Virus record (IMG/VR): IMGVR_UViG_3300009605_000161
Span: 1 to 22,682 of that record
Source of the DNA: a virus
Length of the DNA stretch: 22,682 nucleotides
Strand: one strand, 5' to 3'
Shown: piece by piece, positions 1 through 22,682 of the stretch
Layout of the letters: every line of letters starts with the position of its first letter
Position numbering within the stretch: the first letter of the stretch is position 1
Program-made: the position numbers and the translations under genes
The notes under the pieces: generated by a model
Told to the model about the DNA's origin: nothing
Seen by the model: only the letters and a program-made list of their open reading frames with translations
The model's database searches: none

Positions 1-1
1 G

Positions 2-244
2 GATGATGTTTATGTGATTAAAAATCCTTGTGTACTTCTGCCAACACAGCAACAAAGCATTGCAATGGCGCCGTGGCTTCCTTTTGCTAAAATTAAAGAA
101 TTGAATGTGCCAAAGGAACAGGTTTTATTTATCCTTGAAGTGATAGATGAGATTGAAAAACAGTATGACCAACAATTTAGTGCTGTGTTTGCTCCTAAAT
201 CTAAAATCATTACGCCGTCTGGTCCTCTTGGATTAGCAAAGTAG
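2..244 (+). CDS. C-terminal part of an unknown phage protein (5' end outside window)
   Basis: An open frame enters from the left edge of the window and ends at TAG 242-244, leaving 80 residues. A GTG at 14 is possible as a start, but the frame stays open through the first bases and no ribosome binding site precedes it, so I read this as a truncated gene. The visible part has a hydrophobic/proline stretch (LLPTQQQSIAMAPWLPFAKI), a charged helix (EVIDEIEKQYDQQF) and a C-terminus ending in GPLGLAK. It lies 20 bases before uvsX on the same strand, so it probably belongs to the replication operon. I do not recognise the family. Confidence 0.6.
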   Translation, partial: DDVYVIKNPCVLLPTQQQSIAMAPWLPFAKIKELNVPKEQVLFILEVIDEIEKQYDQQFSAVFAPKSKIITPSGPLGLAK

Positions 245-264
245 CAACTTGAAAAGGATAAAAT

Positions 265-1338
265 ATGCAAAACAGTTTTTTACAAAGTATCATCAAGGAA
301 ACAGGAAATAAATATGCAACGGTTGCGAGCGATGGGATTGATGGTTCTGATGTTAGCGGTTGGGTTAATACAGGCAGTTTTTCTTTTAACGCCCTACTTT
401 CTGGTTCTATGTTTGGCGGTATACCTAACAATAAAATTACTGCATTAGCAGGAGAATCTGCAACGGGCAAAACATACTTTGCATTGGGAATTTGTGATAA
501 ATTTCTTCGTGACAATCCCAACGCAAATGTTTTATATTTTGATACAGAATCAGCAGTAACATCTGAAATGATTGCAGAGCGTGGTATTGATCCAAACCGT
601 GTTGGTATTTTTCCCGTTGCTACTGTAGAAGAATTCCGTCACCAAGCGATTAAAATTGTAGATGCTTACACCGAACTTGCAAAAGACCAAAAGACTCCAA
701 TTATTATTGTATTGGATTCACTTGGTCAACTTTCAACTTCAAAAGAAATGGCAGATACCGCAGAAGGTAAAGGTACGAGAGATATGACTCGCGCCCAAGT
801 TATCAAAGCAACATTCCGTGTTCTTACATTGAAGTTGGGTGCGGCTGGTATTCCTCTTATTCTTACCAACCACACATATGATGTGATTGGTTCAATGTTC
901 CCACAAAAAGAAATGGGAGGCGGTTCTGGTCTTAAATATGCTGCTTCAACCATTATTTATCTTTCTAAGAAAAAGGTAAAAGAAGGAACAGATGTCATTG
1001 GTAATATCATTCATTGTAAACTTTACAAGTCACGACTAACCAAGGAAAATTCAATGGTTGATGTAATGTTGAATTATGACCACGGTCTTAATCCATATTA
1101 TGGTCTTATTGATATTGCACTAAAGTATGAGATTTTCAAAAAGGTTTCTACACGAATCGAACTTCCTGACGGAACAAAAGTTTATGAAAAGACAATCAAC
1201 AACAATCCCGAAAAGTATTTTACCAAAGATATTATGGAAAAACTTGAAGAGGCAGTTGAAAAAGAATTTAAATATGGTAATATGTCTGTAAGCGAAGAAG
1301 AAGTTTTTGAAGAGTTAGAAGTTACAGAAGATGCTTGA
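265..1338 (+). CDS. uvsX: UvsX-like RecA-family recombinase
   Basis: RecA/RAD51-type strand-exchange ATPase; in T4-like phages UvsX drives recombination-dependent replication and repair with the helicase and single-strand binding protein. The 357 residues show a Walker A motif GESATGKT at 63-70, a Walker B segment IIIVLD ending at Asp151, and the [15 protein letters not shown] context typical of phage UvsX. The C-terminus is acidic ([14 protein letters not shown]), as in many single-strand-DNA binding recombinases. AAGGA at 254-258 is well placed for ATG 265. It overlaps the next gene by 8 bases, and the helicase and primase follow. Length and motifs fit the family; assignment is firm. Confidence 0.95.
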
Positions 1339-1651
1339 ATACACATATGTAAATCATCCCGCTTCGAAACAAAACCAACAAGCAATACAAATTAAGAACA
1401 ACGAATATAAAGGTGTTGTTTTTACTTTTGGTCAGGTTAGTTTCTATGAAGTAGATGACACACCACACATTAAGTTTGACTATAATGTTCTTGAAGGGGA
1501 AGACCCCAAATCAGAAGACTTTACTGAACTTCTTGGTGACATTGTAGTTGATATATTGGAAAGAGAATTCGAGTCAAATAATGAACAGGGAGTTTTTGTA
1601 GATGCATCAGACTATAGAAAAGACGATACTGAACAGCCTGCTGAAGAATGA
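1331..1651 (+). CDS. Conserved-position unknown protein between uvsX and helicase
   Basis: A 106-residue acidic protein with no motif I can assign. It begins inside the end of uvsX (8-base overlap) and its last 50 bases overlap the start of the helicase gene, so the three are probably translationally coupled. It looks like a small soluble domain: alternating strands ([14 protein letters not shown]), then a helix ([16 protein letters not shown]) and a charged tail ([16 protein letters not shown]). A small gene lies at this place in other T4-like phages, and a role near the replisome is only inferred from position. Confidence 0.8.
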
Positions 1652-3011
1652 AGTATACGCAAGAAAAGTAATTCCCTTTCTTAAAGATGAATATTTTCAC
1701 GATAAGATAGAGAAACTAGTATATTCTTCAATATATAAGTTCATAACAAAGTATAATTCTCTTCCACCAAAAGATGCAATTGATATTGATTTATCAAACG
1801 CATCAATTACAGAAGAAGAATTTAAAGATGCTAGTTCTTTAGTAGAAGATATTAATGTTGAATACGATTCGAACGAAGAATGGATAGTAGAACAAACCGA
1901 AAAATTCTGTAAAGATAAGGCAGTGTACAATGCGATTATGGAATCAATCCATATTATCGATGGCAAATCAGAGAGCGTCCAGGCGGAGAACGCAATACCC
2001 GAAATCCTCTCCGAAGCCCTATCGGTCTCCTTCGATACAAGTGTCGGACACGACTACATCGAAGACGCCGAAGACAGATTCAAATTCTACCACAGAGTAG
2101 AAGAGAAAGTTCCATTTGATATTAGTTTGCTTAATGCTATTACAAATGGCGGAACACCATCAAAAACATTAAACATTGTAATGGCGGGAACTGGTGTTGG
2201 TAAGTCACTCTTTATGTGTCATCACGCTTCTTCTTGTTTGTCGCAGGGATTAAATGTACTTTATATTACTTGTGAAATGGCAGAAGAAAGAATTGCAGAA
2301 CGCATAGATGCAAATCTTATGGATATAACAATGGATGAACTAAAAGAACTTCCTGAAATGTCATATGCAAAGAAGATTGGCAAGATACAAAATAAAAATT
2401 CGGGTAAACTTATCATAAAAGAATACCCCACTGCAACTGCAAGTACTAGTCATTTCCGACATTTGCTTGATGAATTATCATTGAAAAAGAAATTTAAACC
2501 AGATATTATTTTTGTTGACTATCTTAACATTTGTGCTTCATCACGAATGAGGATGAATGCAAATGTAAACTCATACACATATATCAAAGCAATTGCGGAA
2601 GAACTCAGGGGATTGGCAGTAGAGAGAAATGTCCCCATTTGGTCTGCTACTCAAGTAAATAGAAGTGGATTTACATCTAGCGATTTTGGTTTAGAAGATA
2701 CATCAGAATCGTTTGGTTTGCCAGCCACGGCAGATTTTATGATTGCATTAATTGGAACAGAAGAACTCGACCAACTAGGTCAGATTCTTTTAAAACAACT
2801 AAAAAATAGATATAACGATTCTGCTACAAATCGAAAATTTGTAATTGGAATCAATAGAGCCAAAATGAAACTTTTTGATTTAGAAGATACTGCTCAAAAA
2901 GAACTAATCAATACTGGACAAAAAGATAGTTTTGGTGTAGGATTTGACGGTAATAATTACGACACGAAATTTACAAAGGCCAGCGACGAATTTATCGACT
3001 GGAAAATCTAG
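1602..3011 (+). CDS. 41: Replicative DNA helicase, DnaB/gp41-like
   Basis: Hexameric 5'-3' helicase of the phage replisome, partner of the primase two genes downstream. The 469 residues begin with an all-helical N-terminal domain (about 1-110), then an acidic linker (about 120-170), then the RecA-like motor with Walker A AGTGVGKS at 195-202 and Walker B IIFVDYLNI. Start ATG 1602 is chosen because the sequence [20 protein letters not shown] follows at once, as expected for gp41, and AGGGAG lies upstream; this start lies inside the preceding gene (50-base overlap). Odd feature: bases about 1970-2095, coding for the linker, use C/G-ending codons (TCC, CTC, GTC, GCC), unlike the A/T-ending codons on either side. 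Confidence 0.93.
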   Translation: MHQTIEKTILNSLLKNEVYARKVIPFLKDEYFHDKIEKLVYSSIYKFITKYNSLPPKDAIDIDLSNASITEEEFKDASSLVEDINVEYDSNEEWIVEQTEKFCKDKAVYNAIMESIHIIDGKSESVQAENAIPEILSEALSVSFDTSVGHDYIEDAEDRFKFYHRVEEKVPFDISLLNAITNGGTPSKTLNIVMAGTGVGKSLFMCHHASSCLSQGLNVLYITCEMAEERIAERIDANLMDITMDELKELPEMSYAKKIGKIQNKNSGKLIIKEYPTATASTSHFRHLLDELSLKKKFKPDIIFVDYLNICASSRMRMNANVNSYTYIKAIAEELRGLAVERNVPIWSATQVNRSGFTSSDFGLEDTSESFGLPATADFMIALIGTEELDQLGQILLKQLKNRYNDSATNRKFVIGINRAKMKLFDLEDTAQKELINTGQKDSFGVGFDGNNYDTKFTKASDEFIDWKI

Positions 3012-3021
3012 GAGTTCTATT

Positions 3022-3141
3022 ATGGATAATGATAGAGATATTAGTAAAGAAGAATTGAGAGAATGGGAAGAGTGGGCAAAAGAGTGGATTGCCGAACAAC
3101 AAGAAGAAGACAATAAAAAGGAAGAAAGCAATAAAGAATGA
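3022..3141 (+). CDS. 39-residue charged small protein between helicase and primase
   Basis: A short ORF starting at ATG 3022, with AGGAG at 3010-3014 and a good spacer, and ending in an ATGA overlap with the primase start. The frame is open further upstream into the helicase gene, but the ribosome binding site favours 3022. The peptide is almost wholly charged and helical (SKEELREWEEWAKEWIAEQQ), followed by a Glu/Lys-rich tail. Such a helix could be a replisome adaptor or coupling peptide, but that is a guess. No family is recognised. Confidence 0.7.
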   Translation: MDNDRDISKEELREWEEWAKEWIAEQQEEDNKKEESNKE

Positions 3142-4193
3142 CTGCCTTTGTTGATAAAAAATTTATCAATAGAATTTCACCAACACTTAGAAATTTTAAA
3201 TGGAAAAAAGAAAACCTAGCAAATTGTTCTTGTCCTATTTGTGGTGATTCACAAAAGAACCAAAGAAAGGCTAGGGGATTTTTCTATCAAAAAGGAAATG
3301 ACTATTTCTATAAGTGTCATAATTGTGGTGCAGGTCATAACCTATATAATTTCTTAAATCAAGTATCCCCGTCATTGTGCAAGGAATACCGACTAGAAAG
3401 ATTTCGTAATGGAGAAACAGGCCAGTCAAACTATAAAAAGCCGAGGGAAAATGAATTGTTCAAATTTATAGATTCAAAACCAAAATTTAAAAGAAAAGAT
3501 GAAGTTCTAGACCAATTAGAATGTCTTTCAGATTTACCAAGTGAACACATTGCTGTTCAGTTTGCAAATGTGAGAATTATTCCCAAGCAACATTGGGGAA
3601 TATTATACTATACCGATGACTTCGGTTCTTTTATGAAAGAACTTGACCCATCGTGTGCGCCGATGGATAAAGAAGAACGATTGGTTATCCCATTCTTCAA
3701 TCAAAGTGGAGATGTGGTTGCCGCTCAGGGTAGGTCATTGAGCATACACGATGAAATGAATGCAAGGGCAACAGCAAAGTATATCACCGTAAAATATGAC
3801 AAAAGTATCGACCGCCTTTGGTATGGTCAGTGGCGTGCAAATCCAAACAAAAGAGTGTATGTTGTAGAAGGTCCGATTGACAGTTTGTTTCTTACTAATG
3901 CGGTAGCGATGGTGGGTGCAGGCGCACTAAGAGTAATACCCGACCGCTTTGCAGATACACCAATGACATATATTCTTGACAACGAACCACGCAATAGACA
4001 GATTTGTAGTTATATTGAAAAGTTAATTGAGATGGGAAAAGAAGTTTGTATTTGGCCAGACACCATCCTCGATAAAGACATTAATGATATGGCACATCAT
4101 ATGTCCACTCGCAAAATACAAAAGACGATTAACGAAAACACATATAGTGGATTAGAAGCAACTCTTCGTTTCCGTGACTGGAGAAAAGTGTGA
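3138..4193 (+). CDS. 61: DNA primase, gp61-like
   Basis: Makes RNA primers for lagging-strand synthesis with the gp41-type helicase. The 351 residues carry a zinc-binding N-terminus with candidate ligands C32, C35, C60 and C63 (CPICGDS ... YKCHNCG), then a primase core with a Toprim motif VYVVEGPIDS near 240-249 (E244, D248) and the acidic pair DNE at 281-283. Length and order match T4 gp61. It overlaps the preceding small gene by ATGA and the following small gene by GTGA, so it is deeply embedded in the coupled replication operon. Assignment is firm. Confidence 0.92.
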   Translation: MTAFVDKKFINRISPTLRNFKWKKENLANCSCPICGDSQKNQRKARGFFYQKGNDYFYKCHNCGAGHNLYNFLNQVSPSLCKEYRLERFRNGETGQSNYKKPRENELFKFIDSKPKFKRKDEVLDQLECLSDLPSEHIAVQFANVRIIPKQHWGILYYTDDFGSFMKELDPSCAPMDKEERLVIPFFNQSGDVVAAQGRSLSIHDEMNARATAKYITVKYDKSIDRLWYGQWRANPNKRVYVVEGPIDSLFLTNAVAMVGAGALRVIPDRFADTPMTYILDNEPRNRQICSYIEKLIEMGKEVCIWPDTILDKDINDMAHHMSTRKIQKTINENTYSGLEATLRFRDWRKV

Positions 4194-4366
4194 ATAAAAA
4201 GAAAGTAAAAGAAGCAATTAAATGCCTTCTCCAGTATGGCTGGATGTGGGGATACCCAAAGCACATTTCAAAAGACGGTTGGGATGCTTTACACACTTTC
4301 TATAAAGTAGAATTGAATGGTGGAAAAGAGTTTGTTCCAGATAAAACAAACAGAGCAACGACATGA
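4190..4366 (+). CDS. 58-residue protein with GTG start between primase and thyX
   Basis: Starts with GTG 4190, overlapping the primase stop (GTGA), and ends TGA 4364-4366, overlapping the thyX start (ATGA). Both junctions are 4-base overlaps, the usual coupling in this operon, which is the main reason to accept it. The peptide has a basic N-terminus (NKKKVKEAIKCLLQYGW), an aromatic middle (WMWGYPKHISKDGWDALHTF) and a short C-terminal strand and tail. There is no signal peptide or membrane segment and no family I recognise. Confidence 0.72.
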   Translation: MNKKKVKEAIKCLLQYGWMWGYPKHISKDGWDALHTFYKVELNGGKEFVPDKTNRATT

Positions 4367-5022
4367 AAATTAAAGTTTTAGATAATGGACATGTTGAATA
4401 TGCTGACCATATGGGAAACGACCTAACAGTTGTTAATGCCGCTAGAGTATCTTTCGCAAACCACAAAGAAGAGTTTGAAGAGAAAGATGAAAAACTCATT
4501 CGTTATCTTGCAAAGCATAATCATTGGACTCCATTTGCACATCCACAAATTACAATTCGTGTTAAAGCACCAGTTCCCATTCGTGTTCAATTTTTTAAGC
4601 ATAAGCAAGGGTTTGTAGAGAACGAAATCAGCAGACGATATGTTTCGTTTACTCCAGAATTTTATCATCCTGAATGGAGAGGTAAACCAGAAGGAAGTGC
4701 AAAGCAAGGTTCGGGTGAAAAATTATCTTGGAGTTTGGAAAGAGATTCTTGGGATTATTCTTTAGATGAATTATATGATAATGCTTTACATTTATATGAA
4801 CGAATGATTGATGAAGGCGTTGCACCAGAGCAAGCACGATTCGTTCTCCCGCAAGCAATGTATACGGAATGGTATTGGACGGGTTCTCTTGCTGCATATG
4901 CAAGATTTTACAAACAACGAACTGATCCTAACGCCCAATGGGAAGTTCAACAATATGCTAAAGCAGTTGGAAAAATTATTGAGCCGTTATTTCCAGTTTC
5001 TTGGAACGAACTAATCAAATAA
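4363..5022 (+). CDS. thyX: Flavin-dependent thymidylate synthase
   Basis: Converts dUMP to dTMP using FAD and methylene-tetrahydrofolate; supplies dTTP for phage replication. The 219 residues contain the N-terminal HNHWTPFAH (52-60), the ThyX signature region ending NEISRRY at 87-93, and a C-terminal helix with QARFVLPQAMYTEW and FYKQR. The signature's usual RHR is KHK here (79-81), a conservative change of the kind I associate with phage ThyX proteins. It overlaps the upstream small gene by 4 bases and is followed by nrdJ after 29 bases. Assignment is firm. Confidence 0.93.
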   Translation: MKIKVLDNGHVEYADHMGNDLTVVNAARVSFANHKEEFEEKDEKLIRYLAKHNHWTPFAHPQITIRVKAPVPIRVQFFKHKQGFVENEISRRYVSFTPEFYHPEWRGKPEGSAKQGSGEKLSWSLERDSWDYSLDELYDNALHLYERMIDEGVAPEQARFVLPQAMYTEWYWTGSLAAYARFYKQRTDPNAQWEVQQYAKAVGKIIEPLFPVSWNELIK

Positions 5023-5030
5023 TATAAATA
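5023..5030 (+). promoter_or_regulatory. T4-type late promoter box before nrdJ
   Basis: TATAAATA, an exact match to the T4 late consensus, begins directly after the thyX stop codon. Initiation about six bases downstream would give a leader of roughly 16 bases that still holds the AAAAGGA ribosome binding site (around 5035-5041) of nrdJ. Chance occurrence of an 8-mer in AT-rich DNA is possible. Confidence 0.5.
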
Positions 5031-5051
5031 CCCTAAAAGGAATAGTAGATA

Positions 5052-6974
5052 ATGAATTACATTAGTGACATCCTGCCCGAAGAATTTCTTCTGCCATATA
5101 AGACGAAGAAACCAAATTGGGGATACAACGGACTTGGTGAAATTGTATACAAGCGAACATATTCTCGCTTGAAGGAGGATGGCACAAATGAAGAATGGTG
5201 GGAAACTATCGCAAGGTGTATTAATGGCGCACAACATATTGGTGCCGACTATACAAAAAAAGAAGCACAACAATTATTCGAATATATGTTTGAACTCAAA
5301 TGCAATTTTGCAGGCAGAATGCTTTGGCAATTGGGCACTTCAACAGTCGATAGGTTTGGTGGGAATTCTCTTCTGAATTGTTGGGGTGTTTGCATTCGTG
5401 ATATTGATGATTTCTGTTTCATCTTTGAGAACTTAATGCTTGGTGGTGGGGTAGGATTCTCTATTCGAAAAGAAGACATCCACGAACTCCCCCGTGTTAA
5501 AGAAGGCGTTTCTGTTAAACACAAAAAGAGAAACGATGCAGATTTTATTGTTCCTGATTCCCGCGAGGGGTGGGTAAAACTTCTCAAGAAAATTCTTAAA
5601 TCTTATTTCTATACTGGCCAATCTTTTACCTATTCTACTTTACTTGTTCGTTCATCGGGAGAACGCATCAAGGGATTTGGCGGGAAAGCATCTGGGCCTG
5701 GGATTCTTATTGATGGTATTGAAAATATTTGTGAAGTAATTCAAGAACGAGAAGGCAAAAAGTTACGGTCCATTGATGTTTTAGACATTTGTAATATTAT
5801 TGGGTCTGTCGTTGTTGCAGGTAATGTTCGTAGGTCTGCTGAAATTGCAGTTGGTGATCCTGATGATTATCTATTCCTTCGTGCAAAACGATGGGACTTA
5901 GGAAACATTCCCAACTGGCGTTCTATGTCAAACAATACAATCTATGCAGATTCTTACGATCATATCAGCGATGCAGTATGGAAAGGATATGATGGTTCTG
6001 GAGAGCCATATGGTTTCTTTAATCTTCCCCTCGCACAAAAGTATGGAAGGCTAAAGGACAAGAAAAAAGACAGATGTGAAATTGTAAATCCCTGTGCAGA
6101 AATTCTTCTGGAATCTTATGAGTGTTGTAACCTTTCAGAAATCTATTTGAATAATATTACCTCTAAGGCGGAACTTAAAGATTGTGCAAGGTTGCTCTAT
6201 AAAACACAAAAGGCTATTTGTGCATTGCCATTTATTCATCCACAAACCGAAGATGTTGTTCACGATAATATGAGAATTGGTGTAGGAATTACAGGCATTT
6301 GTCAATCTCTCGACAAATTAGATTGGTTGGATGATTGTTACGAAAACCTTCGGGAGTATGATGAGAAATGGTCAGAGAAAAAAGGATATCCTGTAAGCAT
6401 TCGATTAACCACAGTAAAACCATCTGGAACGCTTTCTCTCCTTTCTGGAAGTACGCCTGGTGTTCATCCTGCATATGCTAATTATTTTATTCGAAGAGTT
6501 AGAATGTCTAGCAGTGACGATCTTGTTAATATGTGTAGAGAATCCAATTATCCAGTAGAGTATGCAAAAAGATTTGATGGAACAGAAGACCGCAGTACGG
6601 TTGTTATAGAGTTCCCTTGCCATATCAACGGAAAGACCATTCTTGCAAAAGATATGACGGCGGTAAAACAATTAGAACTTGTAAAGAAATTACAAACAGA
6701 TTGGTCGGACAATTCTGTTTCTGTAACTGTCTACTATCGCCTTGAAGAACTCGATGAAATTAAAGAGTGGATGGCAAAGAATTATGAGAAATCATTAAAG
6801 ACAGTAAGTTTTCTACTACACAACGAACACGGATTTGAGCAAGCGCCATATGAAGAAATTACTAAAGAAGAATATGAAAAAAGAGTTTCTAAAATAAAGC
6901 CAATGGAGAATATAGAAACGGGTGAGGTTTTGACCGAATTAGAGTGTGTTGGCGGTTCTTGTCCCATCCGATAA
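5052..6974 (+). CDS. nrdJ: Adenosylcobalamin-dependent (class II) ribonucleotide reductase
   Basis: Reduces ribonucleotides to deoxyribonucleotides with a B12-generated thiyl radical, oxygen-independently. The 640-residue chain resembles the monomeric triphosphate reductase type. Seen are SLLNCWGVC with C110, NPCAEI with radical-site C348 and E350, CNLSE with C359, the loop TVKPSGTLSLLSGSTPGVHP, and a C-terminal pair C632/C637 (CVGGSCPIR) spaced as in the Lactobacillus leichmannii enzyme. All cysteines needed for catalysis and re-reduction are present. It is about 100 residues shorter than that enzyme (739 aa). It follows thyX, so dNTP supply genes sit together. The host must provide or import cobalamin. 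Confidence 0.92.
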   Translation: MNYISDILPEEFLLPYKTKKPNWGYNGLGEIVYKRTYSRLKEDGTNEEWWETIARCINGAQHIGADYTKKEAQQLFEYMFELKCNFAGRMLWQLGTSTVDRFGGNSLLNCWGVCIRDIDDFCFIFENLMLGGGVGFSIRKEDIHELPRVKEGVSVKHKKRNDADFIVPDSREGWVKLLKKILKSYFYTGQSFTYSTLLVRSSGERIKGFGGKASGPGILIDGIENICEVIQEREGKKLRSIDVLDICNIIGSVVVAGNVRRSAEIAVGDPDDYLFLRAKRWDLGNIPNWRSMSNNTIYADSYDHISDAVWKGYDGSGEPYGFFNLPLAQKYGRLKDKKKDRCEIVNPCAEILLESYECCNLSEIYLNNITSKAELKDCARLLYKTQKAICALPFIHPQTEDVVHDNMRIGVGITGICQSLDKLDWLDDCYENLREYDEKWSEKKGYPVSIRLTTVKPSGTLSLLSGSTPGVHPAYANYFIRRVRMSSSDDLVNMCRESNYPVEYAKRFDGTEDRSTVVIEFPCHINGKTILAKDMTAVKQLELVKKLQTDWSDNSVSVTVYYRLEELDEIKEWMAKNYEKSLKTVSFLLHNEHGFEQAPYEEITKEEYEKRVSKIKPMENIETGEVLTELECVGGSCPIR

Positions 6975-7017
6975 AATTTAAATTTTTTATTGACACCTGC
7001 GTTTAATATAGTATAAT
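6971..7017 (+). promoter_or_regulatory. Strong host-type sigma70 promoter with AT-rich upstream element
   Basis: Perfect -35 TTGACA at 6990-6995 and perfect -10 TATAAT at 7012-7017 with a 16-base spacer. Directly upstream lies an A/T tract (6971-6989, containing the palindrome AAAATTTAAATTTT at 6973-6986) that looks like an UP element. Transcription should begin near 7024 and read through the leader into the microprotein and porin genes. Because it matches host sigma70 consensus, it should work early without phage factors. Confidence 0.82.
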
Positions 7018-7035
7018 AAGAGGTTAATAGAAATA

Positions 7036-7115
7036 GGTATGTCTACATAATTGACATATCTTAACGAAGTCAAGTTGACTTCACGGTACAATCTGTACCA
7101 CTCTCTAGCCAGAGA
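7036..7115 (+). promoter_or_regulatory. Structured 5' leader with four consecutive hairpins
   Basis: Between promoter and first gene lie four adjacent inverted repeats. They are 7036-7043 with 7053-7060 (8 bp, one G-U, 9-nt loop); the 17-base palindrome 7066-7082 (6-8 bp); 7085-7090 with 7094-7099 (6 bp, 3-nt loop); and 7102-7106 with 7111-7115 (5 bp). The AAGGAG of the next gene (7131-7136) is left unpaired downstream. No riboswitch class is recognised; mRNA stabilisation or protein binding is possible. Confidence 0.6.
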
Positions 7116-7144
7116 TAACTAATTCAATACAAGGAGAAAAAGTT

Positions 7145-7330
7145 ATGGCTAACAAAGAATGCCCTTGGGGCGGATGTGATGATGTAGTTTCCAATACCCT
7201 GTGTAAAATCGGTGTAACCCGATCTTGCCTATGGACCTTGGCACTACTTCCCTTTGCTTGGGAAGGTGTTGTATGGGTCGGTGGCGCACTTGAGTCCCTT
7301 TGGGGTTTGGTAACTAACGCCGTCGGCTGA
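7145..7330 (+). CDS. 61-residue membrane microprotein, first gene of porin cassette
   Basis: Small hydrophobic protein with an excellent ribosome binding site (AAGGAG 7131-7136). The N-terminal 28 residues contain four cysteines (C6, C11, C20, C28) and no classical signal peptide. Residues about 29-57 are a tryptophan- and glycine-rich hydrophobic stretch (WTLALLPFAWEGVVWVGGAL) long enough for one membrane segment or a helical hairpin. It is made from the strong promoter at 6990 and precedes the porin by 68 bases. It could be a membrane modulator, an insertion helper or a superinfection factor; there is no family evidence. Confidence 0.7.
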   Translation: MANKECPWGGCDDVVSNTLCKIGVTRSCLWTLALLPFAWEGVVWVGGALESLWGLVTNAVG

Positions 7331-7347
7331 TTTCGAAAGTGTTGTAC

Positions 7348-7374
7348 ACGGGAAGGTTAATTTAATCTTCCTGT
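7348..7374 (+). promoter_or_regulatory. Intercistronic hairpin between microprotein and porin
   Basis: A 12-bp stem (two G-U pairs) with a 3-base loop: arms 7348-7359 and 7363-7374. It is followed by CTTTAC, not a U-tract, so full termination is unlikely. It could act as a partial terminator, RNase barrier or processing site that sets the microprotein:porin ratio. The porin's own ribosome binding site (AAGGAG) lies downstream and is unpaired. Confidence 0.55.
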
Positions 7375-7398
7375 CTTTACATATTAAGGAGAAACAAT

Positions 7399-8550
7399 AT
7401 GAGTAAGAAAAAGTGGACAATTTATGGTGCTATTGCCGCAGCCGTTCTGGTTGCTGCAATTGCGACACCCGTACTTGCAGATGAGCCTTCATATGAAGAC
7501 CTCACCGCTCGTTTGGATGCCGCAGAAGCACGAATTGCAGAATTGAACAAGTCTGAACCATCAGAGATGGATATCGCCAGAGCAAATGCCACTAAGGCAC
7601 TTGTTCGTGATGTTCTTGCTGATGCAGATGCTCGTTCAATGATGCAAGGCAACGGAAGCCCTGTTACAGTAAATGTACACGGATTTGTACAATCTCGCTA
7701 CACCTATAGTGGTGGTGGTGATGACGAAGCCAATCACGGTTTCGGTCTTCCCCGCGCCCATCTTGAACTTTCTGGAGACCTCTATAATTGGGGTTATGTA
7801 GTAAGTGGACAGTGGAGCGAAGGAGGAGAGTTTGACCTTTTGGATGCTTATGCAGAAGGTGGACTCTTTGGTGGAAATGTCCGTGTAGGACAATTCAAAG
7901 CACCGTTTATGCGTGAGGTACTTGTCTATCAGGCAGATACTCTTATGACAGAGCGTTCAATCGTGTCCAACCAGTTTGGTCAGGGTCGTTCGCAAGGTGT
8001 TCAGTATAGTCGTGATTTTGGTGTGGTAGATTTTGCTGCCGCTTACACCGATGGTTTCGATACTGCCAATGGCGCAGGAGTTCAGAACGGTCAGGCATTT
8101 ACTGCCCGTGCTGGATTCGATGTTGCTGATTGGTGGAATGTGGGTGCTGCCGTTTCATATAACGATTTGGTAGACACCGACTACACCACCTACACCCTTG
8201 ATACTAATGTATCATTCGGTGGAGGTCTTGACTTGACTGCTGCCTATGTTGCAACTAGCGGTGACGCTGGAGACAATTGGGGAACAACAGTTCAAGCAGG
8301 GTATCATTGCATGGATAACCTACAAGGTTTCGTTGCATATGAGTATGGTGAATTAGAAGATGTTTCAGAGAATCTTAGCATTGCAACTGTTGGTGCCAAT
8401 TATTGGTTCAACGATAATGTCAAGTGGACAACCGAATTAGGTTATGCACTAAATGGCATTAATGGTGCTTGGGATTTGGGAGAAACAGGTTGGCGTGCTG
8501 GTGACAGTGGCGAATATGTTATTCGTACCCAACTTCAACTTACTTTCTGA
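7399..8550 (+). CDS. Outer-membrane beta-barrel porin (phosphate-selective porin O/P-like)
   Basis: Predicted secreted 383-residue porin. Residues 1-27 are a clear signal peptide (basic MSKKK, hydrophobic core, cleavage after VLA). A short coiled coil follows (DLTARLDAAEARIAELNKSE), as in trimeric porins with N-terminal coils. From about residue 90 the chain is alternating amphipathic strands starting VNVHGFVQSRYTYSGG, rich in aromatic, Gly and Asp residues. It ends in QLQLTF, with the terminal Phe expected for BAM-directed outer-membrane proteins. The pattern resembles the OprP/OprO family, but substrate cannot be read. It sits in a cassette with its own sigma70-type promoter and terminator, unlike the phage genes around it, which suggests a moron-like acquisition from a bacterium. 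Confidence 0.85.
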   Translation: MSKKKWTIYGAIAAAVLVAAIATPVLADEPSYEDLTARLDAAEARIAELNKSEPSEMDIARANATKALVRDVLADADARSMMQGNGSPVTVNVHGFVQSRYTYSGGGDDEANHGFGLPRAHLELSGDLYNWGYVVSGQWSEGGEFDLLDAYAEGGLFGGNVRVGQFKAPFMREVLVYQADTLMTERSIVSNQFGQGRSQGVQYSRDFGVVDFAAAYTDGFDTANGAGVQNGQAFTARAGFDVADWWNVGAAVSYNDLVDTDYTTYTLDTNVSFGGGLDLTAAYVATSGDAGDNWGTTVQAGYHCMDNLQGFVAYEYGELEDVSENLSIATVGANYWFNDNVKWTTELGYALNGINGAWDLGETGWRAGDSGEYVIRTQLQLTF

Positions 8551-8584
8551 TTTTATGGGAATACCCTTCCCGCCGTCAGGCAGA

Positions 8585-8618
8585 CAGCCCCTCGACTCAG
8601 GTCGGGGGGTTGTTTTTT
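8585..8618 (+). terminator. Strong intrinsic terminator after porin
   Basis: A 12-bp GC-rich stem (8585-8596 with 8601-8612, including G-U pairs), a TCAG tetraloop at 8597-8600, and six T at 8613-8618. It lies 34 bases after the porin stop and closes the cassette begun at the promoter near 6990. Confidence 0.9.
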
Positions 8619-8627
8619 ATACATATA
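8616..8627 (+). promoter_or_regulatory. Candidate phage promoter element TTTATACATATA
   Basis: This 12-mer also occurs at 20771-20782. Here it ends 33 bases before ATG 8661; there it ends 34 bases before ATG 20817. Both genes are structural-type genes that begin a new transcription block, so a shared phage-specific promoter is a reasonable inference. Only two copies support it. Confidence 0.4.
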
Positions 8628-8660
8628 TTATAGAAAATACTCAAACTAAGGGAGTTTAAA

Positions 8661-9521
8661 ATGACAATACAAGATAGAATCTGGGCTTCAAACATCAGAA
8701 ATCTTCCCAACACGGAAGATTGCCCCCGTATCACCCTTCAAGAAACCCATATGATTGGCAAAACAGTAGTAATTGGTACAAAAGCAGGCACCGTAACAAA
8801 AGAAGTTGAAGATAATGCTACTGGTGAAGTTTATGAAGTAGAACTAGAAGATGGAACTACCATTACTGCCGGCGCTCACGAAATGGAAGTTGCCGACACC
8901 GCCGCTGGAACAGGTAAACCTTCAACAGATATTCAAGCAGAAGTCCCTTCGCTGGTTCAAGCAGAAGGAACTGGAAGTGGTGATGGGTGTGGTGAAGCAA
9001 CCATTCCAGACCCAGAAGCAGAAGAAGAAGAGGAAGAAGTCGAAGAAGGAAAAGACGAAGAGTATGAAAAGTTCTTTAAGGCAGCCCTTAAGAAGTTTGG
9101 TGTTGATTCGCCAGCAGACCTAGAAGGCGACAAGAAGAAAGAGTTCTTTGACTATGTTGATAAGAACTGGAAGGGCGAGAAGAAAGAATCCGTTGAATTC
9201 TCTGAAGCAGAAGTCGCCCACTTCGAAAGCATTTTAAAAAAAAAAGTAGTGGATGAAGCAGAGTCAATTCCTTTAGTCCGAACAGGACAAGGTACATCTC
9301 AAGTAGATACACATCCCAAGCGTAAAGACGGTAAGGTAGAAAGACTTTATCAAGCGAAAAATGGACGAGAACGGTCTGCATTAGTTGGTGCATTACAAAG
9401 GCCCGAGTTTAAAACTACCACACGATATAATATTCCAACAAAAGGAACTAATGTAGAGGTAGTTTTCGATAACGACAAAGTGCGTGTTGCTTATGAAAAA
9501 AGAATGAAAATTAAGTCTTAA
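8661..9521 (+). CDS. Acidic phage structural/scaffold-type protein
   Basis: A 286-residue protein, AAGGGAG upstream. Residues about 30-76 form a small beta domain (GKTVVIGTKAGTVTKEV ... VYEVELEDGTTI). A low-complexity Glu linker follows (about 115-135), then a helical module FFKAALKKFGVDSPADL ... KKKEFFDYVDKNW that I associate with T4-like marine phage structural proteins, then a basic C-terminus. Acidic low-complexity linkers are common in prohead core proteins, so a head-assembly role is plausible but unproven. A run of ten A at 9236-9245 lies in frame and is a possible slippage or sequencing-error site. The gene stands alone between two terminators. Confidence 0.75.
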   Translation: MTIQDRIWASNIRNLPNTEDCPRITLQETHMIGKTVVIGTKAGTVTKEVEDNATGEVYEVELEDGTTITAGAHEMEVADTAAGTGKPSTDIQAEVPSLVQAEGTGSGDGCGEATIPDPEAEEEEEEVEEGKDEEYEKFFKAALKKFGVDSPADLEGDKKKEFFDYVDKNWKGEKKESVEFSEAEVAHFESILKKKVVDEAESIPLVRTGQGTSQVDTHPKRKDGKVERLYQAKNGRERSALVGALQRPEFKTTTRYNIPTKGTNVEVVFDNDKVRVAYEKRMKIKS

Positions 9522-9544
9522 ATTAAAAAAACATAAATTAAAAA

Positions 9545-9572
9545 AAGCCCCCTCCGAAAAGGGGGCTTCTTT
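9545..9572. terminator. Bidirectional terminator between convergent genes
   Basis: Arms 9545-9553 and 9560-9568 form a 9-bp stem (AAGCCCCCT/AGGGGGCTT) with loop CCGAAA. It is followed by a T-rich tract on the plus strand and preceded by six A on the left, so it also works on the minus strand. It separates the plus gene ending at 9521 from the minus gene ending at 9588. Confidence 0.88.
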
Positions 9573-9587
9573 ATTGTGTTATTTATT

Positions 9588-11324
9588 TTATTTGCCTGGG
9601 CTCCAATTAATTGAAGCATCAGTAAGGATAGAAGTTTGGTCGGCTTGTGCTGTTGTTGTACCTACTCTTGCACCCCGTACCAATCTAATATCACAATTGT
9701 TTTCTAGTTGTAGGAGTCCGTTGTGTATACCACCAATACCTAAAGTATGCCCTGCAATTCCAAACCCAATCCAAGGTTCGTTTTGTGGGTCATGTCCCTG
9801 TACGATGGTTTTAGCATTAATTTCTCCATTCAGAATTCTAAACGAAATGGATGCAGTAATTCCATTTGCCTCTGGATACAAGTATCCAGAATAACCATAA
9901 AGATTAGAAATAGTTGCACCACCGTTACTTGGATGTGTTAAGTCAATCATTACGGTGTTGTAATTTTTCTTCTTGTCACCAGTTACCATACTAAGATTGT
10001 AAAATGGATTGGTGTCTTGCATATAAAGATGCCCGACAGAAACTCCGTGATATGAAGATTGGCCAGGTCCTGATGAACCACTTATACCATCTCGGTCAGC
10101 AGTAAATACTACAGCCGCCATACCTTTCACTGTGCCCCAAGCGCCCGAGTCAATATCAACAGGATCAACAGGTTCGGGGGGACATTCGGCAGAATCTGTA
10201 AAATGCCAACCCCCCTTTGAAGGACAGAAGGTTTTGCTGTACGGCGGCGGCCAGAAGTACTGTGCTGTGATTCCAGAATTTTCTGTAGGATAAATTTTAG
10301 CAGTATCTACATGACACGCTACTGTTAACGGTGCTTCGTTAAAGAATTTATAGCGATACTTTGAACCAACGATTAGAGATGGAAGGGAAGTACGAGAAGT
10401 GATGAGTGTTTGAGCAATTCGTTCAGAAGTATCTTTAAAGATAGTAGCAATATCATAGTTAACTGTATCGCCCTTCATTTTGAACCATCCCCTGCCAGCC
10501 TCGGAGGATGCGGGCCACTGACTCCAATCTGCATTCCTGTTTATTGTAACATTATCAAAAGTGGCACCTCTCTTTAATTCGTCTTGATAGAACGAATAGT
10601 GAGCGGCACCATTAATATAAAGATTATCTGTTCTGAAATTAGAAGTAAATGTTCTTTCTCTTGTCCAATCAAACATGTGCCACCAACTGTCGTGGATAGG
10701 AGCAGGTTCTTTAATAGAATTATCGATAAATTGTGCAACATACAATCCTAGACCCTCATTTGGTCCAGATGCACCATATGTAGAGCAATAACCGTTTACC
10801 ATATTGATACCTAATCTAGCACCAGTTCCACGGTTGGTTCCAAATACTCCATCACTTAAATCTCTTGCGTATAATACTTCAGCATATCCATCTTCGATTG
10901 TAAGTTTTTCTAATTTTCCTGCGGTGCTATTACCGACGAACCATTTATTGTCGTTGGTAGTCCCACCAAACAAACACTCACTGTGTGGCCATCTTTCGCC
11001 TGTTGTGCCTGTTGCGCCGTCAAGAAAAGCATTTTCGATTTTATCAAATATTACTTTGTCTCCTGCTTTAGGCCAACTGGGTGGTGTGATGAAGTGATTC
11101 TGGTTCGGGTTGCCGCCCGTATCTCCGGCTTGGTCCCATTCATCATTATAGTCACCAGTCTGTCCAATGTCTATTGCCCAGTTTGCTGCATTATTCCAGT
11201 TGTTTGTAGAATTAACGAAATATTTTTCCGAAATCGTTAACGATGGCTGTAATGTATTTGCGTTGGCCATAGTCACGCCGGAACTTGGACCTGTCTGGCC
11301 TTTCCAGTAATATGTTTGTCCCAT
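9588..11324 (-). CDS. Large beta-rich virion/adhesin-type protein
   Basis: A 578-residue protein rich in Gly, Asn, Thr and Trp, with no signal peptide or membrane segment. The N-terminus has an aromatic pattern (TYYWKGQTG ... NNWNNAANWA ... GDKVIFD) seen in phage structural and adhesin-like proteins; the remainder looks like irregular beta structure, consistent with a tail fibre, spike or decoration protein. AGGGGAAAG precedes ATG 11324. It is a single-gene minus-strand unit, bounded by the bidirectional terminator and by a divergent control region shared with the protease gene. The exact virion role cannot be read. The codon pattern resembles its neighbours. Confidence 0.7.
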   Translation of the reverse strand: MGQTYYWKGQTGPSSGVTMANANTLQPSLTISEKYFVNSTNNWNNAANWAIDIGQTGDYNDEWDQAGDTGGNPNQNHFITPPSWPKAGDKVIFDKIENAFLDGATGTTGERWPHSECLFGGTTNDNKWFVGNSTAGKLEKLTIEDGYAEVLYARDLSDGVFGTNRGTGARLGINMVNGYCSTYGASGPNEGLGLYVAQFIDNSIKEPAPIHDSWWHMFDWTRERTFTSNFRTDNLYINGAAHYSFYQDELKRGATFDNVTINRNADWSQWPASSEAGRGWFKMKGDTVNYDIATIFKDTSERIAQTLITSRTSLPSLIVGSKYRYKFFNEAPLTVACHVDTAKIYPTENSGITAQYFWPPPYSKTFCPSKGGWHFTDSAECPPEPVDPVDIDSGAWGTVKGMAAVVFTADRDGISGSSGPGQSSYHGVSVGHLYMQDTNPFYNLSMVTGDKKKNYNTVMIDLTHPSNGGATISNLYGYSGYLYPEANGITASISFRILNGEINAKTIVQGHDPQNEPWIGFGIAGHTLGIGGIHNGLLQLENNCDIRLVRGARVGTTTAQADQTSILTDASINWSPGK

Positions 11325-11391
11325 TTCTTTCCCCTAAATGAATGTGTTTATTGACACTTATTCATAATATTCACAGTATATAGTAAAATCA

Positions 11392-11437
11392 AAAAGTGGC
11401 TTTTTATTTTTTTTTAAACGGGTTAACAGCCACTTTT
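11392..11437. repeat. 10-bp inverted repeat in divergent control region
   Basis: AAAAGTGGCT at 11392-11401 is repeated inverted as AGCCACTTTT at 11428-11437, separated by 26 mostly T/A bases. It lies three bases before the late promoter box at 11440 and between two divergent genes. It may be an operator, a cruciform or an RNA hairpin. The rest of 11325-11456 holds a TTGACA at 11351-11356 without a well-spaced -10. Confidence 0.65.
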
Positions 11438-11439
11438 CA

Positions 11440-11447
11440 TATAAATA
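11440..11447 (+). promoter_or_regulatory. T4-type late promoter box before protease gene
   Basis: Exact TATAAATA. By T4 rules transcription would start near 11453, while the protease start is ATG 11457 (another ATG lies at 11452). The mRNA would then be almost leaderless with no room for a ribosome binding site. Confidence 0.6.
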
Positions 11448-11456
11448 CTTTATGGA

Positions 11457-12224
11457 ATGGTACTTAGGAGAACTGCATATTTCTTAGCAACTTTGTTATG
11501 TTTAGTAAGTTGCACTTCAACTCTACCTTTACCTACACCTCCCCAACAACAAAACCCAATACCAGAAGTCTTTGATCCTTTTGTTGCCACAAACAATGAA
11601 AACGATCCCTATCCTTTCGTTGGTTCTATTCATAGAGAAAATGGAAGTTTAGTAGGCGGCGGAGTTCTTATTGCACCCGATGTAGTTCTAACTGCTGGAC
11701 ATTGTATCGATAATAAAAAAATAGACTCAGTATATTTTGGAGAAATGTGTGTTCCTGTTTCCTCTACTCTTCTTCATCCTGAATATGAAATGTATGGAAG
11801 ACCTGTAAATGATATCGGCATTATTTTTCTAGAATATCCAGTAGATATTAACCCCATTTCCCTACATAATAATAGAGTATTGTGGAGATTCAGTGATATA
11901 ACAGTTATCGGATATTCGTTCGGATATAAAAAATACAGCAAGCCAAGTGTATTTCAATATTACGGAACAATACTTGAAGACATAAACGAAATAAAGTTTC
12001 TACCAAGACGGGCAACAATCTGGTTTGGTGATTCTGGCGGCGCAGTAATTGCTACACTAGAAGGAGAAGAAAGGTTAGTAGGAATAATAACATCATTCTT
12101 GACAGATGAATTTGGAATAGTCGAGTGTTCGGCTACACGAATTAAATTTTATAGAGGGTGGATTGAGGAGGTTCTAAATGAACAAGGATTGGACGGACGG
12201 GGTAGCCGAATGGGTGAACAATAA
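11457..12224 (+). CDS. Trypsin-like serine protease, predicted lipoprotein
   Basis: A 255-residue S1-family protease with a full catalytic triad: H82 in TAGHC, D119 in NDIGIIFL, and S193 in GDSGGAV. The N-terminus MVLRRTAYFLATLLCLVSCT is a lipoprotein signal with lipobox LVSC (lipidated Cys19), followed by a Pro/Gln-rich linker (LPLPTPPQQQNP). The mature enzyme should therefore be anchored in the host envelope, facing the periplasm or surface. The barrel spans about 50-235. A late promoter box lies just upstream, so it is probably made late. Possible roles are cutting host envelope proteins before lysis or blocking receptors; phage origin of such an enzyme is unusual. Confidence 0.88.
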   Translation: MVLRRTAYFLATLLCLVSCTSTLPLPTPPQQQNPIPEVFDPFVATNNENDPYPFVGSIHRENGSLVGGGVLIAPDVVLTAGHCIDNKKIDSVYFGEMCVPVSSTLLHPEYEMYGRPVNDIGIIFLEYPVDINPISLHNNRVLWRFSDITVIGYSFGYKKYSKPSVFQYYGTILEDINEIKFLPRRATIWFGDSGGAVIATLEGEERLVGIITSFLTDEFGIVECSATRIKFYRGWIEEVLNEQGLDGRGSRMGEQ

Positions 12225-12318
12225 AATTTACTTACTTTCAACACCATTGGGTGCAGGAGTAGGTATAGTAGGATTTGTTCTTGGAATATTAATAGGAAAA
12301 CTTATTTTATCGATGTAA
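12178..12318 (+). CDS. 46-residue glycine-zipper membrane protein overlapping the protease gene
   Basis: Starts at ATG 12178 inside the protease gene, with GGAGG at 12168-12172 well placed, and ends TAA 12316-12318. The N-terminal half is polar (MNKDWTDGVAEWVNNKIYLL). The C-terminal half is one membrane helix with Gly at short intervals (PLGAGVGIVGFVLGILIGKL), a glycine-zipper pattern that favours helix packing into oligomers. The good ribosome site and the 47-base overlap suggest co-expression with the protease. A small holin-like or regulatory membrane peptide fits, but no family is recognised. Confidence 0.7.
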   Translation: MNKDWTDGVAEWVNNKIYLLSTPLGAGVGIVGFVLGILIGKLILSM

Positions 12319-12325
12319 AATATTA

Positions 12326-12333
12326 GATAAATA
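12326..12333 (+). promoter_or_regulatory. Late promoter-like box before GIY-YIG gene
   Basis: GATAAATA, one mismatch from the T4 late consensus, ends five bases before ATG 12338, so a transcript from here would be leaderless, as at 11440. Confidence 0.4.
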
Positions 12334-12337
12334 GTAT

Positions 12338-12772
12338 ATGGAAGAAAACAATGGACACTGGAATAATTTACCTGATGACTTTAACTTTGATGATTGGTTT
12401 GGGTTTGTATACTGTATTACTCGTAAAGACACACAGAGAAAATACATCGGCAAAAAACAAACCAGTTCGTATCGCCGTAAGAAAGTCAAAGGCAGAACAA
12501 ACCGCAAAAAAGTAATTTCCGAATCTAACTGGAAAAAATATACTGGTTCTTGCGACGAACTCAATCAAGAAATAGAAGAACTTGGAAAAGATAAGTTCAC
12601 CTTCGAAGTCTTGAAACTATGCAAAACCAAAGGTGAACTTACTTTTTCAGAAGTAGAATATCAATTCAAATATGATGTTCTTACTTCTATACTAGAAAAT
12701 GGTGAGAGAGAATATTACAATTCTAATATTATGAGTCGTTGGTTCTCTTCTTCGTCTTACCTAAATTCTTAA
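12338..12772 (+). CDS. GIY-YIG family nuclease-like protein (SegE-like)
   Basis: A 144-residue protein with the paired strands of a GIY-YIG domain: GFVYCI at 22-27 and KYIGKK at 35-40. A basic stretch follows (SYRRKKVKGRTNRKK), then SNWKKYTGSCDELNQEIEEL, KFTFEVLKLC, GELTFSEVEYQF and a C-terminal IMSRWF. This matches the short SegE-type GIY-YIG proteins common in T4-like phages, which include homing endonucleases. R45/R46 and E105 or E107 are candidates for the catalytic Arg and Glu. No ribosome binding site is visible. Its last 44 bases overlap the convergent minus-strand gene. Confidence 0.8.
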   Translation: MEENNGHWNNLPDDFNFDDWFGFVYCITRKDTQRKYIGKKQTSSYRRKKVKGRTNRKKVISESNWKKYTGSCDELNQEIEELGKDKFTFEVLKLCKTKGELTFSEVEYQFKYDVLTSILENGEREYYNSNIMSRWFSSSSYLNS

Positions 12773-13685
12773 AATTATTTTTAATCTTAATCTGTGAAAC
12801 TATCTTCTTCGTCATTGGACTTTGCAATTCACTAGCAAAACCATTTCTACCAAAAATTTCTTGTCGCTCTTCGGTATCTAGATGCTCTTTCATCTCTTCT
12901 ATGAGTTCCACAATTTCTTCAATTGCTTTTTCGTATCGGCTGCCATTAACAAGCATCCAGCCAACTACTGCAATTGTTGCCACGAATCCAACAATTAAAA
13001 CAATCAACCCAACAGTAGCAATTTCTTCAAGATAGTATTGCGATGCGGCTGCAAACCCTACTGTCAATATACCTATTGCAAGTAAAACTGCACCAAGCCT
13101 ACCATTCACCCAAAAGGCAATGAAGGCACCGCCCACCAACATTCCGAACCCCATTACAAAGAATAGAGTAATATAATTATGGAGATTTTCTAGGGCTTCT
13201 CTGCGAACTTCCCTGTCGGAAGTCTCGTAGTCCGCAACTAGGTCCTCTAGTTCCTCGATCTGACCGACGGCTGCGCCAACTCTGTCGTTCGCCTGATCCA
13301 AATCTTCCAACGCTTCTTCGATCCGAACCTGTTCTAGCGCCGCATCGTCCACATGTTCCTTGATTGTTTCTGCGGAATTCTCGATGTTGTCCAGAGTTGG
13401 GTCGATGTTGTAATTGTGGTCGTCTGGAACGAGTGCTATCTCGTCTAGAATGGAATTCGCTTCCTCGTCTATGTTCTCCAGTGTCCCTGCTATCGAGTCT
13501 GTAGCGTCTGTGATTTCCTGAGTCTGCTCCGTCTGCTCTCTCACGCTGTCCACCACAGTTGAAGCGGTGTTCTCTGGAGTTCCATCGTGAGTCATCTGTT
13601 GGAGTGCTTCGCAACCCGCGCCGCTTACGAGAGTCATCAGTACGAGCATCTTCGTTAGGCGACTGGCTCTTTCTCCATTGAGCAA
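12729..13685 (-). CDS. Lipoprotein with periplasmic coiled coil and three C-terminal membrane helices (spanin-like layout)
   Basis: The open frame runs from 13766, but I place the start at TTG 13685. It has AAGGA close upstream and gives a compact signal peptide (basic n-region, then KMLVLMTLVSGAGC) with lipobox GAGC. ATG 13721 and 13649 are alternatives. After the lipidated Cys comes a long acidic coiled coil of about 140 residues, then three membrane segments (FFVMGFGMLVGGAFIAFWV; LGAVLLAIGILTVGFAAAS; IATVGLIVLIVGFVATIAVV), then a charged cytoplasmic tail. An outer-membrane lipid anchor plus coiled coil plus inner-membrane helices is the layout of a unimolecular spanin, though those have one helix. 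It is largely nested in the gene starting at 13839, and most of it uses GC-rich codons. Confidence 0.7.
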   Translation of the reverse strand: MLNGERASRLTKMLVLMTLVSGAGCEALQQMTHDGTPENTASTVVDSVREQTEQTQEITDATDSIAGTLENIDEEANSILDEIALVPDDHNYNIDPTLDNIENSAETIKEHVDDAALEQVRIEEALEDLDQANDRVGAAVGQIEELEDLVADYETSDREVRREALENLHNYITLFFVMGFGMLVGGAFIAFWVNGRLGAVLLAIGILTVGFAAASQYYLEEIATVGLIVLIVGFVATIAVVGWMLVNGSRYEKAIEEIVELIEEMKEHLDTEERQEIFGRNGFASELQSPMTKKIVSQIKIKNNFKNLGKTKKRTNDS

Positions 13686-13839
13686 ACCGTTCCTTTGCTT
13701 CTTCTGGTGAAATTTTGCCATCGGCGATTGCCGTTCTAAATCTCTGTCCAATCTTTTCTCTTTCATTATTTACCTCCGAGTCCTGTGCAACAATTGGTGT
13801 TGCTAATAATAATACTGCTAATGCAATTAGTGTTTTCAT
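13177..13839 (-). CDS. Secreted small protein; real start, uncertain C-terminus overlapping the lipoprotein gene
   Basis: ATG 13839 overlaps the upstream stop (ATGA) and has CGGAG before it, so the start is sound. Residues 1-19 are a signal peptide (MKTLIALAVLLLATPIVA, then QDSE). Residues about 22-60 look like genuine protein (EREKIGQRFRTAIADGKISPEEAKERFAQWRKSQ). After about residue 70 the chain becomes Arg/Ser/Gly-rich and lies in the +1 frame across the coding region of the lipoprotein. That part may be only a stop-free shadow in GC-rich DNA, or a real basic tail. A frameshift joining the two frames is a third option. The nested layout recalls Rz/Rz1 spanin pairs. Confidence 0.55.
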   Translation of the reverse strand: MKTLIALAVLLLATPIVAQDSEVNNEREKIGQRFRTAIADGKISPEEAKERFAQWRKSQSPNEDARTDDSRKRRGLRSTPTDDSRWNSREHRFNCGGQRERADGADSGNHRRYRLDSRDTGEHRRGSEFHSRRDSTRSRRPQLQHRPNSGQHREFRRNNQGTCGRCGARTGSDRRSVGRFGSGERQSWRSRRSDRGTRGPSCGLRDFRQGSSQRSPRKSP

Positions 13840-14900
13840 TTTTTATCTCCGTGAATTAAATAGGCCATTACACCTGTTGTTTTGTCTTGGATAACAATTG
13901 GTGCGCCAGGATTCTTATGGGCATAATCACGAATCTCTTGGTTATCAATGTTTTCCATATTTAATTTTCTGTTCCATCGTTCATATCGTTTTCTGCCGTG
14001 CATACAAGTATGATAATCGTCGCTGTTTAATTCAAATACTTCAGCACCAGCAAACTTTTTACGCTTTTTCTTTTTCTTTTTTCCTAGTATCGGGTCATAT
14101 CCCTGAACTGGACCTTCCCCACCAAAATGCGGAGACATTCCACCACCTACTGCATTCGTGGGCGTGGATTCATCAACGGATTCTTTGATTTTACCATACT
14201 GTGCAATTCTCTTTGCATCTCTATACATGTGCATATCAACAGAATCAACCACTTCATACCGATACTTAATTTTCCCACCACCATGATGATGTGTGTGCTG
14301 AACAACATAGTATGTTCTATCAGGACTTTGATTTGCAAGTTTCTGTGCAGATTTCTTTACTGGGTTTATTTCATCGCTTGCGAGAGTCAATGCTTCATCC
14401 AGTTCAACAGATTCATTTACAAGTTTACCTCTGCTCTTTTTCATATATTTCTTGATACCAGCACGCCACTTGAATTGAACACCCGTAACTGTTACTTTGT
14501 TCCCAACCCGATCACCTATACCGATAGAAGAATTTTCAATATCATAATCAAATTGCGCCGCTTTTCGATCATCAGGGAATTCAAATGTCAAGGTTTCCAT
14601 CGCCCTTTCTTCTACTTCTTCGCCTGGCGTATCTTCACGATAAGTATCGTCTAGTTCGTCGGTTGCTTCCTCGCCCGCACCACCTTCTTCAATTAAGAAT
14701 GGACGAATCTGAGAATCGTGCATTTCAACCTGCGTGCCATCTTGAAACTTTACTTTATAGACAGTATCATAACGACTAGTTCCACCAATAGAAACAACCT
14801 TGACAATTCTAGCCCTACGGTCACCCATCTGGATTGATTTGCCAAGCAAAATAGTTTCTATGATTGGCAGTTCTGTACTAAATCGTTTGAATTTTTTCAT
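13836..14900 (-). CDS. T4-like phage structural-type protein with small beta domain
   Basis: A 354-residue protein starting MKKFKRFSTELPIIETIL. Residues about 18-70 form a small beta domain (VYKVKFQDGTQVEMHDSQI) that recalls the one in the 8661-9521 protein, followed by an acidic linker. The middle holds a His/Gly-rich strand region (YYVVQHTHHHGGGKIKYRYE). A loop, TPTNAVGGGMSPHFGGEGP, of a kind I associate with T4-like structural proteins follows. After a Lys run (GKKKKKKRKK), the C-terminal domain has AGAEVFELNSDDYHTC and GRKRYERW. Head or core assembly is likely, but the exact role is unknown. It starts 23 bases inside the preceding gene, with AAGG upstream. Confidence 0.72.
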   Translation of the reverse strand: MKKFKRFSTELPIIETILLGKSIQMGDRRARIVKVVSIGGTSRYDTVYKVKFQDGTQVEMHDSQIRPFLIEEGGAGEEATDELDDTYREDTPGEEVEERAMETLTFEFPDDRKAAQFDYDIENSSIGIGDRVGNKVTVTGVQFKWRAGIKKYMKKSRGKLVNESVELDEALTLASDEINPVKKSAQKLANQSPDRTYYVVQHTHHHGGGKIKYRYEVVDSVDMHMYRDAKRIAQYGKIKESVDESTPTNAVGGGMSPHFGGEGPVQGYDPILGKKKKKKRKKFAGAEVFELNSDDYHTCMHGRKRYERWNRKLNMENIDNQEIRDYAHKNPGAPIVIQDKTTGVMAYLIHGDKK

Positions 14901-15444
14901 CGTTTACCTTCTTTATGTCGTAATAAGAAAATACAGTTTCTCCAAGTCGGAACAGGGGAATGCCTAAAACAGAATCAAAGGATTCTCTATTTTCTTTAAT
15001 AGTAATTTTCCTACCATGTACTATGTATATTCCTTTAGAAATGGTTAAATCTAATTTATTAAAGGATTCGTTTACGCCATCTTCCCAATCATAACCATTA
15101 TTTTTTAGATAATCAAGGAATGTTTCTTCGATGATATTCTCATTATTAACACCCATTTTTTTGGCTTCTTCTTTTAATAGCCAAATTGCAGCCGCTGCCC
15201 CGCCAATTTTTGTTTTTCCGCCTGGAAGTTTATTGATAAGTCGTTTAATGTTGAATATTACTTTGTGTACATTAGTATACTTTGAACCTGAATTTCTTGC
15301 GGCATCATCTGCTTCTTCAGATTTAATTCTCTTTCCCTTTTTATCAATAATTCCAAGTTTATAGGCATCCGTTTTTTTCCACGGAGTAGCAAGTAGTTTA
15401 ATAAACTTGTATGCTAAATATGTGTCTATTATTCCTAAACCCAT
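14878..15444 (-). CDS. Conserved T4-like phage protein, probable virion assembly role
   Basis: A 188-residue protein beginning MGLGIIDTYLAYKFIKLLAT and continuing PWKKTDAYKLGIIDKKGKR, a start I recognise from marine T4-like phage genomes. A basic helix (HKVIFNIKRLINKLPGGKTK) and a hydrophobic helix (IGGAAAAIWLLKEE) follow. The C-terminal part has strands including KGIYIVHGRKITIKENRES. ATG 15444 directly follows the upstream stop (TAA-ATG). It forms a block with the two genes before and one after; the set looks like a structural or head-assembly cluster. No biochemical function is assigned. Confidence 0.75.
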   Translation of the reverse strand: MGLGIIDTYLAYKFIKLLATPWKKTDAYKLGIIDKKGKRIKSEEADDAARNSGSKYTNVHKVIFNIKRLINKLPGGKTKIGGAAAAIWLLKEEAKKMGVNNENIIEETFLDYLKNNGYDWEDGVNESFNKLDLTISKGIYIVHGRKITIKENRESFDSVLGIPLFRLGETVFSYYDIKKVNDEKIQTI

Positions 15445-15834
15445 TTAAATTGCTCTCAATACTTTAATTACTTCTTGGTTAAGTGGAATTCTAATCAAAT
15501 CTGCTTCTGGTATATCTTTCTCTGGTAAGTAGTTTAGATAAACTAAAAATGTTTTCAATAACGAATGATATTCCTCTTCAATCTTAAAGAATAATATTCT
15601 TGATGCTACTTCAACACCAAAAACATTGTAAAAAATTATTATATGATTAAGTATTAGTCTTTCTTTTAGTATTTGGTTACTTTGGTATTTCTTAAATAAT
15701 CTCTTTAAATATTTTGTCCTATTCAAATCATCGTGAAACTCATCAACATTTTCACACTGAGGGTTATCATAATGTTTCATTGCAAACAAAATATAATTTT
15801 CATTATTTAAAGGTTTCACCATTTGCAAAATCAT
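15445..15834 (-). CDS. Conserved T4-like phage protein of unknown function
   Basis: A 129-residue mostly helical protein. The pattern YDNPQCENVDEFHDDLNR, then KYLKRLFKKY, then LKERLILNHIIIFYNVFGVE, then LLKTFLVYLNYLP is one I associate with T4-like marine phages, where it has no known function. Start ATG 15834 overlaps the stop of the preceding gene (ATGA); a second Met at residue 5 is the alternative. There is no signal peptide; the hydrophobic helix (NHIIIFYNVFGVEVASRILFF) is probably core rather than membrane. Confidence 0.78.
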   Translation of the reverse strand: MILQMVKPLNNENYILFAMKHYDNPQCENVDEFHDDLNRTKYLKRLFKKYQSNQILKERLILNHIIIFYNVFGVEVASRILFFKIEEEYHSLLKTFLVYLNYLPEKDIPEADLIRIPLNQEVIKVLRAI

Positions 15835-16139
15835 TCTGTTGGGGGAGGTGGTGTATTATATTCTTGGTCTGCCATTGTTTCAAAACTTTGTCTAGTACCA
15901 CTAGAAACCTCATTATCTCCTACAGCACCTGTAAAATGTTTGTTGTAGATTGAAGTCTTTGTTTCTTGTGGAATATAACCTGCATTTCTTGCTTCTGCGC
16001 CAGCCGCCTTTGCGGCATCCTTGACTGCATCAGGAATCGCATCTTGTTTTGCTTGGCGATTCCTTGCAAGAATGTCGGCAATATCGTTAGTTACTTTACT
16101 ATCTGTATTGAAGGGGTTTGGTTTTCTTGATGGTATCAT
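15831..16139 (-). CDS. Small phage protein of unknown function
   Basis: A 102-residue protein, TAGGAG upstream of ATG 16139. A short polar N-terminus is followed by a helix (VTNDIADILARNRQAKQDAI), an alanine-rich helix (DAVKDAAKAAGAEARNAG) and a flexible C-terminus ending YNTPPPPTE. It overlaps the next gene by ATGA. The layout suggests a small scaffolding or minor virion protein, but this is only from composition and neighbours. Confidence 0.7.
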   Translation of the reverse strand: MIPSRKPNPFNTDSKVTNDIADILARNRQAKQDAIPDAVKDAAKAAGAEARNAGYIPQETKTSIYNKHFTGAVGDNEVSSGTRQSFETMADQEYNTPPPPTE

Positions 16140-16169
16140 TTTATTTCTCCTAAATTATGTATATTGGCT

Positions 16170-18233
16170 TTATATTTCTAACAATTCAAAGCCAAAATTG
16201 ACATCTATTGATTCCAACTGTCGTTGGGGTTTCCTTTGTTCTGATAAAGTAAATGTCTTATTCACATTCACGCTATAATTAAGTGTTTCTAAAAATCTCT
16301 TACCTATAAGAACCAAGTATGTGTTGTCATCTCGGTCGCTTAAGTTAAAGAGAACATCTTTGTATTCTTTCTTGCCAAACTTTATATCAAATTTGACTAG
16401 ATATCGTTCTTCCCATTGGTCTGAACCGATATTAATTTTTTGAGTTTGTACGATTGGTTTAGTAAACTTCTTTCCAAGAATACTAAAGGACACATTCTTG
16501 CCCTTTGCTTTTACATTATCTGAATGAATAGAATTTACTGAACCATTCCCTGTATCTACTTTGGCTTTTAATTTACCAACACCCTTGACTGTGATGTATT
16601 CTACATAACCAATTTCCTTGGAAGTAAATTTCCAATTCTCTTTGTTAAGAATATGGTCGAGAACATAACCAACCAACTCTTCGCCGCTAAGTTCTTTTCC
16701 TTCGTGGCCTGGATGATATCCCATATACGGTGCGGCGCCAGAACCTGGCGAACCATTCACCTCTAGAATATAATGTTTTCCGTTGTGTGTGATATGGTCA
16801 ACACCTGCATAGTAACAACCAGATATCTTATATGCTTTTCTAATAAGGTCTTTTTCTTCTTGGCTCAACTTGTAGGGAGCAGTGTCATTACCCAATGCTT
16901 TATTGGTTCTAAATTCTTTCCCACCAGAAGATTTGATTCTTTTTACTGAAGCACAAATCTTACCATCTAGGACAAGGGTACGGACATCGTGTTTAATCTC
17001 CATATATTCCTGAAGGATAATCTCTGCTTCGTGCTTCCACAAGGACTGTAGAACGGATTTAAGGGACTCATAGGACTCAATTTTCGAAACTCCGATACCT
17101 TCAGCACCTGTAATCGTTTTTATGATAACAGGGAACTTGCCCCCGATCTTTTCAAGAGCAATGTCAATCGAATCTTCGTTATTCACAAAGGCTGTTCGTG
17201 GAGATGAAATTTGATTTTGTTCAAGTGCAAGTGCAGTAACCATTTTGTTCTGGCAAAATTGCATAGACTCAAGACTGTTTACCATAAACATTCCAACTTC
17301 CTGTAGCGTTTTTACCATACCCGTACCAGCATTATCAAGAATAGCCCCGCCGCGAACCAACGCAACGGTGTTGTCTATTTTTAGATTAATATTCTTTCCG
17401 TCGCCGCCATAATTATGAATAGTAATTTCGTTATCTTCCATATCCTTGTCTACAATAAATGCGTGGTCAGTATGCACGGCAAAGAAAGATACACCTTTCT
17501 TTTTACATACTTTTGCCAATCTTTCAATGGTATCAGACTTCTCATTATCTGTAGAAGATTTGGTAATAGCAATAACCGTTGGAAGGCTTTTGTCTTTTGC
17601 TTCCTCTAAACTAATCAGTCTATTCCAATCTTCTTCTAGTGATTCTCGCACACCCATTGCAGTTCTCAATTTTTTGTATAGTTGTTTTGCAATTATTTTG
17701 TTTCCTACGCCCAATTCAAAACTTTCATAGTCTCCCGCAACTGCGGCCGCTCTCATCTTTGAAGCAGACATTCCTTCGACTCCTTCTGCATCGGGGTCTC
17801 TCTGTCCTGCACTTCTTACTTCAAAGTGGTCAAATTGATATCCATCTGGTCCAACATATTTTGAAATACTTTTTTCTAATTCTGCTACTCTATCACCACC
17901 AACGACAAGAATAACTTTTTTATATCCTTCATCACTTAATTTCTGCATCATATAAAACGGATTTATTACAGACCTATCGTCTATAACATTTACTTTCCTG
18001 CCAAATATCTTTCTCATAAAACTAATTTTGTCTCTGGGCTTTAAAGGGTCTCTATTGTCGCCTGCCTTTCGACTTGGGTAAATACGATGCTCTGCTCTTT
18101 CCCTTCGGGCATTGTCAACCACCGCATCAACTAGTTTTTGATGACCAATTGTAGGTGGTTGAAAGCGCCCGAAGGTTACAACGATAGCCTTCGTTTTGTC
18201 TTCGTTCAGAAAATCTCTGACCGATTTACTCAT
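16170..18233 (-). CDS. Triple fusion: nucleotidyltransferase + RimK-like ATP-grasp ligase + RimB-like aspartic protease
   Basis: A 687-residue enzyme in three parts. (1) About 15-195: HIGH-superfamily nucleotidyltransferase, with VVTFGRFQPPTIGH (TIGH 28-31) and GMSASKMRA (164-172). (2) About 215-530: RimK-type ATP-grasp amino-acid ligase, with nucleotide loop IIKTITGAEGIGV (K372), LQEYMEIKHDVRTLV, YYAGVDHI and metal residues in ILEVNGSPG (E491, N493). (3) About 545-675: RimB/DUF785-like retropepsin fold, with KAKVDTG (D560) and LIGKRFLE. RimK adds glutamates to a protein C-terminus (ribosomal S6 in E. coli) and RimB acts with it; here both sit in one chain. The N-terminus MSKSVRDFLNEDK resembles a T4 capsid-targeting peptide. 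ATGA overlap with the upstream small gene. Substrates unknown. Confidence 0.87.
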   Translation of the reverse strand: MSKSVRDFLNEDKTKAIVVTFGRFQPPTIGHQKLVDAVVDNARRERAEHRIYPSRKAGDNRDPLKPRDKISFMRKIFGRKVNVIDDRSVINPFYMMQKLSDEGYKKVILVVGGDRVAELEKSISKYVGPDGYQFDHFEVRSAGQRDPDAEGVEGMSASKMRAAAVAGDYESFELGVGNKIIAKQLYKKLRTAMGVRESLEEDWNRLISLEEAKDKSLPTVIAITKSSTDNEKSDTIERLAKVCKKKGVSFFAVHTDHAFIVDKDMEDNEITIHNYGGDGKNINLKIDNTVALVRGGAILDNAGTGMVKTLQEVGMFMVNSLESMQFCQNKMVTALALEQNQISSPRTAFVNNEDSIDIALEKIGGKFPVIIKTITGAEGIGVSKIESYESLKSVLQSLWKHEAEIILQEYMEIKHDVRTLVLDGKICASVKRIKSSGGKEFRTNKALGNDTAPYKLSQEEKDLIRKAYKISGCYYAGVDHITHNGKHYILEVNGSPGSGAAPYMGYHPGHEGKELSGEELVGYVLDHILNKENWKFTSKEIGYVEYITVKGVGKLKAKVDTGNGSVNSIHSDNVKAKGKNVSFSILGKKFTKPIVQTQKINIGSDQWEERYLVKFDIKFGKKEYKDVLFNLSDRDDNTYLVLIGKRFLETLNYSVNVNKTFTLSEQRKPQRQLESIDVNFGFELLEI

Positions 18234-18346
18234 CTATTCCAAGGTGCTTTTGCTTTAATCCAATTCCATAGTGGAACGCCAATCAAGGCTCCGCCCACGA
18301 AACATAGAACGCTCCACCACACTGTACCTAAAACTGCTAATGTCAT
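18230..18346 (-). CDS. 38-residue single-helix membrane protein
   Basis: Starts ATG 18346 with AAGGAG just upstream and ends in an ATGA overlap with the triple-fusion gene. The peptide is one membrane helix (LAVLGTVWWSVLCFVGGALI) followed by a tryptophan/lysine-rich end (PLWNWIKAKAPWNR), giving an N-out or C-in topology by the positive-inside rule. Perfect coupling signals on both sides make it a credible gene despite its size. Function unknown; it could anchor or regulate a neighbouring protein. Confidence 0.75.
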   Translation of the reverse strand: MTLAVLGTVWWSVLCFVGGALIGVPLWNWIKAKAPWNR

Positions 18347-18361
18347 ATCAGTTCTCCTTTT

Positions 18362-19516
18362 TTAAACTGTTTTTAATTGCTGTAACCTTTTCTCTGGTAT
18401 ATTTAGACCAGATATTATGGTATACAACCTTAAACTATCTTTTCCATCCTCATAAATACCCCGATGCAGAGTTGCATTTGGACATAACGAAGATAGCGTA
18501 TCGAATCCATACGATAAACTATCCATTAATCCTGGCGTATTTTCCATAATATCCTTACCGCCAATTGCCACACAGGCGGCAACACTAGAGTCTGAAAGTT
18601 CTACATCAGTAAGAAGTGTCTTTTCAAGATTTGTCTTGATTGCACTTGATACCTTTTGTTCGTCATCAAACTCTTTTAATTTCGCTACACCCATAACCAT
18701 TACGCCACCACACCGCAAGACGCTGGAATAGTCTGTTGGGTCAAATGATGTATATGGTGATGGGTTGTTTGTGAGTACATTGAATACATGGAATAGACCA
18801 GAGATGGTATTATTAACTGTTGGCCAGAATTGTTTAACCGTTAATCCTTTATACATTCTTTCAATCTTGGAATTGTCAAGAATGATAAGAGGAGAAATGG
18901 TTTTTTCTTTTGCACATCCACCAACAACGCTCAACACTTCATGTGCATTTTTTGACACTACTGGTGAATTTGCTTCGCCTCTGGTTGGCAAAGACATAAC
19001 TACTCCAACTCGTTTTTCTGGATCGTCGTGCCCAATATACTTCATATATTTCTTGGCAGTTTCAATTAAAACGAGGACTGAACCACTTCCGCTGCCACCA
19101 CCAGCACCGACACAGACAAAAAGATGATCGACATTACTACCATAGACTCTTCGCATAAGATCGAATACATTTTGTTTATATTTGTTTGCCGCTTCATTGC
19201 CTTTATCCATATCCTTTCCTGCACCCTGTTCACCCACATCAAATAACATTTTTTGTTCGGCAGGCAATTCAAGAGTATCTAAATCGTGACGAGAAGTATT
19301 TACTGCAATACATTTTTTATATCCTCGTTCATAAAATGCTTTTGCAATTCTGCCACCACCTTGCCCAGAACCAATCCAAGCGAAGGTTTGAGAACCACCA
19401 GATTCGTCTTCTACCGCAGTTTCTTCATCTTCTGGAATTTCATAATCTTCCAAATCAATGTCTGGTATTTCTAAATCTGGAATTTCTGGAATTTGATTTT
19501 CTAATTCTTCGCTCAT
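18362..19516 (-). CDS. FtsZ/tubulin-superfamily GTPase
   Basis: A 384-residue filament-forming GTPase candidate. Residues 1-42 are an acidic tail of repeated EIPD-like units (EIPDLEIPDIDLEDYEIPED). The GTPase begins at about 45 (FAWIGSGQGGGRIAKAF). The tubulin signature is GAGGGSGSGS at 137-146. The T7 loop that completes the neighbour's active site reads FDPTD at 258-262 with both aspartates (D259, D262), so hydrolysis should work. Jumbo phages use the tubulin PhuZ to position DNA and capsids; this protein is not obviously that family and looks at least as close to FtsZ. AAGGA precedes the start. It lies between the ligase-like gene and the triple fusion. Confidence 0.85.
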   Translation of the reverse strand: MSEELENQIPEIPDLEIPDIDLEDYEIPEDEETAVEDESGGSQTFAWIGSGQGGGRIAKAFYERGYKKCIAVNTSRHDLDTLELPAEQKMLFDVGEQGAGKDMDKGNEAANKYKQNVFDLMRRVYGSNVDHLFVCVGAGGGSGSGSVLVLIETAKKYMKYIGHDDPEKRVGVVMSLPTRGEANSPVVSKNAHEVLSVVGGCAKEKTISPLIILDNSKIERMYKGLTVKQFWPTVNNTISGLFHVFNVLTNNPSPYTSFDPTDYSSVLRCGGVMVMGVAKLKEFDDEQKVSSAIKTNLEKTLLTDVELSDSSVAACVAIGGKDIMENTPGLMDSLSYGFDTLSSLCPNATLHRGIYEDGKDSLRLYTIISGLNIPEKRLQQLKTV

Positions 19517-19529
19517 TTATTTTTCCTTT

Positions 19530-20738
19530 TTATTTGTTCCAATTCTTAGGAACAGTAAAGTTTGCTTTACTAAATTCTAATCTATCTACTAATTTTAATA
19601 CTGTGTTACTTACTCTATCCACAGCAACAAAACCTTCTGGTGAAGTTACTCTAAATCCGTCAGCCGTCCTGATAAAAGTTCCTATTTCTTTTACCTGTTC
19701 AAGTTTCCGAATAATAAATACCTTCGCTTCCGCCAAGGCGGCGTGCAACGCAAAAATAGAATCCAGTTTTGTAGAATTCTTGCTTAAATATGCAAGTAAA
19801 TCTTTTTTGATTGTTTCTTTTCGCTCCTTTGCACTATCCGTCTTTAGCGTATCTATGGCTGCCTGCATTTTTGAGTCAATATAATTAATGAACCCAGCCG
19901 CAGAACCAACCTCTCCATCTCCCTGACGGATAAGGGCATTACCATAGATTTTTACCTCTGAAATAATCATAGGCTTACCACGCAGTGTATCAAGATATCT
20001 TTTTACACCGCCTGCTTGTCTCTTAATTTTTGCAATCAAAGAATTAATTGTGGACGATTCTGTACTTGTAAATGTTGCTGTACCCGAAGTGTCTCGAAAA
20101 TCGGCATCCTGAAACCAGACATCCCTAGTCTTTGCGAGAGAACCAACTCTAGGGTTGAAGGATGCTTTTAATCCTTTAATTGTCTTTCCTGTATATTTTG
20201 TGTGCCATACTACTCCTATCTTTGCATTAGTAATTGATTTCGCTGTATCTGAACCAGCGGGTACTGCATAGGTAATCGTATTCGGGGTAAAAGTAAGATA
20301 ATTCTCTCCGTCGATTTTTGTCGATGATGTATCATCTGTAAACATAATATCGCCTTGAAGAATTCCTCTAATACCCAATTTACCAAGGTACTTTAAAGCA
20401 ACTTTTAACTTGCTTGCTAATACAGCGGCGTGTCCGTGATTTTTGTCGATATCTGCATTCGTATAGTTGACTTTTGGGGTAACATTAAAAAGAGATTTTG
20501 TTGCCACAAAAAACTTTTTGGTTTCGGGGTGTATTCCTGCAAACACCGCAGGTGCGCCATCCCATTTAACGGTAACATTTACTCCTGATGATGCATTTCC
20601 ATGAAGCATTTCAGCCACTGATTCTAAAAAAGATATGGCTGTAGCAACACCTGAAGAACCTTCGTTCCACACAGTATCTTCAAGATGTTCCATATGAACA
20701 TTCTTCGATTCAGCAATAAACGTAGTAAATACCTTCAT
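19530..20738 (-). CDS. Ligase-like covalent nucleotidyltransferase candidate; conserved marine T4-like phage protein
   Basis: A 402-residue protein that I recognise as a conserved marine T4-like phage family without known function. In it I see motifs of the RNA/DNA ligase superfamily: KWDG at 58-61 (motif I, lysine nucleotidylation site) followed by APAVFAG; RGILQGDIMF at 124-133 (motif III-like); EGFVAV at 368-373 (motif IV-like); and LKLVDR at 381-386 (motif V-like). Their order is right, but the spacing between III and IV is long, with a helical insert near 285-355. The N-terminus MKVFTTFIAESK resembles the T4 internal-protein capsid-targeting peptide (MKTYQEFIAEA). First gene of the minus-strand operon. 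The ligase reading needs structure prediction. Confidence 0.68.
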   Translation of the reverse strand: MKVFTTFIAESKNVHMEHLEDTVWNEGSSGVATAISFLESVAEMLHGNASSGVNVTVKWDGAPAVFAGIHPETKKFFVATKSLFNVTPKVNYTNADIDKNHGHAAVLASKLKVALKYLGKLGIRGILQGDIMFTDDTSSTKIDGENYLTFTPNTITYAVPAGSDTAKSITNAKIGVVWHTKYTGKTIKGLKASFNPRVGSLAKTRDVWFQDADFRDTSGTATFTSTESSTINSLIAKIKRQAGGVKRYLDTLRGKPMIISEVKIYGNALIRQGDGEVGSAAGFINYIDSKMQAAIDTLKTDSAKERKETIKKDLLAYLSKNSTKLDSIFALHAALAEAKVFIIRKLEQVKEIGTFIRTADGFRVTSPEGFVAVDRVSNTVLKLVDRLEFSKANFTVPKNWNK

Positions 20739-20816
20739 TCGGTTTCCTTATTATACATAGTATATATGCCTTTATACATATAGTGTAGCAACCTTCATTA
20801 GAATAGGAAAAGACAA
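20739..20816. promoter_or_regulatory. Divergent promoter region
   Basis: A 78-base AT-rich gap between divergent genes. It is full of TATACATA/TATGTATA-type repeats on both strands, including TATACATAGTATATATG on the plus strand. The long minus operon and the plus adhesin block must both start here. Apart from the 12-mer at 20771 I cannot assign exact boxes; AAGGAAACCG precedes the minus start and AGGAAAAG the plus start. Confidence 0.6.
20771..20782 (+). promoter_or_regulatory. Candidate phage promoter element TTTATACATATA
   Basis: Second copy of the 12-mer at 8616-8627, ending 34 bases before ATG 20817; equal spacing to the start codon suggests a shared promoter. Confidence 0.4.
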
Positions 20817-21233
20817 ATGAGTAACAAATACGGTACATATCCCCAAAGACCACATCACCCTAACTTCACAGATATTCGCACAATGCAGATTTTTGACCCT
20901 GTAGTTGTAGGATATCAATCCATAGTTCCTGCTGAATGGCGAAGACTTAATTCTTCTGGTGCGACTTCTTCGCCCCAAGCGTGGGCAATTGCAAATGGCG
21001 CAACATTAGAAAATGGTGTTCGTATTAAAAATGTTACCGCCACTGATGTATGGGTGACTACGGATTCAGCAGGGACTAGTAATGATATGCCAATACGGGT
21101 GCCCTTAGGACCAACAGGTGGTTTTAACCTACAACAAAGAGAAGAAGTGTTCGTTGAAGTTCGTCAACTAGGACATGTTTGGGTAACTGCTGACCTTGCA
21201 GCCGGTGCTACTATTTCTATTATTGCGAGTTGA
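20817..21233 (+). CDS. Small structural-type phage protein upstream of the adhesin
   Basis: A 138-residue protein with AGGAAAAG upstream. The first 45 residues are polar (SNKYGTYPQRPHHPNFTDIR). The rest reads as beta strands (GVRIKNVTATDVWVTTDSA ... EEVFVEVRQLGHVWVTADL ... GATISIIAS), like a compact beta-sandwich virion protein. It begins the plus-strand block that carries the glycine-rich protein and the methyltransferase-like protein, so a tail or baseplate role is plausible. No family is named with confidence. Confidence 0.65.
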   Translation: MSNKYGTYPQRPHHPNFTDIRTMQIFDPVVVGYQSIVPAEWRRLNSSGATSSPQAWAIANGATLENGVRIKNVTATDVWVTTDSAGTSNDMPIRVPLGPTGGFNLQQREEVFVEVRQLGHVWVTADLAAGATISIIAS

Positions 21234-21236
21234 AAA

Positions 21237-21950
21237 ATGAGTTTTAAGGATAGGTTCAAAAAATCAAATCCTAGACACGATAAGCCACCACAGGAAAGGC
21301 CTATCATTAAGGCAAGGGTCAGGCCTGATTTGTATGAACCAAGTTGGGGCGACTACACTCTTAGTAAGCCTGGCATTGGATCGGCTTCCTCTACTACAAT
21401 CTCTTCCACTGGTTCTCAAACATACACTGTTCCACGCGGTGTAGATACCATCACCATCACAATGTATGGTGGCGGCGGCGGTGGTGGTAAGGCCGTGTCC
21501 GCCGGTAGAGGTGGTGGAACTACAAACGGCGGCGGTGGTGGCGGCGGAGGAAGAATTGTTGTAACTCTTAATGAAGTTGCTCCTGGCACAGTTCTTACTT
21601 TTAGTGTTGGAGCAGGTGGAGCAAAAGGAACGGGCAGCGGGAATAACGGTTCTGATGGTGGAAACACAACACTTTCATATGGTGGTGTTGATTATGTTGC
21701 AGGCGGCGGAGAAGGAAGTGCTGGTGGTGAATGTCTTTCATCTTGCAAAGATGGTACGGGCGGTGTATCAGATTGTGACAGTGGTTCAAACTGTGCTGCA
21801 ACGAACGGAAATAATGGAACAGCAATGGACCTCCTCGGCGTAGCGGGCGCCGCACTAGGAGATAGTGCAGGTGCAGGTGGAGCAGGTTCAACTGATGAAT
21901 CATCACAAAACCATGCCGACGGTGGTGATGGAAAAGTAATTATATCGTGA
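21237..21950 (+). CDS. Glycine-rich tail adhesin-like protein
   Basis: A 237-residue protein. Residues 1-50 are basic/proline-rich, likely a docking segment. A strand pair follows (SQTYTVPRGVDTITITMYGG), then poly-glycine tracts (about 78-105), more Gly-rich loops, and a terminal strand DGKVIIS. The TVPxGV...GGGGGG start and GGDGxVII end are typical of phage glycine-rich receptor-binding domains, such as T-even gp38-type adhesins. Four cysteines (C166, C170, C180, C186) in a Gly/Ser loop may form disulfides or bind metal, and this loop is a candidate host-range segment. GTGA overlap couples it to the next gene. There is no strong ribosome site, so coupling to the upstream gene is likely. Confidence 0.75.
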   Translation: MSFKDRFKKSNPRHDKPPQERPIIKARVRPDLYEPSWGDYTLSKPGIGSASSTTISSTGSQTYTVPRGVDTITITMYGGGGGGGKAVSAGRGGGTTNGGGGGGGGRIVVTLNEVAPGTVLTFSVGAGGAKGTGSGNNGSDGGNTTLSYGGVDYVAGGGEGSAGGECLSSCKDGTGGVSDCDSGSNCAATNGNNGTAMDLLGVAGAALGDSAGAGGAGSTDESSQNHADGGDGKVIIS

Positions 21951-22510
21951 CAAGAATTAAAGTGAACATACCTGAAGGTGTTTCGGGTAACTTTCGTATA
22001 GAAAAAAAAGAAACAAATCGTTGGGCTGGTTCAGAAGAACCACAAGATACCTATACTATTTTATATAATAAATGCCATCATATTATGCAAGACACTACAA
22101 GAGAATATCGTGAACACGAACAATTTCTAAAAGATGCTCACGGAAATGTTTTTGTTGGCGGTCTTGGACTGGGAATGGTAAACCAATCCTTAATGGAAAA
22201 TTCCAGTGTAGTTTCAATTACAATTATAGAAAAGTACCAAGAAGTTATAGATTTGGTCTGGCCCTATTGTCCAAAGAACGAAAAGATTCGTTTGGTTCAC
22301 GCAGACATTTATGACTGGGAGCCAGATTCAAACTGGGATATTGGTTGGTTTGATTCTTGGTGTGGCGAAAACAAACACATCGAATACCAAAAACTTATGA
22401 ACGAAAAGTATGGTTCGTTTTGTAAAGATATTCGGTTCTGGAAAGCCTATGGTTTCGAACAAGGCTGGGGAAACAAATCAGAATGTTGGGAAGAGGCTTC
22501 TAAAGATTAA
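21947..22510 (+). CDS. SAM-dependent methyltransferase / spermidine-synthase-like protein
   Basis: A 187-residue protein starting GTG 21947 within the adhesin stop (GTGA). It shows a Rossmann class I layout: motif I VFVGGLGLGM at 68-77, acidic end of strand 2 ITIIEK (E95), strand 3 RLVHADIYDW (D120), and strand 4 WDIGWFDSW. This pattern fits methyltransferases and the spermidine synthase group; I cannot tell which. The chain is short, so the substrate side may be minimal. Coupling to the adhesin gene raises the possibility that it modifies the tail tip, but small-molecule chemistry is equally possible. It converges with the deaminase-like gene, overlapping by 11 bases. Confidence 0.72.
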   Translation: MTRIKVNIPEGVSGNFRIEKKETNRWAGSEEPQDTYTILYNKCHHIMQDTTREYREHEQFLKDAHGNVFVGGLGLGMVNQSLMENSSVVSITIIEKYQEVIDLVWPYCPKNEKIRLVHADIYDWEPDSNWDIGWFDSWCGENKHIEYQKLMNEKYGSFCKDIRFWKAYGFEQGWGNKSECWEEASKD

Positions 22511-22682
22511 CCATTCCGTCATTGGTGCTGTACCAAATATCATCGAACACAACATCACACCAAGGCAAACATCGACAACACGGCTTGCTATTTCTCATAT
22601 CACAAAAACGATTGAATCTAAAGTTTACCAGTTTTAGATTATCTTTTGGTCCTCTATAACGCAAAAGTGCATCCAGTTCTGA
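22500..22682 (-). CDS. C-terminal part of a cytidine/deoxycytidylate deaminase-like protein (5' end outside window)
   Basis: An open frame runs from the right edge on the minus strand to TAG at 22500-22502, giving 60 residues. It begins SELDALLRY, which fits the zinc/catalytic HxE helix if the residue just outside the window is His. About 27 residues on is SKPCCRC, an intact PCxxC zinc motif, then LPWCDVVFDDIWYSTNDG, like the strand after the zinc site in deaminases. These are hallmarks of CMP/dCMP-type deaminases. dCMP deaminase would feed dUMP to the ThyX in this window, but nucleic-acid deaminases share the motifs. The N-terminus is not visible. Confidence 0.65.
   Translation of the reverse strand, partial: SELDALLRYRGPKDNLKLVNFRFNRFCDMRNSKPCCRCLPWCDVVFDDIWYSTNDGMVNL

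Follow-up and report, generated by a model that had tools for sequence, protein, structure and literature searches.

The DNA studied here, termed the window, corresponds to positions 1 to 22,682 of the 22,682-base virus record IMGVR_UViG_3300009605_000161. Its rightward-oriented genes follow each other in the order uvsX, dnaB, primase, thyX and nrdJ, the last encoding a class II ribonucleotide reductase, and immediately behind the nrdJ stop codon (6972-6974) lies a unit extending from position 6975 to 8618 that comprises a promoter, a leader, genes for a microprotein and a porin, and a terminator (Table 1). Judged from the sequence, these elements constitute a complete transcription unit. The initial annotation had described the porin as carried in a moron-like cassette with its own promoter and terminator, and this description stands, as the unit is conserved as a whole and occurs at two genomic sites; on the basis of sequence comparison it is a real and conserved moron-like operon.

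Table 1. Predicted features of the porin unit, with coordinates in the window
Feature	Position	Strand	Basis
AT-rich (UP-like) tract	6975-6989	+	read directly; upstream A+T high across leaders
Sigma70-type promoter, TTGACA-N16-TATAAT	6990-7017	+	12/12 score; kept in relatives
Structured 5' leader RNA, four hairpins	7024-7144 (121 nt)	+	folding z, covariation, covariance-model match
Shine-Dalgarno sequence AAGGAG of the microprotein gene	7131-7136	+	
61-aa microprotein, single hydrophobic segment, Cys-rich N-terminus	7145-7330	+	ORF, family, dN/dS
Intergenic hairpin, 9-bp stem, between microprotein and porin genes	about 7351-7371	+	read directly
383-aa porin	7399-8550	+	ORF, AF2 model, fold matches, Planctomycetota relatives
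Intrinsic terminator after the porin gene, hairpin 8585-8612, then TTTTTT to 8618	8585-8618	+	read directly

Promoter, terminator and leader RNA

Both the UP-like tract and the perfect promoter noted in the initial annotation are borne out by comparison. The two boxes (TTGACA, 6990-6995, and TATAAT, 7012-7017, with a 16-nt spacer) form the sole 12/12 site of the whole 22.7-kb window, both strands considered, and among 51 distinct leaders the 22 nt upstream of the -35 box have a mean A+T content of 81% vs. 61% in the same loci. Related loci were scored over the 300 nt preceding the microprotein gene: of 75, 36 contain a 12/12 site and 18 more an 11/12 site; a score of at least 11/12 is reached in 54 of the 75 loci, which share ancestry so that their counts are not independent, vs. 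1.3% of 2168 control windows (12/12 in 0.23%, 11/12 in 1.06%). Since promoter-like sites are not in excess between positions 6000 and 9500 (8 found vs. 7.4 expected), the case for the promoter is built on its perfect score and its conservation. An inverted repeat around the -10 box that looks perfect in one relative (L060) is not significant overall, with 52 of 1000 permutations scoring as high.

The strong terminator behind the signal-peptide porin is likewise present in the window as initially described, and a terminator follows the porin gene in 61 of 73 loci, the sequence of its stem varying between them. No terminator is seen between the nrdJ stop codon and the promoter and read-through from nrdJ may therefore occur. 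The hairpin between the microprotein and porin genes, also listed in the initial annotation, is present in the window but not conserved: a strong hairpin (at or below -17 kcal/mol) was found in no more than 10 of 74 loci, and the hairpin is thus not a general feature of the unit. A candidate start-site hairpin enclosing the Shine-Dalgarno sequence remained at chance level (mean stem 5.14 vs. 4.96 in shuffles).

The leader proved to be structured, as had been proposed, and is moreover a covarying RNA element. In the window its minimum free energy is -30.8 kcal/mol (z -4.07), a stability that none of 200 shuffles attained. The four-hairpin structure was drawn by hand and afterwards evaluated by counting pairs in 21 main-type leaders, selected among the 51 distinct ones and aligned with MAFFT; the remainder are shorter or of different types. 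Pairing in the four hairpins of these 21 leaders holds for 93.6% of cells, and two-sided changes occur at 11 of 21 pairs; none of 500 shuffles reached any of five measures, and sliding the pairing partners lowered pairing to at most 48.7%. For hairpin 1 there are two registers, and the one counted is 80% paired, while RNAalifold recovered hairpin 3 alone from a mixed alignment of 30 leaders. A covariance model (R1) matches positions 7035-7131 of the window with 70.7 bits and, with E values up to 1 accepted, finds the leader in 25 of 40 sources (24 of them at E <0.001), each match standing just upstream of the microprotein gene, including that of the porin-less locus L144. In 18 whole records the leader occurs once in 12 and is absent from six, and the model found no match in 298 Planctomycetota genomes. 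The window leader and those of four relatives match no Rfam family at gathering score, and a permissive Rfam scan returned nothing over the leader. A CsrA-type GGA loop had been considered for hairpin 2; the window's own loop lacks GGA.

The microprotein and the mobility of the unit

Members of the microprotein family are 57-69 residues long, have invariant G, P, G, W and W positions and yield dN/dS values of 0-0.26. BLAST places the microprotein gene next to the porin gene in 75 of 80 porin loci, and four of the remaining five start no more than about 110 nt from the end of a contig. L102 encodes a diverged microprotein just downstream of the porin, and the order is likewise reversed in L106. 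When viral sequences were scanned with the microprotein, 168 contigs were confirmed, of which 80 were kept and 77 examined: the porin lies downstream in 51 loci, overlaps the search boundary in one, lies upstream in nine and is missing from 16. These porin-less loci belong to other phage types. The microprotein occurs once in each of 26 records; it was not matched among 50,697 records of known phages, and in 392 Planctomycetota genomes a single marginal match with internal stops was found. The microprotein is therefore a phage gene in its own right and a near-constant companion of the porin. The initial annotation correctly placed a membrane microprotein in the unit, but the protein is not exclusive to it and, given its presence in 16 of 77 loci without a porin, cannot be solely a porin helper.

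Some porin-less microprotein genes have neighbors of lysozyme-like or lipoprotein-like character, namely a lysozyme-like (Destabilase/SLT) gene in L149 and genes for a small membrane protein and a lipoprotein-like protein in L187, as might be expected if porin and microprotein aided a late disruption of the cell envelope. We consider such a lysis or envelope-damage module very unlikely, because PHROG lysis matches of neighbors of this kind are weak or absent, the neighbors of the unit in the window are DNA metabolism genes, and its promoter is of the sigma70 type and lacks TATAAATA, the T4-late promoter motif.

An IMG/VR scan with a porin alignment confirmed 89 relatives, and 80 loci were kept, among them contig 3300009418_002501, which is nearly identical to the window; 24 longer records contain one porin each. 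Where at least 700 nt upstream are available (71 loci), nrdJ is found within 1 kb in 62 cases, 25 times as the window type and 37 times as another type with only about 30% identity, and in none of the other nine. At a second site, represented by L051, L053 and L063, the unit comes after a gene for a gp32-like single-strand binding protein, with leader model scores that still amount to 45-106 bits; in L053 tail genes encoded on the opposite strand adjoin the unit. In the porin tree, L051 and L053 group with L052 and L063 with L060, indicating repeated relocation of the unit or of the porin. The porins of L111 and L112 are nearly identical while their microproteins differ more, a sign of recombination. 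As expected for a moron, the unit thus has a predicted promoter and terminator of its own and varies in site and presence between unrelated phage genes.

Its own signals and two sites would also suit a selfish or neutral hitchhiker, that is, an ordinary moron without a role in lytic infection, as would the persistence of leader and microprotein where the porin is absent (L144). This appears very improbable in view of porin dN/dS values of 0.10-0.28 (11 pairs), wide retention of the porin over divergence down to 44% identity and the conserved RNA structure of the leader. By these values, both the porin and the microprotein gene are under purifying selection.

With regard to the carriers, the DnaB-type helicase of the window is nearest to those of marine phages of the T4-like type (61% to Methylophilales phage Melnitz), and relatives carry genes for gp32, baseplate hub and tail tube. 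By their T4-type replication genes, together with these gp32, baseplate and tail genes, the phages are assigned to a T4-related clade.

Structure and kinship of the porin

The porin has a signal-peptide-like N-terminus, helices at residues 32-81, a predicted 16-strand barrel (89-382) with an L3-like loop (168-196) and a C-terminal Phe that is shared by 48 of 49 phage sequences in the alignment. The AF2 model consists of a helical N-terminus and 16 strands at moderate confidence (pLDDT 71.7). Its fold matches are OprP/OprO first and then other 16-strand porins (Z 26-23), and, as in OprP-like porins, the modelled barrel appears to harbor an inward L3 loop. The OprP-like look mentioned in the initial annotation therefore applies at the level of the fold and is clearest in the planctomycete relative L023, the model of which gives Z 31.0 for OprP vs. 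24.9 for the next family; for the window porin itself OprP (Z 26.0) and general porins (25.1) are nearly tied.

No PHROG and no Pfam family above the cut-off matched the window porin, although Porin_O_P (PF07396) was matched by two of 14 phage relatives (best 3.7e-9), and the 50,697 records of known phages contain no porin match. A scan of 84,980 cellular species, seeded by two conserved motifs so that relatives lacking these motifs would have been missed, yielded 24 loci: 19 titled as Planctomycetota, four from untitled bacteria and one, a partial match, from Myxococcaceae. In the class of genome G026, 28 of 298 genomes have a porin match at E 1e-30 or better. An N-terminal helical motif, LVxxVLxDAxxR, precedes the barrel; 32 of 49 phage sequences and 13 of 19 bacterial ones have it in its strict form, so that both the near-restriction of relatives to one phylum and this motif mark a Planctomycetota-type porin. 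Phylogenetic analysis, from which the distant L046 and 14 near-identical sequences were left out, united the 49 phage porins in a single, fully supported clade when set against 19 planctomycete sequences, and a single phage clade was obtained again against 42 bacterial sequences. A porin phylogeny had been proposed earlier as a check, and the kinship of the phage porins is with cellular porins of Planctomycetota rather than with phage structural proteins. Sequence and model together indicate that the porin derives from a Planctomycetota-type porin of the OprP fold.

The external loops of the phage porins are shortened. L5 is shorter in every phage sequence than in all 42 bacterial ones (medians 9 vs. 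17), in a comparison in which some bacterial sequences are incomplete and give zero lengths. L1, L2, L6 and L7 also tend to be shorter in phages, but bacterial loops no longer than the longest phage loop occur for L2 (18/42), L1 (9/42) and L4 (10/42), and L5 alone therefore separates the groups fully; periplasmic turn T4 is likewise shorter in phages. The features that form the pore, i.e., L3 length, R186, R197, R237, D149 and D268, are strictly kept in the phage porins. L3 with its flanks measures 35 residues in 48 of 48 phage sequences, a length that 41 of 42 bacterial ones do not exceed. R197 is present in all 49 phage sequences vs. four of 19 bacterial ones, including the near relatives L023 and L024, the L3 sequences of which are close to the phage's. 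The net charge of the barrel is negative in both groups (-18 in phages, -15 in bacteria) and therefore says nothing for a preference for anions or phosphate. The conserved constriction and purifying selection favor a working channel.

Shortened external loops on a retained pore could, on the other hand, serve superinfection exclusion, with the phage porin replacing or diluting host receptor porins and the microprotein, located in the inner membrane, blocking the entry of competing DNA. An early-type promoter and the occurrence of the microprotein, a small membrane protein, in unrelated porin-less phages would fit. We regard exclusion as the purpose of the unit as rather unlikely, since a mere decoy would not need the pore-forming features that are so strictly kept, and since the L3 sequence of the nearest cellular porin is nearly identical to that of the phage.

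Probable hosts, proposed role and known phage porins

The hosts are probably Planctomycetota, presumably Phycisphaerae, an assignment made mainly because of the kinship of the porin. A dockerin-like repeat in the porin phage L096 and in L144, the latter scoring below the family cut-off, resembles a family found in four of four planctomycete vs. none of 14 control genomes and is a weak second pointer in the same direction. The window DnaB found no match in the 298 genomes of the class of G026, in a search run without a positive control, and no binned phage thus supports a planctomycete host; nor did the analysis reveal any direct link to a host.

We assign a probability of roughly 50% to the reading in which T4-related phages, probably infecting Planctomycetota, carry the unit as an early moron-like cassette that sustains the uptake of small solutes. 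The cassette would have moved whole between at least two sites, both at the ends of rightward DNA-metabolism gene clusters, and would be transcribed early by host RNA polymerase from the sigma70-type promoter, with the leader RNA controlling or stabilizing the mRNA. Inserted in the outer membrane of the host, the porin would keep up or raise the influx of small solutes, perhaps anions, for phage DNA synthesis, and its trimmed loops may make the channel a poorer receptor for competing phages. Combining these elements, a more tentative and on balance doubtful proposal is a 'stealth porin' operon in Planctomycetota phages: a host-derived OprP-fold pore would be kept and its external loops, the usual phage receptor sites, pared, with early expression under a phage-specific leader RNA and together with the microprotein, such that the cell feeds the phage and is a poorer target for its rivals. 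The unchanged constriction loop vs. the trimmed outer loops offers a testable handle on uptake vs. receptor avoidance. If the reading is true, marine phages would recurrently target the permeability of the outer membrane. Little is known of the phages of Planctomycetota, and a gene tied to this phylum serves as a marker of a large T4-related, uncultured clade and hints at its hosts; the unit also supplies a new covarying RNA leader and a microprotein family.

An outer-membrane porin carried as a phage moron is known from the lambdoid phage PA-2 (Lc, NmpC). As in the window, the porin is phage-borne, but PA-2 is a temperate enterobacterial phage and Lc belongs to the general porin family; we know of no leader RNA or microprotein partner for PA-2 Lc/NmpC. 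With the phosphate and pyrophosphate porins OprP/OprO (Porin_O_P, PF07396) the phage porins have the 16-strand fold and the long L3 in common, and they differ by the N-terminal helical stretch, shared with planctomycete porins, and by short external loops.

In the literature searched on phage porins, auxiliary metabolic genes and Planctomycetota phages, a viral porin as an auxiliary metabolic gene was found in PMC8115048 only. According to the accessible text of that paper, uncultured viruses of oxygen-minimum zones carry the porin gene ompL beside glnK-amtB, read as an aid to nutrient uptake, with a promoter and a terminator predicted around the glnK-amtB neighborhood. As in the window, the porin gene resides in uncultured phage contigs; it is, however, of Flavobacteriales type and adjoins an ammonium transporter, whereas the window porin is of Planctomycetota type and, in dozens of related phages, has a microprotein partner and a conserved leader RNA. 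The same text describes, for a marine T4-like virus, a norB-nirK 'moron' equipped with promoter and terminator, which also represents host-derived genes in an autonomous unit but consists of metabolic enzymes on a single contig, with no RNA leader in the part available (PMC8115048). The accessible text on a chronic phage of a deep-sea planctomycete does not contain the word 'porin' (PMC10945688).

Phage porins as such are thus already known, in print (PMC8115048) and in databases (BFVD), and what is unusual in the unit of the window is the pairing of porin and microprotein, the RNA leader, its breadth and its probable hosts. The database example, BFVD A0A8S5S2G8 from Siphoviridae sp. ctBLh2 ('Phosphate-selective porin O and P'), has a similar predicted barrel (E 8.8e-19, TMq 0.63) but differs from the window porin in its length of 612 residues, its identity of 18% and its occurrence in another phage type.

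Microprotein genes in phages without the porin, and the -10 region of L060

The microprotein, a small membrane protein with a single hydrophobic segment, is also encoded in porin-less loci of other phage types, namely L187, L156 and L149, the last of which additionally carries a gene for a Destabilase-type lysozyme near the microprotein gene. In the related viral locus L060, the -10 box located 5' of the microprotein gene is flanked by a near-perfect inverted repeat (TTGACACCCCAC / GTGGGGTGTCAA); when all loci were taken together, the inverted repeat around the -10 box was not significant.

Genes flanking the cassette

In related phages, the position occupied in the window by nrdJ, the class II ribonucleotide reductase gene, is filled by one of two nrdJ types that diverge widely (about 85% vs. 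about 30% identity). On the other side, a trypsin-like serine protease is conserved at most 4 kb downstream of the porin (32 of the 46 loci with enough sequence).

Further genes of the T4-related phage in the window are a Tubulin/FtsZ-family GTPase and a three-domain fusion.

Coordinates of the features
Feature	Sequence	Position	Strand	Remarks
Microprotein	L187	2998-3162		adjoins lipoprotein-like gene; porin absent
Microprotein	L156	2956-3168		adjoins lipoprotein-like gene; porin absent
Microprotein	L149	2974-3195		adjoins Cpn10-like gene; porin absent
nrdJ	window	5052-6974		directly before cassette
Serine protease	window	11457-12224	+	lipobox-like N-terminus
Fusion gene	window	16170-18233	-	cytidylyltransferase-like, RimK-like ATP-grasp and zinc-protease-like domains
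GTPase	window	18362-19516	-	C-terminal domain TubZ-like

Follow-up and report, generated by a model that had tools for sequence, protein, structure and literature searches.

A predicted outer-membrane lipoprotein protease of family S1, preceded by a late-promoter motif, in uncultured T4-like phages

The analyzed stretch of DNA (the window) is the IMG/VR virus record IMGVR_UViG_3300009605_000161, with a length of 22,682 bases. At 11457..12224 (+), it encodes a protein of 255 aa with an ATG start, which the open reading frame, the Pfam matches and a structural model designate as a lipoprotein serine protease of family S1. The Pfam Trypsin profile matches at E 5.4e-12 (46.4 bits, cut-off 20.6), and Trypsin_2 matches at E 8.7e-7, also above its curated cut-off. 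The catalytic residues are His82 (codon 11700..11702, +, context LTAGHC), Asp119 (11811..11813, +, context NDIG) and Ser193 (12033..12035, +, context GDSGG). The first-pass annotation had described this triad as canonical and intact, and the comparison agrees: none of the 75 distinct proteases (from the best 80 of 257 relatives together with the first 22) lacks His, Asp, Ser or GDSGG. A chance triad is ruled out by this conservation and by Pfam matches above the cut-off.

The protein starts with a type II signal peptide, whose lipobox codons (L16-V17-S18-C19) are located at 11502..11513 (+). Both the lipobox and the proline-rich linker previously reported for this protein were recovered. The Cys of the LVSC-19 motif is aligned in all 75 distinct proteases (best 80 of 257 relatives plus the first 22), and seven prolines lie within the 25 residues after it, a number that ranges from two to seven among 22 proteases. 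Lipoboxes and hydrophobic N-terminal regions were tabulated for these 22; a few proteases have non-classical lipoboxes (NVGC, AQGC and VCAC). An Asp at position +2 after the lipobox Cys acts as an inner-membrane retention signal, a rule from E. coli that is unproven in planctomycetes; it occurs in none of the 22 proteases checked. By its signal, the window protease is a predicted lipoprotein of the outer-membrane type, and both its lipidation and its location in the outer membrane are probable on this basis.

The family extends well beyond this record. A second contig, 99.8% identical over 16,765 bases (16.8 kb), carries the same protease gene. Scanning viral contigs with the single protease protein matched three contigs, while a scan with the neighboring lipoprotein (LIPO, described below) gave 32 records, 27 of which carry the protease. 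In three of the remaining five, the sequence stops within the lipoprotein gene or less than 1 kb beyond it; L037 and L038 have the lipoprotein and no protease despite 6-8 kb of further sequence, and tail genes come after the lipoprotein there. A scan with an alignment of 22 proteases finally gave 257 relatives. The best 80 of these form the wider-family set (79 loci with a called protease ORF, 72 distinct), and its union with the first 22 yields the 75 distinct proteases. Records overlap (L001, L031 and L132 are one contig, L043-L045 one identical protein, and there are others), and distinct proteins are counted only where stated. The start codons of seven of the 75 were re-set by script, and at least one of them (L195) is doubtful. 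In the 25 closest protease pairs, dN/dS is 0.11-0.28 (Nei-Gojobori), which indicates purifying selection on the protease. The family belongs to T4-like viral contigs and is not the oddity of one phage.

The UvsX protein of the window matches phrog_97 (E 6.9e-89), and its best deposited relative is that of pelagiphage HTVC008M (64.6% identity). A DnaB-type helicase, a primase, ThyX and a ribonucleotide reductase were also read from the sequence, and by its gene content the window is a fragment of a T4-like phage. The LIPO scan led to near-complete relatives, G265 (134,816 bases) and G281 (126,210 bases). G265 encodes a gp55-type late sigma factor (phrog_234, E 4.4e-59), a gene absent from the window fragment, as well as head scaffold, gp23-type major head and tail-tube proteins. 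The neighbors of the protease gene (UvsX, DnaB-type helicase, ThyX and ribonucleotide reductase), together with the gp55, gp23-type head and tail-tube genes of the relatives, support the earlier statement that it is phage-encoded. Host contamination is ruled out by the T4-like replication genes and by syntenic relatives on many viral contigs. G265 (L103 14503-14967) also carries a protein of the Destabilase (invertebrate-type lysozyme) family (Pfam E 2.6e-14), which is the probable endolysin of this phage group.

An AlphaFold2 model of the protease, built with 22 sequences, reached a pLDDT of 82.2 and a pTM of 0.77. Its best PDB match in Foldseek is activated protein C (E 8.1e-13), and the top match in VIA-align, where the leading matches lie within 1 Z of each other, is porcine pancreatic elastase (Z 25.4, rmsd 2.0, 196 residues aligned). 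The modeled protein has the chymotrypsin double-barrel fold of family S1 (PA clan), and residue 39 of the model aligns with chymotrypsin residue 17. The designation "trypsin-like" is thus correct for fold and family; for specificity, it does not stand. The counterpart of trypsin Asp189 (aligned position 187, six before the catalytic Ser) is Thr in the window protease; over the 75 distinct proteases (best 80 of 257 relatives plus the first 22), this position is S in 37, T in 16, H in 15, P in three, F in three and Y in one, and Asp in none. Furthermore, no zymogen-type IVGG N-terminus (I/V-V-G-G) was found in the 22-row protease alignment. A trypsin proper (S1A, with Lys/Arg specificity) was therefore rejected, as the missing Asp189 makes this specificity unexpected. 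Column 214, aligned by hand with position 216, holds F, M, Y or L in the family. With this bulky residue and no Asp189, cleavage after small residues is likelier than after Lys/Arg, and the pocket is more plausibly narrowed and elastase-like. An HtrA/DegP protease (S1C) was also rejected: the protein has 255 aa, no PDZ match in Pfam and a GDSGG motif, and the DegP model scores it at 15.4 bits against a cut-off of 720. This candidate enzyme is predicted to be proteolytically active.

Directly upstream of the gene, TATAAATA, a T4-type late-promoter motif, lies at 11440..11447 (+), and its first T precedes the protease ATG by 17 nt. There are two exact copies on the plus strand of the window (22.7 kb). 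In PMC2984593, TATAAATA is given as the T4 late promoter and NATAAATA as the motif in cyanomyoviruses. The pattern TATA[AC]ATA is found no more than 40 nt before the start in 13 of 22 distinct proteases (shuffle mean 0.10, maximum 2, 300 shuffles) and in 36 of the 75 from the best 80 of 257 relatives and the first 22 (shuffle mean 0.42, maximum 3, 200 shuffles). In 28 of these 36, the spacing between motif and ATG is 16-17 nt. The exact motif is absent from this interval in the remaining 39 of the 75, several of which have near-variants recognizable by eye (CATAAATA, CCTAAATA and CATATATA) that lie outside the scored counts. The same motif is located ahead of three G265 genes (scaffold, major head and head-tail adaptor) and, by eye, ahead of a tail-tube-like gene of G281. 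On the other strand of the window, the late-promoter-like motif TATACATA (16156..16163, -) stands at the head of a gene run (16139 down to 12729) whose last gene is that of the convergent lipoprotein. The protease is probably a T4-type late gene, expressed late from its motif. In T4, late transcription starts about 13 nt after the first T of the motif; with a T4-like start site, a motif 16-17 nt before the ATG would leave the protease mRNA almost leaderless. Many virion genes, by comparison with the 16-17 nt at the protease, have a longer motif spacing with a ribosome site.

In the wider family, the gene order is ThyX, ribonucleotide reductase, variable genes, protease, RuvC-like resolvase (phrog_159, E 2.6e-30) and convergent genes. 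In 61 of 79 loci (best 80 of 257 relatives), the resolvase gene has the same orientation as the protease gene and comes within 1.5 kb after it. In the window and several relatives, this place is taken by a SegE-type GIY-YIG homing endonuclease (12338..12772, +; Pfam PF19835, E 7.5e-39). As the constant RuvC neighbor is a DNA-processing gene, the gene order alone is no proof of a lysis cassette. One 33-kb contig, IMGVR_UViG_3300020183_000277 (L190 and L204), carries two ThyX-Nrd-protease-RuvC blocks in opposite orientation and is possibly a chimaeric assembly.

The convergent gene of the window, LIPO (12729..13766, -), encodes a protein with a lipobox, a coiled coil and three transmembrane (TM) segments, a candidate for a unimolecular-spanin-like protein. 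A convergent gene for a lipobox or membrane protein is present in 45 of the 55 loci whose downstream sequence extends for at least 3 kb among the best 80 of 257 relatives: LIPO in 27, f11 with f9 in 15 and f9 alone in three, while 10 have none. The small protein f11 has a lipobox in all 16 distinct members, and f9 is a small membrane protein; no known function was assigned to f9, f11 or f14 from Pfam and PHROG. All 23 LIPO proteins have the lipobox Cys and contain no further Cys after it; 22 have three hydrophobic segments and the other one has two, and a long tail follows these segments. The AlphaFold model of LIPO is poor (pLDDT 58.7), and tblastn gave no match for it in phage records. According to PMC6139136, u-spanins combine an N-terminal lipobox with a C-terminal TM segment, and no periplasmic Cys is present in 58 of them. 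LIPO shares the lack of a periplasmic Cys with the u-spanins as described there; its lipobox is combined with three TM segments, u-spanins having one. Its resemblance to a unimolecular spanin in the window's group is thus weak and by topology only. An ORF of 220 aa with a signal peptide (13177-13839, -) overlaps the N-terminal half of the LIPO gene in another frame, and similar overlapping ORFs begin about 24-25 codons upstream of the LIPO ORF in the window, L002 and L003; this ORF is either a genuine gene that overlaps LIPO or a shadow frame rich in Arg. In blastn of 11457-13766, short matches alone were found, one of them under a GIY-YIG gene.

Upstream of the protease and on the same strand, the window encodes an outer-membrane porin-like protein with a signal peptide and planctomycete relatives (7399..8550, +). 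In 17 of 27 loci, the 3 kb ahead of the protease contain a porin gene in the same orientation, at a distance of about 100-130 bp in several. No match to it was found by tblastn in 50,697 phage records. Its closest matches are in Phycisphaerales and other Planctomycetota MAGs: four of six loci gave named planctomycetes, one a Myxococcaceae and one a bacterium. A profile of 14 viral porins matched 45 of 246 genomes at E <= 1e-10 in a search of Planctomycetota alone, the best match (2.7e-64) being in a Phycisphaerales genome. The porin therefore makes a planctomycete the likely host of the window's group. To our knowledge, few phages are known for Planctomycetota. In the wider family, a porin was found in only three of the ten records tested, some of the other seven being fragments; the proposed host is hence confined to the window's group. 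On the same count, a fixed porin-protease pair, which had looked strong in the first group, was given up as the main account. The protease itself has no close host homologue: matches at E <= 1e-10 were found in three of 392 Planctomycetota genomes, and partial matches at E <= 1e-6 in four of 248 Phycisphaerae genomes.

Compared with chymotrypsin and elastase, the phage protease shares the double beta-barrel, the H-D-S order and GDSGG; it differs by the lack of Asp189 and IVGG, by the N-terminal signal for a lipid anchor and by an identity of ~20% to solved structures. The secreted trypsins of Planctomycetota, the likely host phylum of the window's group, also have an S1 domain, but three of the four Phycisphaerae ORFs examined end in a C-terminal hydrophobic sorting tail, which we take to be PEP-CTERM-like, instead of having an N-terminal lipobox. 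With the o- and u-spanins (lambda Rz1 and T1 gp11), the protease has in common the outer-membrane lipoprotein signal and a Pro-rich segment after the lipidated Cys; spanins, however, contain no enzyme, and the spanin-like topology here, as PMC6139136 defines it, belongs to the convergent gene 12729-13766.

Among phage proteins, matches are weak at most. The PHROG 9683 "protease" profile gives 8.6e-6 for the window protease and 0.0019 for the G265 protein, and tblastn with the L192 protease reached Rhizobium phage vB_RleM_P10VF at E 0.09. The proteases of this T4-like phage and its relatives have an S1-type domain and a hydrophobic N-terminus as well, but that of P10VF has GMSGG instead of GDSGG, lacks a lipobox and adjoins head genes rather than RuvC and an envelope gene. 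The L206 protease gave weak matches in S. aureus phages (best E 6e-3), most of them annotated as exfoliative toxin A, and the window and L002 proteases had no match in tblastn against 50,697 phage records. The remark that such a protease is uncommon for a phage is accordingly valid for deposited records and fails within its own lineage, where a single viral-contig scan gave 257 relatives. Proteases of family S1 are a known kind, as are exported proteases of phages. A lipid-anchored, near-constant S1 family with a late motif in T4-like phages was nevertheless not found in phage records, PHROGs (weak matches aside) or the literature, which was searched at the level of listings for phage lipoprotein or trypsin-like proteases, phage porins and planctomycete T4-like phages. 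New here are the late motif before the protease, the convergence on lipobox or membrane-protein genes and, in the window's group, a planctomycete-like porin in the same cluster.

The family, fold, intact triad, lipoprotein signal, conservation, late motif and conserved neighborhood of the protease are all computed features. The first-pass annotation had offered help in lysis, destruction of receptors or cleavage of a host defence or secreted factor as functions; of these, help with lysis or release fits best, given the late motif and the convergent spanin-like gene. Our preferred reading, held tentatively and at somewhat less than an even chance, is that the protease is a late outer-membrane lipoprotein that cuts envelope proteins and helps the release of progeny. 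It would be transcribed late from the motif observed directly before its start codon, exported by Sec and lipidated at Cys19, as its signal predicts. The flexible, Pro-rich tether would then hold a protease facing the periplasm or the surface on the outer membrane, where it may cleave periplasmic, outer-membrane or surface-layer proteins late in infection. Together with the convergent, membrane-bridging spanin-like lipoprotein and the phage lysozyme, this would ease the exit of progeny. Several observations count against release: the spanin-like gene converges on the protease gene instead of sharing an operon with it, all three membrane gene families are absent from 10 of 55 loci (best 80 of 257 relatives), 39 of 75 proteases (the same set plus the first 22) lack the exact late motif, and L037 and L038 have LIPO without the protease.

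The main rival, which we consider rather improbable though a serious contender, is removal of the receptor or exclusion of superinfection: once anchored, the protease would shave the phage's own receptor, possibly a host porin or surface protein, off cells and debris, which would prevent progeny from adsorbing again and from superinfecting. As part of the same proposal and with the same standing, the phage porin in the window's group would keep outer-membrane transport going. The outer-membrane lipoprotein signal suits this function, the late motif corresponds to the time when debris turns into a trap, and 17 of 27 loci have the planctomycete-related porin at most 3 kb upstream in the same orientation (101-130 bp away in several). 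On the other hand, the protease is constant while the porin was found in just three of ten wider-family records tested, and superinfection-exclusion functions are usually expressed early. Receptor removal shares its steps with release and differs in the benefit, so that sequence cannot separate the two.

Processing of the phage's own exported proteins, for example the convergent lipoprotein or the porin, by local cleavage in the envelope appears unlikely. A convergent lipobox or membrane-protein gene in 45 of the 55 loci with room for it (best 80 of 257 relatives) and a nearby porin speak for it, but the neighboring membrane proteins differ by group (LIPO versus f9/f11), and the protease also occurs in the 10 loci that have none of them. 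Even less probable is a counter-defence or host-signalling protease that cuts an envelope immune sensor or a secreted host factor. In PADLOC, the models of LmuA (5.5e-11) and Avs1b (1.8e-5) do match in part, but these matches cover the protease domain only and reflect the shared S1 fold and no more, so that a defence protein was rejected; moreover, the late motif and the predicted export to the envelope speak against such a role, and neither an association with known anti-defence genes nor a sign of a defence target was seen. Least credible of all is nutrient acquisition, with an ectoprotease making peptides that enter via the phage porin: several relatives have a porin gene of the same orientation some 100-130 bp ahead of the protease gene, but the protease has a late motif, the porin has none (TATA[AC]ATA within 60 nt before its start in 0 of 19), and no porin was found in seven of the ten wider-family records tested, some of which are fragments.

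Gram-negative-type phage lysis is normally described in terms of holin, endolysin and spanin. If release is indeed the function, a conserved late envelope protease would add a protein-directed enzymatic step to this scheme. A broader version of this idea, which we regard as speculative and on balance doubtful, is that, in this uncultured and widespread T4-like lineage, outer-envelope proteolysis is a dedicated, near-core release step beyond holin, endolysin and spanin, carried out by a late tethered S1 protease with a membrane-bridging lipoprotein. It may have arisen for protein-rich envelopes such as those of planctomycetes, and may be coupled to host-porin replacement in one group. The enzyme of this family has an intact active site, for which S193A is a simple genetic control, and there are sharp predictions of where it is located (C19A) and when it is made (late). 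The family is, in addition, a marker of a large T4-like phage group with one branch that probably infects members of the Planctomycetota.

Other proteins of these phages deserve mention. The window encodes a Tubulin/FtsZ-family GTPase with a TubZ-like C-terminal domain (18362-19516, -; Pfam Tubulin 5e-11, TubZ-like_C 6.5e-6), as well as one protein that unites a nucleotidyltransferase, a RimK-type ATP-grasp domain (1e-31) and an ATP-dependent Zn-protease-like domain (4.9e-7) (16170-18233, -). Many proteins in L028 (12052-17507) and in the window (13836-14900 and 19530-20738) start with MKSFKQY-like leaders. Such leaders resemble the cleaved capsid-targeting leaders of T4 internal proteins, and the proteins that carry them may be injected.

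What the first reader, a model, noticed from the sequence alone, without database searches (positions are those of the whole stretch)
16170..18233. Phage nucleotidyltransferase-RimK-RimB triple fusion
One chain holds a HIGH-type nucleotidyltransferase, an ATP-grasp amino-acid ligase of the RimK type and a RimB-like aspartic protease, each with its key motifs visible. RimK and RimB are known partners in tagging ribosomal protein S6 with glutamate; having writer and trimmer in one polypeptide, plus a nucleotide-activating domain, suggests a self-contained modification machine, perhaps acting on host ribosomes or on a phage protein.
Basis: partly seen in the sequence, partly recalled or inferred. 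Interest (0 to 1): 0.9.

Follow-up and report, generated by a model that had tools for sequence, protein, structure and literature searches.

The report
Phage head-packaged glutamate-tagging fusion enzyme
A marine T4-like phage encodes one protein that joins an NMNAT-like enzyme, a glutamate-adding enzyme and a glutamate-trimming protease behind a signal that should pack it into the virus head, so the phage may inject a ready-made protein-tagging kit into its host.

Summary
The 687-aa ORF at 16170-18233 (-) is an NMNAT-like nucleotidyltransferase, a RimK-type ATP-grasp ligase and a RimB/RloA-type retropepsin, all with catalytic residues. The same order recurs in phage contigs down to about 35% identity, probably from one fusion, under purifying selection. 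RimK-RimB fusions are not new: phage RimK with a C-terminal RimB-like domain was reported in 2008, and bacterial RimBK (reverse order) in 2025.

Residues 1-12 (MSKSVRDFLNED) resemble the T4 internal-protein capsid-targeting sequence (MKTYQEFIAEA). The same type of leader stands on unfused phage RimK-RimB (37 of 39 distinct leaders, shuffled mean 0.16), on unfused NTases, on the neighbouring DUF6267 protein and on a SAM lyase in a relative. A prohead-protease-like LxE site also lies in the NTase-RimK linker (13 of 13 fusions). Published mass spectrometry finds homologous NTases in cyanophage virions and a RimK-RimB homologue in YerA41 particles.

Best explanation: a head-packaged precursor, cut by the prohead protease and injected with the DNA, that adds and trims glutamate tags on a host protein, with a separate NMNAT-like activity. 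Target, cleavage and activity are untested. New variant of known kinds.

The parts
16170..18233 (-). Complete ORF, 687 aa: leader - NTase - linker - RimK-type ATP-grasp - RimB-like retropepsin - tail
   Evidence: full-length homologues
18198..18233 (-). Residues 1-12 MSKSVRDFLNED: capsid-targeting-like leader, disordered in the model
   Evidence: T4 IPII/IPIII MKTYQEFIAEA; leader statistics; pLDDT < 50
17643..18191 (-). Residues 15-197: HIGH-superfamily nucleotidyltransferase, NMNAT-like (TIGH 28-31, S54, PL 63-64, K69, GGDR 112-115, MSASKMR 155-161)
17586..17642 (-). Residues 198-216: disordered linker with LEEA (209-212), a prohead-protease-like site
   Evidence: 13 of 13 fusions keep such a site; shuffled mean 3.9, max 10 in 5000
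16638..17585 (-). Residues 217-532: RimK-type ATP-grasp ligase (K330, K372, E409, R418, R442, N444, D479, E491, N493)
16242..16622 (-). Residues 538-664: RimB/RloA-like retropepsin (D560-T-G, K558, R610, R634, VLIG 641-644)
16170..16241 (-). Residues 665-687 and stop: disordered C-terminal tail
   Evidence: conserved among close relatives
19530..20738 (-). DUF6267/phrog_455 protein with leader MKVFTTFIAES; normally directly upstream of the NTase gene
18230..18346 (-). 38-codon membrane-peptide-like ORF whose TGA overlaps the ATG of the fusion gene (ATGA), suggesting coupled translation
   Evidence: read from the sequence printed

Best explanation
The protein is a precursor made late in infection. 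Its N-terminal leader takes it into the prohead core. The T4-type prohead protease removes the leader after FLNE and may cut the NTase-RimK linker after LEE, so the virion would carry an NMNAT-like NTase and a RimK-RimB enzyme, either separate or still joined. Both would enter the host with the DNA. RimK would then add glutamates, by ATP/acyl-phosphate chemistry, to the C-terminus or a side chain of a host protein (S6 is the precedent, not a shown target), and the RimB domain, as a dimer, would trim these tails. The NTase probably supports NAD or a related dinucleotide independently. Shown here: domains, residues, conservation, leader and linker motifs, and a prohead protease in a near relative. 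Shown elsewhere for homologues only: presence in virions. Inferred: late expression, cleavage, injection, glutamate specificity, target.
For: (1) Leader. T4 IPII and IPIII start MKTYQEFIAEA. The pattern [FYLIV]xx[FYW][ILVM]xE fits 37 of 39 distinct leaders of unfused phage RimK-RimB (shuffled mean 0.16, max 3 of 5000) and 16 of 50 NTase leaders (mean 0.09, max 2). The looser [FLIMVY]xE[ASGDETQR] fits 40 of 50 NTase leaders (mean 9.5, max 21 of 2000). Unrelated proteins share the leader type: NTase, RimK-RimB, DUF6267 and, in relative G002, a SAM lyase (PF23780, 2.3e-11). (2) All 13 fusions keep [FLIMVY]xE[AGSQED] within 22 residues before RimK (mean 3.9, max 10 of 5000); leader and linker are disordered in the model. 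(3) The S77 prohead protease is in G002 (134.8 kb, carries the fusion), Mosig, P-RSM1, Melnitz and YerA41. (4) Published MS: the NTase homologue ORF91 of S-SCSM1 (41% identical, own leader MKSFLQFLKEA) is a virion protein in the corresponding gene region (PMC9602691); cytidylyltransferase in S-CREM2 virions (PMC10665884); the YerA41 RimK-RimB is deposited as 'structural protein'. (5) Polyglutamate-binding residues conserved. (6) One fusion origin (87/82) and purifying selection.
Against: No experiment on this protein. The leader argument is by resemblance; only 16 of 50 NTase leaders fit the strict T4-derived pattern. The leader patterns were chosen after seeing some sequences, and related leaders are not independent. 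MS of CsCl-purified virions can carry contaminants, as the S-CREM2 authors say, and the YerA41 particle list includes many replication enzymes. The T4-type late promoter TATAAATA upstream of DUF6267 is only weakly enriched (6 of 61 vs about 1.2) and absent there in the window. The RimK score is just under the TIGR00768 cut-off (136.4 vs 143.4) and far under the S6-ligase equivalog (72 vs 331). Unfused RimK-RimB sits beside regA and the replication genes, which would also suit a mid-infection enzyme.
Confidence: 0.55

Rival explanations
1. An ordinary cytoplasmic enzyme made during infection: RimK-RimB re-tunes host translation by tagging S6 (as Monier et al. 2008 suggested for phage rimK); the leader is an N-terminal extension without packaging function.
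For: Unfused RimK-RimB is next to RegA, the translational repressor, in 72 of 80 loci; Mosig and Melnitz encode a bS21 homologue; phage rimK beside regA was reported in 2008.
Against: The same leader type on unrelated proteins, the LxE site kept in the linker, and virion MS of homologues. In the window and its relatives the fusion lies outside the regA region and G002 has no bS21 hit.
Confidence: 0.2
2. The enzyme works inside the prohead on phage proteins: RimK tags head or core proteins with glutamate and the retropepsin trims or matures them during assembly.
For: The leader would place it in the core; the neighbouring genes correspond to a region annotated as virion proteins in S-SCSM1; retropepsins elsewhere mature virus precursors (family knowledge).
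Against: ATP-grasp ligation needs ATP and free glutamate; RimB/RloA enzymes are specific for polyglutamate (PMC11957791, PMC12239564); many related phages carry only the NTase, so it is not a general assembly factor.
Confidence: 0.12
3. A small-molecule pathway: the NTase makes a nucleotide cofactor and the RimK domain adds glutamate(s) to it, as CofF and MptN do, or makes free poly-alpha-glutamate.
For: RimK-family cofactor ligases score above the S6-ligase model (MptN 112.9, CofF 89 vs 72 bits); RimK makes free polyglutamate with RimB stimulation (PMC11957791).
Against: The retropepsin with conserved polyglutamate-gripping residues points to peptide-linked glutamate; NTase and RimK-RimB occur apart in many phages and are joined by a flexible linker.
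Confidence: 0.1

Closest known systems
Bacterial RimBK hybrid (Desulfotalea psychrophila; Little et al. 2025, PMC11957791)
   Same: RimB-like retropepsin and RimK in one chain; protease activity on polyglutamylated RpsF shown
   Different: RimB is N-terminal there and C-terminal here; no NTase; no capsid-targeting leader described
Marine phage RimK with C-terminal DUF785 (Monier et al. 2008, PMC2530865); Pelagibacter phage Mosig, Yersinia phage YerA41
   Same: RimK then RimB-like domain in one phage protein; about 30% identity over 98-99% of the RimK-RimB part
   Different: No NTase fused; in marine phages usually beside regA; Monier et al. do not discuss packaging in the passages read
Cyanophage virion NTase (phrog_395/3041; S-SCSM1 ORF91, S-CREM2 ORF154)
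   Same: 41-51% identity over the NTase; leader of the same type; MS shows it in virions; same gene region
   Different: No RimK-RimB; often extra N- or C-terminal segments
T4 internal head proteins (IPII, IPIII, gpAlt)
   Same: About 10-residue N-terminal leader (IPII, IPIII) ending in an LxE/IxE-like site; prohead protease removes an N-terminal peptide; delivered with the DNA
   Different: T4 IPs are small proteins (IPI an inhibitor of a restriction nuclease) and Alt is an ADP-ribosyltransferase; no ATP-grasp or retropepsin
RloABC system of Pseudomonas (PMC12239564)
   Same: ATP-grasp plus retropepsin; polyglutamate-binding residues map onto the phage domain
   Different: RloA is secreted and separate; RloB membrane partner missing here

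Membership tests
RimK-type ATP-grasp ligases | ATP-grasp fold and catalytic residues | tested here: met
   PF08443 110 vs cut-off 21 bits; Foldseek to RimK 7qys E 1e-20, TM 0.82; K372, E491, N493 invariant
RimK-type ATP-grasp ligases | Curated NCBIfam cut-off for the RimK family (TIGR00768) | tested here: not met
   136.4 vs 143.4 bits, just short
RimK-type ATP-grasp ligases | Glutamate-binding residues of RimK (R64, R189, N262) | tested here: met
   Map to R294 (one L among 17), R418, N493 (PMC10092738)
S6--L-glutamate ligase (RimK equivalog) | Equivalog cut-off (NF007764) | tested here: not met
   72.1 vs 331 bits
S6--L-glutamate ligase (RimK equivalog) | Glutamylates S6 | not testable with these tools
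   Needs enzyme assay or MS
RimB/RloA retropepsins | PF05618 domain with DTG/DSG catalytic motif | tested here: met
   30.2 vs 27 bits; 9g58 profile match 1.5e-12; D560 and G562 invariant where the domain is present
RimB/RloA retropepsins | Polyglutamate-binding basic residues (RloA K46, R114, R137) | tested here: met
   K558 (K/R in all fusions, L in YerA41), R610 and R634 invariant (PMC12239564)
RimB equivalog | NCBIfam RimB cut-off (NF052261) | tested here: not met
   23.5 vs 200 bits
Bacterial RimBK hybrid | RimB domain at the N-terminus of RimK | tested here: not met
   Order here is NTase-RimK-RimB
NMNAT-like nucleotidyltransferase | HxGH and (I)SxTxxR-type motifs with family match | tested here: inconclusive
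   TIGH and MSASKMR present; NMNAT models match up to 18 of 19 members but weakly (best 1.2e-5); window protein below the PF01467 cut-off
NMNAT-like nucleotidyltransferase | Uses NMN | not testable with these tools
   Needs assay
T4-type capsid-targeted internal protein | N-terminal targeting sequence | tested here: met
   By pattern, against shuffles
T4-type capsid-targeted internal protein | Prohead protease in the same phage | tested here: met
   In relative G002 (L002 contig), S77 E 2e-42; the window itself is a fragment
T4-type capsid-targeted internal protein | Found in virions, leader removed | not testable with these tools
   Published MS for homologues only

The most novel reading that the evidence does not exclude
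Many marine T4-like phages inject a reversible protein-polyglutamylation system (writer plus eraser) from the head at the moment of infection; in one lineage it is fused, as a prohead-protease-cleaved polyprotein, to an NMNAT-like enzyme, so one packaging signal loads several effectors.
Probability: 0.4. Interest if true: 0.85.

Novelty: new variant of a known kind. Interest (0 to 1): 0.68.

Why it matters
Phage RimK homologues have been known since 2008 with no timing or target. A packaging leader would place the enzyme in the host before any phage gene is expressed, narrowing the search to early host targets and making the question testable in cultured phages (Mosig, Melnitz). The leader also gives a way to list candidate injected effectors in marine T4-like phages, including DUF6267, NTase fusions with SET or HNH modules, and SAM lyase.

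Tried and rejected
TubZ-like neighbour as a glutamylation target (by analogy with tubulin ligases): rejected, because the gene is absent from L001-L004 and L007, which keep the fusion. DNA modification, prompted by the modified DNA of YerA41: no supporting gene link found, and a polyglutamate protease does not fit. Ribosome link through phage bS21: present in Mosig and Melnitz, no hit in G002 or the other contigs that carry the fusion, some of which are fragments. DUF6267 as a ligase-fold enzyme (KWDGAPA, EGFV, KLVDR): no significant PDB fold or profile match, kept as a hint only. Late promoter TATAAATA: weak. Fusion by simple neighbour joining: in L062 the unfused order is RimK-RimB then NTase, opposite to the fusion. 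GTDB genomes: no relative found. Separate fold searches of the NTase and RimB thirds were not possible (model cap), so these rest on profiles and on Foldseek hits to phage NTases.

Full report
OBSERVATION. The window is a 22.7 kb virus record carrying UvsX, gp41, gp61, ThyX and a class II RNR, i.e. part of a T4-like phage. The ORF at 16170-18233 on the minus strand encodes 687 aa. Profiles divide it into an NTase (phrog_3041/395, 4e-51 and 2e-50), a RimK-type ATP-grasp (PF08443 1e-31, TIGR00768 1e-39) and a RimB/RloA-like retropepsin (PF05618 4.9e-7, RloA3 model 4.8e-10). An AlphaFold2 model from 12 sequences has mean pLDDT 79 and pTM 0.51, with disorder at 1-12, 198-215 and 665-687. Its best PDB matches are RimK structures (7qys, E 1e-20, target TM 0.82), and phage NTases match at target TM up to 0.89. 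A profile of 13 retropepsin domains finds the solved RloA proteins 9g58/9g59 (1.5e-12) and 2pma (3e-11).

CONSERVATION. Seven IMG/VR loci hold the full protein at 73-100% identity. A wider scan gave eight more contigs with the same domain order (L054-L060, L072) and one, L061, with NTase-RimK only. Catalytic and ligand residues are kept: K372, R418, R442, N444, D479, E491 and N493 in the ligase, D560, R610 and R634 in the protease. In the NTase, G22, R23, G30 and H31 are kept and the first HIGH position is T or H. A tree of 27 RimK domains puts all fused forms on one branch (87/82), consistent with one old fusion; several long branches make this provisional. dN/dS against four relatives is well below 1 in each domain, though synonymous sites are near saturation in several comparisons. 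No relative was found in GTDB genome contigs.

CHEMISTRY. The RloA residues that contact polyglutamate (K46, R114, R137; R114A and R137A had the strongest effects among those tested, PMC12239564) map through the alignment onto K558, R610 and R634. RimK glutamate contacts R64, R189 and N262 (PMC10092738) map through the alignment onto R294, R418 and N493. The likely activity is therefore glutamate ligation and polyglutamate trimming, but the protein is not an S6-ligase equivalog or a RimB equivalog by curated cut-offs. The NTase profile matches NMNAT models in up to 18 of 19 members, weakly (best 1.2e-5). Published virion studies also call such proteins NMNAT-like.

LEADER. T4 IPII and IPIII begin MKTYQEFIAEA. 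The window protein begins MSKSVRDFLNED, its neighbour DUF6267 MKVFTTFIAES, and the G002 fusion MKKVFDFLNEA. A second scan found 80 loci with RimK-RimB relatives, mostly about 460-aa proteins not fused to the NTase, 72 of them beside RegA. Their leaders (MKAPKFREFISEA and the like) fit a T4-derived pattern in 37 of 39 distinct cases (shuffled mean 0.16, max 3 of 5000); NTase leaders fit it in 16 of 50 (mean 0.09, max 2) and a looser pattern in 40 of 50 (mean 9.5, max 21). These patterns were set after viewing some of the sequences and the leaders are related, so the shuffles overstate certainty. What carries weight is that unrelated protein families (NTase, RimK-RimB, DUF6267, SAM lyase) share the leader type. 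The S77 prohead protease is present in G002, Mosig, P-RSM1, Melnitz and YerA41. In all 13 fusions an LxE-like site lies in the 22 residues before the RimK fold (shuffled mean 3.9, max 10), with spacing like that between leader and fold in unfused RimK-RimB. It looks like a remnant of the second leader and a possible cut site; this is inference.

VIRION EVIDENCE ELSEWHERE. In S-SCSM1 the corresponding gene region between the primase/helicase gene and gp61-nrdA contains ORF89, 90, 91, 92, 93, 95 and 97, all annotated as virion proteins; ORF91 is the NTase homologue (41% identity) with leader MKSFLQFLKEA (PMC9602691). S-CREM2 virions also contain a cytidylyltransferase and a SAM hydrolase (PMC10665884); its authors warn of possible co-purification. 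The YerA41 RimK-RimB is deposited as 'structural protein', and the paper lists 'ribosomal protein modification protein' with an asterisk in its expression table; I did not see the asterisk defined.

MODULARITY. Other NTase-headed proteins carry SET and HNH (L066), DUF5824 (L073, L088, L104, L118, L124) or DUF3140 (L056) matches. A DUF6267 gene is found in most NTase loci, normally directly upstream. Melnitz has NTase and RimK as separate genes, P-RSM1 only the NTase, Mosig only RimK-RimB.

WHAT IS KNOWN. Monier et al. (2008) reported marine phage RimK with a C-terminal DUF785 beside regA. Little et al. (2025) characterised bacterial RimBK, with RimB N-terminal, as a polyglutamate protease without S6 glutamylation activity observed in their assay. 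Papers found with the searches used here do not describe the NTase-RimK-RimB fusion or a capsid-targeting leader on RimK; subscription literature was not searched.

VERDICT. A real and old three-domain phage protein. The most likely reading is a head-packaged, injected precursor with reversible glutamate-tagging activity and an NMNAT-like part. Packaging is moderately well supported by sequence and by MS of homologues; substrate and benefit are open.

Noticed in passing
window 18362-19516 (-): TubZ/FtsZ-like tubulin gene (PF00091 5e-11, TubZ-like C-terminal domain 6.5e-6) inserted between DUF6267 and the fusion gene; absent from L001-L004 and L007.
   Followed up: partly
window 19530-20738 (-): DUF6267 has invariant or near-invariant KWDGAPA, QGD, EGFV and KLVDR stretches that recall nucleotidyl-ligase motifs I, III, IV and V; no significant fold match.
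   Followed up: partly
L043:13103-13714 (-), contig G002: SAM lyase (PF23780, 2.3e-11) with a capsid-targeting-like leader MSKQYKQFINES: a candidate injected anti-restriction enzyme.
   Followed up: partly
L066:4851-8801 (+): NTase-headed 1317-aa phage protein with SET (1.8e-8) and HNH (1.3e-4, under cut-off) matches: another possible protein-modifying fusion of the same family.
   Followed up: no
L044:12545-14035 and 14043-14570 (+), contig G002: Two adjacent proteins of unknown function (496 and 175 aa) that both start with capsid-targeting-like leaders (MKSFKQYIIEG, MKSFKEYITEV).
   Followed up: partly
window 11457-12224 (+): Trypsin-like protease (PF00089 5e-12) with a lipoprotein-like signal (LLCLVSC).
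   Followed up: no
window 7399-8550 (+): 383-aa protein with a signal peptide and a C-terminus ending in aromatic Phe, possibly an outer-membrane protein; no Pfam family above cut-off.
   Followed up: no
window 18230-18346 (-): 38-codon membrane-peptide-like ORF overlapping the start of the fusion gene by ATGA.
   Followed up: no

What the first reader, a model, noticed from the sequence alone, without database searches (positions are those of the whole stretch)
16170..20738. Capsid-targeting-like N-termini on two enzymes: possible injected effectors
The 402-aa ligase-like protein starts MKVFTTFIAE-S and the triple fusion starts MSKSVRDFLNE-D. T4 internal proteins start MKTYQEFIAE-A, and that peptide directs packaging and is cut by the prohead protease after (I/L)-x-E. 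Both proteins here have an aromatic-spaced start and a fitting cleavage site (IAE, LNE). They may be packaged in the head and injected to act at once on the host.
Basis: partly seen in the sequence, partly recalled or inferred. Interest (0 to 1): 0.85.

Follow-up and report, generated by a model that had tools for sequence, protein, structure and literature searches.

The report
Phage enzymes tagged for head packaging
Two enzymes of an uncultured marine phage begin with a short address tag like the one phage T4 uses to load proteins into its head for delivery into bacteria; the same tag recurs on dozens of unrelated marine phage proteins, several already found in purified virus particles.

Summary
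Observation confirmed; interpretation supported as far as packaging, while cleavage and injection are inferred. The 402-aa protein (DUF6267) and the 687-aa fusion (NMNAT-like + RimK ATP-grasp + retropepsin-like) start with leaders outside their enzyme domains. In 19 distinct homology-selected DUF6267 leaders, positions 4, 7, 8 are hydrophobic and position 10 is E in 19 of 19, the positions that control T4's capsid-targeting sequence. Leaderless homologs start exactly at the predicted cut. NMNAT-like proteins reported in virions of four cyanophages carry such leaders (4 of 4); their DUF6267 proteins lack one and are absent from the three virion lists seen. In S-CREM2, 5 of 50 virion ORFs but 2 of 187 others carry a strict leader (p=0.005). 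A leader DNA pattern hits at least 120 IMG/VR stretches, against 2 for a permuted control; 80 loci held span 35 families. Relatives encode a gp21-type protease and a scaffold rich in L/I-x-E sites. DUF6267 folds most like RNA ligases. A third window protein (354 aa) has an IpI-like leader. Against: the fusion's leader is shifted by one residue, some leader proteins were not detected in virions, and nothing was tested on this phage.

The parts
19530..20738 (-). 402-aa DUF6267 protein, RNA-ligase-like nucleotidyltransferase (predicted cargo)
   Evidence: PF19782 E=2.8e-113 over residues 13-398; invariant K58-x-D60-G61; best VIA-align Z 9.6 to Naegleria RNA ligase
20709..20738 (-). leader MKVFTTFIAE (residues 1-10); predicted cut after E10, new N-terminus S11
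   Evidence: positions 4/7/8/10 as in the T4 CTS; residues 1-14 have pLDDT under 50; leaderless homologs begin at this junction
16170..18233 (-). 687-aa NMNAT-like + RimK ATP-grasp + retropepsin-like fusion (predicted cargo)
   Evidence: (T)xGH and SxSxxR nucleotidyltransferase motifs and DTG invariant in six homologs (motif names recalled)
18201..18233 (-). leader MSKSVRDFLNE (residues 1-11); predicted cut after E11, new N-terminus D12
   Evidence: L9-N10-E11 invariant in six homologs; homolog leaders MKKVFDFLNEA, MKKISDYLNEG
17622..18203 (-). NMNAT/cytidyltransferase-like domain (residues 11-204)
   Evidence: phrog_3041 4.2e-51, phrog_395 2.2e-50
16740..17252 (-). RimK-like ATP-grasp domain (residues 328-498)
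   Evidence: PF08443 1e-31
16248..16574 (-). retropepsin-like / RimB-like domain (residues 554-662)
   Evidence: PF05618 4.9e-07; NCBIfam RloA3 4.8e-10 and RimB 3.9e-05, both under their curated cut-offs
13836..14900 (-). 354-aa protein with a third leader, MKKFKRFSTELPIIE|T, of the T4 IpI type (F4 and F7 kept, residue 8 not L/I, later I-I-E site)
   Evidence: homologs start MKKFDEFITEG, MKQFNEYITEG and MKNFNDFKNELPIIET (G001); T4 IpI MKTFKEFTSTTTPVSTITEA
18362..19516 (-). TubZ/FtsZ-like gene lying between the two cargo genes; no leader
   Evidence: PF00091 5e-11; tubulin signature found only in the window and its near-identical records L022/L106 and L023/L107

Best explanation
The two N-terminal peptides are capsid-targeting leaders of the T4 kind. 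During head assembly they would dock the enzymes to the prohead core through the residues at positions 4 and 7. The gp21-type protease would cut after (I/L)-x-E, the mature enzymes would stay in the head with the DNA, and they would be ejected with it at infection. Shown here: the leader is a separable, conserved module with the T4 position pattern, shared by many unrelated proteins of marine T4-like phages; it is associated with virion proteins in published proteomes; relatives encode the protease and a scaffold rich in its sites. Inferred: packaging, cleavage and ejection in this phage. The likely roles after entry are nucleic-acid end sealing or nucleotidyl transfer (DUF6267) and NAD-related plus peptide-tagging chemistry (fusion); these rest on domain identity alone.
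For: 19 of 19 distinct homology-selected leaders are hydrophobic at 4, 7, 8 and E at 10, while positions 2, 3, 5, 6, 9 are hydrophobic in 5-11%; T4 genetics: 4 and 7 target, 8 and 10 process (PMC9026906, passages). Leaderless DUF6267 (MSKNTHLEHLEDD, MAKNTHLEHLEDD) begins at the predicted cut. Virion NMNAT-like proteins start MKKFSAFLNEA (S-SM1), MRFRQFIIEA (S-SZBM1), MKNFSSFLTEA (S-CREM2), MKSFLQFLKEA (S-SCSM1): 4 of 4. DUF6267 is leaderless in the same four phages and absent from the three virion lists seen. S-CREM2: strict leader in 5 of 50 virion ORFs and 2 of 187 others, Fisher p=0.0052; carriers include a SAM-lyase-family protein and a kinase. IMG/VR pattern: at least 120 stretches against 2 for permuted codons; 85 matches in 80 loci, 82 with an in-frame stop within 30 codons upstream, 35 families. 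One contig (L069) has eight consecutive ORFs with near-identical leaders. gp21-type protease in G001 and 13 other records of 17; scaffold sites 1.4-3.0 per 100 aa against 0.16-0.23 elsewhere in six phages, T4 included. The Mosig RimK-retropepsin homolog carries its own leader MQVQPFKNYLEEA.
Against: The window is a 22.7-kb fragment without head genes, so the protease of this phage was not seen. The 687-aa leader has one extra residue, V rather than an aromatic residue at the first key position, and D after the cut; it fails the strict aromatic rule used. S-SZBM1_191 (MKSFKSFLSES) and S-SCSM1_30 (MKTFKQFMSES) have good leaders but are not in the detected lists. The S-CREM1 proteome (14 proteins) does not name an NMNAT among detected proteins in the passages I saw. 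The proteome authors warn that detection may reflect carry-over after CsCl purification. Leaderless NMNAT homologs exist, e.g. MSKSVVFTFGRFN. No virion detection of DUF6267 was seen. T4 Alt is cut at ITE-6, so the regex match in Alt is not its real site.
Confidence: 0.8

Rival explanations
1. The leader is a docking peptide for another assembly (for example a multi-enzyme complex or replication machinery in the infected cell), and virion detection of relatives is carry-over.
For: Many carriers are metabolic or nucleic-acid enzymes encoded near replication genes; proteome authors mention carry-over.
Against: The pattern matches the T4 targeting and processing positions including E10; 5 of 7 strict-leader ORFs in S-CREM2 are virion proteins; leaderless DUF6267 enzymes of the same phages are not detected; residue 11 is S/A/G in 14 of 35 families against 19.8% background, p=0.005.
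Confidence: 0.12
2. The starts of the two window proteins are ordinary N-termini that resemble the T4 peptide by chance.
For: The loose regex also fires on UvsX and an NrdA-like protein in this window (4 of 28 ORFs), and the 687-aa start is out of register by one residue.
Against: Conservation of the pattern through 26 distinct DUF6267 starts and 5 distinct fusion starts, with the residues between the key positions free to vary.
Confidence: 0.04
3. The leader packages the proteins, but they act inside the head or during assembly and are not ejected as effectors.
For: Ejection was not tested for any of these proteins; T4 scaffold-core proteins are also cut by the same protease.
Against: T4 proteins with this leader are ejected; leader carriers include ART-PolyVal, SAM-lyase, Zeta-toxin-like and HD_4 domains, which fit action in the host better than in a head.
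Confidence: 0.15

Closest known systems
T4 internal proteins IpI, IpII, IpIII with capsid-targeting sequence (PMC9026906 and PMC12373910, passages)
   Same: 10-residue N-terminal leader, hydrophobic residues at 4 and 7, L/I-x-E cut (the IpI variant matches the 354-aa protein), unrelated mature parts behind one leader
   Different: T4 cargo are small inhibitors of restriction enzymes; here the cargo are large enzymes (402 and 687 aa) in Kyanoviridae-like marine phages
T4 Alt, ejected ADP-ribosyltransferase (PMC5694885 and PMC9026906, passages)
   Same: an enzyme packaged with an N-terminal propeptide cut by gp21
   Different: Alt is cut at ITE-6 and also at its C-terminus; no second site was tested here
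Virion-associated NMNAT-like/cytidylyltransferases of cyanophages (PMC3037559, PMC9146016, PMC9602691, PMC10665884)
   Same: homologous first domain of the 687-aa fusion, detected in virions, with leader
   Different: the passages I saw give no targeting mechanism; those proteins lack the RimK and retropepsin domains
RimK / RimB (ribosomal S6 glutamate ligase and its retropepsin-like endopeptidase)
   Same: ATP-grasp and retropepsin-like domains side by side
   Different: all scores lie below the NCBIfam cut-offs; here fused to an NMNAT-like domain with a leader

Membership tests
T4-type capsid-targeting sequence / internal head protein | N-terminal leader of 10-20 residues with targeting residues at 4 and 7 and L/I-x-E | tested here: met
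   402-aa: F4, F7, I8, E10. 687-aa: V5, F8, L9, E11, shifted by one
T4-type capsid-targeting sequence / internal head protein | gp21-type prohead protease in the same phage | tested here: inconclusive
   not in the 22.7-kb fragment; present in relative G001, E=2.0e-42
T4-type capsid-targeting sequence / internal head protein | leader dispensable for the fold of the mature protein | tested here: met
   DUF6267 model residues 1-14 pLDDT under 50; leaderless homologs start at the junction. Not usable for the 687-aa model (mean pLDDT 51)
T4-type capsid-targeting sequence / internal head protein | presence of the protein in the head | not testable with these tools
   only homologs: four published virion proteomes for the NMNAT-like domain
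T4-type capsid-targeting sequence / internal head protein | cleavage after E and ejection into the host | not testable with these tools
   needs N-terminal proteomics and an infection assay
DUF6267 (PF19782) | profile match over the cut-off | tested here: met
   379.5 bits, cut-off 27, residues 13-398
RNA/DNA ligase-like nucleotidyltransferase superfamily (resemblance of DUF6267) | motif I K-x-D-G with invariant lysine | tested here: met
   K58, D60, G61 invariant in 31 sequences
RNA/DNA ligase-like nucleotidyltransferase superfamily (resemblance of DUF6267) | fold | tested here: inconclusive
   rows 1-47 of VIA-align are RNA/DNA ligases, best Z 9.6, 182 residues, rmsd 3.5; Foldseek best E 0.044
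RNA/DNA ligase-like nucleotidyltransferase superfamily (resemblance of DUF6267) | motifs III, IV and V | tested here: inconclusive
   QGD128-130, EGFV368-371 and K382 conserved; assignment to motifs is recalled, and a second motif V lysine is not evident
NMNAT-like nucleotidyltransferase (687-aa) | (H/T)xGH and SxSxxR signatures | tested here: met
   T28-I-G-H31 and S156-A-S-K-M-R161 invariant in six sequences (signatures recalled)
RimK family alpha-L-glutamate ligase | score over the NCBIfam cut-off | tested here: not met
   TIGR00768 136.4 bits against 143.4; Pfam PF08443 is over its own cut-off

The most novel reading that the evidence does not exclude
Marine T4-like phages carry a modular injected arsenal: one interchangeable head-targeting leader addresses dozens of unrelated proteins (NMNAT-RimK-retropepsin, RNA-ligase-like DUF6267, SAM-lyase-family, kinase, ADP-ribosyltransferase, HD_4 and Zeta-like proteins), so that NAD repair, RNA or DNA end sealing and counter-restriction start at time zero as a preloaded counter-defence kit. 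The leader would then be a search key for injected effectors in uncultured viruses.
Probability: 0.4. Interest if true: 0.87.

Novelty: new variant of a known kind. Interest (0 to 1): 0.75.

Why it matters
What phages of the most abundant marine bacteria inject with their DNA is largely unknown, and virion enzymes in cyanophages have been reported without a loading mechanism in the papers I saw. A short leader that predicts cargo from sequence alone makes that question testable across uncultured viruses. It also gives a mechanism and a mature N-terminus for the recurrent NMNAT-like virion proteins, and points to a ligase-like function for DUF6267.

Tried and rejected
The motif alone as evidence: rejected, because it also fires on UvsX ([13 protein letters not shown]) and an NrdA-like protein (MNYISDILPEE) in the window.

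A within-genome test of all N-termini of this phage: not possible, the record is the 22.7-kb window itself. Replaced by G001, a 134.8-kb relative whose homologs are 70% (DUF6267) and 78% (fusion) identical, by G002, and by six named phages.

Structure of the 687-aa fusion: mean pLDDT 51, not used. PDB sequence search with the DUF6267 profile: nothing relevant. YerA41_066, annotated structural protein and homolog of the RimK-retropepsin part: its N-terminus has no such leader, so it supports virion association of that enzyme type but not the leader.

HTVC008M NMNAT (MKTLKELLRKK) and leaderless NMNATs show that packaging is not universal for the family. T4 Alt and gp61.4: regex matches discounted, Alt because its real cut is ITE-6, 61.4 because the annotated start lies downstream.

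Literature on leaders in marine phages: 'capsid targeting sequence' + 'cyanophage', one paper, the T4 review; 48 papers, 25 listed; 10 listed of 361; the leader term occurs in none of the 10. A report outside this open-access library, or in the unlisted rows, could exist. DUF6267: 0 papers.

Rows dropped before counts: one search used 19 of 31 aligned rows (12 rows start after the leader or have another leader length). In one search, 50 of the 52 listed virion proteins were in my ORF set. The 67 DUF6267 and 18 fusion sequences come from loci L022-L108, of which L102-L108 re-sample contigs of the first 80.
Full report
What is there. The window is itself the whole record of an uncultured virus fragment of 22,682 bases. 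Its best annotated relatives are Kyanoviridae phages of marine bacteria. The 402-aa protein (19530-20738, -) is DUF6267 over residues 13-398. The 687-aa protein (16170-18233, -) joins an NMNAT/cytidyltransferase-like domain, a RimK ATP-grasp domain and a retropepsin-like domain. In both, the first 10-12 residues lie outside the enzyme domains. In the DUF6267 model residues 1-14 have pLDDT under 50, while 326 of 402 residues reach 70 or more.

The leader obeys the T4 position rule. In T4 the capsid-targeting sequence needs residues 4 and 7 for targeting and 8 and 10 for processing, with cleavage after L/I-x-E (PMC9026906, passages). I selected DUF6267 leaders by homology only, requiring a fixed distance to the conserved K-N-x-H block. 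Of 31 aligned rows, 19 had this length and all 19 are distinct. Positions 4, 7 and 8 are hydrophobic in 19 of 19 and position 10 is E in 19 of 19; positions 2, 3, 5, 6 and 9 are hydrophobic in 5-11%. Some other loci have longer leaders that still end in L-T-E-A or L-H-E-A. The fusion's relatives start MKKVFDFLNEA, MKKISDYLNEG, MSKSVRTFLNEE and MSKSVRDFLNED; the window version carries one extra residue.

The leader is a detachable module. DUF6267 of S-WAM1 and S-SZBM1 starts M-SKNTHLEHLEDD and M-AKNTHLEHLEDD, exactly at the predicted cut of MKVFTTFIAE|SKNVHMEHLED. NMNAT-like proteins also exist with and without a leader. In Mosig a RimK-retropepsin protein without the NMNAT domain has its own leader, MQVQPFKNYLEEA.

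Link to virions. NMNAT-like proteins were reported in virions of S-SM1 (PMC3037559, passages; T4-GC190), S-SZBM1 (PMC9146016 Table 1), S-SCSM1 (PMC9602691, passages) and S-CREM2 (PMC10665884 Table 3). Their starts are MKKFSAFLNEA, MRFRQFIIEA, MKSFLQFLKEA and MKNFSSFLTEA: 4 of 4 with leader. DUF6267 in the same four phages lacks a leader. It is absent from the three lists I could see: the S-SZBM1 table, the S-CREM2 table (gp87) and the S-SCSM1 record flags (gene 257). The S-SM1 list (Table S8) was not seen. In S-CREM2, with the strict rule M.{1,3}[FYL]..[FYW][LIVMF].E, 5 of 50 virion ORFs and 2 of 187 others match (Fisher p=0.0052). The five are ORF6 (SAM-lyase family, PF23780), ORF13, ORF14 (kinase), ORF136 and ORF154 (NMNAT). 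The broader rule gives 5 of 50 and 3 of 187, p=0.012; the first regex gives 3 of 50 and 1 of 187, p=0.03. These rules were written after I had seen some of the starts. The kinase of S-CRM01, cited as a virion protein in PMC10665884 (passage), starts MISFDQFLSEK. Against this, S-SZBM1_191 and S-SCSM1_30 carry good leaders but were not detected, and the proteome authors caution about carry-over.

Breadth. The same codons in permuted order hit 2. In the 80 loci held there are 85 matches; 82 have an in-frame stop within 30 codons upstream, and the 80 proteins of 40 aa or more fall into 35 families. The residue after the presumed cut was left free: it is S, A or G in 14 of 35 families against 19.8% of 1,200 background ORFs (p=0.0047). 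Ten carriers or neighbours were scanned with Pfam. Results include ART-PolyVal (L274), HD_4 (L224), Zeta_toxin (L069), S-AdoMet_lyase (S-CREM2) and a sub-threshold RNA_ligase match (L276); four of the ten had no match. Contig L069 has eight consecutive ORFs, 910 to 7026, with leaders such as MKSFKQYITEA (one at an internal start), DUF6267 being the last.

Machinery. A gp21-type protease (PF03420) is in 14 of 17 records searched, G001 included; the three without it are fragments of 34-52 kb. In six phages, T4 included, the scaffold protein has 1.4-3.0 [LI]xE[ASG] sites per 100 aa against 0.16-0.23 in other genes. The protease specificity therefore looks conserved.

What the enzymes are. DUF6267 has invariant K58, D60 and G61, a conserved QGD at 128-130, and EGFV at 368-371 with K382. 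VIA-align places RNA and DNA ligases in its first 47 rows, best Z 9.6 to Naegleria RNA ligase; T4 Rnl2 has Z 7.7. Foldseek alone is weak, best E 0.044. I read it as a ligase-like nucleotidyltransferase with a helical insert at about 225-346. The fusion keeps TIGH, SASKMR and DTG in all six homologs. An ejected NMNAT could restore NAD and an ejected ligase could seal nucleic acids at time zero; both are inferences from domains.

A third cargo candidate. The 354-aa protein (13836-14900) starts MKKFKRFSTELPIIET. Homologs start MKKFDEFITEG and MKNFNDFKNELPIIET. It resembles T4 IpI, which keeps F4 and F7 but is not L/I at 8 and has a later I-T-E. It also has a GEGPVQGYDPILG stretch like that of S-CREM2 ORF160 and S-SCSM1_97, both virion proteins.

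Verdict. Cleavage and injection in this phage remain untested. The wider finding is a T4-type head-targeting leader used on many unrelated proteins of marine T4-like phages. My literature searches showed no report of that, within an open-access library.

Noticed in passing
18362-19516 (-): A TubZ/FtsZ-like gene sits between the two cargo genes. Of the loci held, only the window and its near-identical records L022/L106 and L023/L107 show the tubulin signature; the relative G001 has no gene there.
   Followed up: partly
13836-14900 (-): 354-aa protein with an IpI-like leader and a GYDP-type stretch shared with virion proteins of cyanophages; weak PHROG match to a major head protein family.
   Followed up: partly
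L069:910-7026: Eight consecutive ORFs with near-identical leaders (one at an internal start) on otherwise unlike proteins, a cargo array.
   Followed up: partly
L265, L091, L079: Further arrays of unlike proteins with leaders such as MKTFKQFITE, MKKFSEFITE and MKTFKQHLEE.
   Followed up: no
T4 AF158101 18966-19130 (-), gp61.1: 54-aa hypothetical T4 protein starting MKTFKEFIKED, a possible overlooked internal protein, encoded between gp41 and gp61, the same gene neighbourhood as the cyanophage NMNAT locus.
   Followed up: no
S-CREM2 ORF12 (7704-10313, -): Virion protein annotated as CRISPR-Cas9 nuclease has F-A-S-F-M-A-E-A near residue 20; no Pfam match, so the name is doubtful.
   Followed up: partly
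12729-13839 (-): Two long overlapping ORFs on the same strand (345 aa at 12729-13766, 220 aa at 13177-13839).
   Followed up: no
7399-8550 (+): 383-aa protein with a signal-peptide-like start and a porin-like look (by eye), encoded by a phage.
   Followed up: no
11457-12224 (+): Trypsin-like protease with a lipoprotein-like start (PF00089).
   Followed up: no

Follow-up and report, generated by a model that had tools for sequence, protein, structure and literature searches.

A tubulin gene in a T4-like neighbourhood

The window, by which we mean the whole stretch of DNA that was analysed, is a 22.7-kb record (22,682 nucleotides) of an uncultured virus. Positions 18362 to 19516 are fully occupied by an intact 384-aa open reading frame (ORF) on the minus strand. 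A sequence-only reading, which left the strand unstated, had placed an FtsZ/tubulin-like GTPase here, and this assignment was borne out by Pfam, PDB and fold matches and by the GTPase motifs. The features of the locus are the following.

18362-19516, minus strand: phage tubulin (TubZ-like GTPase), 384 aa, ATG start; domain, PDB and fold matches
19388-19516, minus strand: acidic, predicted disordered N-terminal tail, residues 1-43, with 18 D/E and 0 K/R; composition, and pLDDT below 50 for residues 1-31
19439-19468, minus strand: short motif IPDIDLEDYE, residues 17-26, family pattern [IL]P-x-[LI]-x-[IL]-E-D-[FYL]; conservation among phage homologs
19079-19108, minus strand: T4 tubulin signature GAGGGSGSGS, residues 137-146; alignment with the FtsZ/TubZ T4 loop
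18731-18745, minus strand: T7 synergy loop FDPTD, residues 258-262; D259 and D262 correspond to FtsZ D209 and D212
19530-20738, minus strand: upstream gene, DUF6267 protein with the start MKVFTTFIAES; domain match
18230-18346, minus strand: unlisted 38-aa ORF with one predicted transmembrane segment, a ribosome-binding-site-like AGGAG and an ATGA overlap with the next gene
16170-18233, minus strand: downstream gene, 687 aa, cytidylyltransferase-like N-terminus fused to RimK ATP-grasp and Zn_protease; domain matches

On the plus strand of the window are genes for UvsX/RecA and a DnaB-type helicase, for ThyX and a class II ribonucleotide reductase, and for a 351-aa protein that occupies the place of a primase. 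T4-like cyanophages, Methylophilales phage Melnitz and Pelagibacter phage HTVC008M supply nearly all relatives of the DUF6267 protein; in Melnitz and HTVC008M its gene comes after the UvsX-helicase block, and no tubulin is found there. The UvsX/RecA-DnaB-type helicase order, which is that of HTVC008M and Melnitz, and the DUF6267 neighbour support the earlier description of the locus as a T4-like operon. The 38-aa ORF separates the tubulin from the fusion gene, and a 43-aa version of it is present at locus L005. The MKxFxxFIxE-like start of the DUF6267 protein resembles the T4 capsid-targeting sequence, and so does VRDFLNED near the start of the fusion protein. The statement that the tubulin sits with injected-type enzymes holds for its neighbours in the window, but the tubulin itself has no MKxFxxFIxE-like start and is located elsewhere in other phages. 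Capsid targeting of the tubulin was rejected, its N-terminus being unlike the MKxFxxF start of the neighbouring protein. No tRNAs were found in the window.

GTPase motifs, fold and family placement

An alignment to PhuZ, plasmid TubZ and E. coli FtsZ showed that the protein retains all the relevant loops: T1 (GSGQGGG), T2 (NT), T3 (GAG), T4 (GGGSGSG), T6 (DN) and the T7 acidic pair (D259, D262). The two motifs singled out from the sequence alone, GAGGGSGSGS and FDPTD, are both present and align with the T4 and T7 loops of FtsZ and TubZ. The Pfam Tubulin model (PF00091) matched residues 47-220 (E=5e-11, 43.7 bits against a cut-off of 33), and TubZ-like_C (PF22453) matched residues 245-382 marginally (E=6.5e-6, 26.6 bits against a cut-off of 26). 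The best PDB sequence match was TubZ/RepX (4ei7, E=4.6e-17), with archaeal and bacterial FtsZ next. Membership of the tubulin/FtsZ superfamily is therefore far above chance, with the GTPase and T7 residues intact. The gene is under purifying selection, dN/dS being about 0.05 among close relatives, at saturated dS.

The AlphaFold2 model, obtained with 27 aligned family members (pLDDT 87.7, pTM 0.86), has a tubulin fold, the outcome on which the sequence-only reading had staked itself. In a Foldseek search of the PDB the top match was TubZ (2xka, E=1e-22, TM 0.75), with CetZ and FtsZ near behind. VIA-align gave Z scores in the range 28-38, namely 37.9 for TubZ (4ei7), 35.4 for CetZ and about 30 for FtsZ. 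The predicted fold is closest to TubZ, then to CetZ and FtsZ. Among viral models the best match was A0A6J5RW92 (TM 0.82, 28% identity), and PhuZ was much weaker (TM 0.50). A0A6J5RW92 is a protein of an uncultured Caudovirales phage in BFVD; unlike the window protein it has 452 aa, and its name, 'FtsZ Cell division GTPase', is an automatic annotation. Nothing on this protein was found in the open-licence literature.

Three closer identities were rejected. The NCBI ftsZ model (TIGR00065) gave 52.9 bits against a cut-off of 295.2, and the Tubulin_2 model (PF13809), which would indicate FtsZl1, gave 13.1 bits against a cut-off of 27. The PhuZ of phiKZ-like jumbo phages is likewise a phage-encoded tubulin, but phiKZ PhuZ carries a C-terminal TubZ_C_2 domain (PF22334) that is absent from the window protein. 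The TubZ of Bacilli plasmids, besides being the best structural match, shares the TubZ-like_C domain, the GxGQ T1 loop and the intact T7 acidic pair. It differs in having only 20-30% identity and in falling in a separate clade; moreover, the window protein has neither a TubR-like upstream gene nor iterons nor a long C-terminal tail, and has a conserved N-terminal motif instead.

In the phylogenetic tree the phage proteins, together with chromosomal proteins of planctomycetes, formed one group separate from plasmid TubZ (support 100/99). The plasmid set left out toxin-bearing phage and plasmid TubZ records and consisted of other plasmid TubZs; of haloarchaeal FtsZ/CetZ-type proteins, only one sequence entered the tree work. 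Trees including PhuZ, phage G and E. coli FtsZ had very long branches and were set aside. The cellular (planctomycete) proteins formed a clade with 100/100 support, and in an unrooted tree without TubZ a single branch (100/100) divided phage from cell proteins. When the tree was rooted with TubZ, the position of the cell clade was not resolved (AU p=0.35), and the direction of transfer between phages and planctomycetes is therefore not decided by the tree. The earlier remark that phage tubulins are best known from jumbo and plasmid-like phages needs qualification here, as the nearest relatives of the window protein are a broad family of marine phage proteins and planctomycete chromosomal proteins, not the PhuZ of jumbo phages.

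A conserved motif in the N-terminal tail

The N-terminal tail had been described as an acidic EIPD repeat. It is indeed acidic, and EIPD/EIPE units are present, but it is not merely an acidic repeat, because a short motif found across the family lies inside it. A motif of the IPxLxIE type ([ILV]P-x-[LI]-x-[LI]-E) was present in the tail of 98/98 phage proteins of usable length. All of 27 representatives have P18 and E23, and 26 of them have D24. The mean majority frequency in this set was 0.71 for residues 14-26, as compared to 0.22 for residues 1-12, 0.52 for residues 27-38 and about 0.69 for the folded domain. A more distant subfamily (35-42% identity) has only a looser, LPDIPMP-like form. 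Since the motif is conserved like the fold and yet lies within a disordered tail, we read it as a putative docking peptide.

Spread among viruses

Cultured phages contain almost no relatives. The only match in 50,697 phage records was Bacillus phage G (24% identity), and tblastn with two family members found nothing beyond phage G among cultured phages. Its gp138, annotated as putative FtsZ-like, is the sole annotated phage relative in those records; unlike the window protein, it has no N-terminal motif and scores above the Pfam Tubulin_2 cut-off. Uncultured viruses gave a different picture. Scans of IMG/VR with the family alignment returned 37 loci in one case and 176 matching stretches in another, of which 80 were kept; a scan with the cellular alignment returned 40 loci, on contigs that include ones of 171,926, 178,630, 189,645, 230,047 and 241,426 bases. 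Homologs are thus present on well over 100 viral contigs, and they represent a large, apparently uncharacterised family of phage tubulins, to which many uncultured T4-type viruses of the sea contribute. The T4-type major capsid protein gp23 was found in 9 of 18 carrier contigs tested; the 22.7-kb window is too short to tell.

The neighbourhood of the tubulin varies by phage lineage. The largest lineage (L081-L134) has a fixed order: two small membrane-type proteins, the tubulin, a signal-peptide/transmembrane protein, a cysteine-rich protein, a protein of about 180 aa, TerL and the portal protein. A 109-aa protein with a transmembrane segment is found upstream of the tubulin in this lineage. 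When its loci were selected by terminase alone, the tubulin not being used in the selection, the gene was present in 46/46 loci with at least 2 kb of upstream sequence and in 55/55 with at least 1.5 kb. Among 80 DUF6267 loci, only the two near-identical contigs of the window have a tubulin nearby. Taken together, these counts indicate that the tubulin is a core gene in one lineage and an accessory gene at the locus of the window. Membrane-type neighbours were not clearly enriched as a constant partner (11/45 vs 42/270).

Some individual loci deserve mention. The tubulin at 6133-7290 of L202 has the motif LPILDIEDYD and lies beside recombination-nuclease-like genes on a 241-kb contig, the fetched stretch of which has 64% G+C; the family therefore extends to phages of jumbo size, in this case probably with a high-GC host. 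In L045-L052 a lytic transglycosylase-like gene lies upstream of the tubulin, and a secreted cysteine-containing (CxxCH-like) protein, a ClpP-like protease and a small cytidylyltransferase are encoded downstream; a secreted protease-like family (F17) is also found near the tubulin in these loci. At 1271-2482 of L226 the tubulin has an internal duplication, with SINQFWNTSNNSICSLFNLFNNIITKNSS occurring twice, which is probably an assembly artefact.

Relatives on planctomycete chromosomes

When 84,980 prokaryote genomes were scanned, two matches emerged, both in metagenome-assembled genomes of Planctomycetota of the Phycisphaerae type (Phycisphaerales and Sedimentisphaerales) and with 49-51% identity; the scan used short patterns, and carriers in other phyla may have escaped it. 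Carriers among the Phycisphaerae amounted to 6/150 genomes with the phage alignment and to 20/397 with the cellular alignment, and 392 genomes across the phylum added just two weak matches, in frames of 643-820 aa. The Phycisphaerae genes are chromosomal. One of them lies among ndk, pgk, rpe, accD, hisC, hisB, ispF and cysS (names read from the sequence), and another maps to about 2.89 Mb of its contig. No description of these tubulins was found in the open-licence literature. Makarova and Koonin reported FtsZl1 in planctomycetes (PMC2875224); the planctomycete forms described here also score under the PF13809 (Tubulin_2) cut-off, and by Pfam cut-offs FtsZl1 is a different family.

The absence of FtsZ from planctomycetes is established (PMC5147048; PMC10945688). 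FtsZ above the model cut-off was found in 0/150 Phycisphaerae genomes, as compared to 13/14 control genomes, and 6 of the 7 Phycisphaerae genomes with a sub-threshold FtsZ match were tubulin carriers.

The similarity to the phage proteins, about 50% identity, covers the whole GTPase and includes an IPxLxLE-type motif at the N-terminus of most planctomycete proteins, for example IPVLDLERYE; in two of them it is altered (PALEMEGFE and SPSLELERA). In most planctomycete proteins, unlike the phage form, the motif is preceded by about 40-190 aa of Lys/Arg-rich, histone-H1-like tail. These basic tails suggest that filaments of the family can be tethered to DNA, and the planctomycete versions that have them are best read as DNA-tethered filaments. 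In the phage form an acidic tail replaces the likely DNA-binding one. Four planctomycete genomes also encode a paralog that has lost T3, T4 and T6 and has kept IPELELE[HW]F and the T7 acidic pair:

L171, 7392-8510: GTPase-dead paralog with N-terminal motif
L172, 7661-8704: GTPase-dead paralog with N-terminal motif
L173, 7255-8313: GTPase-dead paralog with N-terminal motif
L174, 7602-8645: GTPase-dead paralog with N-terminal motif

These proteins are candidate pseudo-GTPase partners of the planctomycete tubulin. The retention of the motif where T3, T4 and T6 are lost indicates that the motif probably does not need GTP hydrolysis for its role.

Proposed function and alternatives

Our preferred reading, to which we give roughly even odds, is that the gene encodes an active TubZ-like tubulin whose GTP-dependent filaments position phage cargo late in infection, with the N-terminal motif as the docking element. 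In the infected cell the protein would polymerise with GTP into dynamic filaments, and these would place either replicated genomes or proheads and packaging complexes. The IPxLxIE motif on its flexible acidic tail may act as a docking peptide that joins the filaments with one another or with a partner. C-terminal tails play this filament-linking role in FtsZ and TubZ. Of the earlier claim of an active filament-forming GTPase, the intact motifs and the tubulin fold stand as found, and polymerisation is what we infer from them. The ~180-aa protein, TerL and the portal protein near the tubulin in 55/55 loci point to a late, packaging-module position; this fixed place and an intact, strongly constrained GTPase argue for active late filaments. 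No cargo adaptor was identified, and the neighbouring genes differ between phage lineages.

As an alternative, the protein might work as a PhuZ-like spindle that centres or rotates a replication compartment, one whose shell protein may have gone unrecognised. The protein belongs to the same superfamily, some relatives lie on contigs of 230-241 kb, and an FtsZ homolog has been noted in an uncultured circular phage that lacks nucleus-forming proteins (PMC7452251), which is the closest precedent that we found in the open-licence literature. We nevertheless consider a spindle rather unlikely, as the PF22334 domain is missing and the structural match to PhuZ is weak (TM 0.50); the phiKZ chimallin was detected in 0/18 carrier contigs, a weak argument given that the contigs are incomplete and that the search had no positive control. 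The resemblance to TubZ in solved structures and in the PF22453 domain would instead fit a TubZRC plasmid-type partition motor that keeps the phage genome through a long pseudolysogenic infection, and phages with TubZ partition are cited as described in a passage of PMC7824862. This we regard as improbable: plasmid tubZ has a gene of about 80-115 aa just upstream, whereas that place is taken here by DUF6267 and in the main lineage by the 109-aa transmembrane protein; no iteron array or TubR was found near the gene (17800-21300); the tree sets the family apart from plasmid TubZ; and the carriers are T4-like phages in which packaging genes are found beside the tubulin.

The identity of about 50% between phage and planctomycete proteins and their common motif make co-polymerisation conceivable, and the phage protein might thus poison or hijack host filaments, be they FtsZ or the planctomycete tubulin, so that division is blocked. 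An inhibitor, however, needs no intact and strongly constrained GTPase and T7 loop, the protein is remote from FtsZ by the TIGR00065 score, and the cellular carriers have no FtsZ, all of which makes such poisoning very improbable. The interference with host FtsZ suggested from the sequence alone found no support, as the only cellular carriers found have no true FtsZ.

The preferred reading of late cargo-positioning filaments can be set in a wider frame. The closest cellular relatives lie in chromosomes of planctomycetes without FtsZ, which points to a cytoskeleton common to viruses and bacteria. As a tentative extension, possible though not probable, phage and Phycisphaerae proteins may form one cytoskeletal family built around the N-terminal docking peptide. 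A DNA-tethered tubulin, in some genomes with a GTPase-dead partner, would serve chromosome organisation or division in FtsZ-less planctomycetes, and a de-tethered version in viruses of planctomycetes and other marine bacteria would organise replication and packaging. Such a shared cytoskeleton seems not to have been studied previously. The histone-like-tailed tubulin is a direct candidate for division or DNA segregation in some FtsZ-less planctomycetes.

To our knowledge, work on phage tubulins has dealt almost exclusively with jumbo phages that form a nucleus and with plasmid-like phages. Here a tubulin is constantly present in a marine T4-like lineage without a recognised nucleus, and its use to an ordinary lytic phage therefore becomes a testable question. 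A survey of jumbo phages reported two distinct phage FtsZ/tubulin representatives (PMC7824862), and a study of FtsZ/tubulin evolution does not mention phages and treats TubZ as a family of Firmicutes plasmids (PMC9871819).

Other observations in the window

The 16170-18233 fusion is an unusual combination of cytidylyltransferase-like, RimK ATP-grasp and Zn_protease domains. At 7399-8550 (plus strand) lies the gene of a 383-aa protein that resembles outer-membrane porins, has a signal peptide and gave no Pfam match; it may be a clue to the host or a receptor or nutrient gene. Its use to assign a host was rejected: porins of planctomycetes, the single phylum searched, matched weakly (43/199 genomes, best E 1.5e-14, about 30-38% identity). 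The gene at 11457-12224 (plus strand) encodes a secreted serine protease of the trypsin type (Pfam Trypsin, E=5e-12), the signal of which is lipoprotein-like. Finally, 12729-13839 (minus strand) contains two long overlapping ORFs in different frames, of 345 and 220 aa; the overlap and the clear signal peptide at the start of the 220-aa ORF suggest a joining frameshift, either programmed or due to sequencing.

Follow-up and report, generated by a model that had tools for sequence, protein, structure and literature searches.

DUF6267, a phage protein family without assigned function, probably belongs to the covalent (lysyl-NMP) nucleotidyltransferase superfamily as a branch not recognised before, and would act there as a polynucleotide ligase. 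Based on predicted structures and residue conservation, we place the probability of this reading at about 0.6, with DNA nick sealing during phage replication and RNA ligation about equally likely. Its parts differ in strength. Membership of the superfamily by predicted fold is highly probable, and a putative active site of the conserved lysyl-NMP type, together with the superfamily fold, is well supported. Polynucleotide ligase activity is a prediction, with the balance tipped in its favor by the closest fold matches and by the setting among replication genes.

The DUF6267 gene and its family

The window analyzed here is the whole of the viral IMG/VR record IMGVR_UViG_3300009605_000161 (22,682 bases). 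By family assignment, it also encodes a RecA-type (UvsX-like) protein, a DnaB-like helicase, ThyX, and ribonucleotide reductase. The DUF6267 gene is a single frame of 402 codons at positions 19530–20738 on the minus strand, and the plus strand of this region is rich in stops. The predicted protein of 402 residues matches Pfam PF19782 (DUF6267) over the entire model (1–376 of 376) with an E value of 2.8e-113 and 379.5 bits against a cut-off of 27, and the full-length protein also matches PHROG 455. In annotated cyanophages, the homologues are labeled T4-GC71. Of 50,697 phage records, 466 contain relatives; these are nearly all cyanophages, together with phages of Pelagibacter, Methylophilales, Vibrio, and Stenotrophomonas. 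Both DUF6267 and PHROG 455 lack an assigned function; the earlier note on this DNA, which was made from the letters alone, had described a conserved marine phage protein without known function. A full-text literature search, which mostly covers papers outside subscription journals, returned no published description of a DUF6267, PF19782, or phrog_455 protein, and the available excerpts of the wider literature on cyanophage ligases, nucleotidyltransferases, and T4-GC71 contain none either. Relative to the Pfam, PHROG, and T4-GC71 families, the fold and motif reading given here is new.

The family also includes a natural short form of approximately 298 residues (S-RIM2 type), for which 80 loci were retained from 199 relatives. 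One further relative (L142, 1139–2779) has a frame of 547 codons with approximately 130 additional residues before the DUF6267 domain, a possible N-terminal fusion.

Predicted fold of the long and short forms

To compare the protein with known structures, we used two AlphaFold2 models. The long form was modeled from alignment A2, which holds 119 sequences, including that of the window, from IMG/VR and genome contigs at 33–71% identity to the window protein; this model has a pLDDT of 89.8 and a pTM of 0.86. The short form was modeled from alignment A3, in which it is the first row, with a pLDDT of 93.0 and a pTM of 0.88. A2 and A3 have many long-form rows in common, so the two models are separate and not fully independent.

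Structural comparison with VIA-align placed RNA/DNA ligases in 45 of the best 50 rows for the long model, the other five being mostly helical proteins, and in all 50 of the best 50 rows for the short model. These rows are redundant, and a single enzyme, the Naegleria RNA ligase, occupies 13 of them in each list. The same enzyme is the top match, with a Z score of 8.9, an rmsd of 3.6–3.7, and 175–181 aligned residues. A Z of 8–9 is modest alone and lies near the best value often reached by models without a clear match. Foldseek returned nothing at E ≤ 0.001 for either model. For the long form, its best match (E 0.73) is an unrelated protein and the Naegleria RNA ligase ranks third (0.91); for the short form, the four best matches are all ligases (E 0.09–0.23), led by a tRNA ligase at 0.09. 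A search of BFVD ranked members of the family itself first, followed by a phage protein labeled 'RNA ligase' (E 0.012).

The ligase alignments cover residues 12–396 of the long model and flank, on both sides, a helical insert formed by residues 225–347 (19698–20066, minus strand), which comprises five helices in the long model and is reduced in the short form. The earlier note had placed such an insert between motifs III and IV, where the long model contains it. Based on the model, K58 closes the strand 53–58, D130 lies within the strand 126–133, E368 stands just before the strand 369–374, and K382 lies in the strand 380–383; the predicted strands that bear these four residues follow the ligase order. 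Ahead of motif I, there are just 57 residues, mostly one helix, and most alignments begin at ligase residue 143. After motif V, the model contains one short helix (386–395) and no C-terminal OB domain.

Could such matches arise by chance, the motifs being look-alikes and the fold merely a common alpha/beta arrangement? The Z scores, barely above those commonly seen for models that lack a clear match, and the borderline motif scan described below are what this explanation has in its favor. It is nevertheless the least probable one considered here, given the uniform ligase lists obtained for two separate models and the invariance of the motif residues. Collectively, these observations support the proposal of the earlier note that the protein is a ligase-like covalent nucleotidyltransferase: two confident models rank RNA/DNA ligases first, an unrelated fold did not emerge from the prediction, and the proposed catalytic residues are invariant.

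Conserved motifs and the putative active site

The four motifs that had been noticed by eye, KWDG, GDIMF, EGFVAV, and LKLVDR, are present in this order at residues 58–61, 129–133, 368–373, and 381–386 of the minus-strand frame. In a single sequence, such motifs are suggestive; conservation and fold carry the case. Across A2, 23 of the 402 positions are strictly invariant (K58, D60, G61, P63, G68, P71, F76, F77, K81, F84, Q128, D130, N153, Y157, H179, T180, Y182, N267, G361, E368, G369, V371, and K382). Eight of the 21 residues named in the earlier note fall among them (hypergeometric P 4e-6).

Motif I (K58-W-D60-G61; 20556–20567, minus strand, as are all motif positions below) aligns in hhalign with the motif I KxDG of Rnl5-type ligases, and its K58, D60, and G61 are invariant in all 119 aligned rows and all 24 short forms. 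The motif III-like segment Q128-G-D130-I-M-F (20340–20357) forms the strand 126–133 and aligns with the LQGE/QGE of Rnl5; Q128 and D130 are invariant in 119 of 119 rows. The carboxylate is thus fixed, but as Asp, where the superfamily usually has Glu. Motif IV (E368-G-F-V-A-V; 19620–19637) aligns with the EGYVAV of T4 Rnl1, with E368, G369, and V371 invariant in 119/119 rows. In motif V (L-K382-L-V-D-R386; 19581–19598), K382 is likewise invariant in every one of the 119 rows. In the short forms, Q128, D130, E368, G369, V371, and K382 are also kept in 24 of 24, as are the three motif I residues, while position 129 is Ala in place of Gly in 23 of 24.

Three further segments may correspond to superfamily positions. 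K81 (20496–20498), which is basic and invariant, follows directly on the third strand after motif I and probably occupies a motif Ia-like position. The strand 174–183 (20190–20219), with W/F178 and the invariant H179-T180-x-Y182, appears to take a motif IIIa-like place. H18 (20685–20687) is invariant in the 118 of 118 rows that have the residue; tentatively, it sits where the Naegleria ligase has R149, provided that the VIA alignment begins without a gap.

Based on this arrangement, K58 would form a lysyl-NMP by attacking the α-phosphate of a nucleotide cofactor (ATP, possibly NAD+ or GTP), and D130, E368, and K382 would hold this intermediate. The NMP would then move onto a nucleic-acid 5' end, and the strand break would be sealed. 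DUF6267 would act as a polynucleotide ligase within the phage replication/repair module, and the helical insert may stand in for the missing OB/C-terminal domain as a clamp for the substrate or a partner.

The Asp in place of Glu in motif III, and the failure of sequence profiles to detect similarity to active ligases, would also fit a ligase fold reused without catalysis as a binding or structural protein. When catalysis is lost, such active-site residues are normally freed to vary. Here, none of nine putative active-site residues varies among the 119 sequences, down to 33–37% identity, and all but neighbors of the G129 type are kept in the short forms as well, which makes a noncatalytic role very improbable, if marginally less so than chance resemblance.

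We also scanned for the motif blocks in their fixed order, as taken from Naegleria-type RNA ligases; the score of the window protein was also reached by 2 of 464 decoy ORFs from phages and by 11 of 1000 shuffled sequences. The scan located just motifs I and IV at the expected place and is weak evidence because motifs III and V were misplaced.

Sequence-profile searches

No ligase match to DUF6267 was obtained in Pfam, PHROGs, NCBIfam, or the PDB sequences with phmmer and profile searches. A Pfam scan of all 119 members gave no ligase in the best 25 of 118 families; the window protein has no match to PF01068 at E ≤ 1 and no Pfam match to PF09511. With hhalign, DUF6267 showed no significant similarity to the profiles of Rnl5, Rnl2, small RNA ligases, Rnl1, or gp30, the best P being 0.034 (Rnl1) and those for Rnl5-type profiles lying between 0.046 and 0.085; one of eight unrelated decoy families reached P 0.024. 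When the register was left unconstrained, motifs I and III fell onto Rnl5-type ligases and motifs IV–V onto T4 Rnl1 (P 0.085, 0.46, and 0.034). Known superfamily pairs also fail in the same set-up (Rnl1–gp30, P 0.43; Rnl2–gp30, 0.35; Rnl2–Rnl1, 0.37), and mutual detection is confined to Rnl5, Rnl2, and the small RNA ligases (P 5e-8 to 1.5e-6). Therefore, these negative results do not exclude DUF6267 from the superfamily. Since the profiles are not significant and Foldseek alone does not reach its threshold, the case for a ligase fold is built on the structural comparisons and the invariant motifs.

Comparison with known ligases

The Naegleria gruberi RNA ligase, together with the Deinococcus-type Rnl5, is the best fold match (Z 8.2–8.9, rmsd 3.6–4.0, 172–185 aligned residues). 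Its motif letters, VTVKLDGSS, LQGEI, REGLV, and SFKAIS, correspond to VTVKWDGAP, LQGDI, PEGFV, and VLKLVD in DUF6267. Moreover, the motif IV Glu and the motif V Lys are 14 residues apart in both proteins (E312–K326 in Naegleria, E368–K382 in DUF6267), and motif V has a single Lys in Naegleria/Rnl5 and DUF6267 alike. In contrast, identity is only 10–13%, and DUF6267 differs in the Asp of motif III, the insert 225–347, and, tentatively, the His at the place of R149. The Rnl5 family has an N-terminal OB domain before the nucleotidyltransferase domain; DUF6267 lacks it and, for this reason, was not filed in that family.

T4 Rnl1 matches the short form with a Z of 8.3 and an rmsd of 3.5 over 154 aligned residues, and hhalign aligns EGFVAV with EGYVAV as well as the motif V Lys. 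However, the similarity in sequence is not significant (P 0.034), and the Rnl1 family PF09511 occurs in T4 only, one of the 21 records tested. The T4 DNA ligase gp30 and other ATP-dependent DNA ligases (PF01068) share the predicted superfamily fold (Z 5–6) and the replication-module setting. Such DNA ligases use an OB-fold domain. DUF6267 differs from them in having no OB domain, a weaker fold match, and no PF01068 match. Collectively, on the evidence of the models, DUF6267 is set apart within the superfamily by the Asp in motif III, the five-helix insert, the absent OB domain, and profiles that do not join those of the superfamily.

DNA and RNA ligases in the carrier phages

T4-like cyanophages share the replisome of T4. 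A 2010 review (PMC2984593) states, however, that homologues of the g30 DNA ligase were not found in cyanomyoviruses; distant homologues were either still unidentified or absent, and absence was judged more probable, with the host ligase able to substitute. A comparison of 26 genomes (PMC3037559) expected such functions to be present as divergent copies among the shared hypothetical proteins. DUF6267 is a shared hypothetical protein of this kind and, with its predicted ligase fold, a concrete candidate for the cyanophage ligase.

We searched 21 phage records for DUF6267 and for known ligases. DUF6267 is present in 20, T4 being the sole record without it. Eight of the carriers are cyanophages chosen by accession and not by match (P-SSM2, P-SSM4, Syn9, S-SM1, S-RSM4, P-HM1, S-SSM7, and Syn1), all eight of which have the gene; the other 12 were reached via matches. 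Of the T4-like cyanophages among the records, all 12, including the eight chosen by accession, carry DUF6267, and a recognisable DNA ligase of the PF01068 or PF01653 type is absent from every one of them. The NAD+ ligase PF01653 was found in 0 of 21 records. A PF01068 ligase occurs in two of 21 named carriers (20 phages, S-PM2 being included twice), namely DLP6 and the freshwater phage S-CRM01, and in one of 18 carriers from IMG/VR, which are mostly fragments (contig G001); one more has a piece below the threshold (E 0.031). PF09414 matched two of 10 records, T4 and G001, and the match in G001 overlaps its own PF01068 ligase.

Because a PF01068 ligase accompanies DUF6267 in DLP6, S-CRM01, and G001, strict complementarity between DUF6267 and gp30 fails, and we rejected a simple replacement of gp30. 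The host LigA could also serve the DUF6267 phages. For these two reasons, DUF6267 as the 'missing ligase' of cyanophages is put forward here as a hypothesis.

The same three carriers show that a separate DNA ligase and DUF6267 can coexist with two jobs, which would suit an RNA-repair ligase that, like T4 Rnl1, mends tRNA or other RNA after cleavage by host antiphage nucleases and is unrelated to DNA replication. This is a special case of the polynucleotide ligase reading, set against DNA nick sealing. The best structural neighbors, which are RNA ligases (Naegleria Rnl, T4 Rnl1, REL1, T4 Rnl2, and Trl1), also point this way. On the other hand, no polynucleotide kinase is annotated beside DUF6267 in the regions examined, the gene is located in a replication gene cluster, and its near-universal presence in cyanophages is unlike that of a sporadic counter-defense gene. 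We consider a dedicated RNA-repair role unlikely, although it is the strongest of the competing explanations. If the polynucleotide ligase reading is true, a family known from 466 phage records would gain a function, and a ligase of new architecture could come from it.

Gene neighborhood and the HIGH-motif enzyme

The neighborhood survey covered 195 DUF6267 loci, of which 106 had enough flank downstream and 97 upstream. Of the 106 eligible loci, 81 have a HIGH-motif enzyme on the same strand within 3.5 kb downstream; on the upstream side, the gp41 helicase lies within 4 kb in 51 of 97 and UvsX in 34 of 97. The order in annotated cyanophages is gp41, MazG, DUF6267, and 'cytidyltransferase', with small genes interspersed. 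In S-PM2, DUF6267 and the HIGH enzyme form one gene of 591 codons, which is split in an older record of this phage. P-SSM2 has T4-GC71 without an adjoining HIGH gene, and no HIGH gene is annotated within 3 kb of DUF6267 in S-CRM01. In the window, the HIGH-motif nucleotidyltransferase domain, NMNAT-like by profile, occupies 17589–18233 (minus strand) of a downstream ORF of 687 residues. From gene order and the S-PM2 fusion, the HIGH enzyme is predicted to be a functional partner of DUF6267. Its family matches models of NMN adenylyltransferase more frequently than those of other specific enzymes; 35 of the 40 members match one of the NadR type at E values no higher than 0.1 (the best being 6.5e-8), the match being below the cut-off for the member displayed.

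The whole 687-residue protein (16170–18233, minus strand) combines the HIGH nucleotidyltransferase with a RimK-like ATP-grasp ligase and a RimB/RloA-like retropepsin domain; the RimK part is found downstream of DUF6267 in 14 of 106 related loci. The enzyme named 'cytidyltransferase' in cyanophages (T4-GC190), represented by the window domain and the 39 relatives aligned with it (alignment A4), resembles NMN adenylyltransferase models more than cytidylyltransferase models.

That this constant neighbor is a HIGH enzyme and not a polynucleotide kinase is a point against a ligase, as are the Asp in motif III and the missing OB-fold domain. DUF6267 might instead be a covalent nucleotidyltransferase that works with the HIGH enzyme and whose NMP acceptor is a protein, a small molecule, or, in a capping-like reaction, a nucleic-acid 5' end. 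The frequency of the HIGH gene downstream, the S-PM2 fusion, the matches of 35 of 40 members to NMN adenylyltransferase models (below the cut-off in the member displayed), and the absence of a recognisable nucleic-acid-binding domain in DUF6267 all fit this alternative. Capping enzymes appear lower in the Foldseek lists (8p4c and 1p16 for the short form, 4cke for the long form) at E 0.7 or worse; they are absent among the 50 VIA-align rows listed per model, which is not evidence against capping. Against a nonligase role, however, the best 50 VIA-align rows of the short form are all ligases. We regard such a role as unlikely, slightly more so than RNA repair.

Under the preferred reading as a polynucleotide ligase, the NMNAT-like partner hints, speculatively, at NAD+ as the cofactor. 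In its most specific version, DUF6267 would be the replicative DNA ligase of T4-like marine phages, in which no gp30 is recognisable, and would be driven by NAD+, and the linked or fused HIGH enzyme would recycle the released NMN to NAD+. This version is improbable as a whole, more so than the two competing enzymatic roles. If true, it would add a third DNA ligase architecture, in which a helical insert replaces the OB domain, and would do so in viruses that are among the most abundant in the ocean.

The suggestion in the earlier note that the protein may be delivered with the DNA found no support. The S-SM1 virion proteome detected T4-GC190 (PMC3037559), a neighbor of DUF6267, and the DUF6267 gene, T4-GC71, is separate from it in S-SM1. 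As the available part of that paper names T4-GC190 and not T4-GC71, we rejected virion delivery for lack of evidence.

Other features of the loci and the window

A variable protein (phrog_13937, phrog_1462, or no family) is encoded directly upstream of DUF6267 in four loci (L412, 2072–2998; L204, 6523–7977; L202, 7079–7996; L414, 1661–2998), and in three of the four its ORF overlaps the start of DUF6267 by a shared base. This upstream ORF, which often overlaps DUF6267 by a few bases, was dropped as a functional clue because it matches no family with a named function. A Tubulin/FtsZ-like gene (18362–19516, minus strand; Pfam Tubulin 5e-11, TubZ-like_C 6.5e-6) adjoins the DUF6267 gene in the window and is downstream of it in just two of 106 eligible related loci.

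Elsewhere in the window, a protein of 383 residues (7399–8550, plus strand) with a signal-peptide-like start and no Pfam match resembles an outer-membrane porin by eye. Two long frames (13177–13839 and 12729–13766) on the minus strand together span 12729–13839 and overlap each other; likely, only one of them is coding over the overlap, or a frame change occurs. Additionally, a trypsin-like serine protease gene (Pfam Trypsin, 5.4e-12) is located at 11457–12224 on the plus strand.
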